From positions 37,501-101,500 of the forward strand of contig JBBHKE010003325.1 in the NCBI GenBank assembly GCA_037447655.1: DNA of 64,000 nucleotides, written 5' to 3'. A program made the translations under genes and the position numbers. The stretch is from Zygnema cylindricum (Eukaryota > Streptophyta > Zygnematophyceae > Zygnematales > Zygnemataceae). Positions 1 to 64,000 of this stretch are shown here, one piece after another. Position 1 is the first letter of the stretch; each line of letters opens with the position of its first letter. The notes below the pieces were generated by a model, which ran no database searches, had not been told where the DNA came from, and worked only from the letters and a program-made list of their open reading frames with translations.

Positions 1-1210
1 TTTTGCGGTGACACAAACGCAAACAAGAGAATCATTGCTTAACCAAATGTTTGTTAAAAGATAATACTTTCGCCAAATTGTAGTGACAAAACATTTTTTT
101 GACGTCGAGTTGTTTAGGTTCCCAATTGTGAATAGAAAAAATGCCATGACGTAAAGTTGTTGCCAGAGGACTCTCGCAGTATGAGAAAGTGGGAGAGGAA
201 TTCAAATTCCAACTTTGATGGGGTGGTGGTGTAGGGGAGTCGAGGACACCCTTGTGAGAATCCACCGAGAACCATATATCAAACAAGCACGATCTATGGG
301 CAAGAAACCTTGACAAATCACTCATATAGGCTAGGCTTATGTCCTTTGTGCATTCTTCAACAATTTGACGGGAAAGGGCAGGATAGGAATTGAAGGTAAC
401 GACATTGTCTTATAATAAATGTCATTTATCTCGCATTTGTAACCTACATAACAAAGGTAGACGATGTGAATTATTTCATTTAAATCGTTTTAGGTAAAAT
501 TTAAGCTAAATTATCACGAAGTGCTTTTGTTATAGTGGCTTCAACAACGTAATATTTACATTTGTTTCTTGCGTTTTTGTTATGTGATCAAGGTTGTATT
601 GTGGTTATTTATTTTGTTTGTCCTTTTTTTGTTTTCTTTTTTTGTTATATTATGTATTGATAAAAAAAAATATGAAAAATAGACATGCAACACCTTAATA
701 TAAAATAAACAAAAACCATTTGTATTCTGTTTAAACAAATAATGGTTGAATAATGCTAATGGTTTAATGTTTATTCTAGATTTAACATTAAAATATTTAA
801 TACTACATGATATATTCAGTCTATTCATTCATATCGTTCATTAGATTGAGACCGAACGCTTAAATTAATGTGAAACTTTGACACTTAATCAAACCCCCTA
901 CATGAAAGAAACGCAAATTAAACCATCCACTTGTCTTTTCATCTTCTTCTTGATACATAAATGTTTCTGCCATGGATTTTGATAGCAAATAATTAAAAAA
1001 CCCGTAATTTACAAGTTTTTAGCGTTAAATTTTGTCTCCTCATGAAATATATTTATTAGATGTTAACTTATGTCGCGTGATACGATTTAGTCTGTCATTT
1101 CATTTCTTCGTGTCGTTTCAGTAGAGGATTGTGCCCCCATATAGTTATCATTTATCATACATTTATTTTGTTTCAATTGACTGTTGACTATCATTGACAA
1201 TGTATCATTT
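1..1210. other. Intergenic, no gene recognised
   Basis: AT-rich sequence with only short open frames that lack family motifs. It ends at the TG start of a Ty3-type LTR at 1211. The five bases before that LTR (CATTT) are the presumed target site, but the matching copy cannot be checked because the 3' LTR is truncated. Confidence 0.6.
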
Positions 1211-2180
1211 TGTAACAGGATCGATTTTTCTTTAAATGGGTATTTAAGTGTTACGAAAATAGAGTTTTGAATTTGATAAACGTCCGCGAAAGAATCACAC
1301 GATTTGGAGTTGTATTTTAAAAGATATAGTGATTGGTGTATTTAGGCGATAGCGCAAGGTCAAAATAACGATTGTGTTTTCATTGTTACGAGTTACGGGT
1401 CAAACTAGCCGCGGAATTTAAGGCGTACGTTTATATAGTACCAAACGAAATCAATATTTCGTTTGGTACACACGATGGTTCGTTTCGTACAAATTTTTGT
1501 ACGAAAAGTCCATTTCACTTTATGGGATTTCGTAGGAAGTTTCACGTGCTAAATTTGCGACACGCTTTCGTACGAAGTCGCGTTTCGTTTGACGCGCACT
1601 TTTGCACGTAAATGTTACGTAATGAAACGTAGCGTTTGATTGGTTAGAAATGCTACGTAGTTAGTAAGAAATTTCGCACGTTTTTGCATTGGTGAGTCTA
1701 AGTCCTTGCAGATCAATGATTGGCCCAAATAACACATGTACAAAGGAGCGTTGACTCTAGCCTTGTTAGTCTAGGGCGATGATGGATAAATAGTGAAGCA
1801 TAAGAGGAGAGTAAACATCTTTTCCTTTGGATTTTTTTTTGGAAATTCTGACTATTCTTGGTCCTGAGCAATTAAAACCAAATCGGAGCAATGGCATTTT
1901 CGCATTGAAATCTCTTACAAACTAAGTAGTGTTTTAGTATTTAAGAGATATAATTATTTAAGAGTGGAGAGCAGTGGAAATACTTTAATAAGAAGGGTTG
2001 AGCCACGAGGGCAAAAGACCAAGCTAATGTTATGTGGACATAAGCTTCTTCTAATTTATAGTTTATTCCTTTCTATGAGTGCTTTCCAATGTGAATGTGT
2101 AATTTTCCAATGTGTGGAATGTGTGGTTGAAATAGGATGAAGTAATAGGATTTTTTTGAGAGGTAGGAGATCATATTACA
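1211..2180 (+). repeat. 5' LTR of Ty3 element
   Basis: It starts TGTAACAG and ends ATTACA, a TG...CA LTR of 970 bp directly before the primer-binding site. Its first 290 bp match 12840-13135, including the stretch with GTCAAACTAGCCGCG. It contains short palindromes such as CGTACAAATTTTTGTACG. The two LTR copies differ by many substitutions and small indels, so this is an old insertion. Confidence 0.88.
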
Positions 2181-2182
2181 TA

Positions 2183-2200
2183 TGGTATCAAAGCTTTGGT
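2183..2200 (+). promoter_or_regulatory. Primer-binding site, initiator tRNA-Met 3' end
   Basis: TGGTATCAAAGC starts two bases after the LTR end. The usual site complementary to the 3' end of plant initiator tRNA-Met is TGGTATCAGAGC, so there is one mismatch in the first twelve bases. This is conventional full-tRNA priming, unlike the Copia elements in this window. Confidence 0.82.
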
Positions 2201-3015
2201 TAGAAACCAATGAGAAGTTTGCTCACCTGAAAATCGACTGCCGTGAACGGTGAGGGTGCTTTGACATGTGTCGGTAGAACCACAATGTGAAGTGGTAGGG
2301 GATTGGAGGGAAACTAAGTGACTACACTGCCAGCGGCGGCTGGTTAGATGTGGGGCGTGCTTAGGTCCTTAGGACTAAGGCGGGGTGGGCAGTGTAACCA
2401 TTGCTGAAGCTCACTCAAATTACTTAGAGGACAAACAAACTTGCCTTCTTCTAGTGATGATTCATGAGTAGAGGGAGGGCTTGAAGCCATGAAGGTTGAG
2501 GATGAGAGGATTAAAGAGTAAAAGATCTTGTTGTATTGGGAAATGGGAAATTTGCTAATGGAGGAGAAGGAAAGTGGAGCACTTTACTTCTTCGAGAGCA
2601 AAAGAGTCCAAAAAAGACTTAAAACTTTTCAAACCCTAAATTGTTACCTTTGATTGCTTTTTATTTTGTTGTTGCAAAATTTGTGGTGGGATTTCACCTT
2701 TAAAAGCTTTTATTTTGATGTTGCAAAATATGTGGGGAAACCTTTTACCTTTTATTTCAATGTTTGGGAATATCAAATTTTCACTAACTTACTTTTAATG
2801 TTTATTTGATCTCTCACATTTTGATATCTTTCAAAGGATTTGTTAAGGAAAAGAAATCTTGGATTGGAGAAATCCGAGGACTTCAAATCTGCTGCATACT
2901 CTTTTGGATAAGTTATATTCTACCTTTTATATTGCTTGATTTTATTGTGTGATAATTAAAAATCTGCATGGAAATGTGAAATGGATAATGCCTTAATGTG
3001 TTGAAAAAACGTAGT
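2201..3015 (+). other. Ty3 leader, non-coding
   Basis: Untranslated leader between the primer-binding site and gag. No open frame with family similarity was found. There are short imperfect repeats around 2640-2760 (variants of TTGTTGCAAAAT). Confidence 0.55.
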
Positions 3016-4221
3016 ATGAAGTTGGTCAAAAGATTTAATAATCATAATGTTGTTGTGGATGAAACAATTTCTTAGTTGAAAAGTGAATTGAAGGATGTTA
3101 AAGAAAATGAAAATGTTTCAAATCAAAAATTGGATGAACTAATTAATCTAATTAACTAATGAAATGATGTTAATGACTAAAAAGATGAGAGTAGTAAGAG
3201 AAATGCCAATTTAAGGGAAGATAATAACGATAGACCTAAGAAGATAACGAATTTCACATTGTCTATCAGTGAAGCACTATCAATTGATGGTAAGAAGATT
3301 GATGAGTTAGGTGTTTGGATTTTTCATATGGATTATTATTTGGAATCTAGAAACTGTGATCGTGATGATTACACTTCTTTTGCTGTTAGTTGTGTGAAAC
3401 GGAATGCTCACATTTGGTGTTACACTTAGAGAAGGTCTAATTTGATTCTTGATAATGTTGATTGGGAAGCGTTTAAGACCGCGATCAAATCGCATCTCTT
3501 GTCTGTCACTTATAAATACAAAATGGAAAAAAAATGGCTTAACTGTAAGCATACTCGATCTGTGAAAGATTAAATTGTGGAATTTGACTCATCTAACATT
3601 CATGTTGTAGGTTTGACTGATGAAACGGCAAAGTTGCATTTCTTGAACTATCTGAATCTTATACTGAAATCAGAACTAAAACATCAAAAATTCATTAATT
3701 TGAACGAATTACAAGATAAGGCGTTGGAATTAGAGGATCATTTGGGGTATTATCGTGAAACTCGATCACTAAGGGGAAATTTCAATGAAGTATCAGAGTG
3801 GGGTGAGGAAGAGTTTGAGGAAAAGGGTGTAAATGTAGGTCTGGTGAATAGGCATAATATCTTCAGGGGAAACCAGAGAGGTGGACAGAGTGTAGGTGGA
3901 CAAAGTGTTAATGCAGGAAACAAATTTGACAATAGACGGAGATATATTAAGAGTCCTAAACCAAGTATTAATGCTCAAAAACCCAATCTAAGCATTCTCA
4001 CATGTACTATTTGTCAAAAAAGAGGTCATAGGGCATTTGAGTGTGCACAATTGAAGAAAATCAATTGTTATAACGTTGGAGAGGAGGGACATTTCAACAA
4101 GAAGTGCACAAAACCGAAAAAGAAAGTCACTTGTTTTAAATACGGAGGTCCTGTTCATTACACTGAGGACAATATAGATAAAAGATCCCTTAAAACAGTT
4201 GATGTTAATGAAGGCATTTAG
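3016..4221 (+). pseudogene. Ty3 gag with zinc knuckles, broken
   Basis: One reading frame runs from ATG 3016 to 4221 but is cut by in-frame stops near 3073, 3160, 3427 and 3571. The longest open part is 3577-4221 (214 residues). A charged, coiled-coil-like N-terminus is followed by a capsid-like region (VWIFHMDYYLESRNC) typical of plant Ty3 gag. Near the C-terminus there is one good CCHC knuckle (CTICQKRGHRAFEC). A second (CYNVGEEGHFNKKC) has lost its second cysteine to valine. Gag would form the virus-like particle and bind element RNA. At least the stop at 3571 fits a C-to-T change. Protease and RT follow on the same strand. Confidence 0.85.
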
Positions 4222-4475
4222 GAAGATATTGCATTATACCTAGGTGAGCAAGAAGCCCATGAGGTGGGAAACGGAAAGGACTAGCCGAAAGTCATCAATT
4301 GAGTCGACCAGATCCAAAGGTTAAGGAGTTAACGCTGGAGGGCAAGCTAATGAATGGAAAGGTTAGTATAGCTGAATTTATTATGATGCTAACTACACTT
4401 AATAGTTTGAACAATCTTTTCTGATGAAACTCTTATCAACACACCTATGTTAGGTTAGTTAAGTAACGATGTCAC

Positions 4476-4763
4476 ATGACACAATTTTATCGGATTCGAG
4501 TCTTTAATGGAAGGGAAACCTTGAGAGTTATGGTAGATTCAGGCGCTACTCCTAATTTTATTTCACATAAGTTTGTAGATGAAAATAAAATTCCTACAGT
4601 AATAAGGGAAAAACCTTTGCATGTTTAGGTGGCAAATGGTAATAAGTCCACATTAGAATTAAAAATTGACACAATAGAAGTTGATATCCAAGGTCATAAA
4701 ATGAAAGTTGTGTATGAAATAATGAATTTGGGTAGTGAGGAGCTAATACAAGGAAAGCCCTAG
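4476..4763 (+). pseudogene. Ty3 retropepsin, broken
   Basis: The translation from ATG 4476 contains VMVDSGATPNFISHKF, the D-S-G-A active site of retroviral-type aspartic proteases followed by the hydrophobic flap region. An in-frame TAG interrupts the domain about 35 codons after the active site, and another ends the frame near 4763. It would cleave Gag-Pol. Its place between gag and RT is standard. Confidence 0.8.
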
Positions 4764-4805
4764 TAAACTGAACATAACCCTCAAATTAATTAGGAAACTA
4801 ACACC

Positions 4806-5834
4806 TTGAGAGTGAAGTCAAAAAACGGTTGGAAGGTGTTGCAAGCATTACCTTCGAAGAAGTTGCATAGGAATCATATAAATAACATAACCAAATTGGG
4901 AGAGAAAGGTTTAATTTCTGCTAAACAATTGAAAAAACATTTAAAAGATAAAACAAATCATGCTTTCTTGTTATCAGTAATTGAGGTAGTTACATATGAC
5001 GGGGGGGAAAAAACACTAACATTGAAGTTATTTTTAAATCAGTCACAACTAAAAATCTAGAAAAAACAAAAATCTGATTTTGTAACTGACATAAATACTT
5101 CTGATGATATCGTAAAAGATCTGATTTTTGAATTTCAATATGTTTTCCCAAGTGATTTGCCCTCAGGAAGACCACCTTCCCAATATGTAGAACATGTTAT
5201 TAACCTTGAACCTAGATGTAATCCACTTGTCATAGGAATTTATAAGCACAGTTTCCTTGAGCAAGAGGAGTTGAAAAAATAGATCAAGGAGCTTTTGGAA
5301 AAAAGACAAATTCAGCCCAGCAAATCACCGTACGGAGCACCAGTTCTCTTTGTCAAAAAGAAAGACGGAATGTTGAGGATGTGTGTCGACTATCGTAGAG
5401 TGAACAAGATTACGGTGAAGGATAATCATCCGTTACCTTTAATTTTTGATTTGATAGATCGTTTCAAAGGTGCTAAATTATTTGATTGATTTGCGTAGTG
5501 GCTTTAATCAAGTGCCATTTAGAACCAAAGATGTTGACAAAACTGCTTTTAGGACTAGAGTCAGTCATTTTGAATAGATAGTGATGCCATTTGGTTTGAC
5601 GAATGCACCGCCTACTTATCAAAGATTAATGAACAAAACCTTTTAAGATTCTATAGATGAGTTTGTTAAAGTATTTATAGATGATTTCTAATTTACAACG
5701 AATCTATAGAACAACATGTAATTCATTTCAGAAAAGTGTTCGAAGGTTAAAGAAAAGAAAACTATATGGAAAATTGTCAAATTCCACTTTTCATAAAAGT
5801 GAACAATTATTTCTGGGACATATAGTTAATGAGG
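4806..5834 (+). pseudogene. Ty3 RT, N-terminal part, interrupted
   Basis: Two pieces in one frame (4806-5060 and 5090-5489) give the protease-RT linker and the RT start. Visible motifs are [35 protein letters not shown] and the fingers-palm region ending KGAKLFD. After a frameshift at about 5487, FGLTNAPPTYQRLMNKTF and a decayed catalytic box (VKVFIDDF) are recognisable. At 5840 a Copia element interrupts the domain. RT resumes at 10692. Multiple stops make it non-functional. Confidence 0.88.
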
Positions 5835-6029
5835 AAAGTTGTTGAAATTTAAGTATTTTCTAGGTTTAGAGATTGTAAAAATAAAAGGCAAAAAGGGGAC
5901 AGTGACTACCCGCCTCTAACTCTTCACTCAAGTCCCCACACTTGTCGCAATCACTCAAGATTTAAGGAGGAGTTGGATCCATGGCTGCCTAGGCTGTCCA
6001 AAGAGGACAGGAAGGCAAATCTTGATAGA

Positions 6030-6110
6030 GTTATCTAAAAGGTTTCACGGATCCAGGATTTGATCCTGGTACCTACCTTCCGTTAAACTAGCCGTTAGTT
6101 TTAACCAATA
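6030..6110 (-). other. tRNA-like box B motif inside LTR, antisense
   Basis: On the minus strand this segment contains GGATCAAATCC, close to the RNA polymerase III box B consensus (GGTTCRANTCC), inside the short palindrome CCAGGATCAAATCCTGG. An A-box-like stretch (GGCTAGTTTAACGGAAGG) lies just upstream. The spacing is too short for a real tRNA and no cloverleaf can be drawn. Equivalent motifs occur at about 9710, 14250, 32710, 34270, 46375 and 49755 in related LTRs. Confidence 0.4.
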
Positions 6111-6510
6111 TGTCTAAAGCCAGTGTTAGAATATAGTTAGTTTGACAGATATTTATATTTCGACACGTAGACTAGTACGTATAACGGAAAATAGATGCGT
6201 AATGTATAGATACAGTTTTGTATAGTACGAGTACGATTTAATGTATTTTATAAAACGGATACCGTGCATTTGTTTTGAACGCGAAACAAATATCGCGCGC
6301 GTATTTTCAACGACTACAATTGTATCCGGTTTAATCGGACGGCCACGATAGGTGCCCTGATCACATAACATTTACTTTTGGCGTTTTTTCAGCCATCGCC
6401 ACTTCATGTGACACGTGGCGCGACAATGTTAGATTGCAGCGACTCCGGAGATTGCGGGAACAAATTTGGCTATGACACATGTCGACAAATTGGCCATGTT
6501 GTACAATGGC

Positions 6511-6549
6511 CGTACAGAAAGTACACCGGCTCCTGTACTTTTCTGTACG
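6511..6549. promoter_or_regulatory. GTAC-rich inverted repeat in LTR U3
   Basis: Arms CGTACAGAAAGTACA and TGTACTTTTCTGTACG pair over about 15 bp around an 8-base spacer, with one extra T. The same structure lies at 10165-10203 and in five or more other LTR copies. Its position is about 110 bp upstream of the TATA box. GTAC is the core bound by plant SBP-domain factors, but a link here is inference. Confidence 0.6.
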
Positions 6550-6655
6550 ACACACTAATTTGATTGGTGCCGTACATTAGTAGATAGAGTTTTAGAGAGG
6601 GAATAGGACTTATAAAATTTTGGGTATGTAGCTGCCTCTCCCAGAGAGCACCTTG

Positions 6656-6662
6656 TATAAAT
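6656..6662 (+). promoter_or_regulatory. TATA box of Copia LTR promoter
   Basis: TATAAAT sits in the context CCTTGTATAAATGGC. It is conserved at 10310-10316, with close relatives (TATAAAAGG, CTATAAAGG) in the other family LTRs at about 33190, 33868, 34755 and, on the minus strand, 48945. The implied start of transcription is near 6685-6695. Confidence 0.65.
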
Positions 6663-6726
6663 GGCAAACTTTGGCCAACCATAACTATCAATTAACTTAA
6701 CCATTTTTAGTGATTCTTTTTGCTGC

Positions 6727-6793
6727 GGACTCAAGGGAGTCCAGGCTACAAAGGGGTGTAGTCGGTCGGAGTGTTTTTCTACCAGGGTGGCTG
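6727..6793 (+). ncRNA. Conserved hairpins in Copia leader RNA
   Basis: Three short hairpins follow in order: GGACTC-AAGG-GAGTCC, CTACA...TGTAG, and a CCA-GGG-TGG hairpin at 6780-6792. Other LTR copies keep the pairing, for example CTGCCA-AGG-TGGCGG near 10433 and CTGCCA-GGA-TGGCAG near 34000. They lie downstream of the TATA box, so they should be part of the 5' leader. Their role is unknown; packaging, dimerisation or translation control are possible. Confidence 0.5.
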
Positions 6794-7032
6794 CATTTCT
6801 AAGGGAAAGTCAAAGTGGGTGAATGTGTCCAAATCTCATATTTTAACTTTGCATTCTGTGGTGGAACTGAGCACACAGAAAGTGTTATTTCACAGGGGAT
6901 GAATCTATATTGGGGTTCTGACTATCACGGGGTCAGTCACTTGGGTTTATATCAACTTGTCGTTGGCACTATCTAGATTATCTTTTTTTGGATCTGCATA
7001 CTCAGAGGGCCAATGGAGGTCTCAGAGTTTCA

Positions 7033-7048
7033 GGTTATGGGCCCACCA
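7033..7048 (+). promoter_or_regulatory. Primer-binding site for initiator tRNA-Met anticodon arm
   Basis: GGTTATGGGCCCACCA begins right after the LTR end. It is the reverse complement of the anticodon stem-loop of plant initiator tRNA-Met (TGGTGGGCCCATAACC), not of its 3' end. Drosophila copia and yeast Ty5 prime with a cleaved half of initiator tRNA at this same arm. The site is kept at 30903-30917 and, with one change, at 48561-48575. Confidence 0.8.
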
Positions 7049-7836
7049 TCTAGGGTGCATATGTTCAATAGAATAGACTTCACTTATTGGGAGTTTACTA
7101 TGGAGGTATAGCTTTTCGAGAAGCACTTATGGGGAATTGTTTCGGGACAAGTGAGATGTTCGCCACCTGGCTTTGGAGGAGCTTACTATGGGGAATCGTC
7201 TAAGGCTGCCCAAAATATCAACCGGAGTTCAGATGCAACGAAAGGTGAAGGGAAAAACCTTTCCGTGGATGAAGAAATAGGGTAGAAGGAAAAAGGGACA
7301 CTTATGGTGAAGGGAGCTAAGCTCTCATCTATGGTACCACTTGTAGGGATTAAAATTGAAGAAAATGACAAAAAATTATGGGAATACAAAAACACTATAG
7401 CAAAACATCTCATACTTAGATACGTGTCGAAGTCCATAGCTATCACTCTTTTTAGTCTAAATAAGTCTTCAGAGATATGGGAATTACTAAGTCAGATTTA
7501 TAAAAGTGAGACTATTCAGAGGCAGCAATTAGTAAAACAGGAAATAGAGGCCTATGTTTATAAAGGCGGTAGCATGATAGAGTTTTGCAATGATGTTGCT
7601 GCGTTATATAATGAGCTTACTAGTGCGGGATATGTTGAATTTGAGGAGAGTACGATTAATACACTACTTATGAATATCCCAGATGAGTACGAAAACAACA
7701 TTTCTTGTATGCAGGCAATGGATGGCTCCTCATGGAATTGGAGCTTTACCATGGCGATAATTATTGTGAGGGAAAGCACTTTGGAGCTTCGTAGGGGAAG
7801 GGACAGTGTCAATGCATTTTCAGCTGGTGGTGATTG

Positions 7837-7955
7837 GCGGAAGCGTGATGAGAGGAATGGCGGTGACGAGCGGAAGCGTGATGAGAGGAACGGTGGTGAC
7901 GAGCGGAAGCGTGATGAGAGGAACGGTGGTGACGAGCGGAAGCGTGATGAGAGGA
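7837..7955 (+). repeat. 33-bp tandem repeat in gag
   Basis: About 3.6 copies of a 33-bp unit beginning GCGGAAGCGTGATGAGAGGA start at 7837, 7870, 7903 and 7936. Each encodes an 11-residue charged unit (RKRDERNGGDE) just before the zinc knuckle. The period is a multiple of three and keeps the frame open. Confidence 0.9.
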
Positions 7956-8025
7956 AGAAAAACAAAGGTAAACCTTATCAAAACTTTGGTGGAAAGAGAG
8001 GGAGAGGAAAAGAAAGGGGAGCTTT

Positions 8026-8595
8026 GAAAAAGGGGGTTGCTTCTTTTGTAGGGAACCGGGTCATTATATGGAGGAATGCTCTTGTTTGGAAAAACTTAGA
8101 AGTTGGAATGTGGATGAGGAGGACGAAGGGGAAGAGGAGAAAGAGGATGAAGAAATATTGGAGCTTCTTCACATCGGTAGAATGGAGAAGAGAGAGAAGT
8201 ACGCAGAAATTACACGAAAGCAACGATGTGCTTTTAGAGGTATAAGGGAAGTAAAAGGAAGGGAGGTACTTGAGGGAGTTAGAAATGATGAGGATGTGAA
8301 AGAGTGTAAAAAGTATGACTTAGAAATGAGAAAGTCAAATCTAGGATACATAAATGAAAAAGGGAAAAATAAAAATAATGAGGATAATTTTATAAATATT
8401 TTGGAAACACAAAACTGGTTGGAAAGGGAGACTTCAACGGATTTGGAGGAAAGGGGAGAAGTAAAACTAGAGGGGGTTTTAAAGGATAGGGGAGAAAAGA
8501 AATATTTAATGAAAATTTTAGGGGAGGAGAAATACTCTTTGGGAATCATTATAGAAAGTGATAGTGGAAAGAATTCCATGGGAGAGATATTTTAG
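8026..8595 (+). pseudogene. Gag zinc knuckle plus charged region, non-autonomous Copia
   Basis: The open frame continues from the knuckle CFFCREPGHYMEEC into an extremely acidic run (WNVDEEDEGEEEKEDEEILELL) and a charged tail with KKYDLEMRKSNLGYI. That tail resembles the integrase-RT linker of the full-length relative (GYRVYDLKRE at about 28500), so the region may be a gag-pol fusion left by a large internal deletion. The function of the acidic frame is unknown. It occurs again in the copy at 47252-47518. Confidence 0.55.
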
Positions 8596-9006
8596 AGCTT
8601 CTCCAGATTAGTAGTATGGGGAAGAGAGATCAACACACAGAAATTTCACGAAAGCAACAATGTTCTTTTGGAGGTATAAGGAAAGTAAAGAGAGAAGAGG
8701 TACTTGAGGATGTCCAGGAGTGTAGAGCGTATGACTTAGAAATGAGAAAGTCAGATCTAGGATCCATAAGTGAAAACGGGAAAGATAGAATTAATGAGGA
8801 TAATTTTATAGATAATAGGGAAACAGAAAACTGGTCGAAATGGGAGACTTTAACGAATTTTGAGGAAAGGGGAGAAGTGAAACTTGAAGAGGTTTTAAAG
8901 GATAGGGAAGAAGATGAATATTTGATTATGGTTTAAGGGAGAAGAAATATTTATTGGGAATTAAAATAGAAAGTGATAAAGGAAAAAATTCCATGGGAGA
9001 GAGTGA
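8161..9006 (+). repeat. Internal tandem duplication, about 434 bp
   Basis: Bases 8161-8594 and 8595-9006 align over most of their length. Both start GAGCTTCT, share CACGAAAGCAAC and GAGGTACTTGAGG, and end with a version of GAAAGTGATA..GGAAA..AATTCCATGGGAGAGA. The second copy encodes a separate frame at 8616-8936. Confidence 0.8.
8616..8936 (+). pseudogene. Second copy of charged Copia-derived frame
   Basis: This 106-residue open frame parallels the part of 8161-8594 after the acidic run: RKQQCSFGGIRKVKREEVLEDV, then YDLEMRKSDLGSISENGK. It lacks a zinc knuckle. It arose from the tandem duplication and has no independent start context, so translation as a separate protein is doubtful. Confidence 0.45.
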
Positions 9007-9117
9007 GGGAAGTTCAAAAAATGGGGTAGTTATCATGGATAAAGGTATGAAAACGAAAGATGTAGATCGAATGAGGAACTTAGAGGGGACTAGTGTTTTT
9101 TGGGAATATTTGGAGGT

Positions 9118-9262
9118 AGATGGATTTGACATCACTACTTGGTATGATGTCGCTTGTGAAGCTATGCTTGTAAAAGGGTTATCATCCGGGTATGTGTTGC
9201 AAGTTGGGTATGGGGCTGATTGTTGGAAATGCAAGAGGGAAAGTAGATTCTGGTTGGATTAA
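9118..9262 (+). pseudogene. Copia RNase H relic
   Basis: The translation contains DITTWYDVACEAM and SSGYVLQVGYGADCWKCKRE. These match the start of the Copia RNase H domain seen intact-like at 14598-14940 (SGYVLYVGDGAYCWSCKQQ) and 32085-32300. The catalytic MEAEY segment and the rest of the domain are missing. It confirms that the element arose by deletion of a full Copia pol. Confidence 0.7.
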
Positions 9263-9478
9263 AAAGGGAGGAGGTGGATAAAATCTTTGATCGGATATAT
9301 GAAAAGTGGCATGCAAAATAAAATGTATGATCGATAAGATGAAATTATTTCTGGTCATATAATACACTTTCTTAAATATAAAAGTATTCGCTTGAAGCTT
9401 CATGAAGGAAAAAATGACAATATATATATATAAATATGTATTTGTTGTTTTTGATGGGAGTTGAAAGTAAGTAGACTA

Positions 9479-9492
9479 GAAAATAAGGGGAG
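9479..9492 (+). promoter_or_regulatory. Polypurine tract
   Basis: GAAAATAAGGGGAG lies directly before the 3' LTR TG. The related minus-strand elements have AAAATAAGGGGA and AAATAAGGGGAG at the same place (about 14480 and 46600). It is the expected primer for plus-strand DNA synthesis. Confidence 0.8.
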
Positions 9493-10686
9493 TGTTGAAA
9501 TTTCAGTATTTTCTAGGTTTAGAGATTGTAAAAATAAAAGGCAAAAAGGGGACAGTGACAGCCCGCCTCTAACTCTTCACTCAAGTCCCCACACTTGTCG
9601 CAGTCACTGAAGACTTGAGGAGGAGTTGGATCCATGGCTGCCTAGGCTGTCTAAAGAGGACAAGAAGGCAAATCTTGATAGAGTTATCTAAAAGGTTTGA
9701 CGTATCCAGGATCTGATCATGGTACTTACCTTCCATCAAACTAGCCGTTAGCTTTAACCAATATGTCTAAAGCCAGTGCTAGAATATAGCTAGTTTGACA
9801 GATATTTATATTTTGACACTTAGACTAGTTCGTATAACGGAAAATAGATACGTAATGCATAGAAATAGTTTTGTATAGTACGGAGTACAATTTAATGTTT
9901 TTTATGAAACGGATACCGCGCATTTGTTTCGAACGCGAAACAAATATCGCGCGCGTATTTTCAACGACTACAATTGTATCCGGTTTGATCAGACGGCCAC
10001 GATAGGTGCCCCGATCACGGAACATGTACTTTTGGCGTTTTTTCAGCCATCGCCATTTCATGTGACACGTTGCGCAACAATGTTGAATTGCAGCGACTCC
10101 GGAGATTGCAGGAACAAATCCGGGTATGACACGTGTCGACAATTTGGCCATGTTTTACAATGGTCGTACAGAAAGTACATCGGCACCTGTACTTTTATGT
10201 ACGACACAGTAATTTGATTGGTGCCATACTTCAGTAGATAGAGTTTTAGAGGGGGAATACGACTTAGAAAATGTTGGGTAGGTAGCTGCCTCTCCCAGAG
10301 AGCACCTTGTATAAATGGCAATCTTTGGCCAGCCATAACTTTCAATTTAGGAGACCATTTGCAGTGATTTATTTTTCTATAGACTCAAGGGAGTCCATGC
10401 TACACAAAGGTGTAGTCGGTCTGAGTTTTTTTCTGCCAAGGTGGCGGTATTTCTAAGGGAAAGTCAAAGTGGGTGAATGTGTCCAAATCTCATATTCTAA
10501 CTTTGCATTGTGTGGTGGAACTGAGCACACAGAAAGTGTAATTTCACAGGGGTGAATCCATATTGGGGTTCTGAGAGTCAAAGGGTCAGTCATTTGGGTT
10601 TATATCAACTTAGAGTCGGCGCTTTGTAGATTAGCTTTTTTTTGGATCTGCATACTCTGAGGGCCAATGGAGGTCACAACTTTTCA
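9493..10686 (+). repeat. Copia family X 3' LTR
   Basis: It starts TGTTGAAATTTCAG and ends ACTTTTCA, followed by the AAAGT target duplication. It matches the 5' LTR along 1194 bp, with scattered substitutions and the same promoter elements (inverted repeat 10165-10203, TATA 10310-10316). Confidence 0.92.
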
Positions 10687-10691
10687 AAAGT

Positions 10692-11322
10692 GTTAAAACA
10701 TATCCATCCAAAATTACCGCAATCCAAATGGAAGCAACCCACTAATGTCACAGAAGTTAGATCATTTTTGGGATTGGCCACTTATTACAGGAAATTTATT
10801 AGGAACTTTAATATGATCGCCGCACCTTTGATAGATTTACTTCAAGAGAAGAAGACGTTAATGTGGGGAGCCAATCAAGAAAGACCTTTTGAGGAACTTA
10901 AGGGGAAAATGACCTTTGCCCCTACACTAATGTATCGTGATCTTGCTGGGGAATTTTAAGCTGATCACTATTGATGCATTTCATTAAGGTCTAGGTGCAT
11001 TTATAAGTCAAAAAGTTGGAAAACATTTTCATCCTATTGCTTTTGAGTCCAAGAAATTCAATGATGTTTGAATGAACGATCCGTCACAAGAAAAGGAATA
11101 ACTTGTAATAGTTCTTGCATTGGTGAAATGACATTGTTATTTGTAGATTAAAGAGTTTACAGTTCATTCTGATAATAAGGCACTCTCTTATCTACAAAGA
11201 TAAAGTGATCCACAGATTATGATAGGCAGACATGTTAAGTGGATGTAAAAATTGGCATATTTCAAATTTAATGTCAAACATATTATTGGAAAGACAAATG
11301 TAGTTGCGTTTCCTTTAAGAAG
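10692..11322 (+). pseudogene. Ty3 RT end and RNase H, decayed
   Basis: This is the continuation of the RT interrupted at 5840. The segment 10735-10959 reads TEVRSFLGLATYYRKFIRNF and FEELKGKMTFAPTLMY, the RT thumb and connection. RNase H follows only as fragments in several frames, with frequent stops. Removing the Copia insert brings the two RT halves together at GAGGAAAGT/GTTAAAAC. Confidence 0.8.
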
Positions 11323-12740
11323 ATGTTTAGAGATAAGCGTGATTGTTCGAATGAATTGTTATCAGATGTTGTTAGAAATGGTTATGATCAAGATCCTTAT
11401 TTTCCTGTAATTTGCAAGGATATTTTGGGAGGGAATTGTGACCCATTGAATGAGAGACATGTCAAAAACTTTATAATAGATGATGGTTTAATGTATTTGC
11501 GAACAGAGGATAGATTATGCATTCCTAAAATGGGAGACTTAAAAAAACAACTTTTACAAGAAGTCCATGAGCATTTACGACATCTAGGTCGAGATAAAAT
11601 TCTTTGTCGGTTGCACAGTAGATTGTTTTGGCCCAACATGGCAAAAGAGGTCTTTAAACACATGGAAAGTTGTGTCCCTTGCCAACACAGTAAACCTAGC
11701 AACAAAAACCTACAGGCTCTTAAAACCTTCAGATATTCAAGAAAGACCATGGGAATCTGTCAGTATGGATTTTATTGTGAGGTTGCCAGCTAAATCTAGA
11801 ACAAATGACAATATCATGGTCGTAGTCAATAGGTCCCTTGGAAAACTACTCTTTCAGTTGTAGATGTTGCAAAGTTATATTTTGACAAGGTGGTCAAAAA
11901 TCAAGAAGTCCCTTTGTCTATAGTCCGTGATAGGGATTCTAAATTTACAACTGAATTTTGGAAAGAATTGCAATAAAATTTAGGCACTGAATTAAGAATG
12001 AGTACCTCTTATCATCCTCAAACTGATAAACAGATAGAAAAGATGAACTGTACACTGGAAAAAATGCTAAGGGTTGCTTGTAGTGGAGTTCAAAACACAT
12101 GGGAATCTAAAATGAAATTTATGTAATTTGCATACAATTCATGTAAACATTTTAGCATAGGATTCCCACCATTTCAAGTCGCATACGGATACCAACAAAC
12201 AGAAGCATTAGACTTAATAACAGGGGTCACTCAAGAGAATATGGCATCTAGAACAGAGTTTTGGGAATACATTCAAATAGTTTGGAAAACAGATCGGGAT
12301 GCATTAGTGGAGTCACAGAGAAGGAAAGAATAAAATGCTAACCGCAAACAGGGTGATTTTGTGGTAAGCGTAGGTGACAAGGTTTGGCTTTCAATAACTT
12401 ATTATAGGTGTAAGATCGAGGGACAATCGAATCCTACAAGGAAATTTGCTCCTAAGTTCATCGGACCATTTACTGTAATCAAGATGATATCGTCAGTTGC
12501 TGCCAAATTGGACTTTCCACCTTCAACGAAAATTCATCCAGTGATACACATCACTCAGTTGAAACTAGCAACTTTTCGACCAACTGTATGAGAATTGGAA
12601 TTGGATCCCTCAATGATTATAGAACGTGAGGTCCACAAATGGGTAATAGATTCGGTTGGTCAACGGTTTAAGATCTGCAATACAAGTGCATAATCTATGA
12701 AGGCCAGAAGATGAGTAAATTTTAGAAGATAAAAGTTATG
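11323..12740 (+). pseudogene. Ty3 integrase, broken
   Basis: The zinc-binding part is clear: HEHLRHLGRDKILCRLHSRLFW, then CVPCQHSKP, an H2C2 domain. The catalytic core appears in pieces as SVSMDFIVRLP, VRDRDSKFTTEFW and HPQTDKQIEKMN, which give the D, D and E residues. The C-terminal part (KFAPKFIGPFTVIKM and HPVIHITQLK, 12361-12591) is the GPF-type module typical of chromoviruses. A chromodomain-like tail to about 12740 is possible but too decayed to assert. At least one frameshift and several stops are present. Confidence 0.85.
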
Positions 12741-12839
12741 AGTTTTTACAAAGGTATTGGAGGAATAATAATATATAAGTCCCTCCTTGAGAATGAAATG
12801 TGTTTTAACTATGGGCAGTTAAATATAAGGAGGTGATGA

Positions 12840-13135
12840 TGTAACAATAAAAGCGGATCAAAATTGATCATAAATAGGCATTTAAGTGTTAAGAAAATAG
12901 AGTTTTGAATTTGATAGACGTCCGCGAAATAATTGCATGATTTGGGGTTGTATTTTAAAAGGTATAGTGATTCGTGTATTTAGGGGACAATGCAAGGTCA
13001 AAATAACGATTGGATTTTCATTGTTACGAGTTAAGGGTCAAACTAGCCGCGAGATTTAAGGTATTCGTTTATAAAGTACCGAACAAAATCAATATTTCGT
13101 TTCGTACGCACGATGGTTTGTTTCGTACAAATTTT
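12840..13135 (+). repeat. Ty3 3' LTR, truncated, with polypurine tract before it
   Basis: The purine-rich tract ATAAGGAGGTGATGA precedes a TGTAACA start at 12840. The sequence follows the 5' LTR up to CGTACAAATTTT (13135) and then diverges. The missing 670 bp were lost when later material arrived. Confidence 0.82.
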
Positions 13136-13397
13136 AGTTCAAAACATCACTTTCTGTAAAACGTGCAAGGTATTCACCACAATACACCACAATACACAAC
13201 GGAAAGCTCAAGGAACTTTTGTAGCAATAGCAGGAGTATAGAATTATGACAGATAAAGTTGCGTTTTATTACTCATGAGAAAATTACAAGATTCAGTGCT
13301 CGTTACGAAAGTCTACTCAAAGAGTGTTTTGTTGACTAGGCCAACTTCACTATTTAAACTAACTAGCTGGTGGTCAACCTAGTATTGTACAACTATA
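13136..13397. other. Unassigned spacer between two elements
   Basis: This 260-bp segment matches neither LTR beside it. It includes a short direct repeat (CACCACAATACA, with the second copy truncated). It could be an LTR remnant of another family. No coding signal was seen. Confidence 0.45.
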
Positions 13398-14473
13398 TGA
13401 AACTCTGAGACCTCAATAAGTCCTCACAAAGGACACGTTCCAAGAAGCCTCTAGGATAACCCTAACCCCTTTGTGTTTTAGCAAGAACTACTGCCACCCT
13501 GGTAGACAAAAACTCTAACCACCTTCACCCCTTTGAAGACAAGGCTCCTTTGAGTTGATAGCAAAAAGAATCTCTGAATTTGCTCCCTTGAGCACTAAGT
13601 TATGGAGGGTCAAAATTGACCTTTTTGTACGGAAGTTCTCTCGCATAGAGGGTCATATCTCCTATTTTTTCTAAGTCCTATTTCTCTCACAGACCCTATC
13701 TACTACTGATGTACAGAGCTAATCATATTTCACCTCCGTACACAAAAGTACAACTGCCACTGTACTTCCTGTACGGAAACAGAACGACGTGACCTAAATG
13801 TCGACACGTGGTATATCCGGATTCGCTACCTTAATCCTTGGAGATGCCGGGATCCAATGTCATTCTGCTACGTGTCATATGATGTGGCCAGAACCAAAAA
13901 CCGCCGAAATCCTCTTCCGCGATCTCGATGTTAATTTCAGCCGTCCAATTAAATTCACATTTAATCGTAGCCGTAATAAATACATGAGCGGTATTCGTTT
14001 CGCAAAAGAAACAAATGCACTATATTCGTTTCTTATTTGTACCGTGATCCGTACTTTTACATTACTGAATCTATGTATCCCATAAAAAGTTTAAGTTAAA
14101 TGAATAGACCTACGTGGAAATACCAAAATAAATATCAAACTATATATTAGGTAACACTAGTACTATAATCAACTGATAAGTCTACCGGCTACCGGCTACA
14201 GGCTGATTACCGTCCCTCAAGTACCAGAATCGAATCCTTATCTCGGCATACATCTTTTTAGTAAATAAACCCCTAACGGTAAATAATCTAATATATATTT
14301 CCCGTAAACCTCTAGGTAGCCTAGGTAGCCATGGCTCTAGCTTCCTCTCCAATTTTTTAGTGACTGCGATAAGTTTGAGAGTTGGAGAGAACTTAGAGGT
14401 AGACTGCCTCGGCTTCTTTCTAAATTTCTTTTTAGACCTAGAAAATACTTAAAACGGACCATTAATTTCTACA
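13398..14473 (-). repeat. 3' LTR of minus-strand Copia
   Basis: On the minus strand it starts TGTAGAAATTAATGG and ends AGAGTTTCA. It holds the GTAC inverted repeat near 13733-13775 and the conserved leader. The codon equivalent to the gag ATG reads ATT here. Length is 1076 bp. The presumed target site beside it is CTATA (13393-13397); the partner copy is lost. Confidence 0.85.
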
Positions 14474-14597
14474 ATCCCCTTATTTTATAGTCAATCTTTA
14501 ATTTCAGACCACACTTCTCCCTGCAAGAAAATTTGCTTAGGGGAAGGCACAGGTTTGGTCATCATATCTCCTACTATCTTGCTATCATGTCGGTAAT

Positions 14598-15865
14598 CTA
14601 GACTGAATATTTGTTTTCTACTTTCTCTCTAACAAAGCTGAGCCTAATGTCCATGTGTTTGGCTTTAAAATGATGTTTCGGATTGGCAGAAATAGCGATT
14701 GCTGCCTGATTATCACAAAAAAAATTATGAACACCACTCTTAAGGTGACCAAGCTCACCAAGCAAATACTTGACCCATTTCATTTTTTTTACAGCACAGC
14801 AAGAGGCCATATACTCAGCCTCCATGGTGGACTGAGCAATAACCTTTTGCTGTTTGCAACTCCAACAATAAGCCCCATCACCTACATATAATACATATCC
14901 AGAAGTACATCTCCTCATCGGAGCATCACCATAACTGGCATCACTCTAAGTGGTGATGTCAGTATTCTCCCCACCCAAATGCAACCATAGATCCCTAGTT
15001 CGTATCAAATATATAAGGACTCATTTAGCTGCCTCCTAATCCCTCTTAGTGGAAGCATTTAGGCTTCTACTCAGCACTCCTACAGGTGCAGTTAAATGTG
15101 ACTGGGTAAAATTCATATAATAGATTAGACTTCGCACTACTTGTTTGTAAGGAATAGTCTGCATGAACTTCTATTCTTTAGGAGATAATTCCTCATCTAA
15201 GACTATGACTCCTTCTTCCTCACTCCCCTCACTTCCCTTCTTCAACTCCATTGGAGTTGTACAACTATTAGCTTTATCCATTTGAAATTTTTCAAGCATG
15301 TTCCCAAATGTTTCCTTTTGAGTCAATCTTATAATCTTTCTTTTTTGGTCTCTTTCAACTTGAATTCCCAAATATATTTTGCTTCCCCCATATCCTTCAT
15401 TTCATATCTCCCCTTAAGATCGGTTTTCAGTTTATTAAATTTTTCCATTGATTTACTTAAAACAAGCAAATCATCAACATAAATTGCAATAAATATAAAA
15501 CCTTCCTCATCTTCGAAAACATAGATTGAGTGATCTGAGCTGATCTAAATATATCCGAATCCGATAAAAAACTCATCAAGCTTCTTATTCCACTGTCGAG
15601 GCGCCTGTTTCAAACCATTAAGAGATTTAATCAACCGGCATACCTTACTCTCCTCTCCTTCTTCCACAAACCCTTCGGGTTGTCGCATGAAGATCTCCTC
15701 TTCCAATTCTCCATGCAAAAAGGCTGTTTTGATGTCCATCTGGTCCACTTCCATGTCTTCCGCTGCTGCCAAGCTGAGAAGTATGCAGACAGAGGGAAAT
15801 GTTACGACCGGGGCAAAGGTTTCCTCGTAGTCAATTCCCTCCTTTTGTGTAAATCCTGTCGTGTA
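14598..15865 (-). pseudogene. Copia RT (C-terminal part) and RNase H
   Basis: From 15865 leftward the translation reads GFTQKEGIDYEETFAPVV, MDIKTAFLHGELEEEIFM and NGLKQAPRQWNKKLDEF, then IYVDDLLVLS (catalytic YVDD, about 15470). RNase H at 14940-14598 has STMEAEYMASCCAVKK, NFFCDNQAAIAI and KHHFKAKHMDIRLSFVRE. Small frameshifts near 15540, 15370 and 15170 separate the pieces. The upstream RT part lies at 27155-27303, beyond the Ty3 insertion. The RT-RNase H would copy element RNA into DNA. Confidence 0.9.
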
Positions 15866-17264
15866 TGAGAGACTAGAAAGAGCGAACATGCATTCCAGCC
15901 AGCAAAGTCATGCTCCAAAATTATATACAAACGAAAAGTGAATGAGACGGGCAAAATGTATATACAACAAGCAAAAGAATAAAGGTGAAGATGACCAAAA
16001 GAATAAAAAGGGAAGAATACTCCACTAGCAAGAAGTGAATCCTATAATTGGGTTGGGTGGATGAAAAGGTAGCCAGTAGGCTCTTGGGTCTTCAACGTAT
16101 TCTTTACAAGAGTTATCTCATTAGAAAGCAACGAAGCAAAATAAATAATTCCAACCAAAAACAAGGGAAACTCCAAATTCGGCCAAAAATCACCCTTCAA
16201 TTCCCAACCGAAAATACAAACAACACAAATACCAACACCCAAACCGTTCAGCTGTCCGTGGGAAGGGCAGCCGGATCCGGATGCTTCTCCACACGAACTC
16301 CAATCCACCACTTCCCAAATATGACACAAGTTGGAGGGAAACCTTACGGACTTGGCTTTGAGCCGCGTGGATTAAAAACGTGGGCAAAATTACAAAGGAG
16401 AATGTACGTAAAATATCTAGCCTCTACATCTAGCTAGCAAAAGAAAGAAAGCAACTTGAGCAATCGGTGAGAGAGAGAGCAAGAGAAAAGCTCCGCCGCC
16501 AAGAGAAAATTCTTGTCCAAAAGCTAGAAATTCTAAGTCTGAAAATGGACTAAGTATTAGCTACGCTACGCCTACGCAAACCCTAACCTAAGTCTAGGCT
16601 AGTTCACATGAAATAACTACTTAGAATGTTGGCCAATAGGCGGCCAACATTGTCTGCCGCACGTTCCGCATAATCCATTGTCCGAGGGTAAAAACCCTCC
16701 CTAACTACATGTATGCGCGAACCTACATGGGTTCGCGACTTAAATAAACATATGTATCGAAGCGTCGCTCGGAAATCGCGATACGCCTCCAAACGATACT
16801 TCACGTCGATACTCCCAAAATCGCGTGCGTACGCACGAAACGAAACATATCGCACGAAATATATGGTATCGCACGAAATACTTGAAAAATGTGTACCTGC
16901 GTACGAAACGACATGGTACCACGCACGAAATTAGTATTTGTTCTATTAGACGTGTACGCGAATTGCGTACACGTCAAACATAAATAAATCGCGGTCGCAC
17001 GTGCAACCAAAAATCATACACGCACGCCGAAATATTGTGCGTGCGAGAATGATATCGTGCGCGCGTGAATGAAATCACGCGCGCGCCGAATATTGCGCGC
17101 GCGTGCACGATATCGTGCCCGTGGACCAAATATTGCTCGTGCGTGAACCGTATTGTGCACGCATGCAAAATATCGCGCGCGCGAGCACAATATTGTGCGT
17201 GCGTGCGCGATATCGTGTACGCATGCAAAATGTTGTGCGCGCATGCGTCTGATACCATGCGGCA
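15866..17264 (-). repeat. Left (3') LTR block of methyltransferase Ty3
   Basis: Bases 16068-17264 match 25954-27152 almost base for base. The outer 200 bp (15866-16060) are not present at the right end but recur at 17273-17465. The strand-wise start TGCCGCATGG and end CACGACA give a TG...CA frame. It contains 20-bp CpG-rich repeats, a TATTTAAG promoter-like motif near 16740 and a leader-like stretch beginning GGCGGCGGAGCTTTTCTC. Confidence 0.7.
17032..17247. repeat. 20-bp CpG-rich minisatellite in LTR (left copy)
   Basis: About eleven units of roughly 20 bp follow the pattern ATATYGTGCGYGCGTGNANN. Most units start ATAT and contain alternating CG/TG runs, and several are locally palindromic (for example CACGATATCGTG). 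The array is at the U3 end of the LTR. Confidence 0.85.
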
Positions 17265-17272
17265 TGATAGCT

Positions 17273-17465
17273 GTCGTGCATGAGAGACAAGAAAGAGCGA
17301 ACATGCATTCCAGCCAGCAAAGTCATGCTCCAAAATTATATACAAACGAAAATGAATGAGACACGCAAAATTTATATACAATAAGCAAAAGAATAAAGGT
17401 GAAGATGACCAAAAGAATAAAAAGGGAAGAATACTCCCCTAGCAAGAAGTGAATCCTATAATTCC
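17273..17465 (-). repeat. Second copy of the 190-bp LTR-end segment
   Basis: It aligns with 15866-16058 from TGTCGTG(C/T)ATGAGAGAC to AAGTGAATCCTATAATT with a few changes. It sits between the LTR block and the polypurine tract. Either it is the true start of a longer LTR, or it remains from a recombined or solo LTR. I cannot decide which. Confidence 0.7.
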
Positions 17466-17474
17466 CCCCCCACA
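17464..17474 (-). promoter_or_regulatory. Polypurine tract of methyltransferase Ty3
   Basis: On the minus strand GTGGGGGGGGAAT, with eight consecutive G, directly precedes the 190-bp segment and follows the integrase-PHD stop codon at 17480. The location fits plus-strand priming. Confidence 0.6.
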
Positions 17475-17479
17475 GCTCC

Positions 17480-18553
17480 TTAGCCTGCGGAGGAGCTGGT
17501 CAAAACCGCTGGCAGCTCACGAGAGCCATGGCAAAACCAATGGCCACCTGGCACAGCTGTCAATGGAGGAACTAAACACTCCATGTGGAACCCTTGGTTA
17601 CAATGGTCGCACAAGAGCATGGAAGTCTCGCCGTATGCTCGCCTGCAAATGGTACATTCCGTCGTCTCTGTGATGGGCATCCTCATCGGATCCATATCCT
17701 GTGACAAATCCGGTAAGTAACAAGGTGCACAGTTCTTCGAATGCTCTTGAATTATCCTTGTATCCGCACCCTGCAAACCCAACATCCCATTAGCATATAT
17801 TTCCACCACACGAAGAATGTGTGGTGAAACATCCGTGTCCAAAGTGTCAAAAGATTGTCGACAAAGGTAAACGTAATCTCCGACTTGGTAAGATTTCAGT
17901 TGAGGCTTGTATTTTCCACTTGGCGTAGTGGCAAAGCGCATGGTATCCCGTTGTTGGGCAATCTGCAAATTATCAAAAGCCATGGGCATCTCACGAGCGA
18001 AAAGCAAAGCACGGTGAGTTAGTTCTTCCAAGAGAATGGTGTCAGACATTAGAGGCAAAGGTAAACTTGCTGCTTTCTGAATATTCCGACCGAGCAAGGG
18101 TGCTCGGCCGAAGAGAATATAGTACGGGCTCAAATTAGCCAAACTACCGTGTACAGACATCCGGTACCCCATGGTGATATAGCCCAAGGATTCGTCCTAG
18201 ACGGAGATATGTTTCTCCAAACAATGCTTTCGAAGGGCCCGCTTGAATGTTTGGACAGCTCGTTCCGCCAAGCCATCGGCTTGTGGGTGATCACGACTCG
18301 TTCGGCGATGATCAATTAAATTTTCATCCAACATCTCTTGAAATTCCCCTCGGAACTACGTACCCTGGTCCGTGAGAACCTCCGCAGGAGCTCCATAACG
18401 CATGAGAACGTGCTCTTTAAAAGCAGCAGTGGTCAATTTAGCGATCTTGTGGGGAAGAGCGACCACCTCTACCCACTTGCTAAAATTTTCAATCATTATC
18501 ATGATGTATTGTTTCCCCTTTCGAGATAAGGGAAACGGTCCGGCGAGATCCAC
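17480..18553 (-). pseudogene. Ty3 integrase core with C-terminal PHD finger
   Basis: The frame continues from the zinc-binding domain across an in-frame TAG at 18557. The core shows VDLAGPFPLSRKGKQY, LTDQGT and HPQADGLAERAVQTFK, giving the D, D and E catalytic residues. TAG stops lie after LTDQGT (about 18353) and near 18195. The open part 17480-18187 (235 residues) has YQVGDYVYLCRQ, a GPY/F-like C-terminal module, then a PHD finger. Integrase inserts the cDNA into chromatin; a terminal reader could guide it. The stops fit CAG-to-TAG or TGG-to-TAG transitions. Confidence 0.87.
17523..17659 (-). other. PHD-finger domain at integrase C-terminus
   Basis: In order: CTIC, then LLCDHC, GFHMEC, LVPPLTAVPGGHWFC. 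The spacing and the PPL..VP.G.W.C signature are those of a C4HC3 PHD zinc finger, a reader of histone H3 tails in many proteins. The expected last zinc ligand is a serine (WFCHGS) instead of cysteine, a possible inactivating change. Chromoviruses usually carry a chromodomain at this position instead. Confidence 0.85.
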
Positions 18554-18556
18554 GGA

Positions 18557-21500
18557 CTAGCGATAAAACAATCCTCTGATAGGCAATGGCTGTAGAGACA
18601 CCTGCCGATTAGAGAAAAAGGTGCGTAGCTGGTCGCATGTGGCGCATTTATGGAGAATGGCCGCCACATCCGCTTGCATTCCGGACCACCAATAGCGTGC
18701 CTGTAAAAGGCTCAAAGTACGCTTGGTCCCATAATGGCCAAGCTCGATATGTATCTGCTTAATCAAGGACAAGCGCTCGGTTGGCCGAGGAACATGCCGA
18801 TGACTGTTGTCCGCCAGCAATCGAAATAAAGATCTGTCGAGCCACAGATAATTTTTTGCTCGTTTCTTTACTCGGTCTTCCTCCTCAGCGGTATTACGGG
18901 GCCGAAGTGTTTGAGAGGAGAGGAAGAGGATTAATGGGCAGTCGCGCCACGGGTTTGTGGCCGGTCGAGGGTGAGGAACAGAAGAGAGACAGTAAGTGAT
19001 ATAGGAACCAATCGACATCATTGGTACCTCATCCTCGTCGAAATCTTGCCGGACTGCGTTATCGGTGGTCCAAGGTAATGGATTCAAAGAAATCCAGTCG
19101 GCGTTCAAGCTTAACAAAGTGGGCCGATGGATGATCTCAACGTCGTACTCTTGTAAAATTAAAGCCCATCGGGCAAGCTTCCCTGAAAGCTTATCGTTGG
19201 TCATCAACCAATGAAGGGGTTGATGATCAGTTAGGAGCGTGAATGGCTTGCCGTAAAGATAATGTCGAAAATGAACAATACCCCATACCGCGGCGAGACA
19301 TTCACCCTCATAACTACTGTAATTAGATTCAGCTCGGTTATTGCTCCGGCTAGCGTATGCCACTACGTATTCCTCTCCATTCAACTCTCTTTGCGTTAAA
19401 ATAGCCGCAATGCCTGGCTTCCCGAAATCGGTTTGTAGGCAAAAGGGAAGCTTGTGGTTAGGAGGTCGAAGAATGGGAGCGCTAGAGAGGGCGGTTTTCA
19501 GTTTTTGAAACGCTTCTACTTGGGCGGGTCCCCAAACAAAAGGCACTTCTTTTTTGAGAAGGTCATTGAGGGGAGAAGCAATCGTACTAAAATTTAGTAC
19601 AAACCGACGGTAATAATTGGCTAGTCCGAGAAAAGCCCTCAGACTAGTGAGATCTGTGGGAGCTGGCAATTTCGTGATTGCCTCTACCTTAGCTTCCAAG
19701 GGGGTGATGCCCTCAGCCGAAATAAAATGGCCGAGGTAGGGCACTCCCTCCGCACCGAACGTACACTTGGCTGGGTGACACTTCAGCCCGACTTTCTTCA
19801 ACTCGGTGAGAACCCACTCAATATGGCGGGCGTGTTCCTCGACCGTGGCGGAAGCGATTATCAAGTCATCGATGTAGCACCGGGCAAATTTACATCCACC
19901 CAGCACCGAATCCATGACTTTTTGAAACACGGCGGGTGCGTTTTTAAGACCGAAAGGCATGACTGCCCATTCCCACCGACCATCACTGCCCCAAAATGCA
20001 GTTTTATGCCGATCTCTTTCCTCGATTTCAATCTGGTTAAACCCTTGACGCAAGTCAAGAATGCTAAAGAACTTTGCACCACCTACATGGTCAAATATTT
20101 CCTCCGCTAGAGGCATAGGGTGGCGGTCTTGAACGGTCCGAGCATTGAGCTCTCGATAGTCCCCACACATTCTTCGCTCAGTAAAATTTCCGTCGGAATC
20201 TTTCTTCCTAGGCATGACTGTGGGGGCGGCAAAGGTGGAATCCGACCGATAGATTAGACCGGCTTCTTCCAATTCAGCGCATCTTTTGTCCACCATCTCC
20301 CATTCCATTTCAGAGAGACGGTGTTTCGGCTTAAAGATAGGTCGATCGTCTTCAAGGTCGATAGACATTTTGTAAGTAGAATGACGTCCAAGGTCATTCA
20401 TGGAGAAAGCAAACGCATCTATATGACGGGTGACTGTGTCACTTAATAGTGCCTGTTCCGCCATTGTGAGACTGGAACCGAACTTCCACTTGGGCGTCTC
20501 CGGACTCTTAATAGTGAAAGCTTCCATTGCCTGAGCAAATGCAATTTGCTCATCGGCGATGAGTGAGTGGCCTAACTCGTATTTTACCGGAGTTTGCTGC
20601 AAGCAATTCACCCAATGGTGCCAGCTACGCGTCGGAAATGCAGCTGTCCAGTGCGGTGGAGGGCCAAGAAACGATGAAATTGTGGATTGAACGGCTGTAT
20701 AGGCCGGGATTTCCCAAGACATATGACTGGGGTTGAGGAAATCATAGATGGAGATGTCCTTAACCGCCGGTGTGAGAGAAGGGAAGAGAAAAAACTGAAA
20801 TGGATTTCCCTTTAGACTAGGAGAGGTGCGAGAGGAAACAAGCCGTGAAGGAGCCGCTATATTCCCCCCCCCAGCTGGTTGCACGGGGTGATTCTGTGCG
20901 TAGCGACCAGCTGCAAGGCCGAGACCTAAGACAAATGATAAAGATTGAGGATCCATGACCCTACCCAACAAAGTGCAACGCTGTCTATCCGTAAGGCCGG
21001 GGGCCGCAGTCGTGCCTGGAATAAAATGCATGAGATGTTCCCGTTCTGTGGCAGTAGGCTCCTCTAACTCTCCAGTGACATTATTCCGGAGCATGCCTGG
21101 ACCGTTATGAGAGTATGCATGGGAATTAGGGTAAGACACTAAAGTAGGAAGCACCTTGAGGGGCTGGCCAGGAACATTAATGTTGTAATTCGGAGGGTAG
21201 TCAGATTGGACACAAGATTGGACTTGGTGGAAGGGAAGCAAAGCGGTCGTAATGTCTATAGTCGGAGGTCGTACCGACAAATTAGCCTCACGAAGACGAC
21301 CAACATCGATTAGGTTCGTCCATTTGGAGCGAACCCGATGTGCCAAGGACCCATGCCGAGCGGCATCAATAATTAGCGGGGGTCCGATAAGATGTTCTAT
21401 GCGCTTATAGTCAGCCAGAACTGTTGGCCGAGGATCATTATAAGCGGCGACGTTCTCTAAAATGTATCCGACAGGCTTGGCCATGGTTTGAAGAAAACGA

Positions 21501-21589
21501 AGGACCCTCAAAAGCTCAAAAAACAATTTGGTACGGGGATCCGCCAAACCAAGACCTTTGCCGGCCCGAGAATGCCTTGACACTCCCAC
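18557..21589 (-). pseudogene. Methyltransferase end, RT, RNase H and integrase zinc domain
   Basis: An open frame of 1010 codons. Residues 1-100 hold the C-terminal methyltransferase motifs (GYILENVAAY, SLAHRVRSKWTNL). Residues 100-380 are an unassigned linker. RT spans about 415-690, with MCGDYRELNARTVQDRHPMP, FSILDLRQGFNQIEIEE, MPFGLKNAPAVFQ and YIDD at 572-575. RNase H spans about 714-830 (LQTDFGKPG, YEGECLAAVW, LLTDHQPLHW). The integrase H2C2 domain is near 947-985 (HIELGHYGTKRTL, CATC). Its start is only the first usable codon after a frameshift, not a natural start, and it ends at TAG 18557. All RT and RNase H catalytic acids are present. Confidence 0.92.
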
Positions 21590-21890
21590 CCTTCGAAAAC
21601 AAGGTCTATCGGTTGGACATCCCGGAGATGATGATTACTAAGGATGCGGATGTCTTGTGGAAGAGCAGTGTGCATGTGTAGAAAGGCTGACTTTGGAAAC
21701 AAGTGAGGATACTGGGAATGCAGAAGATTACAGTGGTGCAATAGTGCTTTCCTAGCTAATGCATCAATTTCTACTGCATAGTAGTGACGGATGAGGAGAC
21801 CATTCCGCAAACATGACAATAGTGAAGTGCTGATCCCAGCGAATAGATCTAATATAACGACCACGTCTCTATAAGGACTCAGCTGTACGG
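21300..21890 (-). pseudogene. Cytosine-5 DNA methyltransferase domain inside Ty3 pol, frameshifted
   Basis: Motif I is VVVILDLFAGISTSL (S-adenosylmethionine binding), followed by YYAVEID. Motif IV is FEGWECQG, with the catalytic cysteine but Glu where Pro is usual. Motif VI is GYILENV with the catalytic Glu. A motif VIII-like HRVRSKWTNL resembles the DRM/DNMT3 type. The domain is short (about 195 residues). Directly after CQG the frame shifts (about 21571), consistent with one lost base, so motif IV and motif VI are now in different frames. It would transfer a methyl group to cytosine in DNA. It lies between protease and RT. Confidence 0.85.
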
Positions 21891-22554
21891 GCTTCCAACT
21901 GATTGGGAGGAAACCCGAAGGATCGGTTGCCACTGTAGGTATAGGAGGGATAGGCGTTAATGGAATAGATAACGTGGACTTATAAATACTGTCAAATGTG
22001 TGAGAATTAATAAGAAAACCCGGTTCCGCAAAGAGCTCGGGTAAGGGGGAACTATCCTTTATAATTTCTTCAGCCGAAAGAGAGTGGAAAATTTCCTCCC
22101 CAATGGAGTTCCCCAAAAATGCGATAAGAGTTGTAGCCGAGTGAGCCATAGTGGGCAAAGGTCGGCGGGCTGAAATGAGAGAGAGGCAAAATTTGCGCTC
22201 CGGAAAGTGTGTCGGTCGGTAAGAAAATGTTTGGTCGTGCATGTCCACACCACCGCCAACTCGGAATATAACGTCTTGACCCACCAAACACTCATAGTCG
22301 TCACATTTAGTGACTAATGCTCTGACTGCAATTTCAACAGACTCATTTTCGGTTCCTGTCTCAAACCAAAAGATGAGCGGGTCCTTTGTGATTCCGAGGA
22401 CCGGCTCCGTGGTCCCAGCCGAAGTAAGAAGACGGGTAGTGGTCGTCTAAAGCTTGTCTGCTGTCACACTAAGCTTGAGCGCAAATCCGGATTTGAGGAT
22501 CACAGGTTTCGCCCCGATGTCCATGAGAGGAAGAGTGGGATGAACACCGTTCAT
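21571..22554 (-). pseudogene. Retropepsin-like region and methyltransferase N-terminal part
   Basis: The frame from ATG 22554 begins near PLMDIGAKPVILKSGFA, a degenerate D-S/T-G-A aspartic protease motif with Ile in place of Ser/Thr. An in-frame TAG at 22447-22449 breaks it; 22287-21508 is then open. After the protease come a proline-rich linker (PLTPIPPIPTV) and methyltransferase motifs I-IV. Protease and methyltransferase are in the same frame and may have been one polyprotein. Confidence 0.7.
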
Positions 22555-22667
22555 TGAGAATTATCCCCGTGAGTTATCAAGGAAACTGATATGGGGATCG
22601 AGATTACGACGCTCTTCCGTAGTAACAGGTTGAACCGCTGAGAGACTGCGGTTTAACGGCAGAGCCC

Positions 22668-24520
22668 TCAAAGCGGCTGCCGCTGCGACCTCATCAACGA
22701 GGGGACATCCTCCAGCATTGCGGAAAAAATACTTAATCGCTCCTTTACCCGATGAGCCTCATGAATAGTGCCATCCAATATGGTCAATGCCTCTTCCGCG
22801 ATGGAATGAACTATCTCCGTTAGGGAAGGCAAATGCTCTTTTGCAAATGAGAGTGGGACACGAGAATTTTGTAATTTGCCAACTAAGTTATGATCTGCTG
22901 AGCCCTTTTCAAATGTGGCCACCCGTTGTTGGACGGTGGAATCCCAAAGGGTTTGCCTGGCCAACAACGGCATGTGGACAACGGTCTTGGCCATCCCAGT
23001 AAACTGGGGTTTCATTTCATCTATGAAAGCAGCAAATTGCTCTTTCATCATAGCCGCCATTGTGGCTTGAAGCTCGGCCTTCTCTCTCTCTCTACGAGAG
23101 ATCTTAGGTGAAGCTTCCTCTTTCGCGGTCTCTTTAGGTGAAGTGACGGGTTTCGCAGAACGGGTTGGAATTTCGCCATTCTTTAACTTATTTTGATAGG
23201 TGAAATTAGGGTCCTTGATGTGGCACCGATGGACATAATGTCCAGTTTGGTGACAATGGGTGCAAGTGGCCGCCTTGTCGGGACACATGCGAGCATCGTG
23301 CCCGGTTTTTTCACATCCAAAACACATTCGGTTCTGAACTAGAAGGTGGAGTTCCCATGGCTGGCGTCTTCTAGGGCCTATTGGGAGGCCATGGGTTTTT
23401 AGGTGGAGGAGGAGATGGATAAACTAGTTCTCGGTGAGGAGCTTTGGAACGCTCATGGGCCTCCCACCAAGATGTCTGCATCTCATACTCTACCGCGTAT
23501 TGAGCCGCTTGCTCAAAGGTGAATTTCAGTCGATACATCTGGCTGAGGTAGTTTTTGATAAACCTCTTTGATGGACCTAGAAACTGTCCCACAAATTTTT
23601 GGACTGCCTCCGCATCGGACATGAGGTCCGGTAATCCTTCCCGCAGAGTTTCCATCCGAGCTCGCAAGGCAGGGGCAGTTTCACCTGGCCTACGCTCGAA
23701 GTTCATTTACTCTTTGATCTGATTCGGATTTTGCATGCGGTACTCCTCTTGGAGGATGTCAAACATGACTGAGAGAGGGTCACGTAAGGGAATGGTGCCC
23801 CTCGCTCTAGGTAGGACTGCCGCTTGGGCAGCCACTGCATACTGACGGGGAACCTCGGGGATAGCTGGATACAACTCGTCCCCATTGGCATCTAATACAG
23901 CTGGTCTTGGTGCCTGATATGGGATATCCACTTGGCTTAGGACTTCTGGTAACCCCGCAAAGGGAGCCACGTATTCTGTTATCGCAAGCACATCCTCGTA
24001 CTTGCGAGTGTAGAGTGTAAGGGTCGTAACGCGGAGGTATCGACTGAGAAGGGAAAAAGCGACACGGAGGTCAAACCTATCCTGATATCTAAATGCTAAA
24101 TCTCTAATTTTCGTATCGTATAACATACGAAACTGCGATAAGGACATGGTGTCCTTCAATCCGGAAAAGCAAAATTGCATCCTATCGATCCCTCAAAAGA
24201 GGAAGCCATGTCGTAAAAGGAAGGATGGGTCGGTTGTGCCAAAGCTCGATTGGCAAGGAACCTACGAGTGTGAGGAATAAGAAAGGTTTCCTCCGGGAAG
24301 TCTTCTTCGGTCCCCTCTAGGTATGACCTAGATGAAACTGAGGACAGCGATGACAAATATGTGAGACCAGACTGCACTAAAGCGATCTGCGATCCGCAAT
24401 TGGATCGGATGTGGTCCACGATTCGGGAAAATCCAAAGGATTTAAGTGCGGAGGACGATAGAGTGTACCTCCTCGGGTGGACCCCGATAAATATTGAAGG
24501 TTATCCCAATCTGTGGGCAT
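22668..24520 (-). pseudogene. Ty3 gag with two CCHC knuckles, broken
   Basis: The probable start is ATG 24520 (MPTDWDNLQYLSGS). Frameshifts occur near 24420 and 24175. The frame 24180-23707 is joined in frame to 23706-23371 by a single TAA between QIKE and MNFERRPGETAP, the latter being the capsid C-terminal signature (ERRPGE...LRARMETL). After a stop and a frameshift near 23370-23330, two CCHC knuckles follow: CFGCEKTGHDARMC and CTHCHQTGHYVHRC. A charged tail (REREKAELQATMAAMM) ends at 22668. Gag builds the particle and binds RNA. Confidence 0.85.
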
Positions 24521-25953
24521 AAACAAAGGGGAAAACCCTGACTACAATAATGAAATGTTTCGAACGACCTAACCGAGATGCAACACGTGTCAGACCAATC
24601 CACTCACCCAGTCAACACACTCAGTCACTATCAAGACCCGATGGTCATATCTAGCAAGAAGCCGGTTAACTAAAACCTCTACCTTGCAAACAGTTGGCAA
24701 GGCCAAAAGGCCAAATCTATAAAACCAAGAAAATTGCTATCGAGGCACCTTTGGGTGCAGATCTACAACAACACAGCCGGGAAAAGGTCTACACAGTGCC
24801 ACCCACGGCAAGATCTAGGAAGAAATCCCACTCCTGATAGTCACACGAAAATCCAAGGCCACTTAGGGCCAGATAGCATGCAGGGAAAGCAAGAAAATGC
24901 AAATGCTCAATAAGAAAGGTTCACAATGGAACCAATCCACACCGCTCCCCTACACGCGTGTCTACAGGAAATCGGAACGCTCTTGCACCCGCAAGGCATC
25001 GACTACTTATAGACACCTTTAGTACTCTGGTGAGCACTAAGGGTGAACCGAACTTGTTCAAAGCAAGTCGGGTTTTGCAAAGCTCCCGATGATAAAATTC
25101 GCTCCACGAAATTCGCTCCACGCAACGTCTCCCAAAATAACCCTCTGTACCGTGAAGATGTACGTCGTGGAATGTTAGGGAACCTATAGAAGGGGCAAAA
25201 ATAACGTTGGGTGGATGAAAAATAGCCAATAAGAAGAACAAAGGTGATAGATAGGAAAAGGGTGTTAGAATAAAGTCGTAAGCCGCTCAAACTCTAGATA
25301 TACAACCAATCTGGTGACCACAATACTCCAAAGCCAGCGGCCAACCCTAATTCCACTTGAAAAATCGTAATTCCACTTGAAAAATCTATATTCCAAAGCC
25401 AAAACCTAATTCTAGACGACTAAAACTCAAAATCTGCAGCCAAGGAATAGAAGGATACCGTCTTAAGGACTAGAATAAAAAGGAATAAACCCCAAATCTG
25501 CTGCAACCCTAATTCTGCAGCCAAAACCCTAATTCTGCCTCCAAACCCTAATTCTGCAGATTAACCCTAATTCTGCAGATTTACCCTAAATTTGATACAA
25601 AATTTAGGTTTAACACTAAAGCCAAGAAATATATTGTGGCAGAATAAGAGACAAAGATTTAAAGAAAGAAATAGCGGAAACAAAAACAAAATGTTTTTTT
25701 TTTCTTTTTCCTTTTTTTTTATAAAATAAAATTTATAAAATTAATTAATTTTGAGATATTTTTCTTTCAAATCAAAACTGAAAACGAAATGTAAATTGGA
25801 AAGAAAATAGAAGAGGCCAAGCTATGAATTAAAACTGAAAATGAAAGGTGATATTTTTTTTCTTTTATAAAATAAATTTGATATTTTTATTAATTAAATT
25901 CAAATAAAAGCTTTTGAAATGCAAAGCCTTTTGGACAAGAATACTCAGCCACA
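24521..25953 (-). other. Long leader of methyltransferase Ty3
   Basis: The 1.4 kb between the right LTR block and gag. No conserved coding was seen and I found no clear primer-binding site. It includes a doubled AAATTCGCTCCACG near 25097, short repeats (25345-25390, 25491-25592) and an AT-rich tract at 25680-25900. Confidence 0.5.
25491..25592. repeat. Short tandem repeat, unit CCCTAATTCTGCAG plus spacer
   Basis: Four clear copies of CCCTAATTCTGC (three followed by AG) lie 17-20 bp apart, flanked by degenerate ones (CCCAAATCTGC, CCCTAAATTTG). CCCTAA resembles the plant telomere repeat, but the unit as a whole does not. Confidence 0.8.
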
Positions 25954-27152
25954 AGGTAGCCACTAGGCTCTTGGGTCTTCAACGTATTCTTTACAAGAGT
26001 TATCTCATAAGAAGGCAACGAAGCAAAATAAATAATTCTAACCAAAAACAAGGGAAACTCCAAATTCGGCCAAAAATCACCCTTCCATTCCCAACCGAAA
26101 ATATAAACAACACAAATACTAACACCCAAACCGTTCAGCTGTCCGTGGGAAGGGCAGCCGGATCCGGATGCTTCTCCACACGAACTCCAATCCACCACTT
26201 CCCAAATATGACACAAGTTGGAGGGAAACCTTACGGACTTGGCTTTGAGCCGCGTGGATTAAAAACGTGGGCAAAATTACAAAGGAGAATGTACGTAAAA
26301 TATCTAGCCTCTACATCTAGCTAGCAAAAGAAAGAAAGCAACTTGAGCAATCGGTGAGAGAGAGAGCAAGAGAAAAGCTCCGCCGCCAAGAGAAAATTCT
26401 TGTCCAAAAGCTAGAAATTCTAAGTCTGAAAATGGACTAAGTATTAGCTACGCTACGCCTACGCAAACCCTAACCTAAGTCTAGGCTAGTTCACATGAAA
26501 TAACTACTTAGAATGTTGGCCAATAGGCGACCAACATTGTCTGCCGCACGTTCCGCATAATCCATTGTCCGAGGGTAAAAACCCTCCCTAACTACATGTA
26601 TGCGCGAACCTACATGGGTTCGCGACTTAAATAAACATATGTATCGAAGCGTCGCTCGGAAATCGCGATACGCCTCCAAACGATACTTCACGTCGATACT
26701 CCCAAAATCGCGTGTGTACGCACGAAACGAAACATATCGCACGAAGTATATGGTATCGCACGAAATACTTGAAAAATATTTACTTACGCACAAAACGACA
26801 AGGTACCACGCACAAAATTAGTATTTGTTCTATTAGACGTGCACGCGAATCGCGTACACGTCAAACATAAATAAATCGCGGTCGCACGTGCGACCGAAAA
26901 TCATACACGCACGCCGAAATATTGTGCGTGCGAGAATGATATCGTGCGCGCGTGAATGAAATCACGCACACGCCGAATATCGCGCGCGCGTGCACGATAT
27001 CGTGCTCGTGGACCCAGTATTGCGCGTGCGTGCACCGTATTGTGCACGCATGCAAAATATCGCGCGCCCGAGCACAATATTGTGCGTGCGTGCGCGATAT
27101 CGTGTACGCATGCAAAATGTTGTGCGCGCATGCGTCGATACCATGCGGCATG
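25954..27152 (-). repeat. Right (5') LTR block of methyltransferase Ty3
   Basis: It is the near-identical partner of 16068-17264. Many differences that I could align by eye are C/T or G/A transitions, several of them at CpG. Its inner end (25954) lacks the 200-bp end segment of the left block. Its outer end abuts Copia RT at the target duplication. Confidence 0.75.
26919..27134. repeat. 20-bp CpG-rich minisatellite in LTR (right copy)
   Basis: The same eleven-unit array as 17032-17247, with changes such as GCGC to ACAC and TATTGC to TATCGC. The array existed in the LTR before insertion. Confidence 0.85.
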
Positions 27153-27154
27153 TC

Positions 27155-27585
27155 AATCCCTTTGCCACTAATCGGGCCTTGTAGCGCTCGATTGTGTTAT
27201 CTGGGTTCAGTTTTAATTTGAAAACCCACTTACAATCAATTGGTTTTCGGTTAGGTGTACAATTCACTAGCTCCCAAGTATCGGCTGCCATAATTGAGGC
27301 CATCTCCTCATTGATGGCTGTCTTCTACCGGTTTCTTTCTGGACAAGTTATCGCCTCTTTATAATTCTAAGGTTTATTTTGATGAGATAGTTTTGTTACC
27401 TTGTTATTAACCTATTTTTCTTGCAATCTTTTGCTACTTCTCCTTCCCCTCTCAAAATATGAGGCCGGAATAGATGGTTCTCGTGGATTCTTTCGAACAA
27501 TCTCAGCTTCTCCCCTATCCCTTGATTCTGAATGAGTTTCCACCACGTCTTTTGCCTTTGGTAGAGTTGTCACAGGAGTTTCTCT
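27155..27585 (-). pseudogene. Copia integrase-RT linker and RT N-terminus
   Basis: The minus-strand translation includes ADTWELVNCTPNRKPIDCKW and IERYKARLVAKG, the canonical Copia RT start (WxLV...CKWVFKxK...YKARLVAKG). The frame then runs into the Ty3 element. Upstream, a hydrophilic linker (VETHSESRDRGEAEIVRK, PSIPASYFERGRRSSKRL) connects to the integrase end beyond the LTR at 27586. The other half of RT starts at 15865. Confidence 0.88.
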
Positions 27586-28323
27586 TGTTCTGAGACAACT
27601 GCTGGTACTGAAGATGAAGAAGATGCAACACTAGTCATCGTAGAACAAAACAAGAGAGGAAGCTTCCACAAATTCCGATGGCTGAACAGCAACTTTGACA
27701 GACTATAACTTTCAGAAAAACTTTCAAAACATCCTGAAAATGTGCCACAATTTAGATAACATAAAAAGAAACACACACACAAAATTTCAATCAATTCCGC
27801 TAACATATCTGTGAGATATTAAGAAATGAAATTACATAAAACTGAGTGTACAGTTTTCATATCATTTGTTCCTAAAAATCAAATTCACTAAGTCCTACTT
27901 TTATACACTGAAACTACACTAAGCTGTACGGAGGCATTCCAGCCGTACATCTAACATTCTATCACAAATATTTACACCGAAGTTTTAGACAACGTAAAGT
28001 GATAATGATCTAGTCACGCCTCGTCACTATTTGTTGGCGGTGGCTGTCAGCGGTCCGATTAGAGGATTTGGCACCAAAGAATTGACTTCACGAAGTCCAG
28101 TGGTCCTGCCGAATTTCCGTACGTCCACGGAGGACATACTCACGCATTCTCCTAAGTGACGACACGTGTCCCAAGTGTGAATGAACCGTGAACTCCCAAC
28201 TTCACTGTCACACCAATTTCGGTAAGTACTGAACCAAACTCAACCAAAAATAGCTAAAGTCCTGAACAGCTCTCTCCCTCACAACTGAGGCATAAAGAGG
28301 ACTAAAGCTTTCTATAAACAACA
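27586..28323 (-). repeat. LTR of another Copia-like family (Y), copy 1
   Basis: It is 738 bp with TG...CA ends (TGTTCTGA and AACAACA on the plus strand) and is almost identical to 31289-32021. It interrupts the Copia linker; sequence on both sides shares a short GAAA overlap, but no clean 5-bp target duplication is visible. Orientation is inferred from an S-rich gag-like start (MTSVASSSSSVPAVVSEQ) 53 bp before the minus-strand end. It is probably a solo LTR. Confidence 0.6.
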
Positions 28324-28875
28324 ATTTCCACTGTCGAGTCCTTTTCGATCTGATTTGTACCTGCAAGAATGTCATCTTCTCTACAACTTGGATAGTAAGG
28401 AAGCTCAAAGTCATCGGAATTTTCTGACTCAAATCTGATTTTTACTGACTTTGTTTACTTGATGGGATCCACAAACTTTCCTTCATCCATAACTACTAGA
28501 TGCTTTACTAAGATTATATCTTCTCTTTTTAGATCATAAACTCTATATCCTTTAACATCCTCATCATATCCTAATAAGTATCCAAGTTTTCCTTTATGAT
28601 ATAGCTTCCAATTAGACCAATCTGTATCTAGATTGAATACTTGACTACCGAAAACCTTTAAGTGAGATATGTTTGGTTTCCGGCCTCTCCATCTCTCATA
28701 AGATGTTTGATCTTTTATAGCTGAAGTAAGAACTCTATTTTTGAGGTAATTAGCACTGTTCATTGCTTCAGCCCAAAACCTTTTTCCTATCTTCTTATCC
28801 GACAACATACTTCTAGCACTTCCACTTAGTGTTTTATTTAACCTTTCAGCAACCCCATTCTATTCCGGGATTTTT
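28324..28875 (-). pseudogene. Copia integrase C-terminal half
   Basis: The translation from about 28875 reads NGVAERLNKTLSGSARSMLS (the catalytic Glu region), FWAEAMNSANYLKNRV, SYERWRGRKPNISHLKVFG and GYLLGYDEDVKGYRVYDL. These are typical Copia integrase core-end and C-terminal motifs. The linker continues to 28324 (SENSDDFELPYYPSCREDDI). The open part is 28455-28808. Confidence 0.9.
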
Positions 28876-29213
28876 TTTAAAACTAACTTTTGGTGTTTGA
28901 CCCCATCTTCCCTTAGAAATTCAACTTGTTAGAATTCTCACACTTCATTTACCCTTTTGACTGGTTTTTGCCATTGATATTGTCTAAAACATCCTCGTTT
29001 GACTTAAAACGACCTGCACACCGACTAATCATCGATATCATTATAATTCTTCCCCCTCGGTGACCTTTAATGGTCCCCAAATATTTGTACTGATCTACTC
29101 CCTTATTGACCTGTTTTTATCTTTGATAATCCACTACAATCACTGATATTATCACTCTCACAGAACTGAATCCCTTCCACCACTCCCATCTTTTTCATCT
29201 ATCTTAATTTATC
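28876..29213 (-). pseudogene. Copia integrase core, decayed and shortened
   Basis: Between the pre-integrase motif and the catalytic Glu region only about 340 bp remain, less than a full core needs. Short matches such as VEFLREDGVKHQ appear in mixed frames. The first two catalytic Asp residues cannot be identified, so part of the core is deleted. Confidence 0.6.
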
Positions 29214-29792
29214 TCAATTCACATGCCTAAGCCTCTTATGCCACATCATAATATCATGAACACCAGCATAATAAAGTTTCTTCGTTTCATAACTTAAAAT
29301 CAGCCTAAACATCCCATGGCTACCTTCCTCAGCAATGAGATAAACATCCTCCTCAAAACTAGCAGTATTGACTCCTTCCCTAGTGCAAGTAAAAAAACCC
29401 TTATCATCTAATACACATGTATAGATGAGGTTTTTATTAACATCCGGAATAAACAATACATCAGAGAATGTTATTATGGATGTCTTTCCTTCTATTAACA
29501 CTTTCAAATCTACCGATCCTACAAGAGTAGTGGTGACTATCCTCCCATCTCCGTACCCAATCTCTACACTGGGAATCTTTCTTATCTTAATAAAGAGGTG
29601 CCTATCCTTACACATGTGCATGGAGGCACCTGTATCTATAATCCAGCTTGCTTCACCTTTCAATCCCCCCTTAGCACATTTCTGCATTCGTGGAAATTCG
29701 ACCTCGTTTTTTGCCTCTAACTCCTCATCCAAAACGAGCTCATCGTCCTTCTCCTCGGATTCGGCCTCATATACTTGTGTCACAAGGGCCAT
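29214..29792 (-). pseudogene. Copia protease and GAG-pre-integrase region
   Basis: This open frame of 192 codons contains ASWIIDTGASMHMCKDRHLF (aspartic protease D-T-G-A), VEIGYGDGRIV, FSDVLFIPDVNKNLI and, at the end, MMWHKRLRHVN (GAG-pre-integrase H...H motif). The order and spacing are typical of Copia. It follows the gag zinc-knuckle region and leads into integrase. Confidence 0.92.
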
Positions 29793-29875
29793 TTTCTTTC
29801 CTCTCGGGGTACCACCGGTCTGCCCCTCCTTTAACTGAATCTTGGATAGCTTAGTGGACTATGCCATATAGTGCC

Positions 29876-30163
29876 CCGGTTTCTTACAAAAATGACATAA
29901 ACCTTTGGGAGCCTTTGGTCCGAACTCGTTGGTCTGATTTTTTTGCTCCCTCCCCCCATAGTTTCTAACAGGTTTGAAGGAATCTTTGTTTCTCCAATCA
30001 ATCGCAGTTGCCAAGGCCCCGGTTTCTTACAGAAATGACATAAACCTTTGGGAGCCTTTGGTCCGAACTCGTTGGTCTGATTTTTTTGCTCCCTCCCCCC
30101 ATAGTTTCTAACACGTTTCAAGGAATCCTTGTTTCTCCAATCAATCGAAGTTACCAAGGCTTA
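29876..30163 (-). repeat. 143-bp tandem duplication over gag zinc knuckle
   Basis: Two copies, starting near 29876 and 30019, run from CCGGTTTCTTACA(A/G)AAATGAC to CCAATCAATCG(C/A)AGTT(G/A)CCAAGGC. They are nearly identical, so the duplication is recent. It duplicates the CHFCKKPG segment and shifts the frame. Confidence 0.9.
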
Positions 30164-30902
30164 GCCACTCTTTCCTCCCCTTCGAATCTCAATAGTATTC
30201 TCCTGAACGAGAATCATCCCTACCACTAAGTTCAATATCCACCTTGAGTTCGGTAAGTCCTTCACACAGTTGACTATGTTCTGGAACTCATCGGGTAACT
30301 TCATTAGTAAACGGTTAACCTTTTATTTTTCACTAAAATCTTTTCCCGCACTCTCTAGCTCCATGAAAAGTGTAGCATTCTCATTGGAAAAATCCAACTT
30401 TTTCCCCACTTTGTATACATAATCCTTAACTTTCTAATCAACCAACTGTTGTTGCTGAATCGTACCACTTAAGTACATCTCTATGAGAGCCATCCAAAGA
30501 TTGGACACCGTTTCTAACTGCAAAAGAAGACATGCAAGTCCTTTAGTGAGATGGCGTAGGATGAAGTGCTTTGCCGCCATATTGTTGAAGTCCCAGGTTT
30601 CAGTATCATTCTCCTCGTTCCTCGAAATAGGTGACATGAATGCTGAACCAGTTTCTATTGGTGTGGTTGCCTCCTTCTCCTTTCCTTTGTCCACCACCTC
30701 TCCTTCTTTTGTTTCCGCCGTTGAAGGTGAATCCTCTTTCCTGGTGAATCTGCTTCCTCCAAACCCTGGAGGAGATCCAAGACTTGATGGACGCCTCAAT
30801 CGTCCACTCATTATCCCCCAAAACCTTTTTTCGCATAGAGCTCCTATCATCATACTTTCCCAGTATATGAAGCTAGTTCCATTAAAGATTGGTACCCTAG
30901 AG

Positions 30903-30917
30903 GGTGGGCCCATAACC
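30903..30917 (-). promoter_or_regulatory. Primer-binding site for initiator tRNA-Met anticodon arm
   Basis: The minus strand reads GGTTATGGGCCCACC directly after the LTR end (TTTCA), identical to 7033-7047. It is translated as part of VMGPP in gag. Confidence 0.8.
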
Positions 30918-31288
30918 TGAAACGCTGAGACCTCCATAAGTCCTTAGAGTGGACAGCTTCCAAGAAGCCTCTAGGATAATCATAACCCCTTTGTGTTTAA
31001 GCAAAAATTATTGCCACCCTGGCAGACAAAAACTCTGACCACCTGCTCTCGTATGAAGACAAGACTCCCCTGAGTCGATAGCAAAAAGAATCTCTGAATT
31101 TGCTCCCTTTAGCAGTATGTTATGGAGGGTCAAAGTTGACCTTTTGTACAAAAGCTCTCTGGGAGAGAGGGTCCTATCTTCTAATTTTTCTAAGTCCTAT
31201 TTCTCTCACAAACTCTATCTACTGATGTACGGAACCAATCAAAATACAGTTCCGTACGCAAAAGTACAGCTGTCCGTTTACTTTATGT
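30918..31288 (-). repeat. 5' LTR of minus-strand Copia, truncated
   Basis: It matches the last part of the 3' LTR (13398-13770), including the leader hairpins (GACTC-AGGG-GAGTC) and one arm of the GTAC inverted repeat. It stops at 31288, where LTR Y copy 2 begins. Confidence 0.8.
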
Positions 31289-32021
31289 TGTTCTGACACA
31301 ACTACTGGCACTGAAGATGAAGAAGATGCAGCAGTAGTCATCGTAGAACAAATCAAGAGAGGAAGCTTCCACAAATACCGATGGCTGAACAGAAACTTTG
31401 ACAGACTATAACTTTCACAAAAAACCCTCCAAACGTCATGAAAATTTGCCACAATGTAGCTAACATACAAAGGAACACACACACAAAATTTCAATTAATT
31501 TCGCTCACAAATCTGTGAGATATGTAGAAATGAAATTACATAAAACTGAGTGTACAGTTTTCATATCATTTGTTCCTAAAAATCAAATTCACTAAGTCCT
31601 ACTTTTATACACCGAAACTACACTAAGCTGTACGGAGGCATTCCAGCCGTACATCTAACATTCTATCATAAACATTTACACCGAAGTTAAGACAACGTAA
31701 AGTGATAATGATCTAGTCACGCCTCGTCACTATTTGTTGGCGGCTGTCAACGGTCTGATTAGAGGATTTGTCACCGTAGAATTGACTTTACGAAGTCCAG
31801 TGGTCTTGCCGAATTTCCGTACGTCCACGGAGGACATACTCACGCATTCTCCCAAGTGACGACACGTGTCCCAAGTGTGAATGAACCGTGAACTCCCAAC
31901 TTCACTGTCACACTAATTTCGGTAAGTACTGAACCGAACTCAACCAAAAATAGCTGAAGTCCTGAACAGCTCTCTCTCACAACTGAGGCATAAAGAGGAC
32001 TAAAGCTTTCTAAAAACAACA
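31289..32021 (-). repeat. LTR family Y, copy 2
   Basis: The 733 bp are nearly identical to 27586-28323. On the left it abuts a truncated Copia LTR, and on the right a plus-strand Copia RNase H fragment. The flanks (TATGT and GAGGT) do not match, so it may mark a deletion or recombination junction. Confidence 0.65.
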
Positions 32022-32533
32022 GAGGTATCTGGTGGGGACAAAGGAATTATGGTCGCATTTGGGAGGGGAGCACACTGACATCACCACTTGGAGTGATGCC
32101 GGTTATGGAGATGTGCCTTTACGGAGGTGTACGTTTGGATATGTGTTGCAAATTGGATCCGGTGCATGTTGTTGGAGTAGCAAGCAACCAAAAGTAGTTG
32201 TTCAGTCCACTATGGAGGCTGAATACATGGCTTCCTGTGCTGCCACCAAAGAATTAATGTGGGTTAAATCTCTTATTGAAGAACTTGGGTTATGAAGTCT
32301 GGAACTCAAAATGTTTTTTGTGATAACCAAGCTGCTATCTCTATTGCAGCTAATCCGAAACATCACTTCAAAGCTAAGCATATGAAGGTAGAAAATAAAA
32401 TTATTAAACTGGTTCATAAAACTGATTGAGAAATGATTGCAGACATGATGACAAAAGCAGTGCTTTCCCCTAAGTTTATTTATTGTAGAGAAAACTGTGG
32501 ATTAAAATTGAAAAGTGACTACGAATTAAGCTG
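32022..32533 (+). pseudogene. Copia RNase H fragment, plus strand
   Basis: It reads RYLVGTKELWSHLGGE, DITTWSDAGYGD, GYVLQIGSGACCWSSKQPKV and STMEAEYMASCAATKELMW, then a frameshift near 32295, then NVFCDNQAAISIAANPKHHF and EMIADMMTKAVLSPKF. This is the C-terminal end of Copia pol. The upstream pol is missing because LTR Y lies directly before it. A 3' LTR follows at about 32534. Confidence 0.88.
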
Positions 32534-33425
32534 AGTGTTTAAAAGAGGTAACTAATAGTTCACTTCCCTATTTTAGTTTTGTTTTAAAGAAAGAGAGTAA
32601 GGATCAAAGGCGCACCATGTCTGCCGCCATATTAAGAAAGTGGCAGTTTTTGCAGTTGAGGGTATTTTGGCTAAAATGAGGCCTAGGTCTGGATTTGAAC
32701 CTGTGACCTCTAGATTCTTTATAGCCTAACGCCTTAACCATTAAGGCGTTACGAAACGATACACGTGACGGGTTTCATAAATATATAGACATTAACGCAA
32801 TAGCTAATTAACAGCAGACTAACCAAAAGGAGCAATTTCTGCATGTAAGCGAATCTGAACCGTGTAAAATATGTTTTGATCGGACGGCCGGCATTATAGC
32901 CGCCACGCGAAGTGAGCTTTTTGGCGGCATACGGATATAGCGTCACGCGGTGCCACGTGGCGCCACATTATTTGATACCGGAGAAGATGGGAGGAGGAAC
33001 CATGGCTTCCGATATGACAGGTGTCACCTTGTAGACCTTGTCGTACAATGGTCGTACAATAAGTACATCGCCCGTTGTACCTTCTTGTACTTTATAGTGT
33101 TCCTATTGGACTAGGGTTTAATAGTAGGTAGTCGTGAGAAGGGAGACCGAGACTTAGTAATATTTAGGTACCTCTCTCTCTAAGAGAGCTTGTAACTATA
33201 AAGGTCATCTTTGACCAGCCATAACTTACTGCTCAAGTGAGCAAATTCAGTGATTCTTTTTGAGTTTACTCAAGGGAGTCTTGTCCTCACAGGGGTGAGA
33301 GTGGTCAGAATATTTGTGTGCCTGGGCGGCGCTTATTCAGCGGGAAAGTAGAAGGGGCAAATATTATCCTAGAGGCTTTACATAGGCTGCTCATTCTGTG
33401 GGTCAATGGAGACCACAGAATTTCA
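32534..33425 (+). repeat. Copia LTR, first of three tandem LTR segments
   Basis: It starts TGTTTAAAAGAGG after the pol end and finishes ATGGAGACCACAGAATTTCA. It contains the GTAC inverted repeat near 33045, a CTATAAAGG box, leader hairpins and the in-LTR gag ATG. It is a divergent relative of the family X LTRs. Confidence 0.75.
32683..32757 (-). other. tRNA-like box A/box B element inside LTR
   Basis: On the minus strand GCCTTAATGGTTAAGGC (A-box-like, also a strong hairpin) is followed 29 bases later by GGTTCAAATCC, an exact match to the box B consensus. The T stem pairs poorly and no anticodon arm is convincing, so this is a decayed tRNA-derived sequence rather than a functional tRNA. A relative lies at about 34260-34325. 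Confidence 0.55.
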
Positions 33426-34103
33426 GATACATAGATATGGTAGTGTAAAAGTACAAATTGCGGTACGGATATGAAATCAATACCGCGCATTGATTTCATA
33501 AGCGAAACAAATAGAGCGCATGTATTTGTTACGGCTACGATCAAATGCGAGTTTAATCGGACGGCCGGAATTAGCGCCGAGATCGCGGAAGAAGAATTCG
33601 GCGGTTTGTGGGCATCGCCACATCGGATGACACGTGGCGATGTTACATTGGAGAGCGGTTTCTCCGAGGATTAAAAGAGCGAATCCAGACATTCCACGTG
33701 TGGACATTTAGGCCATATCGTAAAATGTCCGTACATAAAGTACACCGCCAGCTGTACTTTTGCGTACGGAACTGTATTCTGATTGGTTCCGTTCATCAAT
33801 AGATAGAGTCTGTGAGAGAGATAGGACTTAGAAAAATTAGAAGATAGGACCCTCTCTCCCAGAGAGCTTTTGTATAAAAGGTAATCTTTGACCCTCCATA
33901 GCTTACTGCTCAGGGGAGCAAATTCATAGATTCTTTTTGCTATCGACTCAAGGGAGTCTTGCCTTCACAGAGGTGCAGGTGGTCAGAGTTTTTATCTGCC
34001 AGGATGGCAGTTGTTTTTGTTGAAACACAAAGGGGTCAGGATTATCTTAGAGGCTTTTTGGAAGCTGTCCACTCTGAGGACTTATGGAGGTCTCAGAGTT
34101 TCA
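33426..34103 (+). repeat. Copia LTR, second tandem segment, 5'-truncated
   Basis: It begins GATACATAG directly after the TTTCA end of the first segment. It lacks the LTR start but has the GTAC inverted repeat (33730-33770), a TATAAAAGG box and the end ATGGAGGTCTCAGAGTTTCA. Promoter and leader are well preserved. Confidence 0.72.
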
Positions 34104-35139
34104 GATTTGATCCTGGTACCTACATCCTACAATAGACGTTAGCTTTAGCCTATAGCTTAGAGTAAGCGATGGCATATGTAGGGTAAAATAGGTATTTATA
34201 AGTGTACAAGAAGAGAATTCTACAAGACTAACAAATAACCAAAAACTGCTTTAGACCAGATTTGAACCATGGTCTATGGTTATATTTTTAACCGTAAGCC
34301 TTAAATAATAAGGCGTTATCAAAACGATACACGTGACGGGTTTCATAAATACATAAATATTAACGCAATAGCTAATTAACAACAAACTAACCAAAAGGAG
34401 CAATTTTTGCATGTACGCGAATCTGAACCGTGTAAAATATGTTTTCATCGGACGGCTGGCATTAGAGCCTCCACGCGAAGTGAGATTTTTGGCGGCATAC
34501 GGAGATAGCGTCACGCGGTGCCACGTGGAGCCACATTATTTGATACCGGAGAAGATGGGAGGAGGAACCATGGCTTTCGATTTGAGAGGTGTCACCTTGT
34601 AGACCTTGTCGTACAATGGTCGTACAATAAGTACATCGCCCATTGTACCTTCTTGTACTATATATTGTTCCTAGTGGACTAGGGTTTAGTAGTAGGTAGT
34701 CGTGAGTATGCAGACCGAGACTTAGTAATATTTAGGTACCTCTCTCTCTAAGAGAGCTTGTAACTATAAAGGTCATATTTGACCAGCCATAACTTAATGC
34801 TCGGGTGAGCAAATTCAGTGATTCTTTTTGCTGCGGACTCAGGGGAGTCCAAGCTATAGAAGGGTGTAGTCGATCAGAGTCTTTGCGTGCCAGGGTGGCA
34901 CTTATTCAGTGGGAAAGTCAAAGTGGGGAATATTGTCCAAAACACATATTGAAGCTTTACATTTTGTGGTGGAACTGAGCACACAGAAGGTCTTCTCTTC
35001 ACACGGGTGAAGGTATATTGGGGTTCTTATTGTCAAGGGATCATTTATTTGGGTTTATATCAACTTGGAGTCGGCACTATCTAGATTAGCTTCTTTTGGA
35101 TCTGCGAATTCTATGGGCATTGGAGCCTTTAGAATTTCA
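34104..35139 (+). repeat. Copia LTR, third tandem segment, 5'-truncated
   Basis: It begins GATTTGATCCTGGTACCTAC, which in the complete LTR (about 6058) is an internal position. It carries the tRNA-like motif, the GTAC repeat (about 34613-34660), a CTATAAAGG box and ends GAATTTCA. It is very close to the first segment over 34320-34860. Confidence 0.72.
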
Positions 35140-35293
35140 AAAACAACATTGTATTAGAATTATTAACACTCATTTAAAAAGTACCATATATAAGTTAAAA
35201 AATGATTTAGAATAATGTACTGTATTTATTGTGATAGAGTCAAAATCTAGGGTGACCCAATTAGCGTATATGACTTTAATTACGATTCACAGT

Positions 35294-35570
35294 GTAGTGT
35301 AAGGATATTGAGGACATGACAACGTGGTGTGATGTGACGGGATTGCACGCGCAAAAAGTAAAAGTACGATACTGTACGTACTTAGCGGTATTGATAACAC
35401 GACACATCGTACGTCACTCCAACACCGATATTACGGTAGTGTAAGGATATTTAGAACACGACAATGTGGCGTGATATGACAAGATCGCTCGCGAAAAAAT
35501 TAAAAGCACGAAACTGTACGTTACTCTAATGGTATTGATAACACGTCATTTTGCTGTGAAGTCGATTTTG
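35294..35570. repeat. 142-bp tandem duplication
   Basis: Copies start GTAGTGTAAGGATATT at 35294 and 35436 and share AACACG.CA, TAAAAG.ACGA and GGTATTGATAACACG. They are diverged by roughly one base in six by eye. Confidence 0.75.
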
Positions 35571-35669
35571 TCTAGCCGTTTATCATACCATTACAACCAC
35601 GCGAAAAATAACAAATAGGATTGTACCACGTGTCTTTTTCCACTACATCAAAATTGGAACATGACAAAG

Positions 35670-35831
35670 CCAATCAAAATTCAAATCACTTAACGGCTCA
35701 CGATCTTACACAAGAAAAACCGACGATCAATTATCGTTGTCGACGGAGACGCCAAACAAAACTCAAAACACTCAATGGCTCAAGGTCTCACACAAAAAAA
35801 ATCGACGGTCAATTGTGTTGTCACCAGAGAC
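35670..35831. repeat. 81-bp tandem duplication
   Basis: 35670-35750 and 35751-35831 share CTCAAGGTCTCACACAA-type and GACG.TCAATT segments with moderate divergence. Confidence 0.65.
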
Positions 35832-36574
35832 GAATGCGACTAGAATGCTTTTCCCTTTTAGAAAAAGGGCAAAGCAAAAGCCCTAAAAATAACGCATAGT
35901 ATTAAAAATTTCAAAATTTTAACAAATGAAACCTCTATGCTTCAGGCTCTTGAAATTTGCCTCCTTCAGGTCACTTGTTGGAAAAGTGAAAGGTTTGACC
36001 GATGGCGTATCCAATTCTGAATCCGACGGTCAAGGTTTACGCCCATATCCTTGGAGAATCAAATCAGGCATTCACTAACATTGTATATCTGGAAAAAAAC
36101 AAAAAATAGTACGACACTTTCCAAAAAGTACGGCCTTTAATAAACAACCTCATTTTTTCCCTAATGTAACTTCACCTTAAGGAAAAATCAATTAATCAGA
36201 CGTGGCGGTCGAAACGCGTGCCGATAAAGTACTTAAACACCGTACAGTTCTACACCGTCAATCGCTATTAGAGTAAAGGAATAAATAGCGTTAAAAAAAA
36301 TTAGTGTTATTAACACTAATCGGGAATTAAAAAAATATATATATATATATATATATACTTATTAATCCCTAATTGTAATTTGGGTTGTCCTAAATAATAA
36401 ATACCCGCCCTTTCAATGTCTACAGTGATATGTGTATTCGTACAAAATCTGACAATTCGTACGCTGTCGCGCTGTTCACATGGTCGACGGACGAACATAT
36501 GAGAACGTGATTTTTGTCGACAAGTTTGCGTCTCTTTCTTCCAGTGCACATTCACATGTGTGCGCAATAATGTT

Positions 36575-36672
36575 AAGTGTCTTTTTATACCTTTGCAATT
36601 CAAAAAGTACCATTTAGTACGGAAAGTGTCTTTTTATGCCTTTGCAATTCAAAAAGTACCATTTAGTACGGA
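36575..36672. repeat. 49-bp tandem duplication
   Basis: Two copies of a unit starting AAGTGTCTTTTTAT and ending TTTAGTACGG, with a single A/G difference seen. Confidence 0.9.
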
Positions 36673-37149
36673 AATATCCTGTGCGTTCGCCACACTATTT
36701 CCATCGCAGTGTACTTCCATTATTAACGCTAATTGAAAAAAAAACCTAATTAGAATCATGGAAAGAATAGAATTATGGATTGTATTTAAGGTTTTTTTTT
36801 TTGAAAAAAGGGCACCCGTACCAAAGCAACCACTCGTAAATGCGAAGGACCATTGAAACCGTGATTAAATAAAACAGGACGTTAAGTACAGTACGTACTA
36901 TACTACAGACGCACTTCATAACCACAACCACAGGAACCAACATTATTAAATTGACATCCACAGTGACACAGATTCACTCTGCATAATCTACAGCAACAGA
37001 ATCCACCTTGAAGCGACCACTTTTGTTCTATTGCGCAGTGTCGGCCGGTGATGCGGCGGAGGCCGCCAGCCTGCTCGTTTTCCCATGGAAGAGGGACGGG
37101 CGGCTGGAAGATCTCGCTTTCATTCGTTTATAGATTTACCGTACTTCAT

Positions 37150-37312
37150 TTTGATTCTTTAAAAGTTTATTGTACGTCAATTTGATTCATTTGAAGACCG
37201 TACCGTACTTTACTTTTGATTCATTTGAAGACCGTACCGTACTTTACTTTTGATTCATTTGAAGACCGTAATTTCAGGTTTGATTCAATTGAAGACCGTA
37301 CCGTACTTCAAA
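37150..37312. repeat. 34-bp tandem repeat upstream of LRR gene copy A
   Basis: Units of 34 bp (GATTCATTTGAAGACCGTAC followed by CGTACTTTACTTTT) start at 37184, 37218 and 37252, with degenerate units on both sides. It is GTAC-rich and lies 150-310 bp upstream of the ATG at 37461, so it may be part of the promoter. Confidence 0.8.
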
Positions 37313-37460
37313 AGCTGCTCAGCACATAACGAAAAAGGAAGAACCTTCTTCCGCCGTCCAAAACCCTATCAGAACTGGAAAACGGATCTCAGTGAAATAC
37401 CACTGCCACGTGGCCTTTAGTTTACAAATTTTCTGTCCGTGTGACGTGGCGAATGCAGCC

Positions 37461-37774
37461 ATGGCGGTCACCATGGTCATCGCGACAGTACTGACGATAG
37501 CGTGTCACGTCGCACTCGTAATGGGAAATTACATCGGAGACATGCCGGAGCCAGACAGTAAGTTTTCCCTCCTTCGACCTTCCTTCCCCCTTCTTTTTTG
37601 CAGTCACACGTGCGAAACTAATTCGCTCCTCTGACGCTTGACATTCGATGACTGCGCCACAGAGTCGGCTCTGGAGGCGGTGAAGGCGGCCGTCGCGCCT
37701 AAGGAGAACTTTCCGGAGATCCGATGCGACGGACGGTATTTCTCCTGCGATGATTACGGTCGCGTGTATCAACT
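37461..37774 (+). CDS. LRR receptor-like gene, first two exons (copy A), partial
   Basis: Exon 1 (37461-37557) starts at ATG in the context GCAGCCATGG and encodes a signal peptide, MAVTMVIATVLTIACHVALV. The donor is A|GTAAGT. Exon 2 (37663-37774, acceptor CCACAG, donor CT|GTGAGT) completes PEPDKSALEAVKAAVAPKE and CDGRYFSCDDYGRVYQL. The C-x6-C pair and D..AL..VK pattern match the N-terminal cap of plant LRR receptors. Exon 2 ends in phase 2, the same phase as the LRR exons at 52.9-59.9 kb. No following LRR exon was found nearby, so this may be a fragment. An upstream in-frame ATG at 37392 would destroy the signal peptide. Exon limits are my prediction. Confidence 0.65.
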
Positions 37775-38104
37775 GTGAGTGATTATCGATTACCAAAGCG
37801 TGATGCAAAACTCTGCTATGATGATCTCGCACTGAATTGCACACAACATTTCGCACGGAATTCCGAATTCCGGTTCATAACACCTCCGCCATCTCTGCTC
37901 TGATGCGCTTACGCTTGGGAGTTGGTGAGACATGGGATCGATCTCACGCACGCCGGAGTGCACAGTGCACTCACAGAAACACACAAGCGGAAACTTACAA
38001 ACTCACAAAGACCAAAGATTACTTCCAAAACATAAGCTTCACCATACGCTTGCATCAAGCCGAATCTTTTCTCACAATCTCACTCCTACAAAATTGTCTT
38101 GTTT

Positions 38105-39350
38105 TCTTCTCAACACTTAGGGCGTTTAGGCGTGTTAGGTTTTATTTTAGGGTTTACCGTTTTTTGTTTCAGACGTTTTTTGGGTTTTTAATGTTATAAA
38201 GGTTTTCAAGGATTTTTAAAATTTTAGGATTCTTAGTGTCTCAAAATTTCTAGGGTTTTACGGTTCTAAAGTGTCTTGGGTTTTTTGGGTCTTGGGTTTT
38301 GGATATTCTTAGGGTACGTTGTTTATCGATAGTGTCTTTAAGGTTTTAAGGGTTTAAACGTTTTCTAGGTTCTTAAGTTTTTTCAGCATTCAAGTTTTAT
38401 ATGGTTATTGTGATTTTTTGGGTTTGAGTTGCAAAGCTGCTTAGTGACTTGAGAGATTAGGATTTTTAGATTTCTGGGTTTTTTGACAGCTTTAAGGATT
38501 TTATGATTTTTTCGGTTTTTTGGGTTTCAAGGTAGTAAGATTTCTATAATTTTAGTTGTCCCAAGAGATTTTAGTGTCCTTACGTTCTTATGGTTTTTAG
38601 GGTATTCAAGATTATGTAGGGTTTGTAGTTTTTTTGAGATTCTTATTGTTTTTAGGGTTTGGGGGGTTTTAGAATTTAGGGCTTGATTGTTTGTAGGGTT
38701 TTTAGGGTTGAGGATTATAAGGGTTTTATATACCGTTTTGAACGTTTTAACATATTTAAAGCCTTTAGGGGTTCCCAGTTTTTGTAGGGTTCTTAGGGTT
38801 CATCAGGTTTTTAGGGGTATTGGCATTTTTAGGATTTTATATATTTTAGGTTTAAACGACCTTTCAATTTTTTATGTTTTTTATTGTTTTAAGGGTTTTA
38901 GGGCTTCCACAACCTTTGGGATTTTAGGATTTGTACAGTATAGATTTCAGGGCTTCTGTTCAGGAGGTTTTCGGGGTTTTAGTTTTTAAGGGTTTTGGGA
39001 AATTTTTGAGCTGTTTGAGTTGTTACTTTTAGATTTTTTAAAGTTTCTTGAGTTTCAAGATTTTTTGTTTTTATTGATAAAAAGTTTTAAAGGTTTGCTG
39101 TGTATTGAGAGTTTTTAGAGACTTTTGGATCTTCTGACTTTCAATGTTTTGAGGATTTTCATTTTTAAGCTTTTTAGAGTATTCACGGTTTTGAGGGTTT
39201 TCATAGTTTTCACTACTTATTTCAGTCTTCTTTTGTGTGTTCTTAGAATTATTACTGTTTTTTTACTATTTTTGAGTTTTCATGGTTTTTAGGGTTCTAA
39301 GGGTTGTAAGGTTCTTAGGGTTTTACATTTTTAGAGTATTTAGCGTTTTG
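38105..39350 (+). repeat. Degenerate TTTAGGG-like tract
   Basis: About 1.25 kb is dominated by variants of TTTTAGGGTTT (for example GTTTTTAGGGTT, TTTTAGGATTT, TTCTTAGGGTTT) on the plus strand, with strong strand bias against C. It resembles a heavily mutated plant telomere array or an expanded intron. It follows copy A exon 2 by 330 bp. A 100-codon open frame here (38687-38989) is just translated repeat. Confidence 0.7.
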
Positions 39351-40612
39351 AAGATGTTGGTTATAATGGCGTTTTGGGTTGTGTTTAGGCAAAAGGAATC
39401 TTAAGAACGTGCTTTGTGTTGTGTCTAACAGTTGAGACAAAAAGCCAAGTAAAAAGATTTTTTTTGTGCCAAATGGCTTTTTGTGGCTGAGTTACGTCCC
39501 CTTGCACAACCCCTTAAATTGTGAATGTGTTTCTGGGTTCACTATCACCGTTCATATCAATTGGCGTTTGAGGCTTGCAGACGACCACATGGATCCACAC
39601 GTAACAAATTTTCTCGTGTGTTATTCTTGGCGTGTTAATCTAGTCGACAAATTCTTTTGCAAATAGAATCTTTCTTTTTTAAGGGAGAATAATGAAAAGT
39701 GTGAACACCTGTCCATAGAAAACTCGTGAACGTGAAACCCATATTGGTAAAATTTTGTAAATAACAAAAAAACCAAAATGCACCACATTTGGTTCAAAAT
39801 TTGGCATACGCTTTTTTCACTTTTTTGGAGTATATATTTTACTCTTGGTTATGGTATCATGTTATTTATAATTTTTTTGTTTGTAGTTTTGGTTTTATGA
39901 CCTATACCTTGGTTACAGTGTTACAATTTTAGTCATTTTGATCTTTCAACGTATGTTTTCATTTTTTTGTAGTCTTCATTATGGTATTATGATATATGTA
40001 AGTCCTTTCCTTGTAGTCTTGTTTTCACAATCACTGTGTAATCATGCAACGCTTTTCTTTGCCAAACAGTAAAATATTTTTAAATTTACTCTTGTTTTTT
40101 TCTGCGTCGTGCGTTGAGAATTTTCAATGCTCCTTGAGTTTTATAAATTTTTATTTTCACATTAAATACCCTAACGTGTTGATGAATCTCGTGTGAAGTA
40201 TTCTATCATGGGCAGCGGTGTGTGGAAGAGAATGGGGGAACTTGCTCAATGACCTGATGGTATAAATACTTCATTTGTCTAAAATTGAATGGGAGGAGAC
40301 AAAAAGGCAAAAAAAGGAAAAAGGAGAGGCAAATAAATGTCTTGTTTGACAATAAGATGACAACTTTCTATTTGCAAAATAAGAGAGGGGAAAGGAATCG
40401 AGCTAGAAGATAATGATGTAAGATAATGGGCGTGGGGTCCAAATATGTTTGTTATATAAAAGCAACGGGGCGCAAGGAGGTAAGACTTTGGGAAACTGTT
40501 GAACTCGAAAATGGAAGGAGGTAGAAATATCTCTCTAGTTAGACAAGAGAGGAGGGTTGGGAAGGGGAGGAAAAGATGTAAGGATTTCGTTTATTGACCT
40601 GCAAAGGGGGGT
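39351..40612. other. No gene recognised
   Basis: AT-rich sequence, with short T-rich repeats near 39780-40090. Open frames are short and without motifs. Confidence 0.5.
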
Positions 40613-41610
40613 TCAGATATGTATCCAGCTTGGCACTAAATGGGAGTAAATTACCTCCTCCCTACAATACCCCTCAAATGCGATGAATTCTACTCCATTA
40701 TCCAACTGGATGGCTTTCAATTTCCTTTCGAATTGTCTTTTGGCAAACGCATGCCACTCAATAAAAGTCTCAATGGCATCCGATTTCCTTTTCAATAACC
40801 GAACCCACGAAAATCTCAAGGAATCACCGACAATTACTATAATATATCGAACCCTTCGATGCTCTGCGACTTGATGTGTCCACGTAGATCAACATGGACG
40901 AGCTCTAATGGTTGTTGAGGCCGAAATTTCACATCTTTCGCTGGATGCGGATTCCGAATTTGTCGATTTTGACTGCGTCCATCACATCCATTCACTTCTT
41001 CTCCAGTAGCGAAGTCTCATCCTCTCACGCTTGCCGTTTTGATCATCCTCCTCAAATTATCCTCAGATTTATGACACATCCGATGGTGCCATAATGTCAA
41101 ATCTCTTTCTAGTTCCGAGAGTTGATGTCGAATGCCTACAGCGGGAGCATATTTCCTTGGCCTCCTCCATAAAAGTCGGTTGTGCATGGAATTAGTTCCT
41201 TCGCCTTCGTCGATTAATGTGCCATCCGTTTGATATATGGGAATCGAAGAATCGCCCAAAGCGGCTACGCTCCCCGTGACGCGCTGGATTTGTGGTCCCA
41301 TGTGGGTAAATTTAAACAAATAGGACCCATTGTACCAAGGGTGATAGTTTGTCCACTTGCGAATGTAATTCTTTTTGGTATGGTAATTGAACAAATGTCG
41401 TCAAAAGACGTCCTCGTGTCAATAATGCTCTCCTTTTTGTGTTCATTACTTGTTTTCCTCTTGAATCTATAGTGTGGTGTGAAGAAGTGAACGTCTGTCC
41501 ACCTTTGCCTCCTTCAAAATTTCCCAAATCGAAGAAATTTCCATGGCCGCCGCCATGGCGTCCATAGCGGTCCCGGTTCATTGAGTGCACAAACTGGCCT
41601 TCCTTCTCTG
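40613..41610 (-). pseudogene. Copia fragment: gag tail, pre-integrase and integrase start
   Basis: From right to left: RDRYGRHGGGHGNFFDLGNF (gag end, about 41590), LTLWHHRMCHKSEDNLRRM (GAG-pre-integrase H..H motif, about 41090), a C-x2-C-like remnant, PLELVHVDLRGHIKSQSIEG (integrase core start with Asp), and KSDAIETFIEWHAFAKRQFE with KAIQLDNGVEF (second Asp region, about 40700). Stops and frameshifts are frequent and the rest of pol is missing. It belongs to a family different from X. Confidence 0.8.
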
Positions 41611-42950
41611 GACTCCTCCATAAGACTTCGGCTAACTATTTTTCAAAAATCAACTTTCATATTGGCATATAAAACACAACAGTTCAAACAAAAAACATAT
41701 CACTGAAAATTTTAAAGTCGTTTGCTAGGGAAAGAATCGCACAAACTGGTGCCACAAGTGAAAATGAAGTACGAGAAAAGGAAAAGTTCACAAATTTCAG
41801 AAAATCATACCAATACCATTTTACCGACTTTTGAAATTACAAATTCGGCCAATTTGGGATATTATGTCCACGAGTTTGTCAAGCAAAAATGTACAAGCCC
41901 ATCAAGATGTCTCCATGGAAATAAGTTTGTTACGCACGAGAAAAAAAATGTCGTGCAGGGTAGTATGTCGTGGCTACACAAGAAGACCAAAATTGCGTGT
42001 TTTCGATAGTTGTGGGCTACATTGTACGTTTCTATACTGAAAGGACGGATCAACGCCACCTGTGCCGATGTATTCAAAAAGCTAATGTTTTTGCATTGGG
42101 GGTTGCGCTCATCGGACATAGCTCCATACCAAAACATCTGTTTGTCGCGGACAAATATCTGCCGCATGCCTATAGGCATTAGCTATTGAACGTGATAAAA
42201 TTAACATTTTTGCAATTTTTGGTAACGTCCCCACAAATAAATAAGTCAACAATGCCATCATTGTCGACCGGTATTAGTTCACGAGTGTAATGGTGACAAA
42301 AAGAATGTTGTGTGGAAGTGGGAAACATAGTAACAATTTGAAAGCAACTATATACCTATCTTGGCTTACGGAAGGTGGGGGGGTGGTGTTGGAAAACGGA
42401 GTAACTCATTCAAAGGCCGAGGGAGAGGATTTTTTGATGTCTAAGCTAGTTAGGATAGAAGGGAGTTGGGGAATATAGATGTGAGGGAGAGAGTGTTTCG
42501 ATTTGCATTGCGCGAATTGGCTAAGTGTTTGCATGAAGGTTCGAGTTCGGTTCTACATTATGCTTCATTTGACACTTATTCTGTACCTCTGAATATAATA
42601 ATGAGCAGTTTTAGTAGTGACTGACACATTAGAGTAATTAATGCTAGTTAACCAGCACCTATATTAGCGTAAAAAATAAAATGAATTATGTTTGATTAAA
42701 TTGTAGTAGTATTTTTGGTTAAATGTTTTTATAATTGATATTCTATTATGGGGTCAATGTCGGTCTTCGCATTTTATAAAAAATGCATTTGTTCCACTCG
42801 CATATTCCTTATTTTTGAGACGTTTCATGCGTGCGTTTTATGCGTTTGGTACTTCTACCGTGCTCTTATAGCTCGCGCATGCGTCTTTTATTATGGGCGG
42901 TACAACGTAGGCTTGTTGTCACATGTTTAAAATATTCAAAGATTTTGAAA
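41000..42950. repeat. Segmental duplication, copy 1
   Basis: It aligns with about 49971-52310: both share TCTCATCCTCTCACGCTTGC, GATAGTTTGTCCACTTG, CCATGGCCGCCGCCATGG, TTGCATTGGGGGTTG and GGCGTTTCATGCGTGCGTTT-type sequence in the same order. The left part is Copia-derived; the right part has no recognised gene. Confidence 0.8.
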
Positions 42951-43471
42951 GCGAACACGACTTTGTTTTTGTGTTTCCACTTAGGCTTGTTACCACCTGT
43001 GTAAGAATCATCACATACATTCAAGATCGTCAAAGATATCAATGATTATATTTTTCTGGTGTATAGTGTGAGTTTTGTCAGAATCAGAATGTCAAATTTG
43101 TACGACGTACTATCTCATTGAACGGGAATGTTTAGAACGAAAAACCCATAAGCGCTGCAAACTGCGAAATTCTGAGGGAAGGCCAAAAAAAAGTTAGAAT
43201 GGAAGAAAACTTGCAGGATCAACTTAACTATCCCACTTAGTCACTGATGGAAACTAGACCTAAGTCTGGCTACTAATTTCATGTAAACTGAACACGCAAA
43301 TAGGAAGATTTCGTTTAGGATTCCCGTACCGTACCTCTAAAACTTATTCCCACATCTGAGGAAAAAGGAATGAACAGATTTCCGTAGTCCAAACCCTGAC
43401 GGATCTATTGAACGGATCCAAGCACTTGTTTTACAGCTTCCCTAGCCGTGTGACGTGGCGAGTTTGTAGCC

Positions 43472-43797
43472 ATGGCGGCCACCATGGTCATTGCCACAGT
43501 GCTGACATTAGCGTACCACGTGTCACTTGTAATGGCAGATTACATCGAAGCCATGCCAGATCCAGATAGTAAGTTTTTCCCCACTTTGACTGTCCTTTTC
43601 GCTCTTTTTTTTGCGCAGTCCATGTCTTCACACGTGCGAGACATATCTCTGATTCGCTCTTCTGAAACATCTGTGTTGTTGCTACTGCTGAGGCGGTGAA
43701 GGCGGCGATCGTGAATAAGGAGAACTTTCCGGAGATCAAATATGATGGAATTTTTTTCTCTGCAATGATTCCAGTCGCGTGTATTCTGTGCGAGTGA
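43472..43797 (+). pseudogene. LRR receptor-like gene, first two exons (copy B), decayed
   Basis: Exon 1 (43472-43568, donor A|GTAAGT) encodes MAATMVIATVLTLAYHVSLV and aligns codon for codon with copy A, with the same 97-bp length. Exon 2 (about 43697-43797) reads EAVKAAIVNKENFPEIKYDG and then shifts frame in a T run; the first cap cysteine is Tyr and the splice acceptor is not recognisable. The sequence 110 bp upstream also matches copy A (CCGTGTGACGTGGCGA). This copy is probably inactive unless the assembly has errors here. Confidence 0.65.
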
Positions 43798-43899
43798 TTA
43801 TCCATGCACGCATATTGTGCTGCGATGATTCCGAATTTCATACGGAATTTTTGCACTGAATTTCGTACTGAATTCTGATTCATAGGGTGTGTGCAATCT

Positions 43900-44740
43900 C
43901 GGCTCGAATGCGCTAATACTTGTGAACTGGCGAGGCTTCACACTAGATCCGTCAGAAAGCAGTCACGGATGGCGCCATTTAGGCTATTTAGGGTTTCCAA
44001 TTTGAAAATCAAGTTTTTTCCAAAACTTTAAACCCAAGGATCATTGGCAAGAGCCCAATGATGACACATACAAAAAAAAAAACAGAAATTCGATTGTTTT
44101 TCTTTCACAAATGATGATTCAAAGTAAACCCATTTTAGAATTTATGACAAATGAGGCCAAAAAACATCGTCATCTTTCTATATTTCAAAACCAAATTTAC
44201 CATTTGCGTATAAAATAACTTATCCAAACAAAAAAAACTGAAAATGTGGAGCTTTTTGGAAGTGAAAGAGTTGCACTAACAGGCGCCACCTTGTTTGGTG
44301 AAAACAAAGTACAAAAAAAAATCCACAAGCAATCGTGTTATGCCAACTCTAATCTTCATTAAATGTACAAAAAATAAAAAAACCGTCCACCTATTTAAGG
44401 ACCAAGTGGACTTTTCTGCAATTTACAATTTCGGCCAATTTGCGGTTTGAAGTCCACGAGTTCTTCAAAGACAGGTGCACACGCCCACCGACATATCTCC
44501 ATCGAAAGAAGTTTGTTTCATACAAAAAATAGTTGCATAGGGTAACACATGAGCACACAATAAGACCAAATTTCCACATTTTGGGATATTACATGCGTTT
44601 TCACCTTAAAACCACGTCGATTGCCCACTTAGAGAGATTTATTTTGTCTTATTCCTTCGGCCAATACAGACTCAAAGGTGTCAGAAGTTAAGATGATCGT
44701 CTCCGAAACCTGTTTGAAAACTTGTTGAGATGTAGTTAGG
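43900..44740. other. No gene recognised
   Basis: Low-GC sequence without motif-bearing frames. Confidence 0.45.
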
Positions 44741-44749
44741 AGAAAATCC

Positions 44750-46210
44750 AAAATGAGGAGAAAGAAGAGCAAGAAAATTAGCCACCAAAGAAGGAAGAAG
44801 ATATTGGATCTCGTGATGAAAGTTTGCAGATTAAAGGTGAAAACAGCGCAAAAGAAAGGAAAAAAAAACGAGCTGAAAGAGGAAGAAGAAGACATTGACT
44901 CTTTCAAAGAGATTGCGAACGAGGAAATCTTTTAGAGGTCCAAAAATCAAATTTTCATCGGCACAAGTTATCCTATTTGGAAGAAATATATTATTGGGAC
45001 AACTTATTTTGAAGAAAAAGTGGAAGATCGTTAATGGAGAGGATTCAATTCCGAAAAATTCCAAGCGACGAAAAATGTGCTGGTTGAAGGATATTGCACC
45101 TACCATAAAAATTACGTGAAGTTGCACTGATTTAGTGGATGATTATTTTTTGACCAGCGAGATTCTGCATGAGTGCTCAAAGACGTTATATAATCAGTTT
45201 GAGAAGGCTATTGAAAGCAAAAGTCTTTTTGTGTTTCAAGATTTTCATCAGTTTAAGTTCAAGCATTATGAGTTAATTGATGACTCTGTTAAGGCGTCCA
45301 GTATTTTAGTTCAGTTTTTCATTAGTTAGGGTAAAATATTAGAAGACAGTGAAATGGTCTAAGTCTCTTGGAAAGGTCTGCCAAATTTGCTCGTACATTT
45401 AACAAAGACCTAGCAAAGAGATTGACAAGTTTTCAGTTTGTTGTCAATTGTTTGAAGACAACAAAAAAAATTAGAGAGAGTTTAACCATAGAGTCTAGTA
45501 ATATAAAAAATGCGAATGTAAGCACACCCGAAACCTCTAAGCTAAACTCACTCCATGGGAGAGAGGGTATTAGAGGGACTCTTAGAGGTTGCAATACAGA
45601 TAAAGACCAGGTTGGTACGTCTACAAGTCAGCTTGATACAAGCAATTGGAATTTCTACATGTGCAAATGACTTGAGCACTTAAAAACCAATTGTTTAGAT
45701 AAGAAGAAACAATTATACTTTTGTGGGCTTATAAGTCATGTCATGTCTTAGTAAGTAATTTTCATTTTGAACAGGGTCTTGGAAGAGGTTACTAAGGTCG
45801 TGGCTGGGGAAAAGGCCAAAGTTAAAGCTAGTAGCGCGGTGGAGATGAAGGGAGTTATGCCTACTACGGCCATACTTTTGGCGACACGTCCCAAAATTTT
45901 GCTATTTTTTTAGACTTGTCATTGGATCTTGTTATTTGATCGTGTAATTAATGATGTTATGAAAGCGAAGGAGTGGATTATTTTGCGCCTCAATGGGTGT
46001 GTATGAATAATTTTTTGTTCAAAGATGTAAGAAATCCGAGTGTTTTGGAAAATATTACGGTGTAAAGTGGCCACAGAATTCTTGTCGACACCATAAAGAC
46101 CGTCAGACTACAATTGCTTGTGAGGAAAAAATGCAGAATTGAGAAAGTTAGGGAAATAAGATTATATAACGCCTTGTATGTTTTTAACGACGTCGTGAAT
46201 CTCATGAGCG
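44750..46210 (+). pseudogene. Copia gag and protease fragment, plus strand
   Basis: The reading frame moves between phases. Gag N-terminus: IGTSYPIWKKYIIG and KWKIVNGEDSIP. Middle: WLKDIAPTIKI and a helical part at 45135-45329. Zinc-knuckle remains (FYMCK..EHLKTNC and YFCGLISHVMS) lie near 45650-45760. The end (46070-46210) reads GHRILVDTIKTVRLQLLV and IRLYNALYVFNDVVNLMS, matching the protease-to-integrase region of Copia. It is cut by the assembly gap. Confidence 0.7.
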
Positions 46211-46220
46211 NNNNNNNNNN
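46211..46220. other. Assembly gap (10 N)
   Basis: Ten N bases; a fixed short run probably stands for a gap of unknown size. A plus-strand Copia fragment ends on its left, and a minus-strand Copia LTR is cut on its right. Confidence 0.98.
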
Positions 46221-46591
46221 ATCTCCGTTAGACGGAATTCCGTTAACCTAGTTAAATGGAGATCTCTACGTGTGACTATTTAAATATTTTTCAAACCCTA
46301 TATACTTTAGCACTAGTCCTTCACTTAATGGACAAAGCTGACGGCTACGGGGTGTTTGACAGACGGTAGGTACCAGGGTCAAATTGCAGGTCCGTCAAAT
46401 ACCTTTTTTAGTAAACCTACCATTATATATTCCTTTCTCTCTGGAGAACTTAGGCAGCCATAGCTCTAGCTACCTATCCAGCCTTTAATGACTACGACAA
46501 GTGTGGGGGCTTGGAGAAGGGAGTCAGAGGCAGATTGCCTCTACTCTTTTTCCATCCTAAACCAAACCTAGAAAATACTCAAATATCAACA
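46221..46591 (-). repeat. 3' LTR of second non-autonomous Copia, truncated by gap
   Basis: It begins TGTTGATATTTGAG on the minus strand after AAATAAGGGGAG, and matches 49610-49970. Only the first 370 bp are present. Confidence 0.82.
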
Positions 46592-47251
46592 CTCCCCTTA
46601 TTTTTTTGTCTATTTTCTTTTCGACTCCCACACATGAATAAACACTCTCTCTTTCTTTTTCTTTTTCCTTTTCTTTTCAAAAAACTTTAAGGAAATACCC
46701 TCATATTTTAAAAGGTCTTTTAGACGAGCTAAAATAAACATTCCATCTTGATGATCACACATTTTATTTAGCATCCCATTTTTCTGAAATCCGAGCAACG
46801 ATTTTATCCACCTCATCCCTTCTCCATTCACACAACGTCCGATTTCCCTCTTGTAGTTCAAACAGCTAGCCCCATCTACAATTTGCAACACATACCCAGA
46901 TGCTAACCCTTTTATAGGCACCTTCATAGGCGGCAACACTCCCATTAGTGATTTCAAACCATTACTCCTAAATTTACCTTTAAATAGAAGTCCCCAATAA
47001 GTTTGTTATAAAGTCATCTTCCGTACTCATTTTTGTCCATGAAACTCACCAATTTTCTGAACTTCTCACTCTCTCACATAATTCTTTCCACTATCACTCT
47101 ATTTGATTCCCCAAGAATGTTTTCCTCCGTAAACCTTTTGAATATTCATTTTCTCCCCTAACCTTTGGAGCCACCTTTAGGTTTACTTTTCCCCTTTCCT
47201 TGGAATCTGTTGAAGTCTCCCTTCCAGACCATTTTTCATTTTTCGAAATAT

Positions 47252-47560
47252 CTATGAATTATTCTCATTAATTTTATTTTTCCCTTTTTCACTTATAGAT
47301 CCTAGATCTGACTTTTTCATTTCTAAGTCATACACTCTACACTTCTTGACATCCTCAAGTACCTCCTCTCTCTTTACCTTATTTATACCTCCAAAAGCAC
47401 ATTGTTGCCTTCGTGGAATTTCTGTGTGCTTTTCACTCTTCTCCATACTACCACTGTGGAGAAGCTCCAAAACATCTTCATCCTCTTTCTCCTCTTCCCC
47501 TTCTTCTTCGTCATCCACATTCCAACTTATAAGTTCTTCTAAACAAGGGCATTACTCCAT
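47252..47560 (-). pseudogene. Acidic frame of non-autonomous Copia
   Basis: It contains MDDEEEGEEEKEDEDVLELL and YDLEMKKSDLGSISEKGKNK, parallel to 8080-8380 and 8616-8800. The gag knuckle (near 47580-47550) lies just upstream. The fact that this frame is recognisable in two diverged copies suggests the deleted structure is ancestral. Confidence 0.6.
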
Positions 47561-47731
47561 ATAATGACCCGATTCTTTACAAAAGTAGCAAACCCTCTTT
47601 TTCAAAGCTCCCCTTACTTTCCTTCTCCCTCTCCTTCCACCGAAGGTCCGATAAGGTTTACCCTTGTATTTCTTCCTCTCATCACTCTTCCACCAGTCAT
47701 CATCATACCTCTCATCACGCTTCCGCCCGTT

Positions 47732-48595
47732 CTAACCATTCCTCTCATTATGCTTCCGCCAGTCTCTACCACCTGTTAATGCATTCACCATGTCACTTCC
47801 CCTACGAAGCTCCAATGTGCTTTCCCTCACAAGAATCATCCCCATGGTAATGCTCCAAGTCCATGAAGAGCCACCCAATTCTTGCATACGTTTAATGATG
47901 TTTTCGTACACATCTGGAAGTTTCATGATTAGTGTGTTAATCTTCCTCTCCTCAGATTCTATATACCCTGCACTAGCAAGCCCAACATATAATGCAACAA
48001 TATCATTGCAAAACTCTATTATGCTACCGCCTTTATAAACATATGCCTCTATTTCCTGTTTTACTAATTGTTGCCTCTGTATAGTCTCACTCAAATAAAT
48101 TTGACTTAGTGTTTCCCATTTTTCCAAAGACTTGGTTAGATTTAAAAGAGTGATAGCTATGGACTTAAACACGTATCTAAGTATGAGATGTTTTGTTAAA
48201 GTGTTTTTATACTCCCAATTTTTTTTGTCATTTTTTTTAGTTTTTGGTTTAGTGGTAACCCCTACAAGTGAAGATGTAGCCAAAAGCCTAGCTCTTCTCA
48301 CCACAGGTGTTCTTTTTCTCTTTTCCCATTTTCTTCTTTCCATGACAATGATTTTCCCTTCACCTTCCATTGCATTTGAAATCCGGTTGGTTTTTTGGGA
48401 TGCCCCAGGTGAATCTTCGTAGTGAGTTCTACCAAAGCTTGATGGATGACACCTCACTTGTCCCGAAAAAATTCCACACAAGTGTTTTTCGAAAAGCAAT
48501 CCCTCCATCGTAAACTCCTAATAAATGAAGTCTTTTCCAACAAACATAGGCAGCATCGATGGTGGGCCCTTAACCTTAAATTCTATGGGCTCCAT
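47732..48595 (-). pseudogene. Copia family X gag, starts inside the LTR
   Basis: ATG 48595 lies 20 bp inside the LTR: MEPIEFKVKGPPSMLPMFVG, then one TAG (about 48520), then an open frame 48508-47732. The capsid part has NTLTKHLILRYVFKSIAITL, ETIQRQQLVKQEIEAYVY and GGSIIEFCNDIVALY, close to the gag at 7304-8110. Confidence 0.87.
48561..48575 (-). promoter_or_regulatory. Primer-binding site, one change from tRNA anticodon arm
   Basis: The minus strand reads GGTTAAGGGCCCACC, one mismatch from the other two copies. The change T to A is at the position that pairs with the anticodon, so the match is reduced. Confidence 0.7.
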
Positions 48596-49970
48596 TGCCG
48601 CACAGAATTTGCAAATCCAAAGAAGTTTATCTAGATAGTGCTGACTCCAAGTTTTTATAAACCCAAATGATTGACCCCTTGACAATCAAAACCTTATTAC
48701 AACTTCACCCCCGTGAAATAAGACTTTCTGTGTGCTCAGTTCCACCACAGAATGCAAAGTTAGAATATGAGATTTAGACACATTCACCCACTTTGACTTT
48801 CCTTTCAAATGCAGCCACCCTGGCAAACAAAAACTTTGACCGACTACACCTCATCATAGCTTAGACTCCCATGAGTCTGCAGCAAAAAGAATCATTGAAA
48901 ATGGTCAAGTAAATTTTTGTTATGGCTAGTCAAAGTTTGCCTTTTATACAAGATGCTCTCTAGGAGAGGCAGCTACCTACCAACAATATTCTAAGTCCTA
49001 AAAAACTACTCAGAACTCCTCTAGTCCAATCAAATTGTAGCACATTAAATAATGTACATATAAATACGGTAGCCACCGTACTTTATACATGGAAATATTT
49101 GGCACCACTCTAAGTCTACCACGTGGCGAAAAAGTCGTCGCTGTTTTGTCCCTTTCTTCTCCAATATCCAATAGGATGGCGCCACGTGTCAGTTTGACTT
49201 GCCAAATTAATCTTTGTTGACCGTTGAATTTCAATGGTGGTCATTCTATGTTGACAGTTGAAATTCTCGTCAACATGGAACCATCTAAAGTACGAACCAA
49301 TCACATGACTGTACCGTACAACAAAGTACAAGTGTTGGAGTACTTTCTGTACGGTCCATGTACGACAGAGGCATAATGTGACATTTGTCACACCCGGACT
49401 TGTCATCTCGTGTTCCGGAGATCTCGCAATCTTGTAGGAACTTGCCACGTGTCACCCGGAGTGGCGGTGCTTGAAAAGGCCATGTTGCCCACTGTGGAAT
49501 CTTGGCTTGCACCACGGCCGTCGATACAAATCAGAATTATATCTGGGCTATCGAAATTAATGTCCGTACCATTTGTTTTGTCCGGTAATTGAAGTACAAG
49601 TGGTTCTATGTTCTATATTCCGTTAACCTAGTTAAATGGAGATCCCTACGTGTGACTATTTATATATTTATCAAACCCTATATACTTTAGCACTAGTCAT
49701 AGACTTAATGGACAAAGCTAACGGCTCCGGGATGTTTGGCGAAGGGTAGGTACCAGGGTCAAATCGCGGGTCTGTCAAATACTTCTTTTAGTAAACCTAC
49801 CATTATATATTCTTGTCTCTCTGGAGAACTTAGGCAGCCATAGCTCTAGCTCCCTATCTAGCCTTTGTGACTATAACAAGTGTGGGGGCTTGGAGAAGGG
49901 AGTCAGAGGCAGGCTGTCTCTACTCTTTTTTCATCCTAAACTAGACCTAGAAAATACTCAAATATCAACA
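48576..49970 (-). repeat. 5' LTR of second non-autonomous Copia
   Basis: About 1395 bp, longer than the 1193-bp LTR of the first element. On the minus strand it starts TGTTGATATTTGAG. It has the GTAC repeat near 49312-49365, a TATAAAAGG box near 48945 and the conserved leader. Confidence 0.82.
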
Positions 49971-52310
49971 TCGACCTTGATTGCGTCTATCACATCCATT
50001 CATTTTTTCGCTAGTAGCAAGGTCTCATCCTCTCACGCTTGCCGTTTTGATCATCCTCAAATAATCCTCAGATTTATGACACATTCAATTGTGCCATAAC
50101 GTCAAATCTCTTTCTTGTTCCGAGAGTCTACGGTGAGACATTGAATTCCTATGGCATCTTTCCCTCGCCTCCTCCATAAAAGTTTGTTGTGCATGGAATA
50201 AGTTCTTTCGCCTTCGTCGATTAATGTGCCTTCTGTTTAATACACGCGAATTGAAGAATCTCCCAAAGCGAGTACTCTCCCACCGACGCGCTGGATTTGC
50301 GGAACAATAATGAGATTCACTCAACCATGTGTAATATAAAAGATGTTCAATATTTAAGCTTCAAAAATATATCTGTTTCCGTAATGGTCCCACGTGAGTA
50401 AATTTAAACGAGCAAGACCCATTGTACCAAGGGTGATAGTTTGTCCACTTGTAAGTGATAATCTTTTTGGTATGGTAAGTGAACAAATGTTGTCAAAAGA
50501 TGCCTTCGTGTACTCCTTTTCGCTTGCATCACCTGTTTCTTCTTGAATCTATAGTGTGGTGTGGAGAAGTGAACGTCTATCCACGTCTACCTCTTTCAAA
50601 ATTTCACAAATTTAAGAAATTTCCATGGCCGCCGCCATGGCCTCCATAGCAGTCTTGGTTCATTGAGTGCACAAACTGGCCCATCCTCTCTGGTCTTTAT
50701 AAGACTCCGGCTAACTATTTTTCGAAAACAAACTTTCATATAGGAAGATAAAACACAACAGTTCAAACAAATAACATATGACTGAAAATTTAAGTTTGTT
50801 GGGGAAAGAATAGCACGAACTGGTGTCACCAGTGGATATAGAGTAAGAGAAAAGGAAAAGCCTTTGCCTCCTTCAAAATTTCCCAAATCGAAGAAATTTC
50901 CATGGCCGCCACCATGGCCTCTATAGCGGTCCTGGTTGAACGAGTGCACACGTTGGCCCTTCTTCTCTGGTCTCCTCAATAAGACTTCGGCTTACTTTTT
51001 TTCACAAACCAACTTTCATATAGGCAGATAAAACACAACAATTCAAACAAAAAACATATCACTAAAATTTTTAAAGTCGTTTGCTAGGGAAAGAATCGCA
51101 CAAACTGGTGCTATAAGTAAAAATAAAATACGAGAAAAGGAAAAGTTCACAAATTTAAGAATTACAGATTATTGAAAATTCCAAATTTGGCCAATTTGGG
51201 ATTTTGCGTCCACGAATTTGTCAAGCAAAAATATACTAAGCCCATCGAGATGCCTCTATGGAAATAAGTTTGATAAGCACGAGAAAAAGTACACCGTGCA
51301 GGGTAGTACGTCGTGGCTACAAAAGAAGACCAAAATTGGGTCGCTATCTAACGACGCTATCTTGGCTTGCACCTTGGCTTGGGCACACCAGCAAGCACAG
51401 GCTGCTAACAATTTTGCGTATAAGTAGTTGTGAGCTATATTGTACGTTTCTATACTGAAAAGACGGATCAACGCCACCTGTGCCGATGGATTCAAAAAGT
51501 TCATGTTTTTGCATTGGGGGTTGTGCTCATCGGACATTACCCGATACCAAAACATCTGTTTGTTGCGGAAAAATATCTGTCGCATGCCTATAGGTATTAG
51601 CTAACAAACGTGATAAAATTCACATTTTTGCAATTTTGTTGACGTCCCCACAAATAAAAAAGTCAACAATGCCATCATTGCCGACCGTTATTAGTTCACG
51701 AGTGTAATGGTGACAAAAAGAGAGCGTTTTGTGGAAGTGGGAAAAGTAGGAACAATTTGAAAGCAACTGTATACCTATCTTGGCTTACGCAAGGAGGCGG
51801 GGGGGGTGTTGGAAAATGGAGTCACTTATTCAAAAGCCGAGGGAGGAGGGTTTTTTTATGTCTTAGCCAGTTAGGATAGAAGGGAAGAGTTGGGGAATAT
51901 AGATGTGAGGGAGAGAGTGTTTTCATTTGCATTGTGCGAATTGGCTGTGTTTGCATGAGTGTTCGGGTTCGGTTTTGCATTGTGTTTATTTGACACTTAT
52001 TTTGTACCTCTGTACCAAATAATGAGCAGTTTTAGTTAGTGACTGACACATTAGAGTAATTAACGCTAAAAAACCAAGAAGATATAAACGTAAAATATAA
52101 AATGAGTTAAGTTTGATTAAATTATAGTAGTATTTATGGTTAAATGTTTTTATAATTGATATTTTACTATGGGGTCAATGTCGTTCATCGCATTTTGTAA
52201 AAAATGCATTTGTTCCATGCGCATTATTCATTATTTTTGAGGCGTTTCATGCGTGCGTTTTATGCGTTTGGTACCTCTAACATGCTCTTGTAGCTCGGAA
52301 GGCTATTTTG
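49971..52310. repeat. Segmental duplication, copy 2, with Copia remnants
   Basis: It aligns with 41000-42950. It contains the minus-strand motif SEQERDLTLWHN (about 50100) and the gag-end motif twice (RYRGHGGGHGNFFDLGNFEG near 50950 and a copy near 50640), so the gag tail was duplicated again here. A short unique insert (TTGGCTTGCACCTTGGCTTG) occurs near 51362. No intact gene. Confidence 0.78.
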
Positions 52311-52439
52311 GACTTTTTTAGGACTCAAGTTCAAAATCCGGCCCAATCCAAAGCTTTTGATGAAGGGCCTTCATTTTCAATCTGCCACCTTCTGACCAAG
52401 GAGGCAGCCATGGTTTTCTCTGATCGTATATCTCTCTAG

Positions 52440-53510
52440 AGTCTAACTAAAATAGAGAAGTGAACTATTTATTACCCCTTTTCAATATAAATCATAATAA
52501 ACCAAAATAATTTAGATAAATAATAACAAATCATAGTAAATAGTAATAAATCATAATTGACATTTATAAATCATTATAATTAAATAATTGCAATAATTTA
52601 TATTAATAAAAAACAGCAAATCACTATTAAAAATAATAATAAATAATAAAAGATAATAATAAGTAATAAAAAACAATGAAATGTTTTAATACACAATAAA
52701 AAATAAAAATAATGAATAATAATCATAGATTATAATCAAAAACAATAAAAAAAAACAACATCTTTGATATCAACGGAGGTAATGTGGGCACTCTAATTTT
52801 CATCAAAGTTTTATCTACCTCATGCAAAGTTAAACATTTCTTATGTTTGGAACACGTTGGGGGGGTGGGTGTTGGTGGGGTGTATATGTTCGGTGTCACA
52901 GATATCTAACTGGCAACCAGTTGGGTTGGCAACATTCCATCGTTCATCGGTCAACTGACATCCCTACGGACCTTGTAAGATACAAAACACTACGTTTATG
53001 TTCTTTATGAAGTGAGGAAAATTTGTAAAATGATAATTATCATCTAATATGAAAAAAATTTGGAAGTAATATTGACAACAATCGCAAACAATAAACGGTA
53101 CTTAACCCATAACAAATAATAACAATTAATAATGAAAGCTAATGAACAATATTAAAAAACAATGTATAATAAAGGGATAATAATGAATACGAATGAATAA
53201 AATGAATTATGTCATAACTAGTGAATAAATAATTAATACTAGTTAATGATGAGTAATTATAATCAAGTATGATCAATGATTATCAACAAAACCTAATAAT
53301 ACTCGACCAAAGTTGTATTTATAAATAGTCAATGATAATTAATGAAATAGTTAATAATATTTAAGTATGATCAATATAAATGAATCAAATTAGGGATAAT
53401 CAATAATAATGATGATAATAAATTATAAGAAATCAAAACAATAATTTCCTTTCTTATTTGTATATATTTAAATACTTTAGTAATTTTTTTTATTGATTTT
53501 TTGAATGAAA
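52440..53510. repeat. AT-rich AATAAT-type low-complexity DNA around the first LRR exon
   Basis: Runs of AATAAT, AATAAA and ATAATA on both sides of the exon at 52902-52974. The same type of AT-rich DNA follows each later LRR exon. Confidence 0.75.
52902..52974 (+). pseudogene. LRR exon 1 of array, one extra base
   Basis: The acceptor is GGTGTCACAG and the donor ACCTT|GTAAGA. It encodes YLTGNQLG, then after a one-base shift GNIPSFIGQLTSLRTL, a plant-type LRR (LxGxIPxxxxxLxxLxxL). At 73 bp it has one base more than the other three exons; the extra T is in TTGGGTTGGC. This is either real decay or a sequencing error. Confidence 0.75.
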
Positions 53511-53514
53511 AATA

Positions 53515-55470
53515 GGGGAGAATGAGAGGTAGACAGAGGAGAGAGAGAGGAAGAGTGTGAGAGAGAGGGGAGAGGGAGTGGGGAGAGGGAGAGGGAGAGG
53601 GAGGTAGTGGAAGAAAAATAAAAATAGGTAGTGGGATAGGGCAAGGTAGGAGAGAAAAAAAGGGAGGTAGAGTGAGAGGGAGAGGCAGAGTGAGGGAGAG
53701 TGAAAGAGAGCGGGGAGGTAGGGGGAGAGGGAGAGGGGAGAGGGAGGGGGAGGAGGAGAGAGAGGGGGAGAGGGGGGGGGAGAGAGGGAGGGGGAGAGGG
53801 AGGGGGGAGGGGGAGAGGGAGGAGGGGAGAGGAAGTGGGAGAGGAAAAGGAAGAGGGAGAGGGAGAGGGAGAGGGAGAAGGAGAGGGAGAGGGAGAGGGA
53901 GAGGGAGAGGGAGGAGCTAGAGAGGGAGAGGGGAGAGGGAGAAGGAGAGGGAGAGGGCGAGGGGAGAGGGAGGGGGAGAGGGAGAGGTAGAGGAAAAAAA
54001 AAGAGGGAGAGGGAGAGGGGAAAGGGAGAGGGAGGTGGGGAGGGAGGGGGAGGTGGAAGGGGAGAGGGAGGGGGAGGGGGAGAGGGAGAGGGAGGGGAGA
54101 TGGAGAGGGAGAGGAAAAAAGAAGAGGGAGAGGGGAGAGGGAAAGGGAGAGGGAGAGGGAGAGGGGAGGTGGAGAGGGAGGGGGAGGGGGAGGGCGAGAG
54201 GGAGGGGGAGGAGAGGGAGGGGGAGAGGAAGAGGGAGAGGTAAAGGGAGAGGGAGAGGGAATGGGAGAGGGGAGAGGGAGAGGGGAGAGGGAGAGGGAGA
54301 GGGAGAGGGAGAGGGAGAGGGAGAGGGGAGAGGGGAGAGGGGAGAGGTAGAGGGAGAGGGAGATGGAGAGGGAGAAGGAGAGGGAGGGGGAGAGGGAGGA
54401 GAAGGGGAGAGGAAGTGAGAGAGGAAAATGAAGGAGGGAGAGGGAGAGGGGAAGGGAGGGAGAGGGAGAGGAAGAGGGAGAGGGAGAGGGAGAGGGAAAG
54501 GGAGATGGAGAGGGAGAGGGAGAGGGAGAGGAAGAGGGAGAGGGAGAGGGAGAGGGAGAGGGAGAGGGCGAGGGAGAGGGAAGGGAGGGGAGAGGGAGAG
54601 GGAGAGGAAAAAAAGAGTGTAGAGGGAGAGGTAGAGGGAGGTGGAGAGGGAGGGGGGGGGGAGGGGGATAGGGGTAGGGGGAGGGGGAGAGGGAGAGGGA
54701 GGGGAGATGGAGAGGGAGAGGAAAAAGAAGAGGAAGAGGAAGAGGGAGAGGGAGAGGGAGGTGGAGAGGGAGGGGGAGGGGGGGAGGGCGAGGAGGGAGG
54801 TGGAGGAGGAGAGGGAGGGGGAGAGGAAGAGGGAGAGGTAAAGGGAGAGGGGAGAGGGAGAGGGAGAGGGAGAGGGAGAAGGAGAAGGAGAGGGAGAGGG
54901 GAGAGGGAGAGGGAGAGGGAGATGGGAGAGGGAAAGGGAGAGGGAGGGGAGAGGAAGAGGTAGAGGAAAAGGAAAGAGGGAGAGGGGAGAGGGAGAGGGA
55001 GAGGGAGAGAGGGAGAGGGAGAGGAAAAAGAAGAGGGAGAGGGAGAGGGAGAGGGAGAGGAAGAAGGGGGAGCTAGAGGTGGGAGAGTGAGAGGGAGTGG
55101 GTGAGAGATACGAAGAGGGATTGGGAGAGGGCAGGGGGAGTGGGAGAGGGATAGGATGAGTTAGAGGGAGAGGGAGAGAGAGCTAAAGGGAAAAAGATGT
55201 TCTACAAAAGTCTGAGGGATAGGGAGAAGGAGAAAGAGAAGGAGAATAAGGAGAGACGGTTGGGATAGGGAGAGTGAGATGGAGAGATAAAAGGAGAGGC
55301 AGAGGAGAGGAAGAGTGAGAGAGAGATGGAGAAAGAGAGGTTGAGGGAGAGAGAGAGGTAAAATAAAAATTGGTAGTTGGATAGGGCGAGGTAGAAAGAG
55401 AGAAAAAAGGGAGGTAGAGTGAGAGAGAGAGGGAGAAGGGTAGGGAGGGGGAGAGGGAGAGAGAGATTAA
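53515..55470 (+). repeat. GA-rich satellite (mainly GGGAGA), intron-like
   Basis: About 2 kb of nearly pure G and A on the plus strand, with a dominant 6-bp GGGAGA period. Long open frames here are low-complexity translations (RGRGRG, EREREG) and I do not count them as genes. Confidence 0.95.
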
Positions 55471-55590
55471 TAAATAACAAATAATGGTTTAGGTCATTAA
55501 ATAATGATATTTAATAGTAATAGTAAACAATCATACACCGTTAGGAAATATCAAATGAAGTAATAGAGGTGACTGTTTGGGTGTTCACAG

Positions 55591-55662
55591 AAGACTCAGT
55601 GATAACCAATTGAGTGGAAGCATTCCATCGTTTATCGGTCAACTGGTATATCTCGAATACAT
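55591..55662 (+). CDS. LRR exon 2 of array (72 bp)
   Basis: Acceptor GTGTTCACAG, donor ACAT|GTAAGA, exactly 72 bp. The phase-2 frame gives RLSDNQLSGSIPSFIGQL then VYLEY, one 24-residue plant LRR. It is open. It probably belongs to an LRR receptor-like gene on the plus strand. Confidence 0.78.
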
Positions 55663-55924
55663 GTAAGAACACGCCACTATACTATGATCTATGTGAAGCA
55701 AGGGCAAAATTATACACTTATGAATAAAATCTTCTATCATAAAGCTATAAATAAAAATATGATATACAAATATGAATCTCTAATATTATAATTCTTTTTA
55801 GGAATAATAATAATAAATAATAAAATTTGTATCATCAATAAAACTAAACAATAATTCATTTTTCTCCTTGTCAATAAAATAATATTTACTTAAAATGATA
55901 AGAATTAATAGTAATGATTAAAAA

Positions 55925-56700
55925 AATAGAAAAATGGAGAGGGGAGGGGAGGGGGGAGAAGGGAGAGGGAGAGGGAGGCGGGAGGGGGAGAGGGAGGGGG
56001 GATGAGGGAGGGGGGAGGGGGGAGATGGAAGAGGCGATAAGGGCAAGGGGAGAGGGGAAAGGGGAAAGGGGAAAGGGGAGAGGGGAGAAAGGAAAGAGGA
56101 GAGGGGAGAAGGGCGAGGAAAGAGGAGAGTGGGGATAAGGGAGAGGGGAGAGGGGAGAGGGGAGATGGGGAGAGCGGCAGAGGGGAGAGGGGAGAGGGAT
56201 GAGGGGAGAGGGAGAGGGGTGGGGGGAGAGGGAGAGGGGTGAGAGAGGAGGGGCAAGGTGAGAGGGGAGGGATGAGGGAGAGGGGAGAGGGGAGAGGGGC
56301 GAGGGGGAGAGGGTGAGGGGCGGAGGGGGGGAGGGGGGAGAGGGGGAGAGGGGAGAGGGGAGAGGGGAGAGGGGAGAGGGGAGAGGGGGAGAGGGGAGAG
56401 GGGAGAGGGGCGAGGGTGACGATGAAGGAAAAGAGGGGAGAGGGGAGCCAGGAGAGAGGAGAGTGGAGAGGGGAGAGGGGAGAGGGGAGAGTGGAGGGGC
56501 GAGGGGGCGAGGGGCGTGGGGCGAGGGGCGAGGGGCGAGGGGCGAGGGGGGAGGGGGAGAGGGGAGAGGGGAGAGGGGAGAGGGGAGAGGGAGGGGAGAG
56601 GGGCGAAAGGGAGGATAAAGCAGAAGAGGGAGAGGGGAGATGGGAGAGGGGAGAGGGGAGAGGGGGGAGGGGAGAGGGGGAAGGGGGGAGGGGGGAGTGT
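55925..56700 (+). repeat. GA-rich satellite (GAGAGGGGAG type)
   Basis: Here the dominant unit is about 10 bp (GAGAGGGGAG) rather than GGGAGA. Purine-only on the plus strand with occasional C and T. Confidence 0.95.
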
Positions 56701-56782
56701 GTTGTTAAATATGTTTTATCATTGTGTGTTAGACGTTTTTGGGGGTTGGGTGTTGATGGCGTGTGATTGTTTGGTGTCACAG

Positions 56783-56854
56783 ATTTCTTAATAACAACCA
56801 GTTGAGTGGAAGCATTCCATCGTCCATCTGTCAACTGACATCCCTCCAATACTT
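56783..56854 (+). CDS. LRR exon 3 of array (72 bp)
   Basis: Acceptor TTGGTGTCACAG, donor TACTT|GTAAGA, exactly 72 bp. It reads FLNNNQLSGSIPSSICQL then TSLQY(L), with L completed by the next exon. It is flanked by intron sequence almost the same as that of exon 4. Confidence 0.82.
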
Positions 56855-57080
56855 GTAAGACACACAACACTATGCTATGTGAAGCAGGGGAAAAATTATA
56901 CACGTATGAGTATTATCTTGTATCATAATGTTATGATTATTAATATGAATATTATATATGAATATGAATCTCTTATATTATAATTTTTGATATGAATAAT
57001 AATATTAAATAACAAAATTTATATATCTATGTTATGATATCATTATAAACAAATTTATATAATTTATAAATAAATTTATT

Positions 57081-58930
57081 ATGGGAGAGGGCTATAGCCT
57101 TGGCAACAGCGAGGGCGATGGCAATAGGGGGAGGGGGGGAGGGAGAGGGAGAGGGAGAGTGGAAGGGCCAGGGAGAGGGAGAGTGAGCGAGAGAGGAAAA
57201 AGGCGAAAGCAAGGTCGAGAGCGAGGGGCAAGAGCAAGGGGGGGGGCCAGTGGAGAGGCAGGTGGAGGGGGAGTGGTAAGAGGGGAGGGAAAGGTGGAGA
57301 GGGAGGTTGGGGGGGAGGGTTGGGGAGGGAGCGAGTGCGGAGTTGAGGGCGAGGTCGAGGGAGAGGTAAAGGGAGCGGAAGAGGAAGAGGGGGGGCGAGA
57401 AGGGGATAGGGAGGGGAAAGAGCGAGAAATCGCGAGGACGAGGGCGAGGGCGAGAATGATGGAGATTGAAAGGGATAGGGGAGAGGGAGAGGGGAGAGGA
57501 AAAAGAGAGGGAGAAGAATAGGGAGAGTGGATGGAGAAGAGTGGGAGGGAGAGGGAAAGAGAGGGGGAGTGAGATGAGAGGGAGAGGGAGAGGGATAGGG
57601 AGAGGGAGAGGGAGAAGGAGAGGTAATGGGAGAGGAAGAGGGAGAGGGAGAGAGAGGGAGAGGGGAGACGGATAAGGGGAAGGGGCAAGGGGAGGAGGAG
57701 GGGGGAGGGGGAGGAGTAGGGGGGGAGGGAGGGAGAGAAGGGAGAGGGAGCAAGGGAGAGGGAGATAGAGACAGGGAAGGGAAAAGGGAGATTGTGAGGG
57801 AGCGAGAGGGAGGGAGAGAGAGAGTTGAAGAGAAAGGGAGAGAGAGGGAGAGGGAGAGAGGTAGAGAGAGCAGCAGAGAGAGGGAGAGAGGGATAGAGAG
57901 AGGAGAGATAGGGAGAGAGAGAGGGAGAAAGGGAGAGAGGGAGAGGGGAAGACAGGGAGAGTGGGAGAGAAGGAGAGAGGGAGAGAGGGAATTAGAGAAG
58001 GAAAAAGAAAGAGGGAGAAGAAAAGGGAGAGAGAGAGAGGGGAAGACGGGGGAGAGATGGAGAGAGGGAGAGAGGGAGATAGGGAGATAGGGAGAGGCAG
58101 AGGGAGGTAAAGGTAGGGAGAGAAAGAGCGGGAGAGAAGGAGTGGAAGAGAGGGAGAGAAGGAGAGGAAAAGAGAGAGAGGGAGAAAGGGAGAGAGGGAG
58201 AGTGGAAGACGGGGAGAGAGGGAGAGGAAAGGGGAGTGGGAGAGTGAGAGGTAGAGGGAGGTAAAGGTAGGGAGAGAGGGAGAGATGGAGAGGAAGAGAG
58301 GGAGAGGGAGAGGGAGAGGGATGGAGAGAGGGAGAGGGGAGAGTAAGAGGGAGGGAGAAAGATTGAGTGAGAGGGAGAAGAAGGGAGGGAGAGAGGGAGA
58401 GAGGCCGAGGGAGAAGATGAGGAAAGGAGGGGGAGAAAGGGAGAGGGAGGGGAGAGGGATGGTGAGGAAGAGAGATGGAGAGAGGAAGAGAGGGAGAGGG
58501 AGGGAGAGAGGGGAGAGAGAGAGAGAGTGGGAGGGGGAGAGAAAGGGTGAGGGAGAGAAAGAGAGAGGGAGAGTGAGAAGAAGAGGGAGAGGAAGAGAGG
58601 GGGAGAGACAGAGGGAGAGAGAGAGGGAGAGTTAGAGGGTTAGGGCGAGGGCGAGGGCAAGGGCGGGGGCAAGAGATGGGGGATAGTGAATGGGAGAGAG
58701 CAAGTTCGTGGGTTACGGTGATGGAGGACGGAAAGTTTCAAGAGGAGAGTGAGAGGTAGGGAGAGAAAAGGGGAGGGATAAGAGGGGGAGTGGGAGAGTG
58801 AGGGGGAGGGGAGAGGGAGGGGAGAGAGAGAGTAGGCTAGATGGAGGGAGAAAAAGAGAGGGAGGGGGAGATGGAGTGAAAAGTGGTAGAAAGGAGAGAG
58901 AGGAGGGAGGATGGGAGAGGGATTAGAATG
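57081..58930 (+). repeat. GA-rich satellite, unit 3
   Basis: It starts GGGAGAGGGCTATAGCCTTGG with a GAGGGCGA-type part, then GGGAGAGA runs. The same start (GGGAGAGGGCTATAGCGTTGG) begins the satellite after exon 4, showing duplication of the whole unit. Confidence 0.93.
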
Positions 58931-59164
58931 ATAACAAAAAATGTTCATGATAACCAATATATATGATTAAAATCACAGTAATACTAATGAAAATCATAGA
59001 TGTTTAATTCGTACGGATTTGGATTTTTTTCTGATTTTTACGTAGTATTCGCAACTTTTATACTTTTCGTAAAAAATCGTTTACTTTTCTCTGTAGGAAC
59101 ATGTACACAAATGTACGGAGAGCGTAATCATAGAAAATCCTTAAAATATCTTAAAATGTACGAG
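58931..59164. other. AT-rich, GTAC-containing spacer of unit 3
   Basis: It matches 63596-63830 in order (TAACAAA.AATGTT, TGATAACCAAT, GAACATGTACA, CGTAATCATAG), which marks the end of the duplicated unit. Confidence 0.8.
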
Positions 59165-59760
59165 GCTGAAGGCAAGGGAAAAGGGGAGAGGGGAGAAGGG
59201 AGAGGGGGACAGGGGGACAGGGGAAAGGGGAGAGAGGGGAGAGGGGAGACGGGAGATGGGAGAAGGGCAGAGGGAGAGGGGGAAAGGGGAGAGGGGAGAT
59301 GGGAGAGGGGGGAGAGGGGGCGAGGGGCGATGGGCGACGGGCAAGGTGGGAGGGGGGAGGGGGAAAGGGGAGGCAGGAGAGAGGAGAGGAGAGAGAGGAG
59401 AGGGGAGAGGGGAGAGGGATGAGGGGAGAGGGGAAAGGGGAGAGGGGAGAGGGGAGAGGGGAGAGGCGAGAGGCGCGAGGGGGAGAGGGGCGAGGGGCGA
59501 GGGGCTAGGTGCGAGGGGGGAGGGGGGAGGGGGGAGGGGGGAGAGGGGGAGAGGGGAGAGCGGAGAGGGGAGAGTTGAGAGGCGATTGGGGAGAGGGGGA
59601 GTGGAGAGAGAAGGGAGGGGGAGAGGGGAGGGGGAAGGGGGAGGGGGATAGGGAGAGGGGAGAGGGGTGAGGATGAAGGAGAAGAGGGAGAGGGGAGATG
59701 GGAGAGGGGAGGGGGAGAGGGTGAAGGGGAAAGGGGGAAGGGGGGAGGGGGGAGGGGGGA
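59165..59760 (+). repeat. GA-rich satellite (GAGAGGGGAG type)
   Basis: Resembles 55925-56700 in unit type and, like it, lies just upstream of an LRR exon. Ends in a GGGGGGAG run before GTTTGTTGTTAATTATG. Confidence 0.93.
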
Positions 59761-59846
59761 GTTTGTTGTTAATTATGTTTTATCATTATGTCTTAGTCGT
59801 TTTGGGGGGTTGGGTGTTGATGTCGTGTGATTGTTCGGTGTCACAG

Positions 59847-59918
59847 AGATCTTAGTAACAACCAGTTGAGTGGAAGCATTCCATCGTCTATCGGTCAAGT
59901 GACATCCCTTCAATACTT
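59847..59918 (+). CDS. LRR exon 4 of array (72 bp)
   Basis: Acceptor CGGTGTCACAG, donor TACTT|GTAAGA, exactly 72 bp. DLSNNQLSGSIPSSIGQV then TSLQY(L) is a textbook plant extracellular LRR. It is open in phase 2. No further LRR exon was found before the window end, so the transmembrane and kinase parts, if any, lie beyond 64000. Confidence 0.84.
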
Positions 59919-60151
59919 GTAAGACACACGACACTATGCTATGTTCTATGTGAAGCAGGGATAAAATTATATACTTATGAATATAATCTTGTATCATAAA
60001 GTATGAATATGATTATGAATATGATATATAAATATTAATCTCTTATATTATAATTTTTTTTATAAATAATAATTTTTAAAAAACAAAAGTTATATATCAA
60101 TGATATGATATTATTATAAATAAATATATATAATTTATAAATAAATTTATT

Positions 60152-60595
60152 ATGGGAGAGGGCTATAGCGTTGGCGACAGCGAGGGTGATGGCGATAGGG
60201 GCAGGGGGGAAAGGGAGGGGGAGAGGGAGAGTGGAAGGGTTAGGGAGAGGAAGAGGGAGCGAGAGAGAAGGGCGAAAGCGTGGTCGAGACCGAGGGCAAG
60301 AGCGAGGGGGGCCCGATTGGGAGAGGTAGGTGGAGGGGGAGTGGTAAGAGGGGAGGGGAAGGTGGAGAGGGAGGGCGGGGGAAGGGTGGGGGGAAGAAGC
60401 GAGGGCGGAGATGAGGGCGAGGTCGAGGGAGAGGTAGAGGGAGCGCGAGAGGAGGAGGGAGCGGGAAGGGGAGGGGGAGGAGAAGGGGGAGAGAGGGTGA
60501 GGACGAGGGCGATTGAGAGGGGGCGGGAAGGGGATGGGGGGGGAGGGGAAGGGGGAGAAAGCGCGAGGACGAGGGCGAAGGGGGAGAGCAAGAAT
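60152..60595 (+). repeat. GA-rich satellite, start of unit 4
   Basis: Matches 57081-57450 in order and type, then is interrupted by unrelated sequence at about 60596. Confidence 0.9.
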
Positions 60596-62041
60596 AATAA
60601 AGTACAGTTTTAGGACTTTGTCGTTGCATAGAAAAGTACTGTAGTACAGTCACTTAAATTAGTGTGACCAATAGATACTATGTGTGAGTATATAACTTTG
60701 ACTTAGGTTGGACTTCCATTAGCGAAAAAGTGGTGTTTTTTTAATGAAGGCTGTACCGTTTTGTACAAATTCGTACAGATTTTTTTTATTTTTTCAACGA
60801 AAACAACATTACAGAAAATTGTGCAAGGTTGTATGCGTAAATTAGGACCGTCGGATTCATTTACACTTTTTATCCGTTACGCCACGTCACCAACCCTACA
60901 TTTTTCTAAGACCGTGCACAGTGAGGACAGTTCTCGAATACAGAACGTGTAAAAATAGGCCGCGTGGAAATGGTAAAAATAATTCACGATGAGCGCGCGC
61001 GTATGTGCGTACGTGTCGCAAGGGCCATTTGCCTTCCGTTAGGGTGGCTGCGAATCTGCCGAAATTATCCCGTCACGCTCCCACCATCAAAGTTTGTCGC
61101 CGCCTTTTCGTCGTTGCGTTTTGAAATTTTGGGTAGTACATTTAATGCCCTCTGTACGAGTCATTAATTACATCCGTTGGTACATATTTTATCCCTGCTG
61201 TTACAGATACTTCCTCCGCTCGTACAGATATTGCATTCTGACATTGCCATCGAAGATTCTTTCAAGATTTTAAGCATCGAATATTAACCTACGTGTTACC
61301 AACCAGAATGAGCCACGCAGGTTTACAGACGCGACCTAATGGAAGGCACGCCCTTCAGTACAATTTTCGTACAATTACTGGACGCCTAATGGAAGTCCAT
61401 CCTTGGACAAATTGTAATTATCCAAGTCTTGGGATATTAATCATTTAATGCAGTTTTTGTGAATGTGCAGAGTGAATATCTTATAGTTTGACTTGATCAA
61501 TTGAGCTGAAACTTTGAGGACTAGTTTTACATTGTGTTTCCTACTATTATGCAGAATTTGAGTATGCTTTGATCACTAAGTTGTATTTTGTTACATCTTG
61601 AAGTTGGCTATCGAGTAGGGTGCTTGATAGCTTCTGTTTTAGATGTCTACTTCAACTACTACTGCTGCTGTCTCTCCTCTCTCTCCTCTTGCTACTGTGG
61701 TTGTAGAACTATAGCTTAACCACTACATGTATGCATCATCAAACATCAAGGTCTCCAAGCTATCCTTCATTTGTAAAAACCTTTGAAGCATGATGAAATT
61801 TGTTGCAAACCTGGTCTCTCTAGGTTTCAAAAGCCTAAGCTCTGAAATTTTGTAGAACAAAGTTGCAGTCATGTGATGATTCATAACAAATTTCTACACC
61901 TCCTTTGCCTCCCGGACAGGTTTGGAAATAAATGACAACTTGCCCCAATCCCTTAACATTAGGTCCAATATTGTTGAAAAAGGGTATTTTATAGTTTATC
62001 TCTTTTTGTTGTCTATGGTTATTCTACAATTCTCATACTTG
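60596..62041 (+). mobile_element. Insertion in GA satellite, probable retrotransposon remnant
   Basis: About 1.45 kb of non-GA sequence with no counterpart in unit 3. From ATG 61643 a frame begins MSTSTTTAAVSPLSPLATVV, followed after TAG by LNHYMYASSNIKVSKLSFIC, similar in style to Copia gag starts and to the start in LTR family Y. The sequence before it would then be LTR. Inside is a 14-bp inverted repeat (TGGACTTCCATTAG at 60709-60722, its complement at 61386-61399). The evidence is modest. Confidence 0.45.
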
Positions 62042-63595
62042 AGAATAAGGGAGATTGAGAGGGACAGGGAGAGCGAGAGGGACAGCGAGAACAAGAGGGA
62101 GAGGGAGAGGGAGAGGGAGAAGAAGAGGGAGAGTGGATGGAGAAGGAGAGTGAGAGGGAGAGAGAAAGAGAGGGAGATTGATGAGAGGGAGAGGGAGAGG
62201 GAAAGGGAGAGGGAGAGGGGATAAATGGAAGGTGCAGGGGGAGGGGGAGGGGGAAGGGGAGGGTGAGGGAGGAGGTGAGGGAGGGGAGAGGGAGAGGGAG
62301 GAGAGGAAATGCAAGAAGTAGAGGGAGATAGAGAGAGAGGGGGAGAGGGGAGAGGGAGACGGATAGGGGGAAGGGGCAAGGGGAGGGGGAGGTGGAGGGG
62401 GAGGAGGAGGGGGAGGGAGGGAGAGAAATAGATAGTTAGTGAAAGAGAGAGGGAGAGGGGATCGAGGGAGATGGAGATAGAGACAGGGAGGGGAAAGGGA
62501 GATTGAGAGGGAGAGAGAGGGAGAGGGAGAGAGGGAGAGGGAGAGGGAGAAAGAGATAGTGAGGGAGCGAGAGAGAGGGAGAGAGAGAGTTGAAGAGAGA
62601 GGGAGAGGGAGGGAGAGGGGGAGAGAGGGAGAGAGGAAGTGAGCGAGAGAGGAAGAGAGGTAGAGAGAGAGGCGGAGAGAGGGATAGAGAGAGGAGAGAT
62701 AGACAGAGGGGAGAGGGAGAAAGAGAGAGAGGGAGAGGGGAAGACGGGGAGAGAGGGAGAGGAGAGAGGGAGAGAGGGAGAGGGAGAGAAGGAGAGAGGG
62801 AAAGAGAGAGAGGGAGAAAGGGAGAGAGGGAGAGGGGAAGACGGGGAGAGAGGGTGAGAGGGAGAGAGGGAGAGAGGGAGAGGAAGAGGGTGTGGGAGAG
62901 TGAGAGGCAGAGGGAGGTAAAGGTAGGGAGAGAAAGAGAGGGAGAGGAAGAGAGGGAGAGGGAGAGGGAGAGGGAGAGGGAGGGAGAGAGGGAGAGGGAA
63001 AGTAAGAGGGAGGGAGAAAGATTGAGAGAGAGGGGGGGAGGGAGGGAGAGAGGGAGAGAGGGAGAAAGGCCGAGGGAGAAGTTGAGGAAGGGAGAGCGAG
63101 GGAGAGAGAGAGGGAGAGGGAGGAGAGGGAGGGTGAGAAGAGAGGGAGATAGAGATTGGGAGGGAGGGAGAGAGGGAGAGAGAGAGAGAGTGAGAGGGGG
63201 AGAGAAGGGGAGAGGGAGAGAGGGAGAGAGGGAGGAATGAGAGGGAGAGGGAGAGGAAGAGAGAGGAGGAGAGAGAGAGGGGAGAGAGAAAGGGAGAGAG
63301 AAAGGGAGAGTTAGAGGGCGACGGCGAGGCGAGGGTGAGGCCAAGGGATAGGAGAGTGAATGGGAGAGAGCGAGTGTGTGGGTTACGGTGTGGGAGGACC
63401 GAAAGTTTTAGGGTGAGAGGGAGAGGTAGGGAGAGGAAGGGGGAGGGTTAAGGAGGGGGAGTGGGAGAGTGATTGGGAGGGGAGAGGGAGGGAGAGAGAG
63501 AGGAGGCGAGATGGAGGGAGAAAAAAGAGAGGGAGGGGGAGATGGAGGAGTGGAAAGTGGTACAAAAGAGAGAGGGAGGGTGGATGGGAGAGGGA
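62042..63595 (+). repeat. GA-rich satellite, rest of unit 4
   Basis: GGGAGAGA-type purine repeats with the same end as unit 3 (GTGAATGGGAGAGAGCGAG...GGGTTACGGTG). No gene. Confidence 0.93.
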
Positions 63596-64000
63596 TGTAA
63601 ATGATAACAAATAATGTTTACGATAACCAATGATATATATGATAAAAATCATACTAATACTAGTGATAATCATAGATGTCCAATTCGTAAGAATTTGGAC
63701 TTTTTTCTGATTTTTACTTAGTATTCACGACTTTTATACTTTTCTAAAATTCGTTTAGTTTTTGCTGTACGAACATGTACAGAAATGTTCGGAAAACGTA
63801 ATCATAGGAAATCCTTAAAAATCTTAAATTTATACAAAAATAACAGAAATGTACGGCAATATACGGAAAGTGTACCCTACAAAACCTAACAGTGCGGCAA
63901 ATCTTTGGAAGTTGTACTGAAATATAAAGGAATTTACGGCAATGTACCCTAGAAACCCTAACACTAAAAAGTACCAAAAATACGGATGATGTATGTACAT
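63596..64000. other. AT-rich spacer ending the window
   Basis: Corresponds to 58931-59164 and continues with tandem-like segments (ACGGCAATATACGGA, TTACGGCAATGTACC). No gene seen. Confidence 0.6.

What the first reader, a model, noticed from the sequence alone, without database searches (positions are those of the whole stretch)
21300..21890. Cytosine-5 DNA methyltransferase domain inside a Ty3 polyprotein
Seen: LDLFAGISTSL, WECQG, GYILENV and HRVRSKWTNL appear in the correct order and spacing between protease and RT. Known: these are methyltransferase motifs I, IV, VI and a VIII-like motif, and captured methyltransferases in LTR elements have been reported in dinoflagellates and a charophyte alga. 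Inference: the element could methylate its own or host DNA. The domain is unusually short, has Glu before the catalytic Cys, and its C-terminal motif looks DRM/DNMT3-like.
Basis: partly seen in the sequence, partly recalled or inferred. Interest (0 to 1): 0.88.

Follow-up and report, generated by a model that had tools for sequence, protein, structure and literature searches.

The report
Retrotransposon carrying a DNA methyltransferase
This is a broken copy of a jumping gene (a Ty3-like retrotransposon) that carries a DNA-methylating enzyme domain like DNMT3, part of a large, little-described group seen in green algae, in which most members have an unusual change next to the enzyme's catalytic residue.

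Summary

Precedent: KnitGypsy-Dnmt3 of Klebsormidium (de Mendoza 2018), with the same DIRS-like repeat order A-coding-B-A-B.

Not found in print by my searches: (i) a family of at least 131 database proteins; the seven bearing an organism name are green algal; (ii) two layouts, MT before or after RT, which match the two clades of the MT tree wherever RT is seen (6 of 6, 48 of 48; two clade-B proteins unclear); (iii) Glu instead of the near-invariant Pro before the catalytic Cys in 88 of 124 members, with that Cys in 124 of 124. MT is as conserved as RT, so it is probably a working part. Activity is untested.

The parts
15856..27152 (-). whole nested element with Ty3/gypsy-type gag-pol, repeat order A-coding-B-A-B, inserted in a copia reverse transcriptase (outer ends good to a few bases)
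   Evidence: ends TG...CA, 4-5 bp duplication GGAT(T), copia frame LVAKG before and FTQKEG after it
25953..27152 (-). repeat A1 (5' end of element)
   Evidence: 97.3% identical to A2 over 1201 columns
23446..24186 (-). gag-like region, interrupted by a stop
   Evidence: 38% identity to P0001 residues 7-253; ORFs
23223..23324 (-). two CCHC zinc knuckles, in another frame
   Evidence: CX2CX4HX4C twice, read from the sequence
22204..22617 (-). aspartic protease remnant (active site reads DIGA, with a stop behind it)
   Evidence: 38% identity to P0001 residues 584-721, where Pfam finds gag-asp_proteas; sequence
21571..21870 (-). methyltransferase, first piece: motifs I to IV, with GWECQG
   Evidence: family profile 7-110, E 8.1e-22
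20903..21574 (-). methyltransferase, second piece: after motif IV to motif X
   Evidence: family profile 110-338 of 343, E 4.2e-63
19727..20182 (-). reverse transcriptase core
   Evidence: PF00078 E 2.5e-29
19145..19453 (-). RNase H
   Evidence: PF17917 E 6.4e-35
18629..18784 (-). integrase zinc-binding domain
   Evidence: PF17921 E 1e-14
18070..18556 (-). integrase core (approximate), with at least one stop
   Evidence: P0003 aligns through 20500-17531 in one frame, while the ORF is cut between 18557 and 18196
17528..17656 (-). PHD finger after the integrase (last Cys ligand missing here)
   Evidence: PF00628 E 1.1e-10; sequence
17271..17463 (-). repeat B1, directly after a polypurine tract with eight G
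   Evidence: 95.9% identical to B2
16066..17266 (-). repeat A2
15856..16049 (-). repeat B2 (3' end of element)

Best explanation
The feature is a dead copy of a retrotransposon with Ty3/gypsy-type gag-pol whose pol gained a DNMT3-like cytosine-5 methyltransferase. SHOWN: domain identity, position, completeness, broken state, family, conservation. INFERRED: in intact relatives the enzyme is made as part of the gag-pol protein, stays with reverse transcriptase, and adds methyl groups to the new element DNA before or at integration, so that the copy arrives looking like methylated host DNA. The PHD finger behind the integrase would steer insertion to certain histone marks. The Glu-for-Pro change adjusts the active site without abolishing catalysis.
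Against: No activity, expression or methylation data here. The Klebsormidium Gypsy enzyme gave no methylation in yeast (called inconclusive, PMC5890265). The proline before Cys is described as invariant and its loss as predicting inactivity (PMC2965745, passages). MT is less conserved than RNase H (55.8%) and integrase core (53.5%). dN/dS could not be computed (the search returns proteins, no DNA).
Confidence: 0.6

Rival explanations
1. Catalytically dead, DNMT3L/DRM3-like helper: the domain recruits or steers the host's methyltransferases to the element (or keeps them away) and no longer transfers methyl groups itself.
For: 91 of 124 members lack the proline before Cys (Glu 88, Ser 2, Gln 1); PMC2965745 predicts inactivity for a rice DRM3 that keeps Cys but lacks Pro (passages).
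Against: A dead helper need not keep Cys (124 of 124), the motif VI Glu (121 of 122) and Arg-x-Arg (120 of 123); Glu and Pro forms alternate, at least 9 changes on the tree.
Confidence: 0.17
2. Active enzyme with changed substrate or chemistry: it modifies RNA, RNA:DNA hybrid or single-stranded cDNA, or transfers another group, which is why motif IV departs from Pro-Cys.
For: Glu replaces Pro in most members while the other catalytic residues tested stay; the natural nucleic acid in a retrotransposon particle is RNA and nascent cDNA (general knowledge).
Against: 33 of 124 members keep Pro, so both forms seem to do the same job; nothing in the sequence points to another cofactor; the fold is DNMT3-like.
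Confidence: 0.17
3. Passenger: a host DNMT3 fragment carried along without function.
For: The window copy itself is decayed; Ty3 elements in general do without such a domain (general knowledge).
Against: MT as conserved as RT over 435 pairs; near-invariant catalytic residues; present in two deep element clades.
Confidence: 0.04

Closest known systems
KnitGypsy-Dnmt3 of Klebsormidium nitens (de Mendoza et al. 2018, PMC5890265)
   Same: DNMT3-type, non-rearranged methyltransferase inside the pol of an LTR Gypsy element; repeats ordered as in DIRS elements (Fig. 4 legend), as here A-coding-B-A-B
   Different: Its sequence was not at hand, so position in pol, motif IV residue and PHD finger could not be compared; the window's host is unknown
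SymbioDIRS-Dnmt3 and SymbioLINE-Dnmt of dinoflagellates (PMC5890265)
   Same: Captured cytosine methyltransferases in retrotransposons; the DIRS ones are DNMT3-type and methylate CG in yeast
   Different: DIRS (tyrosine recombinase) and LINE elements, not integrase-bearing Ty3-type elements
DNMT3A/3B/3C catalytic domain
   Same: Best match by sequence profile and fold; motif order I to X
   Different: About 24% identity in the structural alignment; Glu before Cys in most members; fused into pol; PWWP and ADD domains of animal DNMT3 (named in PMC12344493) not seen here
Chromoviruses (Ty3 with chromodomain; seen in search listings only)
   Same: Ty3-type pol with a possible chromatin reader at the integrase end
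   Different: PHD finger instead of a chromodomain, plus the methyltransferase

Membership tests
Ty3/gypsy-type gag-pol | PR, RT, RNase H, DDE integrase in this order | tested here: met
   (with MT between PR and RT)
Ty3/gypsy-type gag-pol | RT groups with Ty3 references in a tree | not tested
   no reference set of Ty3, copia and DIRS RTs was built; one search holds family members and one poor outgroup
integrase-type LTR element | TG...CA ends, short target duplication, polypurine tract | tested here: met
   TGACATG...CACGACA, GGAT(T), tract before B1
canonical LTR retrotransposon | one complete LTR at each end | tested here: not met
   split repeats A-coding-B-A-B
KnitGypsy-Dnmt3 type element | DNMT3-type domain in Gypsy pol, not rearranged | tested here: met
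KnitGypsy-Dnmt3 type element | DIRS-like repeat order | tested here: met
   definition from PMC5890265 Fig. 4 legend
KnitGypsy-Dnmt3 type element | sequence clusters with the Klebsormidium copies | not testable with these tools
DNMT3 family | motifs I to X in canonical order, DNMT3 nearest by profile and fold | tested here: met
DNMT3 family | Pro-Cys in motif IV | tested here: not met
   window reads Glu-Cys; family E 88, P 33, S 2, Q 1 of 124; hence 'DNMT3-like'
DNMT3 family | clade membership in a tree with DNMT1/2/3/5/DRM references | tested here: inconclusive
   only 12 of 61 other hits were used as outgroup, no curated reference set
DRM | motifs VI-X before I-V | tested here: not met
   order here is I to X
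active C5 methyltransferase | methyl transfer shown | not testable with these tools
   no bench data; this copy is broken

The most novel reading that the evidence does not exclude
A DNMT3 captured near the base of green plants has been kept as a working part of an ancient Ty3-type lineage on both sides of the streptophyte/chlorophyte split, with the domain moved within pol between the two; most of its members run an active enzyme with Glu in place of the motif IV proline, and hence a changed substrate or chemistry acting on cDNA or RNA:DNA hybrid.
Probability: 0.18. Interest if true: 0.85.

Novelty: new variant of a known kind. Interest (0 to 1): 0.6.

Why it matters
DNA methylation is a main way hosts silence mobile elements, so an element that carries its own methyltransferase is a paradox. 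One Gypsy case was described in one alga. The family here is much larger, keeps its catalytic residues as one would expect of a working enzyme, and offers natural Glu/Pro pairs that make a textbook rule (Pro before the catalytic Cys) directly testable.

Tried and rejected
Considered and rejected: chance motif match (control); bacterial or phage methyltransferase (DNMT3 nearest; viral contigs gave 9 loci at 24-38% identity); DRM (order not rearranged); programmed frameshift in motif IV (database relatives that hold motif IV have it inside one protein, and this copy has other damage: protease DIGA, His at a place where 69 of 69 relatives have Gly, a missing PHD Cys).

Led nowhere: host of the window and other copies in its genome (genome search did not complete); dN/dS; residues that change with Glu/Pro (position 972 of P0001 stands out in raw counts, but only 5 independent pairs, not significant; the middle of that output was cut); root of the RT tree (the only outgroup fills 19% of columns); Pfam and NCBIfam on the pieces (weak); PDB search with the first piece (no hit).

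Results against my reading: MT is less conserved than RNase H and integrase. Clade A has SH-aLRT 84 only. Two clade-B proteins, P0015 and P0065, have a protease hit upstream and no RT found in the protein; they were unlabelled in the count of changes, so 'one change' holds for readable rows only. [quoted passage not shown]

Papers: PMC5890265 abstract, passages and sections 6, 9, 10, 11; PMC12344493 passages and section 5; PMC2965745, PMC9998398, PMC6338049, PMC3286476 passages only; others as search listings. 'Not found in print' rests on searches in an open-licence library; supplementary files and repeat libraries were not searched.

Full report
What is there. The element lies on the minus strand at 15856-27152. 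Reading 5' to 3': a 1.2 kb repeat A1 (27152-25953), gag-like region with two CCHC knuckles, protease remnant, methyltransferase, reverse transcriptase, RNase H, integrase, PHD finger, a polypurine tract, repeat B1 (17463-17271), repeat A2 (17266-16066) and repeat B2 (16049-15856). A1/A2 are 97.3% and B1/B2 95.9% identical. The outer ends read TG...CA and are flanked by GGAT(T) on both sides; the copia reverse transcriptase into which it jumped runs LVAKG up to the insertion and FTQKEG after it. A-coding-B-A-B is the order PMC5890265 gives for DIRS elements (Fig. 1 legend) and for the Klebsormidium Gypsy element with Dnmt3 (Fig. 4 legend). Duplication and TG...CA ends fit a DDE integrase, which the coding part has. 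How an integrase element copies such split repeats is unresolved.

The methyltransferase. The two pieces cover profile positions 7-110 and 110-338 of 343, with no other such segment in the window and none in the controls. The domain is full length, with motifs IX and X to 20903. This copy is dead: frame break in motif IV, at least one stop in the integrase core, gag in several frames with a stop, protease active site DIGA, His where 69 of 69 relatives have Gly, and the last PHD cysteine missing.

Relatives. A search with the second piece found one protein, P0001 (gag-protease-methyltransferase, 46%). A search from P0001 found 72 proteins. A profile of ten domains found 1033 hits among the 7994 candidates scored, the best 120 listed: a family down to P0131 (E 2e-28), then a gap to other methyltransferases (P0132, E 1e-18, and weaker). 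I take P0001-P0131 as the family; many are fragments, and the number is a lower bound. On a tree of 111 family domains (20 of 131 left out as too short or odd in length), both window pieces and 12 of the 61 outside domains there are two clades: A, 25 rows, SH-aLRT 84, with the window pieces next to P0001, P0075 and P0090 (97); B, 88 rows, 99. Layout: of the 23 clade A proteins RT follows MT in 6 of 6 where RT is seen, and 8 more have the protease just before MT; 9 cannot be read. Of the 88 clade B proteins RT precedes MT in 48 of 48 where RT is seen, and 13 more have integrase just after MT; 25 cannot be read; 2 (P0015, a metagenome protein, and P0065, a gene model of Haematococcus) have a protease hit upstream and no RT, and remain unclear. 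Of 20 proteins off the tree, 3 have RT after and 2 before MT. Among 67 rows labelled earlier the layout changes once on the MT tree. On the RT tree of 47 rows it also changes once, 8 against 38, and the 38 form one clade, 100/100. Organism names: clade A, Mesostigma (P0069) and Closterium (P0070, P0092, P0107), both Streptophyta; clade B, Haematococcus (P0065), Chromochloris (P0079, expanded from memory from the tag Chrzof1) and Cymbomonas (P0115), all Chlorophyta. Seven proteins of five genera are a hint only; other EukProt rows (tag biopygen) show no species. It suggests a streptophyte host for the window (inference). A PHD finger is found in 48 of 131 proteins: 47 of clade B and P0003, the window's neighbour on the RT tree.

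Motif IV. Of 131 family proteins 124 have the column: Glu 88, Pro 33, Ser 2, Gln 1. The Cys next to it is present in 124 of 124. Motif VI Glu: 121 of 122. Arg-x-Arg: 120 of 123. In 61 outside hits Pro is found in 60. Glu and Pro swap at least 9 times on the tree (122 rows, outgroup and window included). PMC2965745 calls this proline invariant and predicts inactivity without it. The pattern here, Pro gone but the other catalytic residues kept, does not look like a dead enzyme.

Mechanism. Most likely the intact enzyme methylates the element's own new DNA, as de Mendoza et al. propose for DIRS; that step, the role of Glu and the role of the PHD finger are inferred. Verdict: new variant of a known kind. 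The capture of a DNMT3 by a Gypsy element is published; the extent of the family, the two layouts and the Glu substitution were not found in print by my searches.

Noticed in passing
L010 1-8227: A contig binned as a Synechococcales cyanobacterium (AVDCRST_MAG81) carries an element of this family with long open frames: a gag-protease-methyltransferase ORF (GWPCQG, open at the contig start) followed in the same frame, after one stop, by an RT-RNase H-integrase ORF with a PHD-like end (domains read by eye and). Probably algal DNA in the bin; the stop between the ORFs may be read through.
   Followed up: partly
window 17528-17656: PHD finger behind a Ty3-type integrase, seen in 48 of 131 family proteins; the two searches made for it showed me no report of such a fusion.
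   Followed up: partly
window 53664-63547: Several purine-rich arrays (GAGGGA-type repeats) with GC skew about 0.8 on the + strand in four of five 2 kb steps from 54001 to 64000, weaker (0.26) at 60001-62000.
   Followed up: no
window 3574-12390: Remnants of a second Ty3 element on the + strand with no methyltransferase hit (RT 5241-5748, RNase H 10738-10929, integrase 11503-12297), with a copia-like gag (by eye) around 7286-8245.
   Followed up: no
window 27579-28323 and 31282-32021: Direct repeat of about 745 bp, 93% identical, in and beside the copia remnants that hold the element.
   Followed up: no
window 7826-7956: Four copies of a 33 bp tandem repeat that keep the frame of the copia-like gag (GGDERKRDERN).
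   Followed up: no
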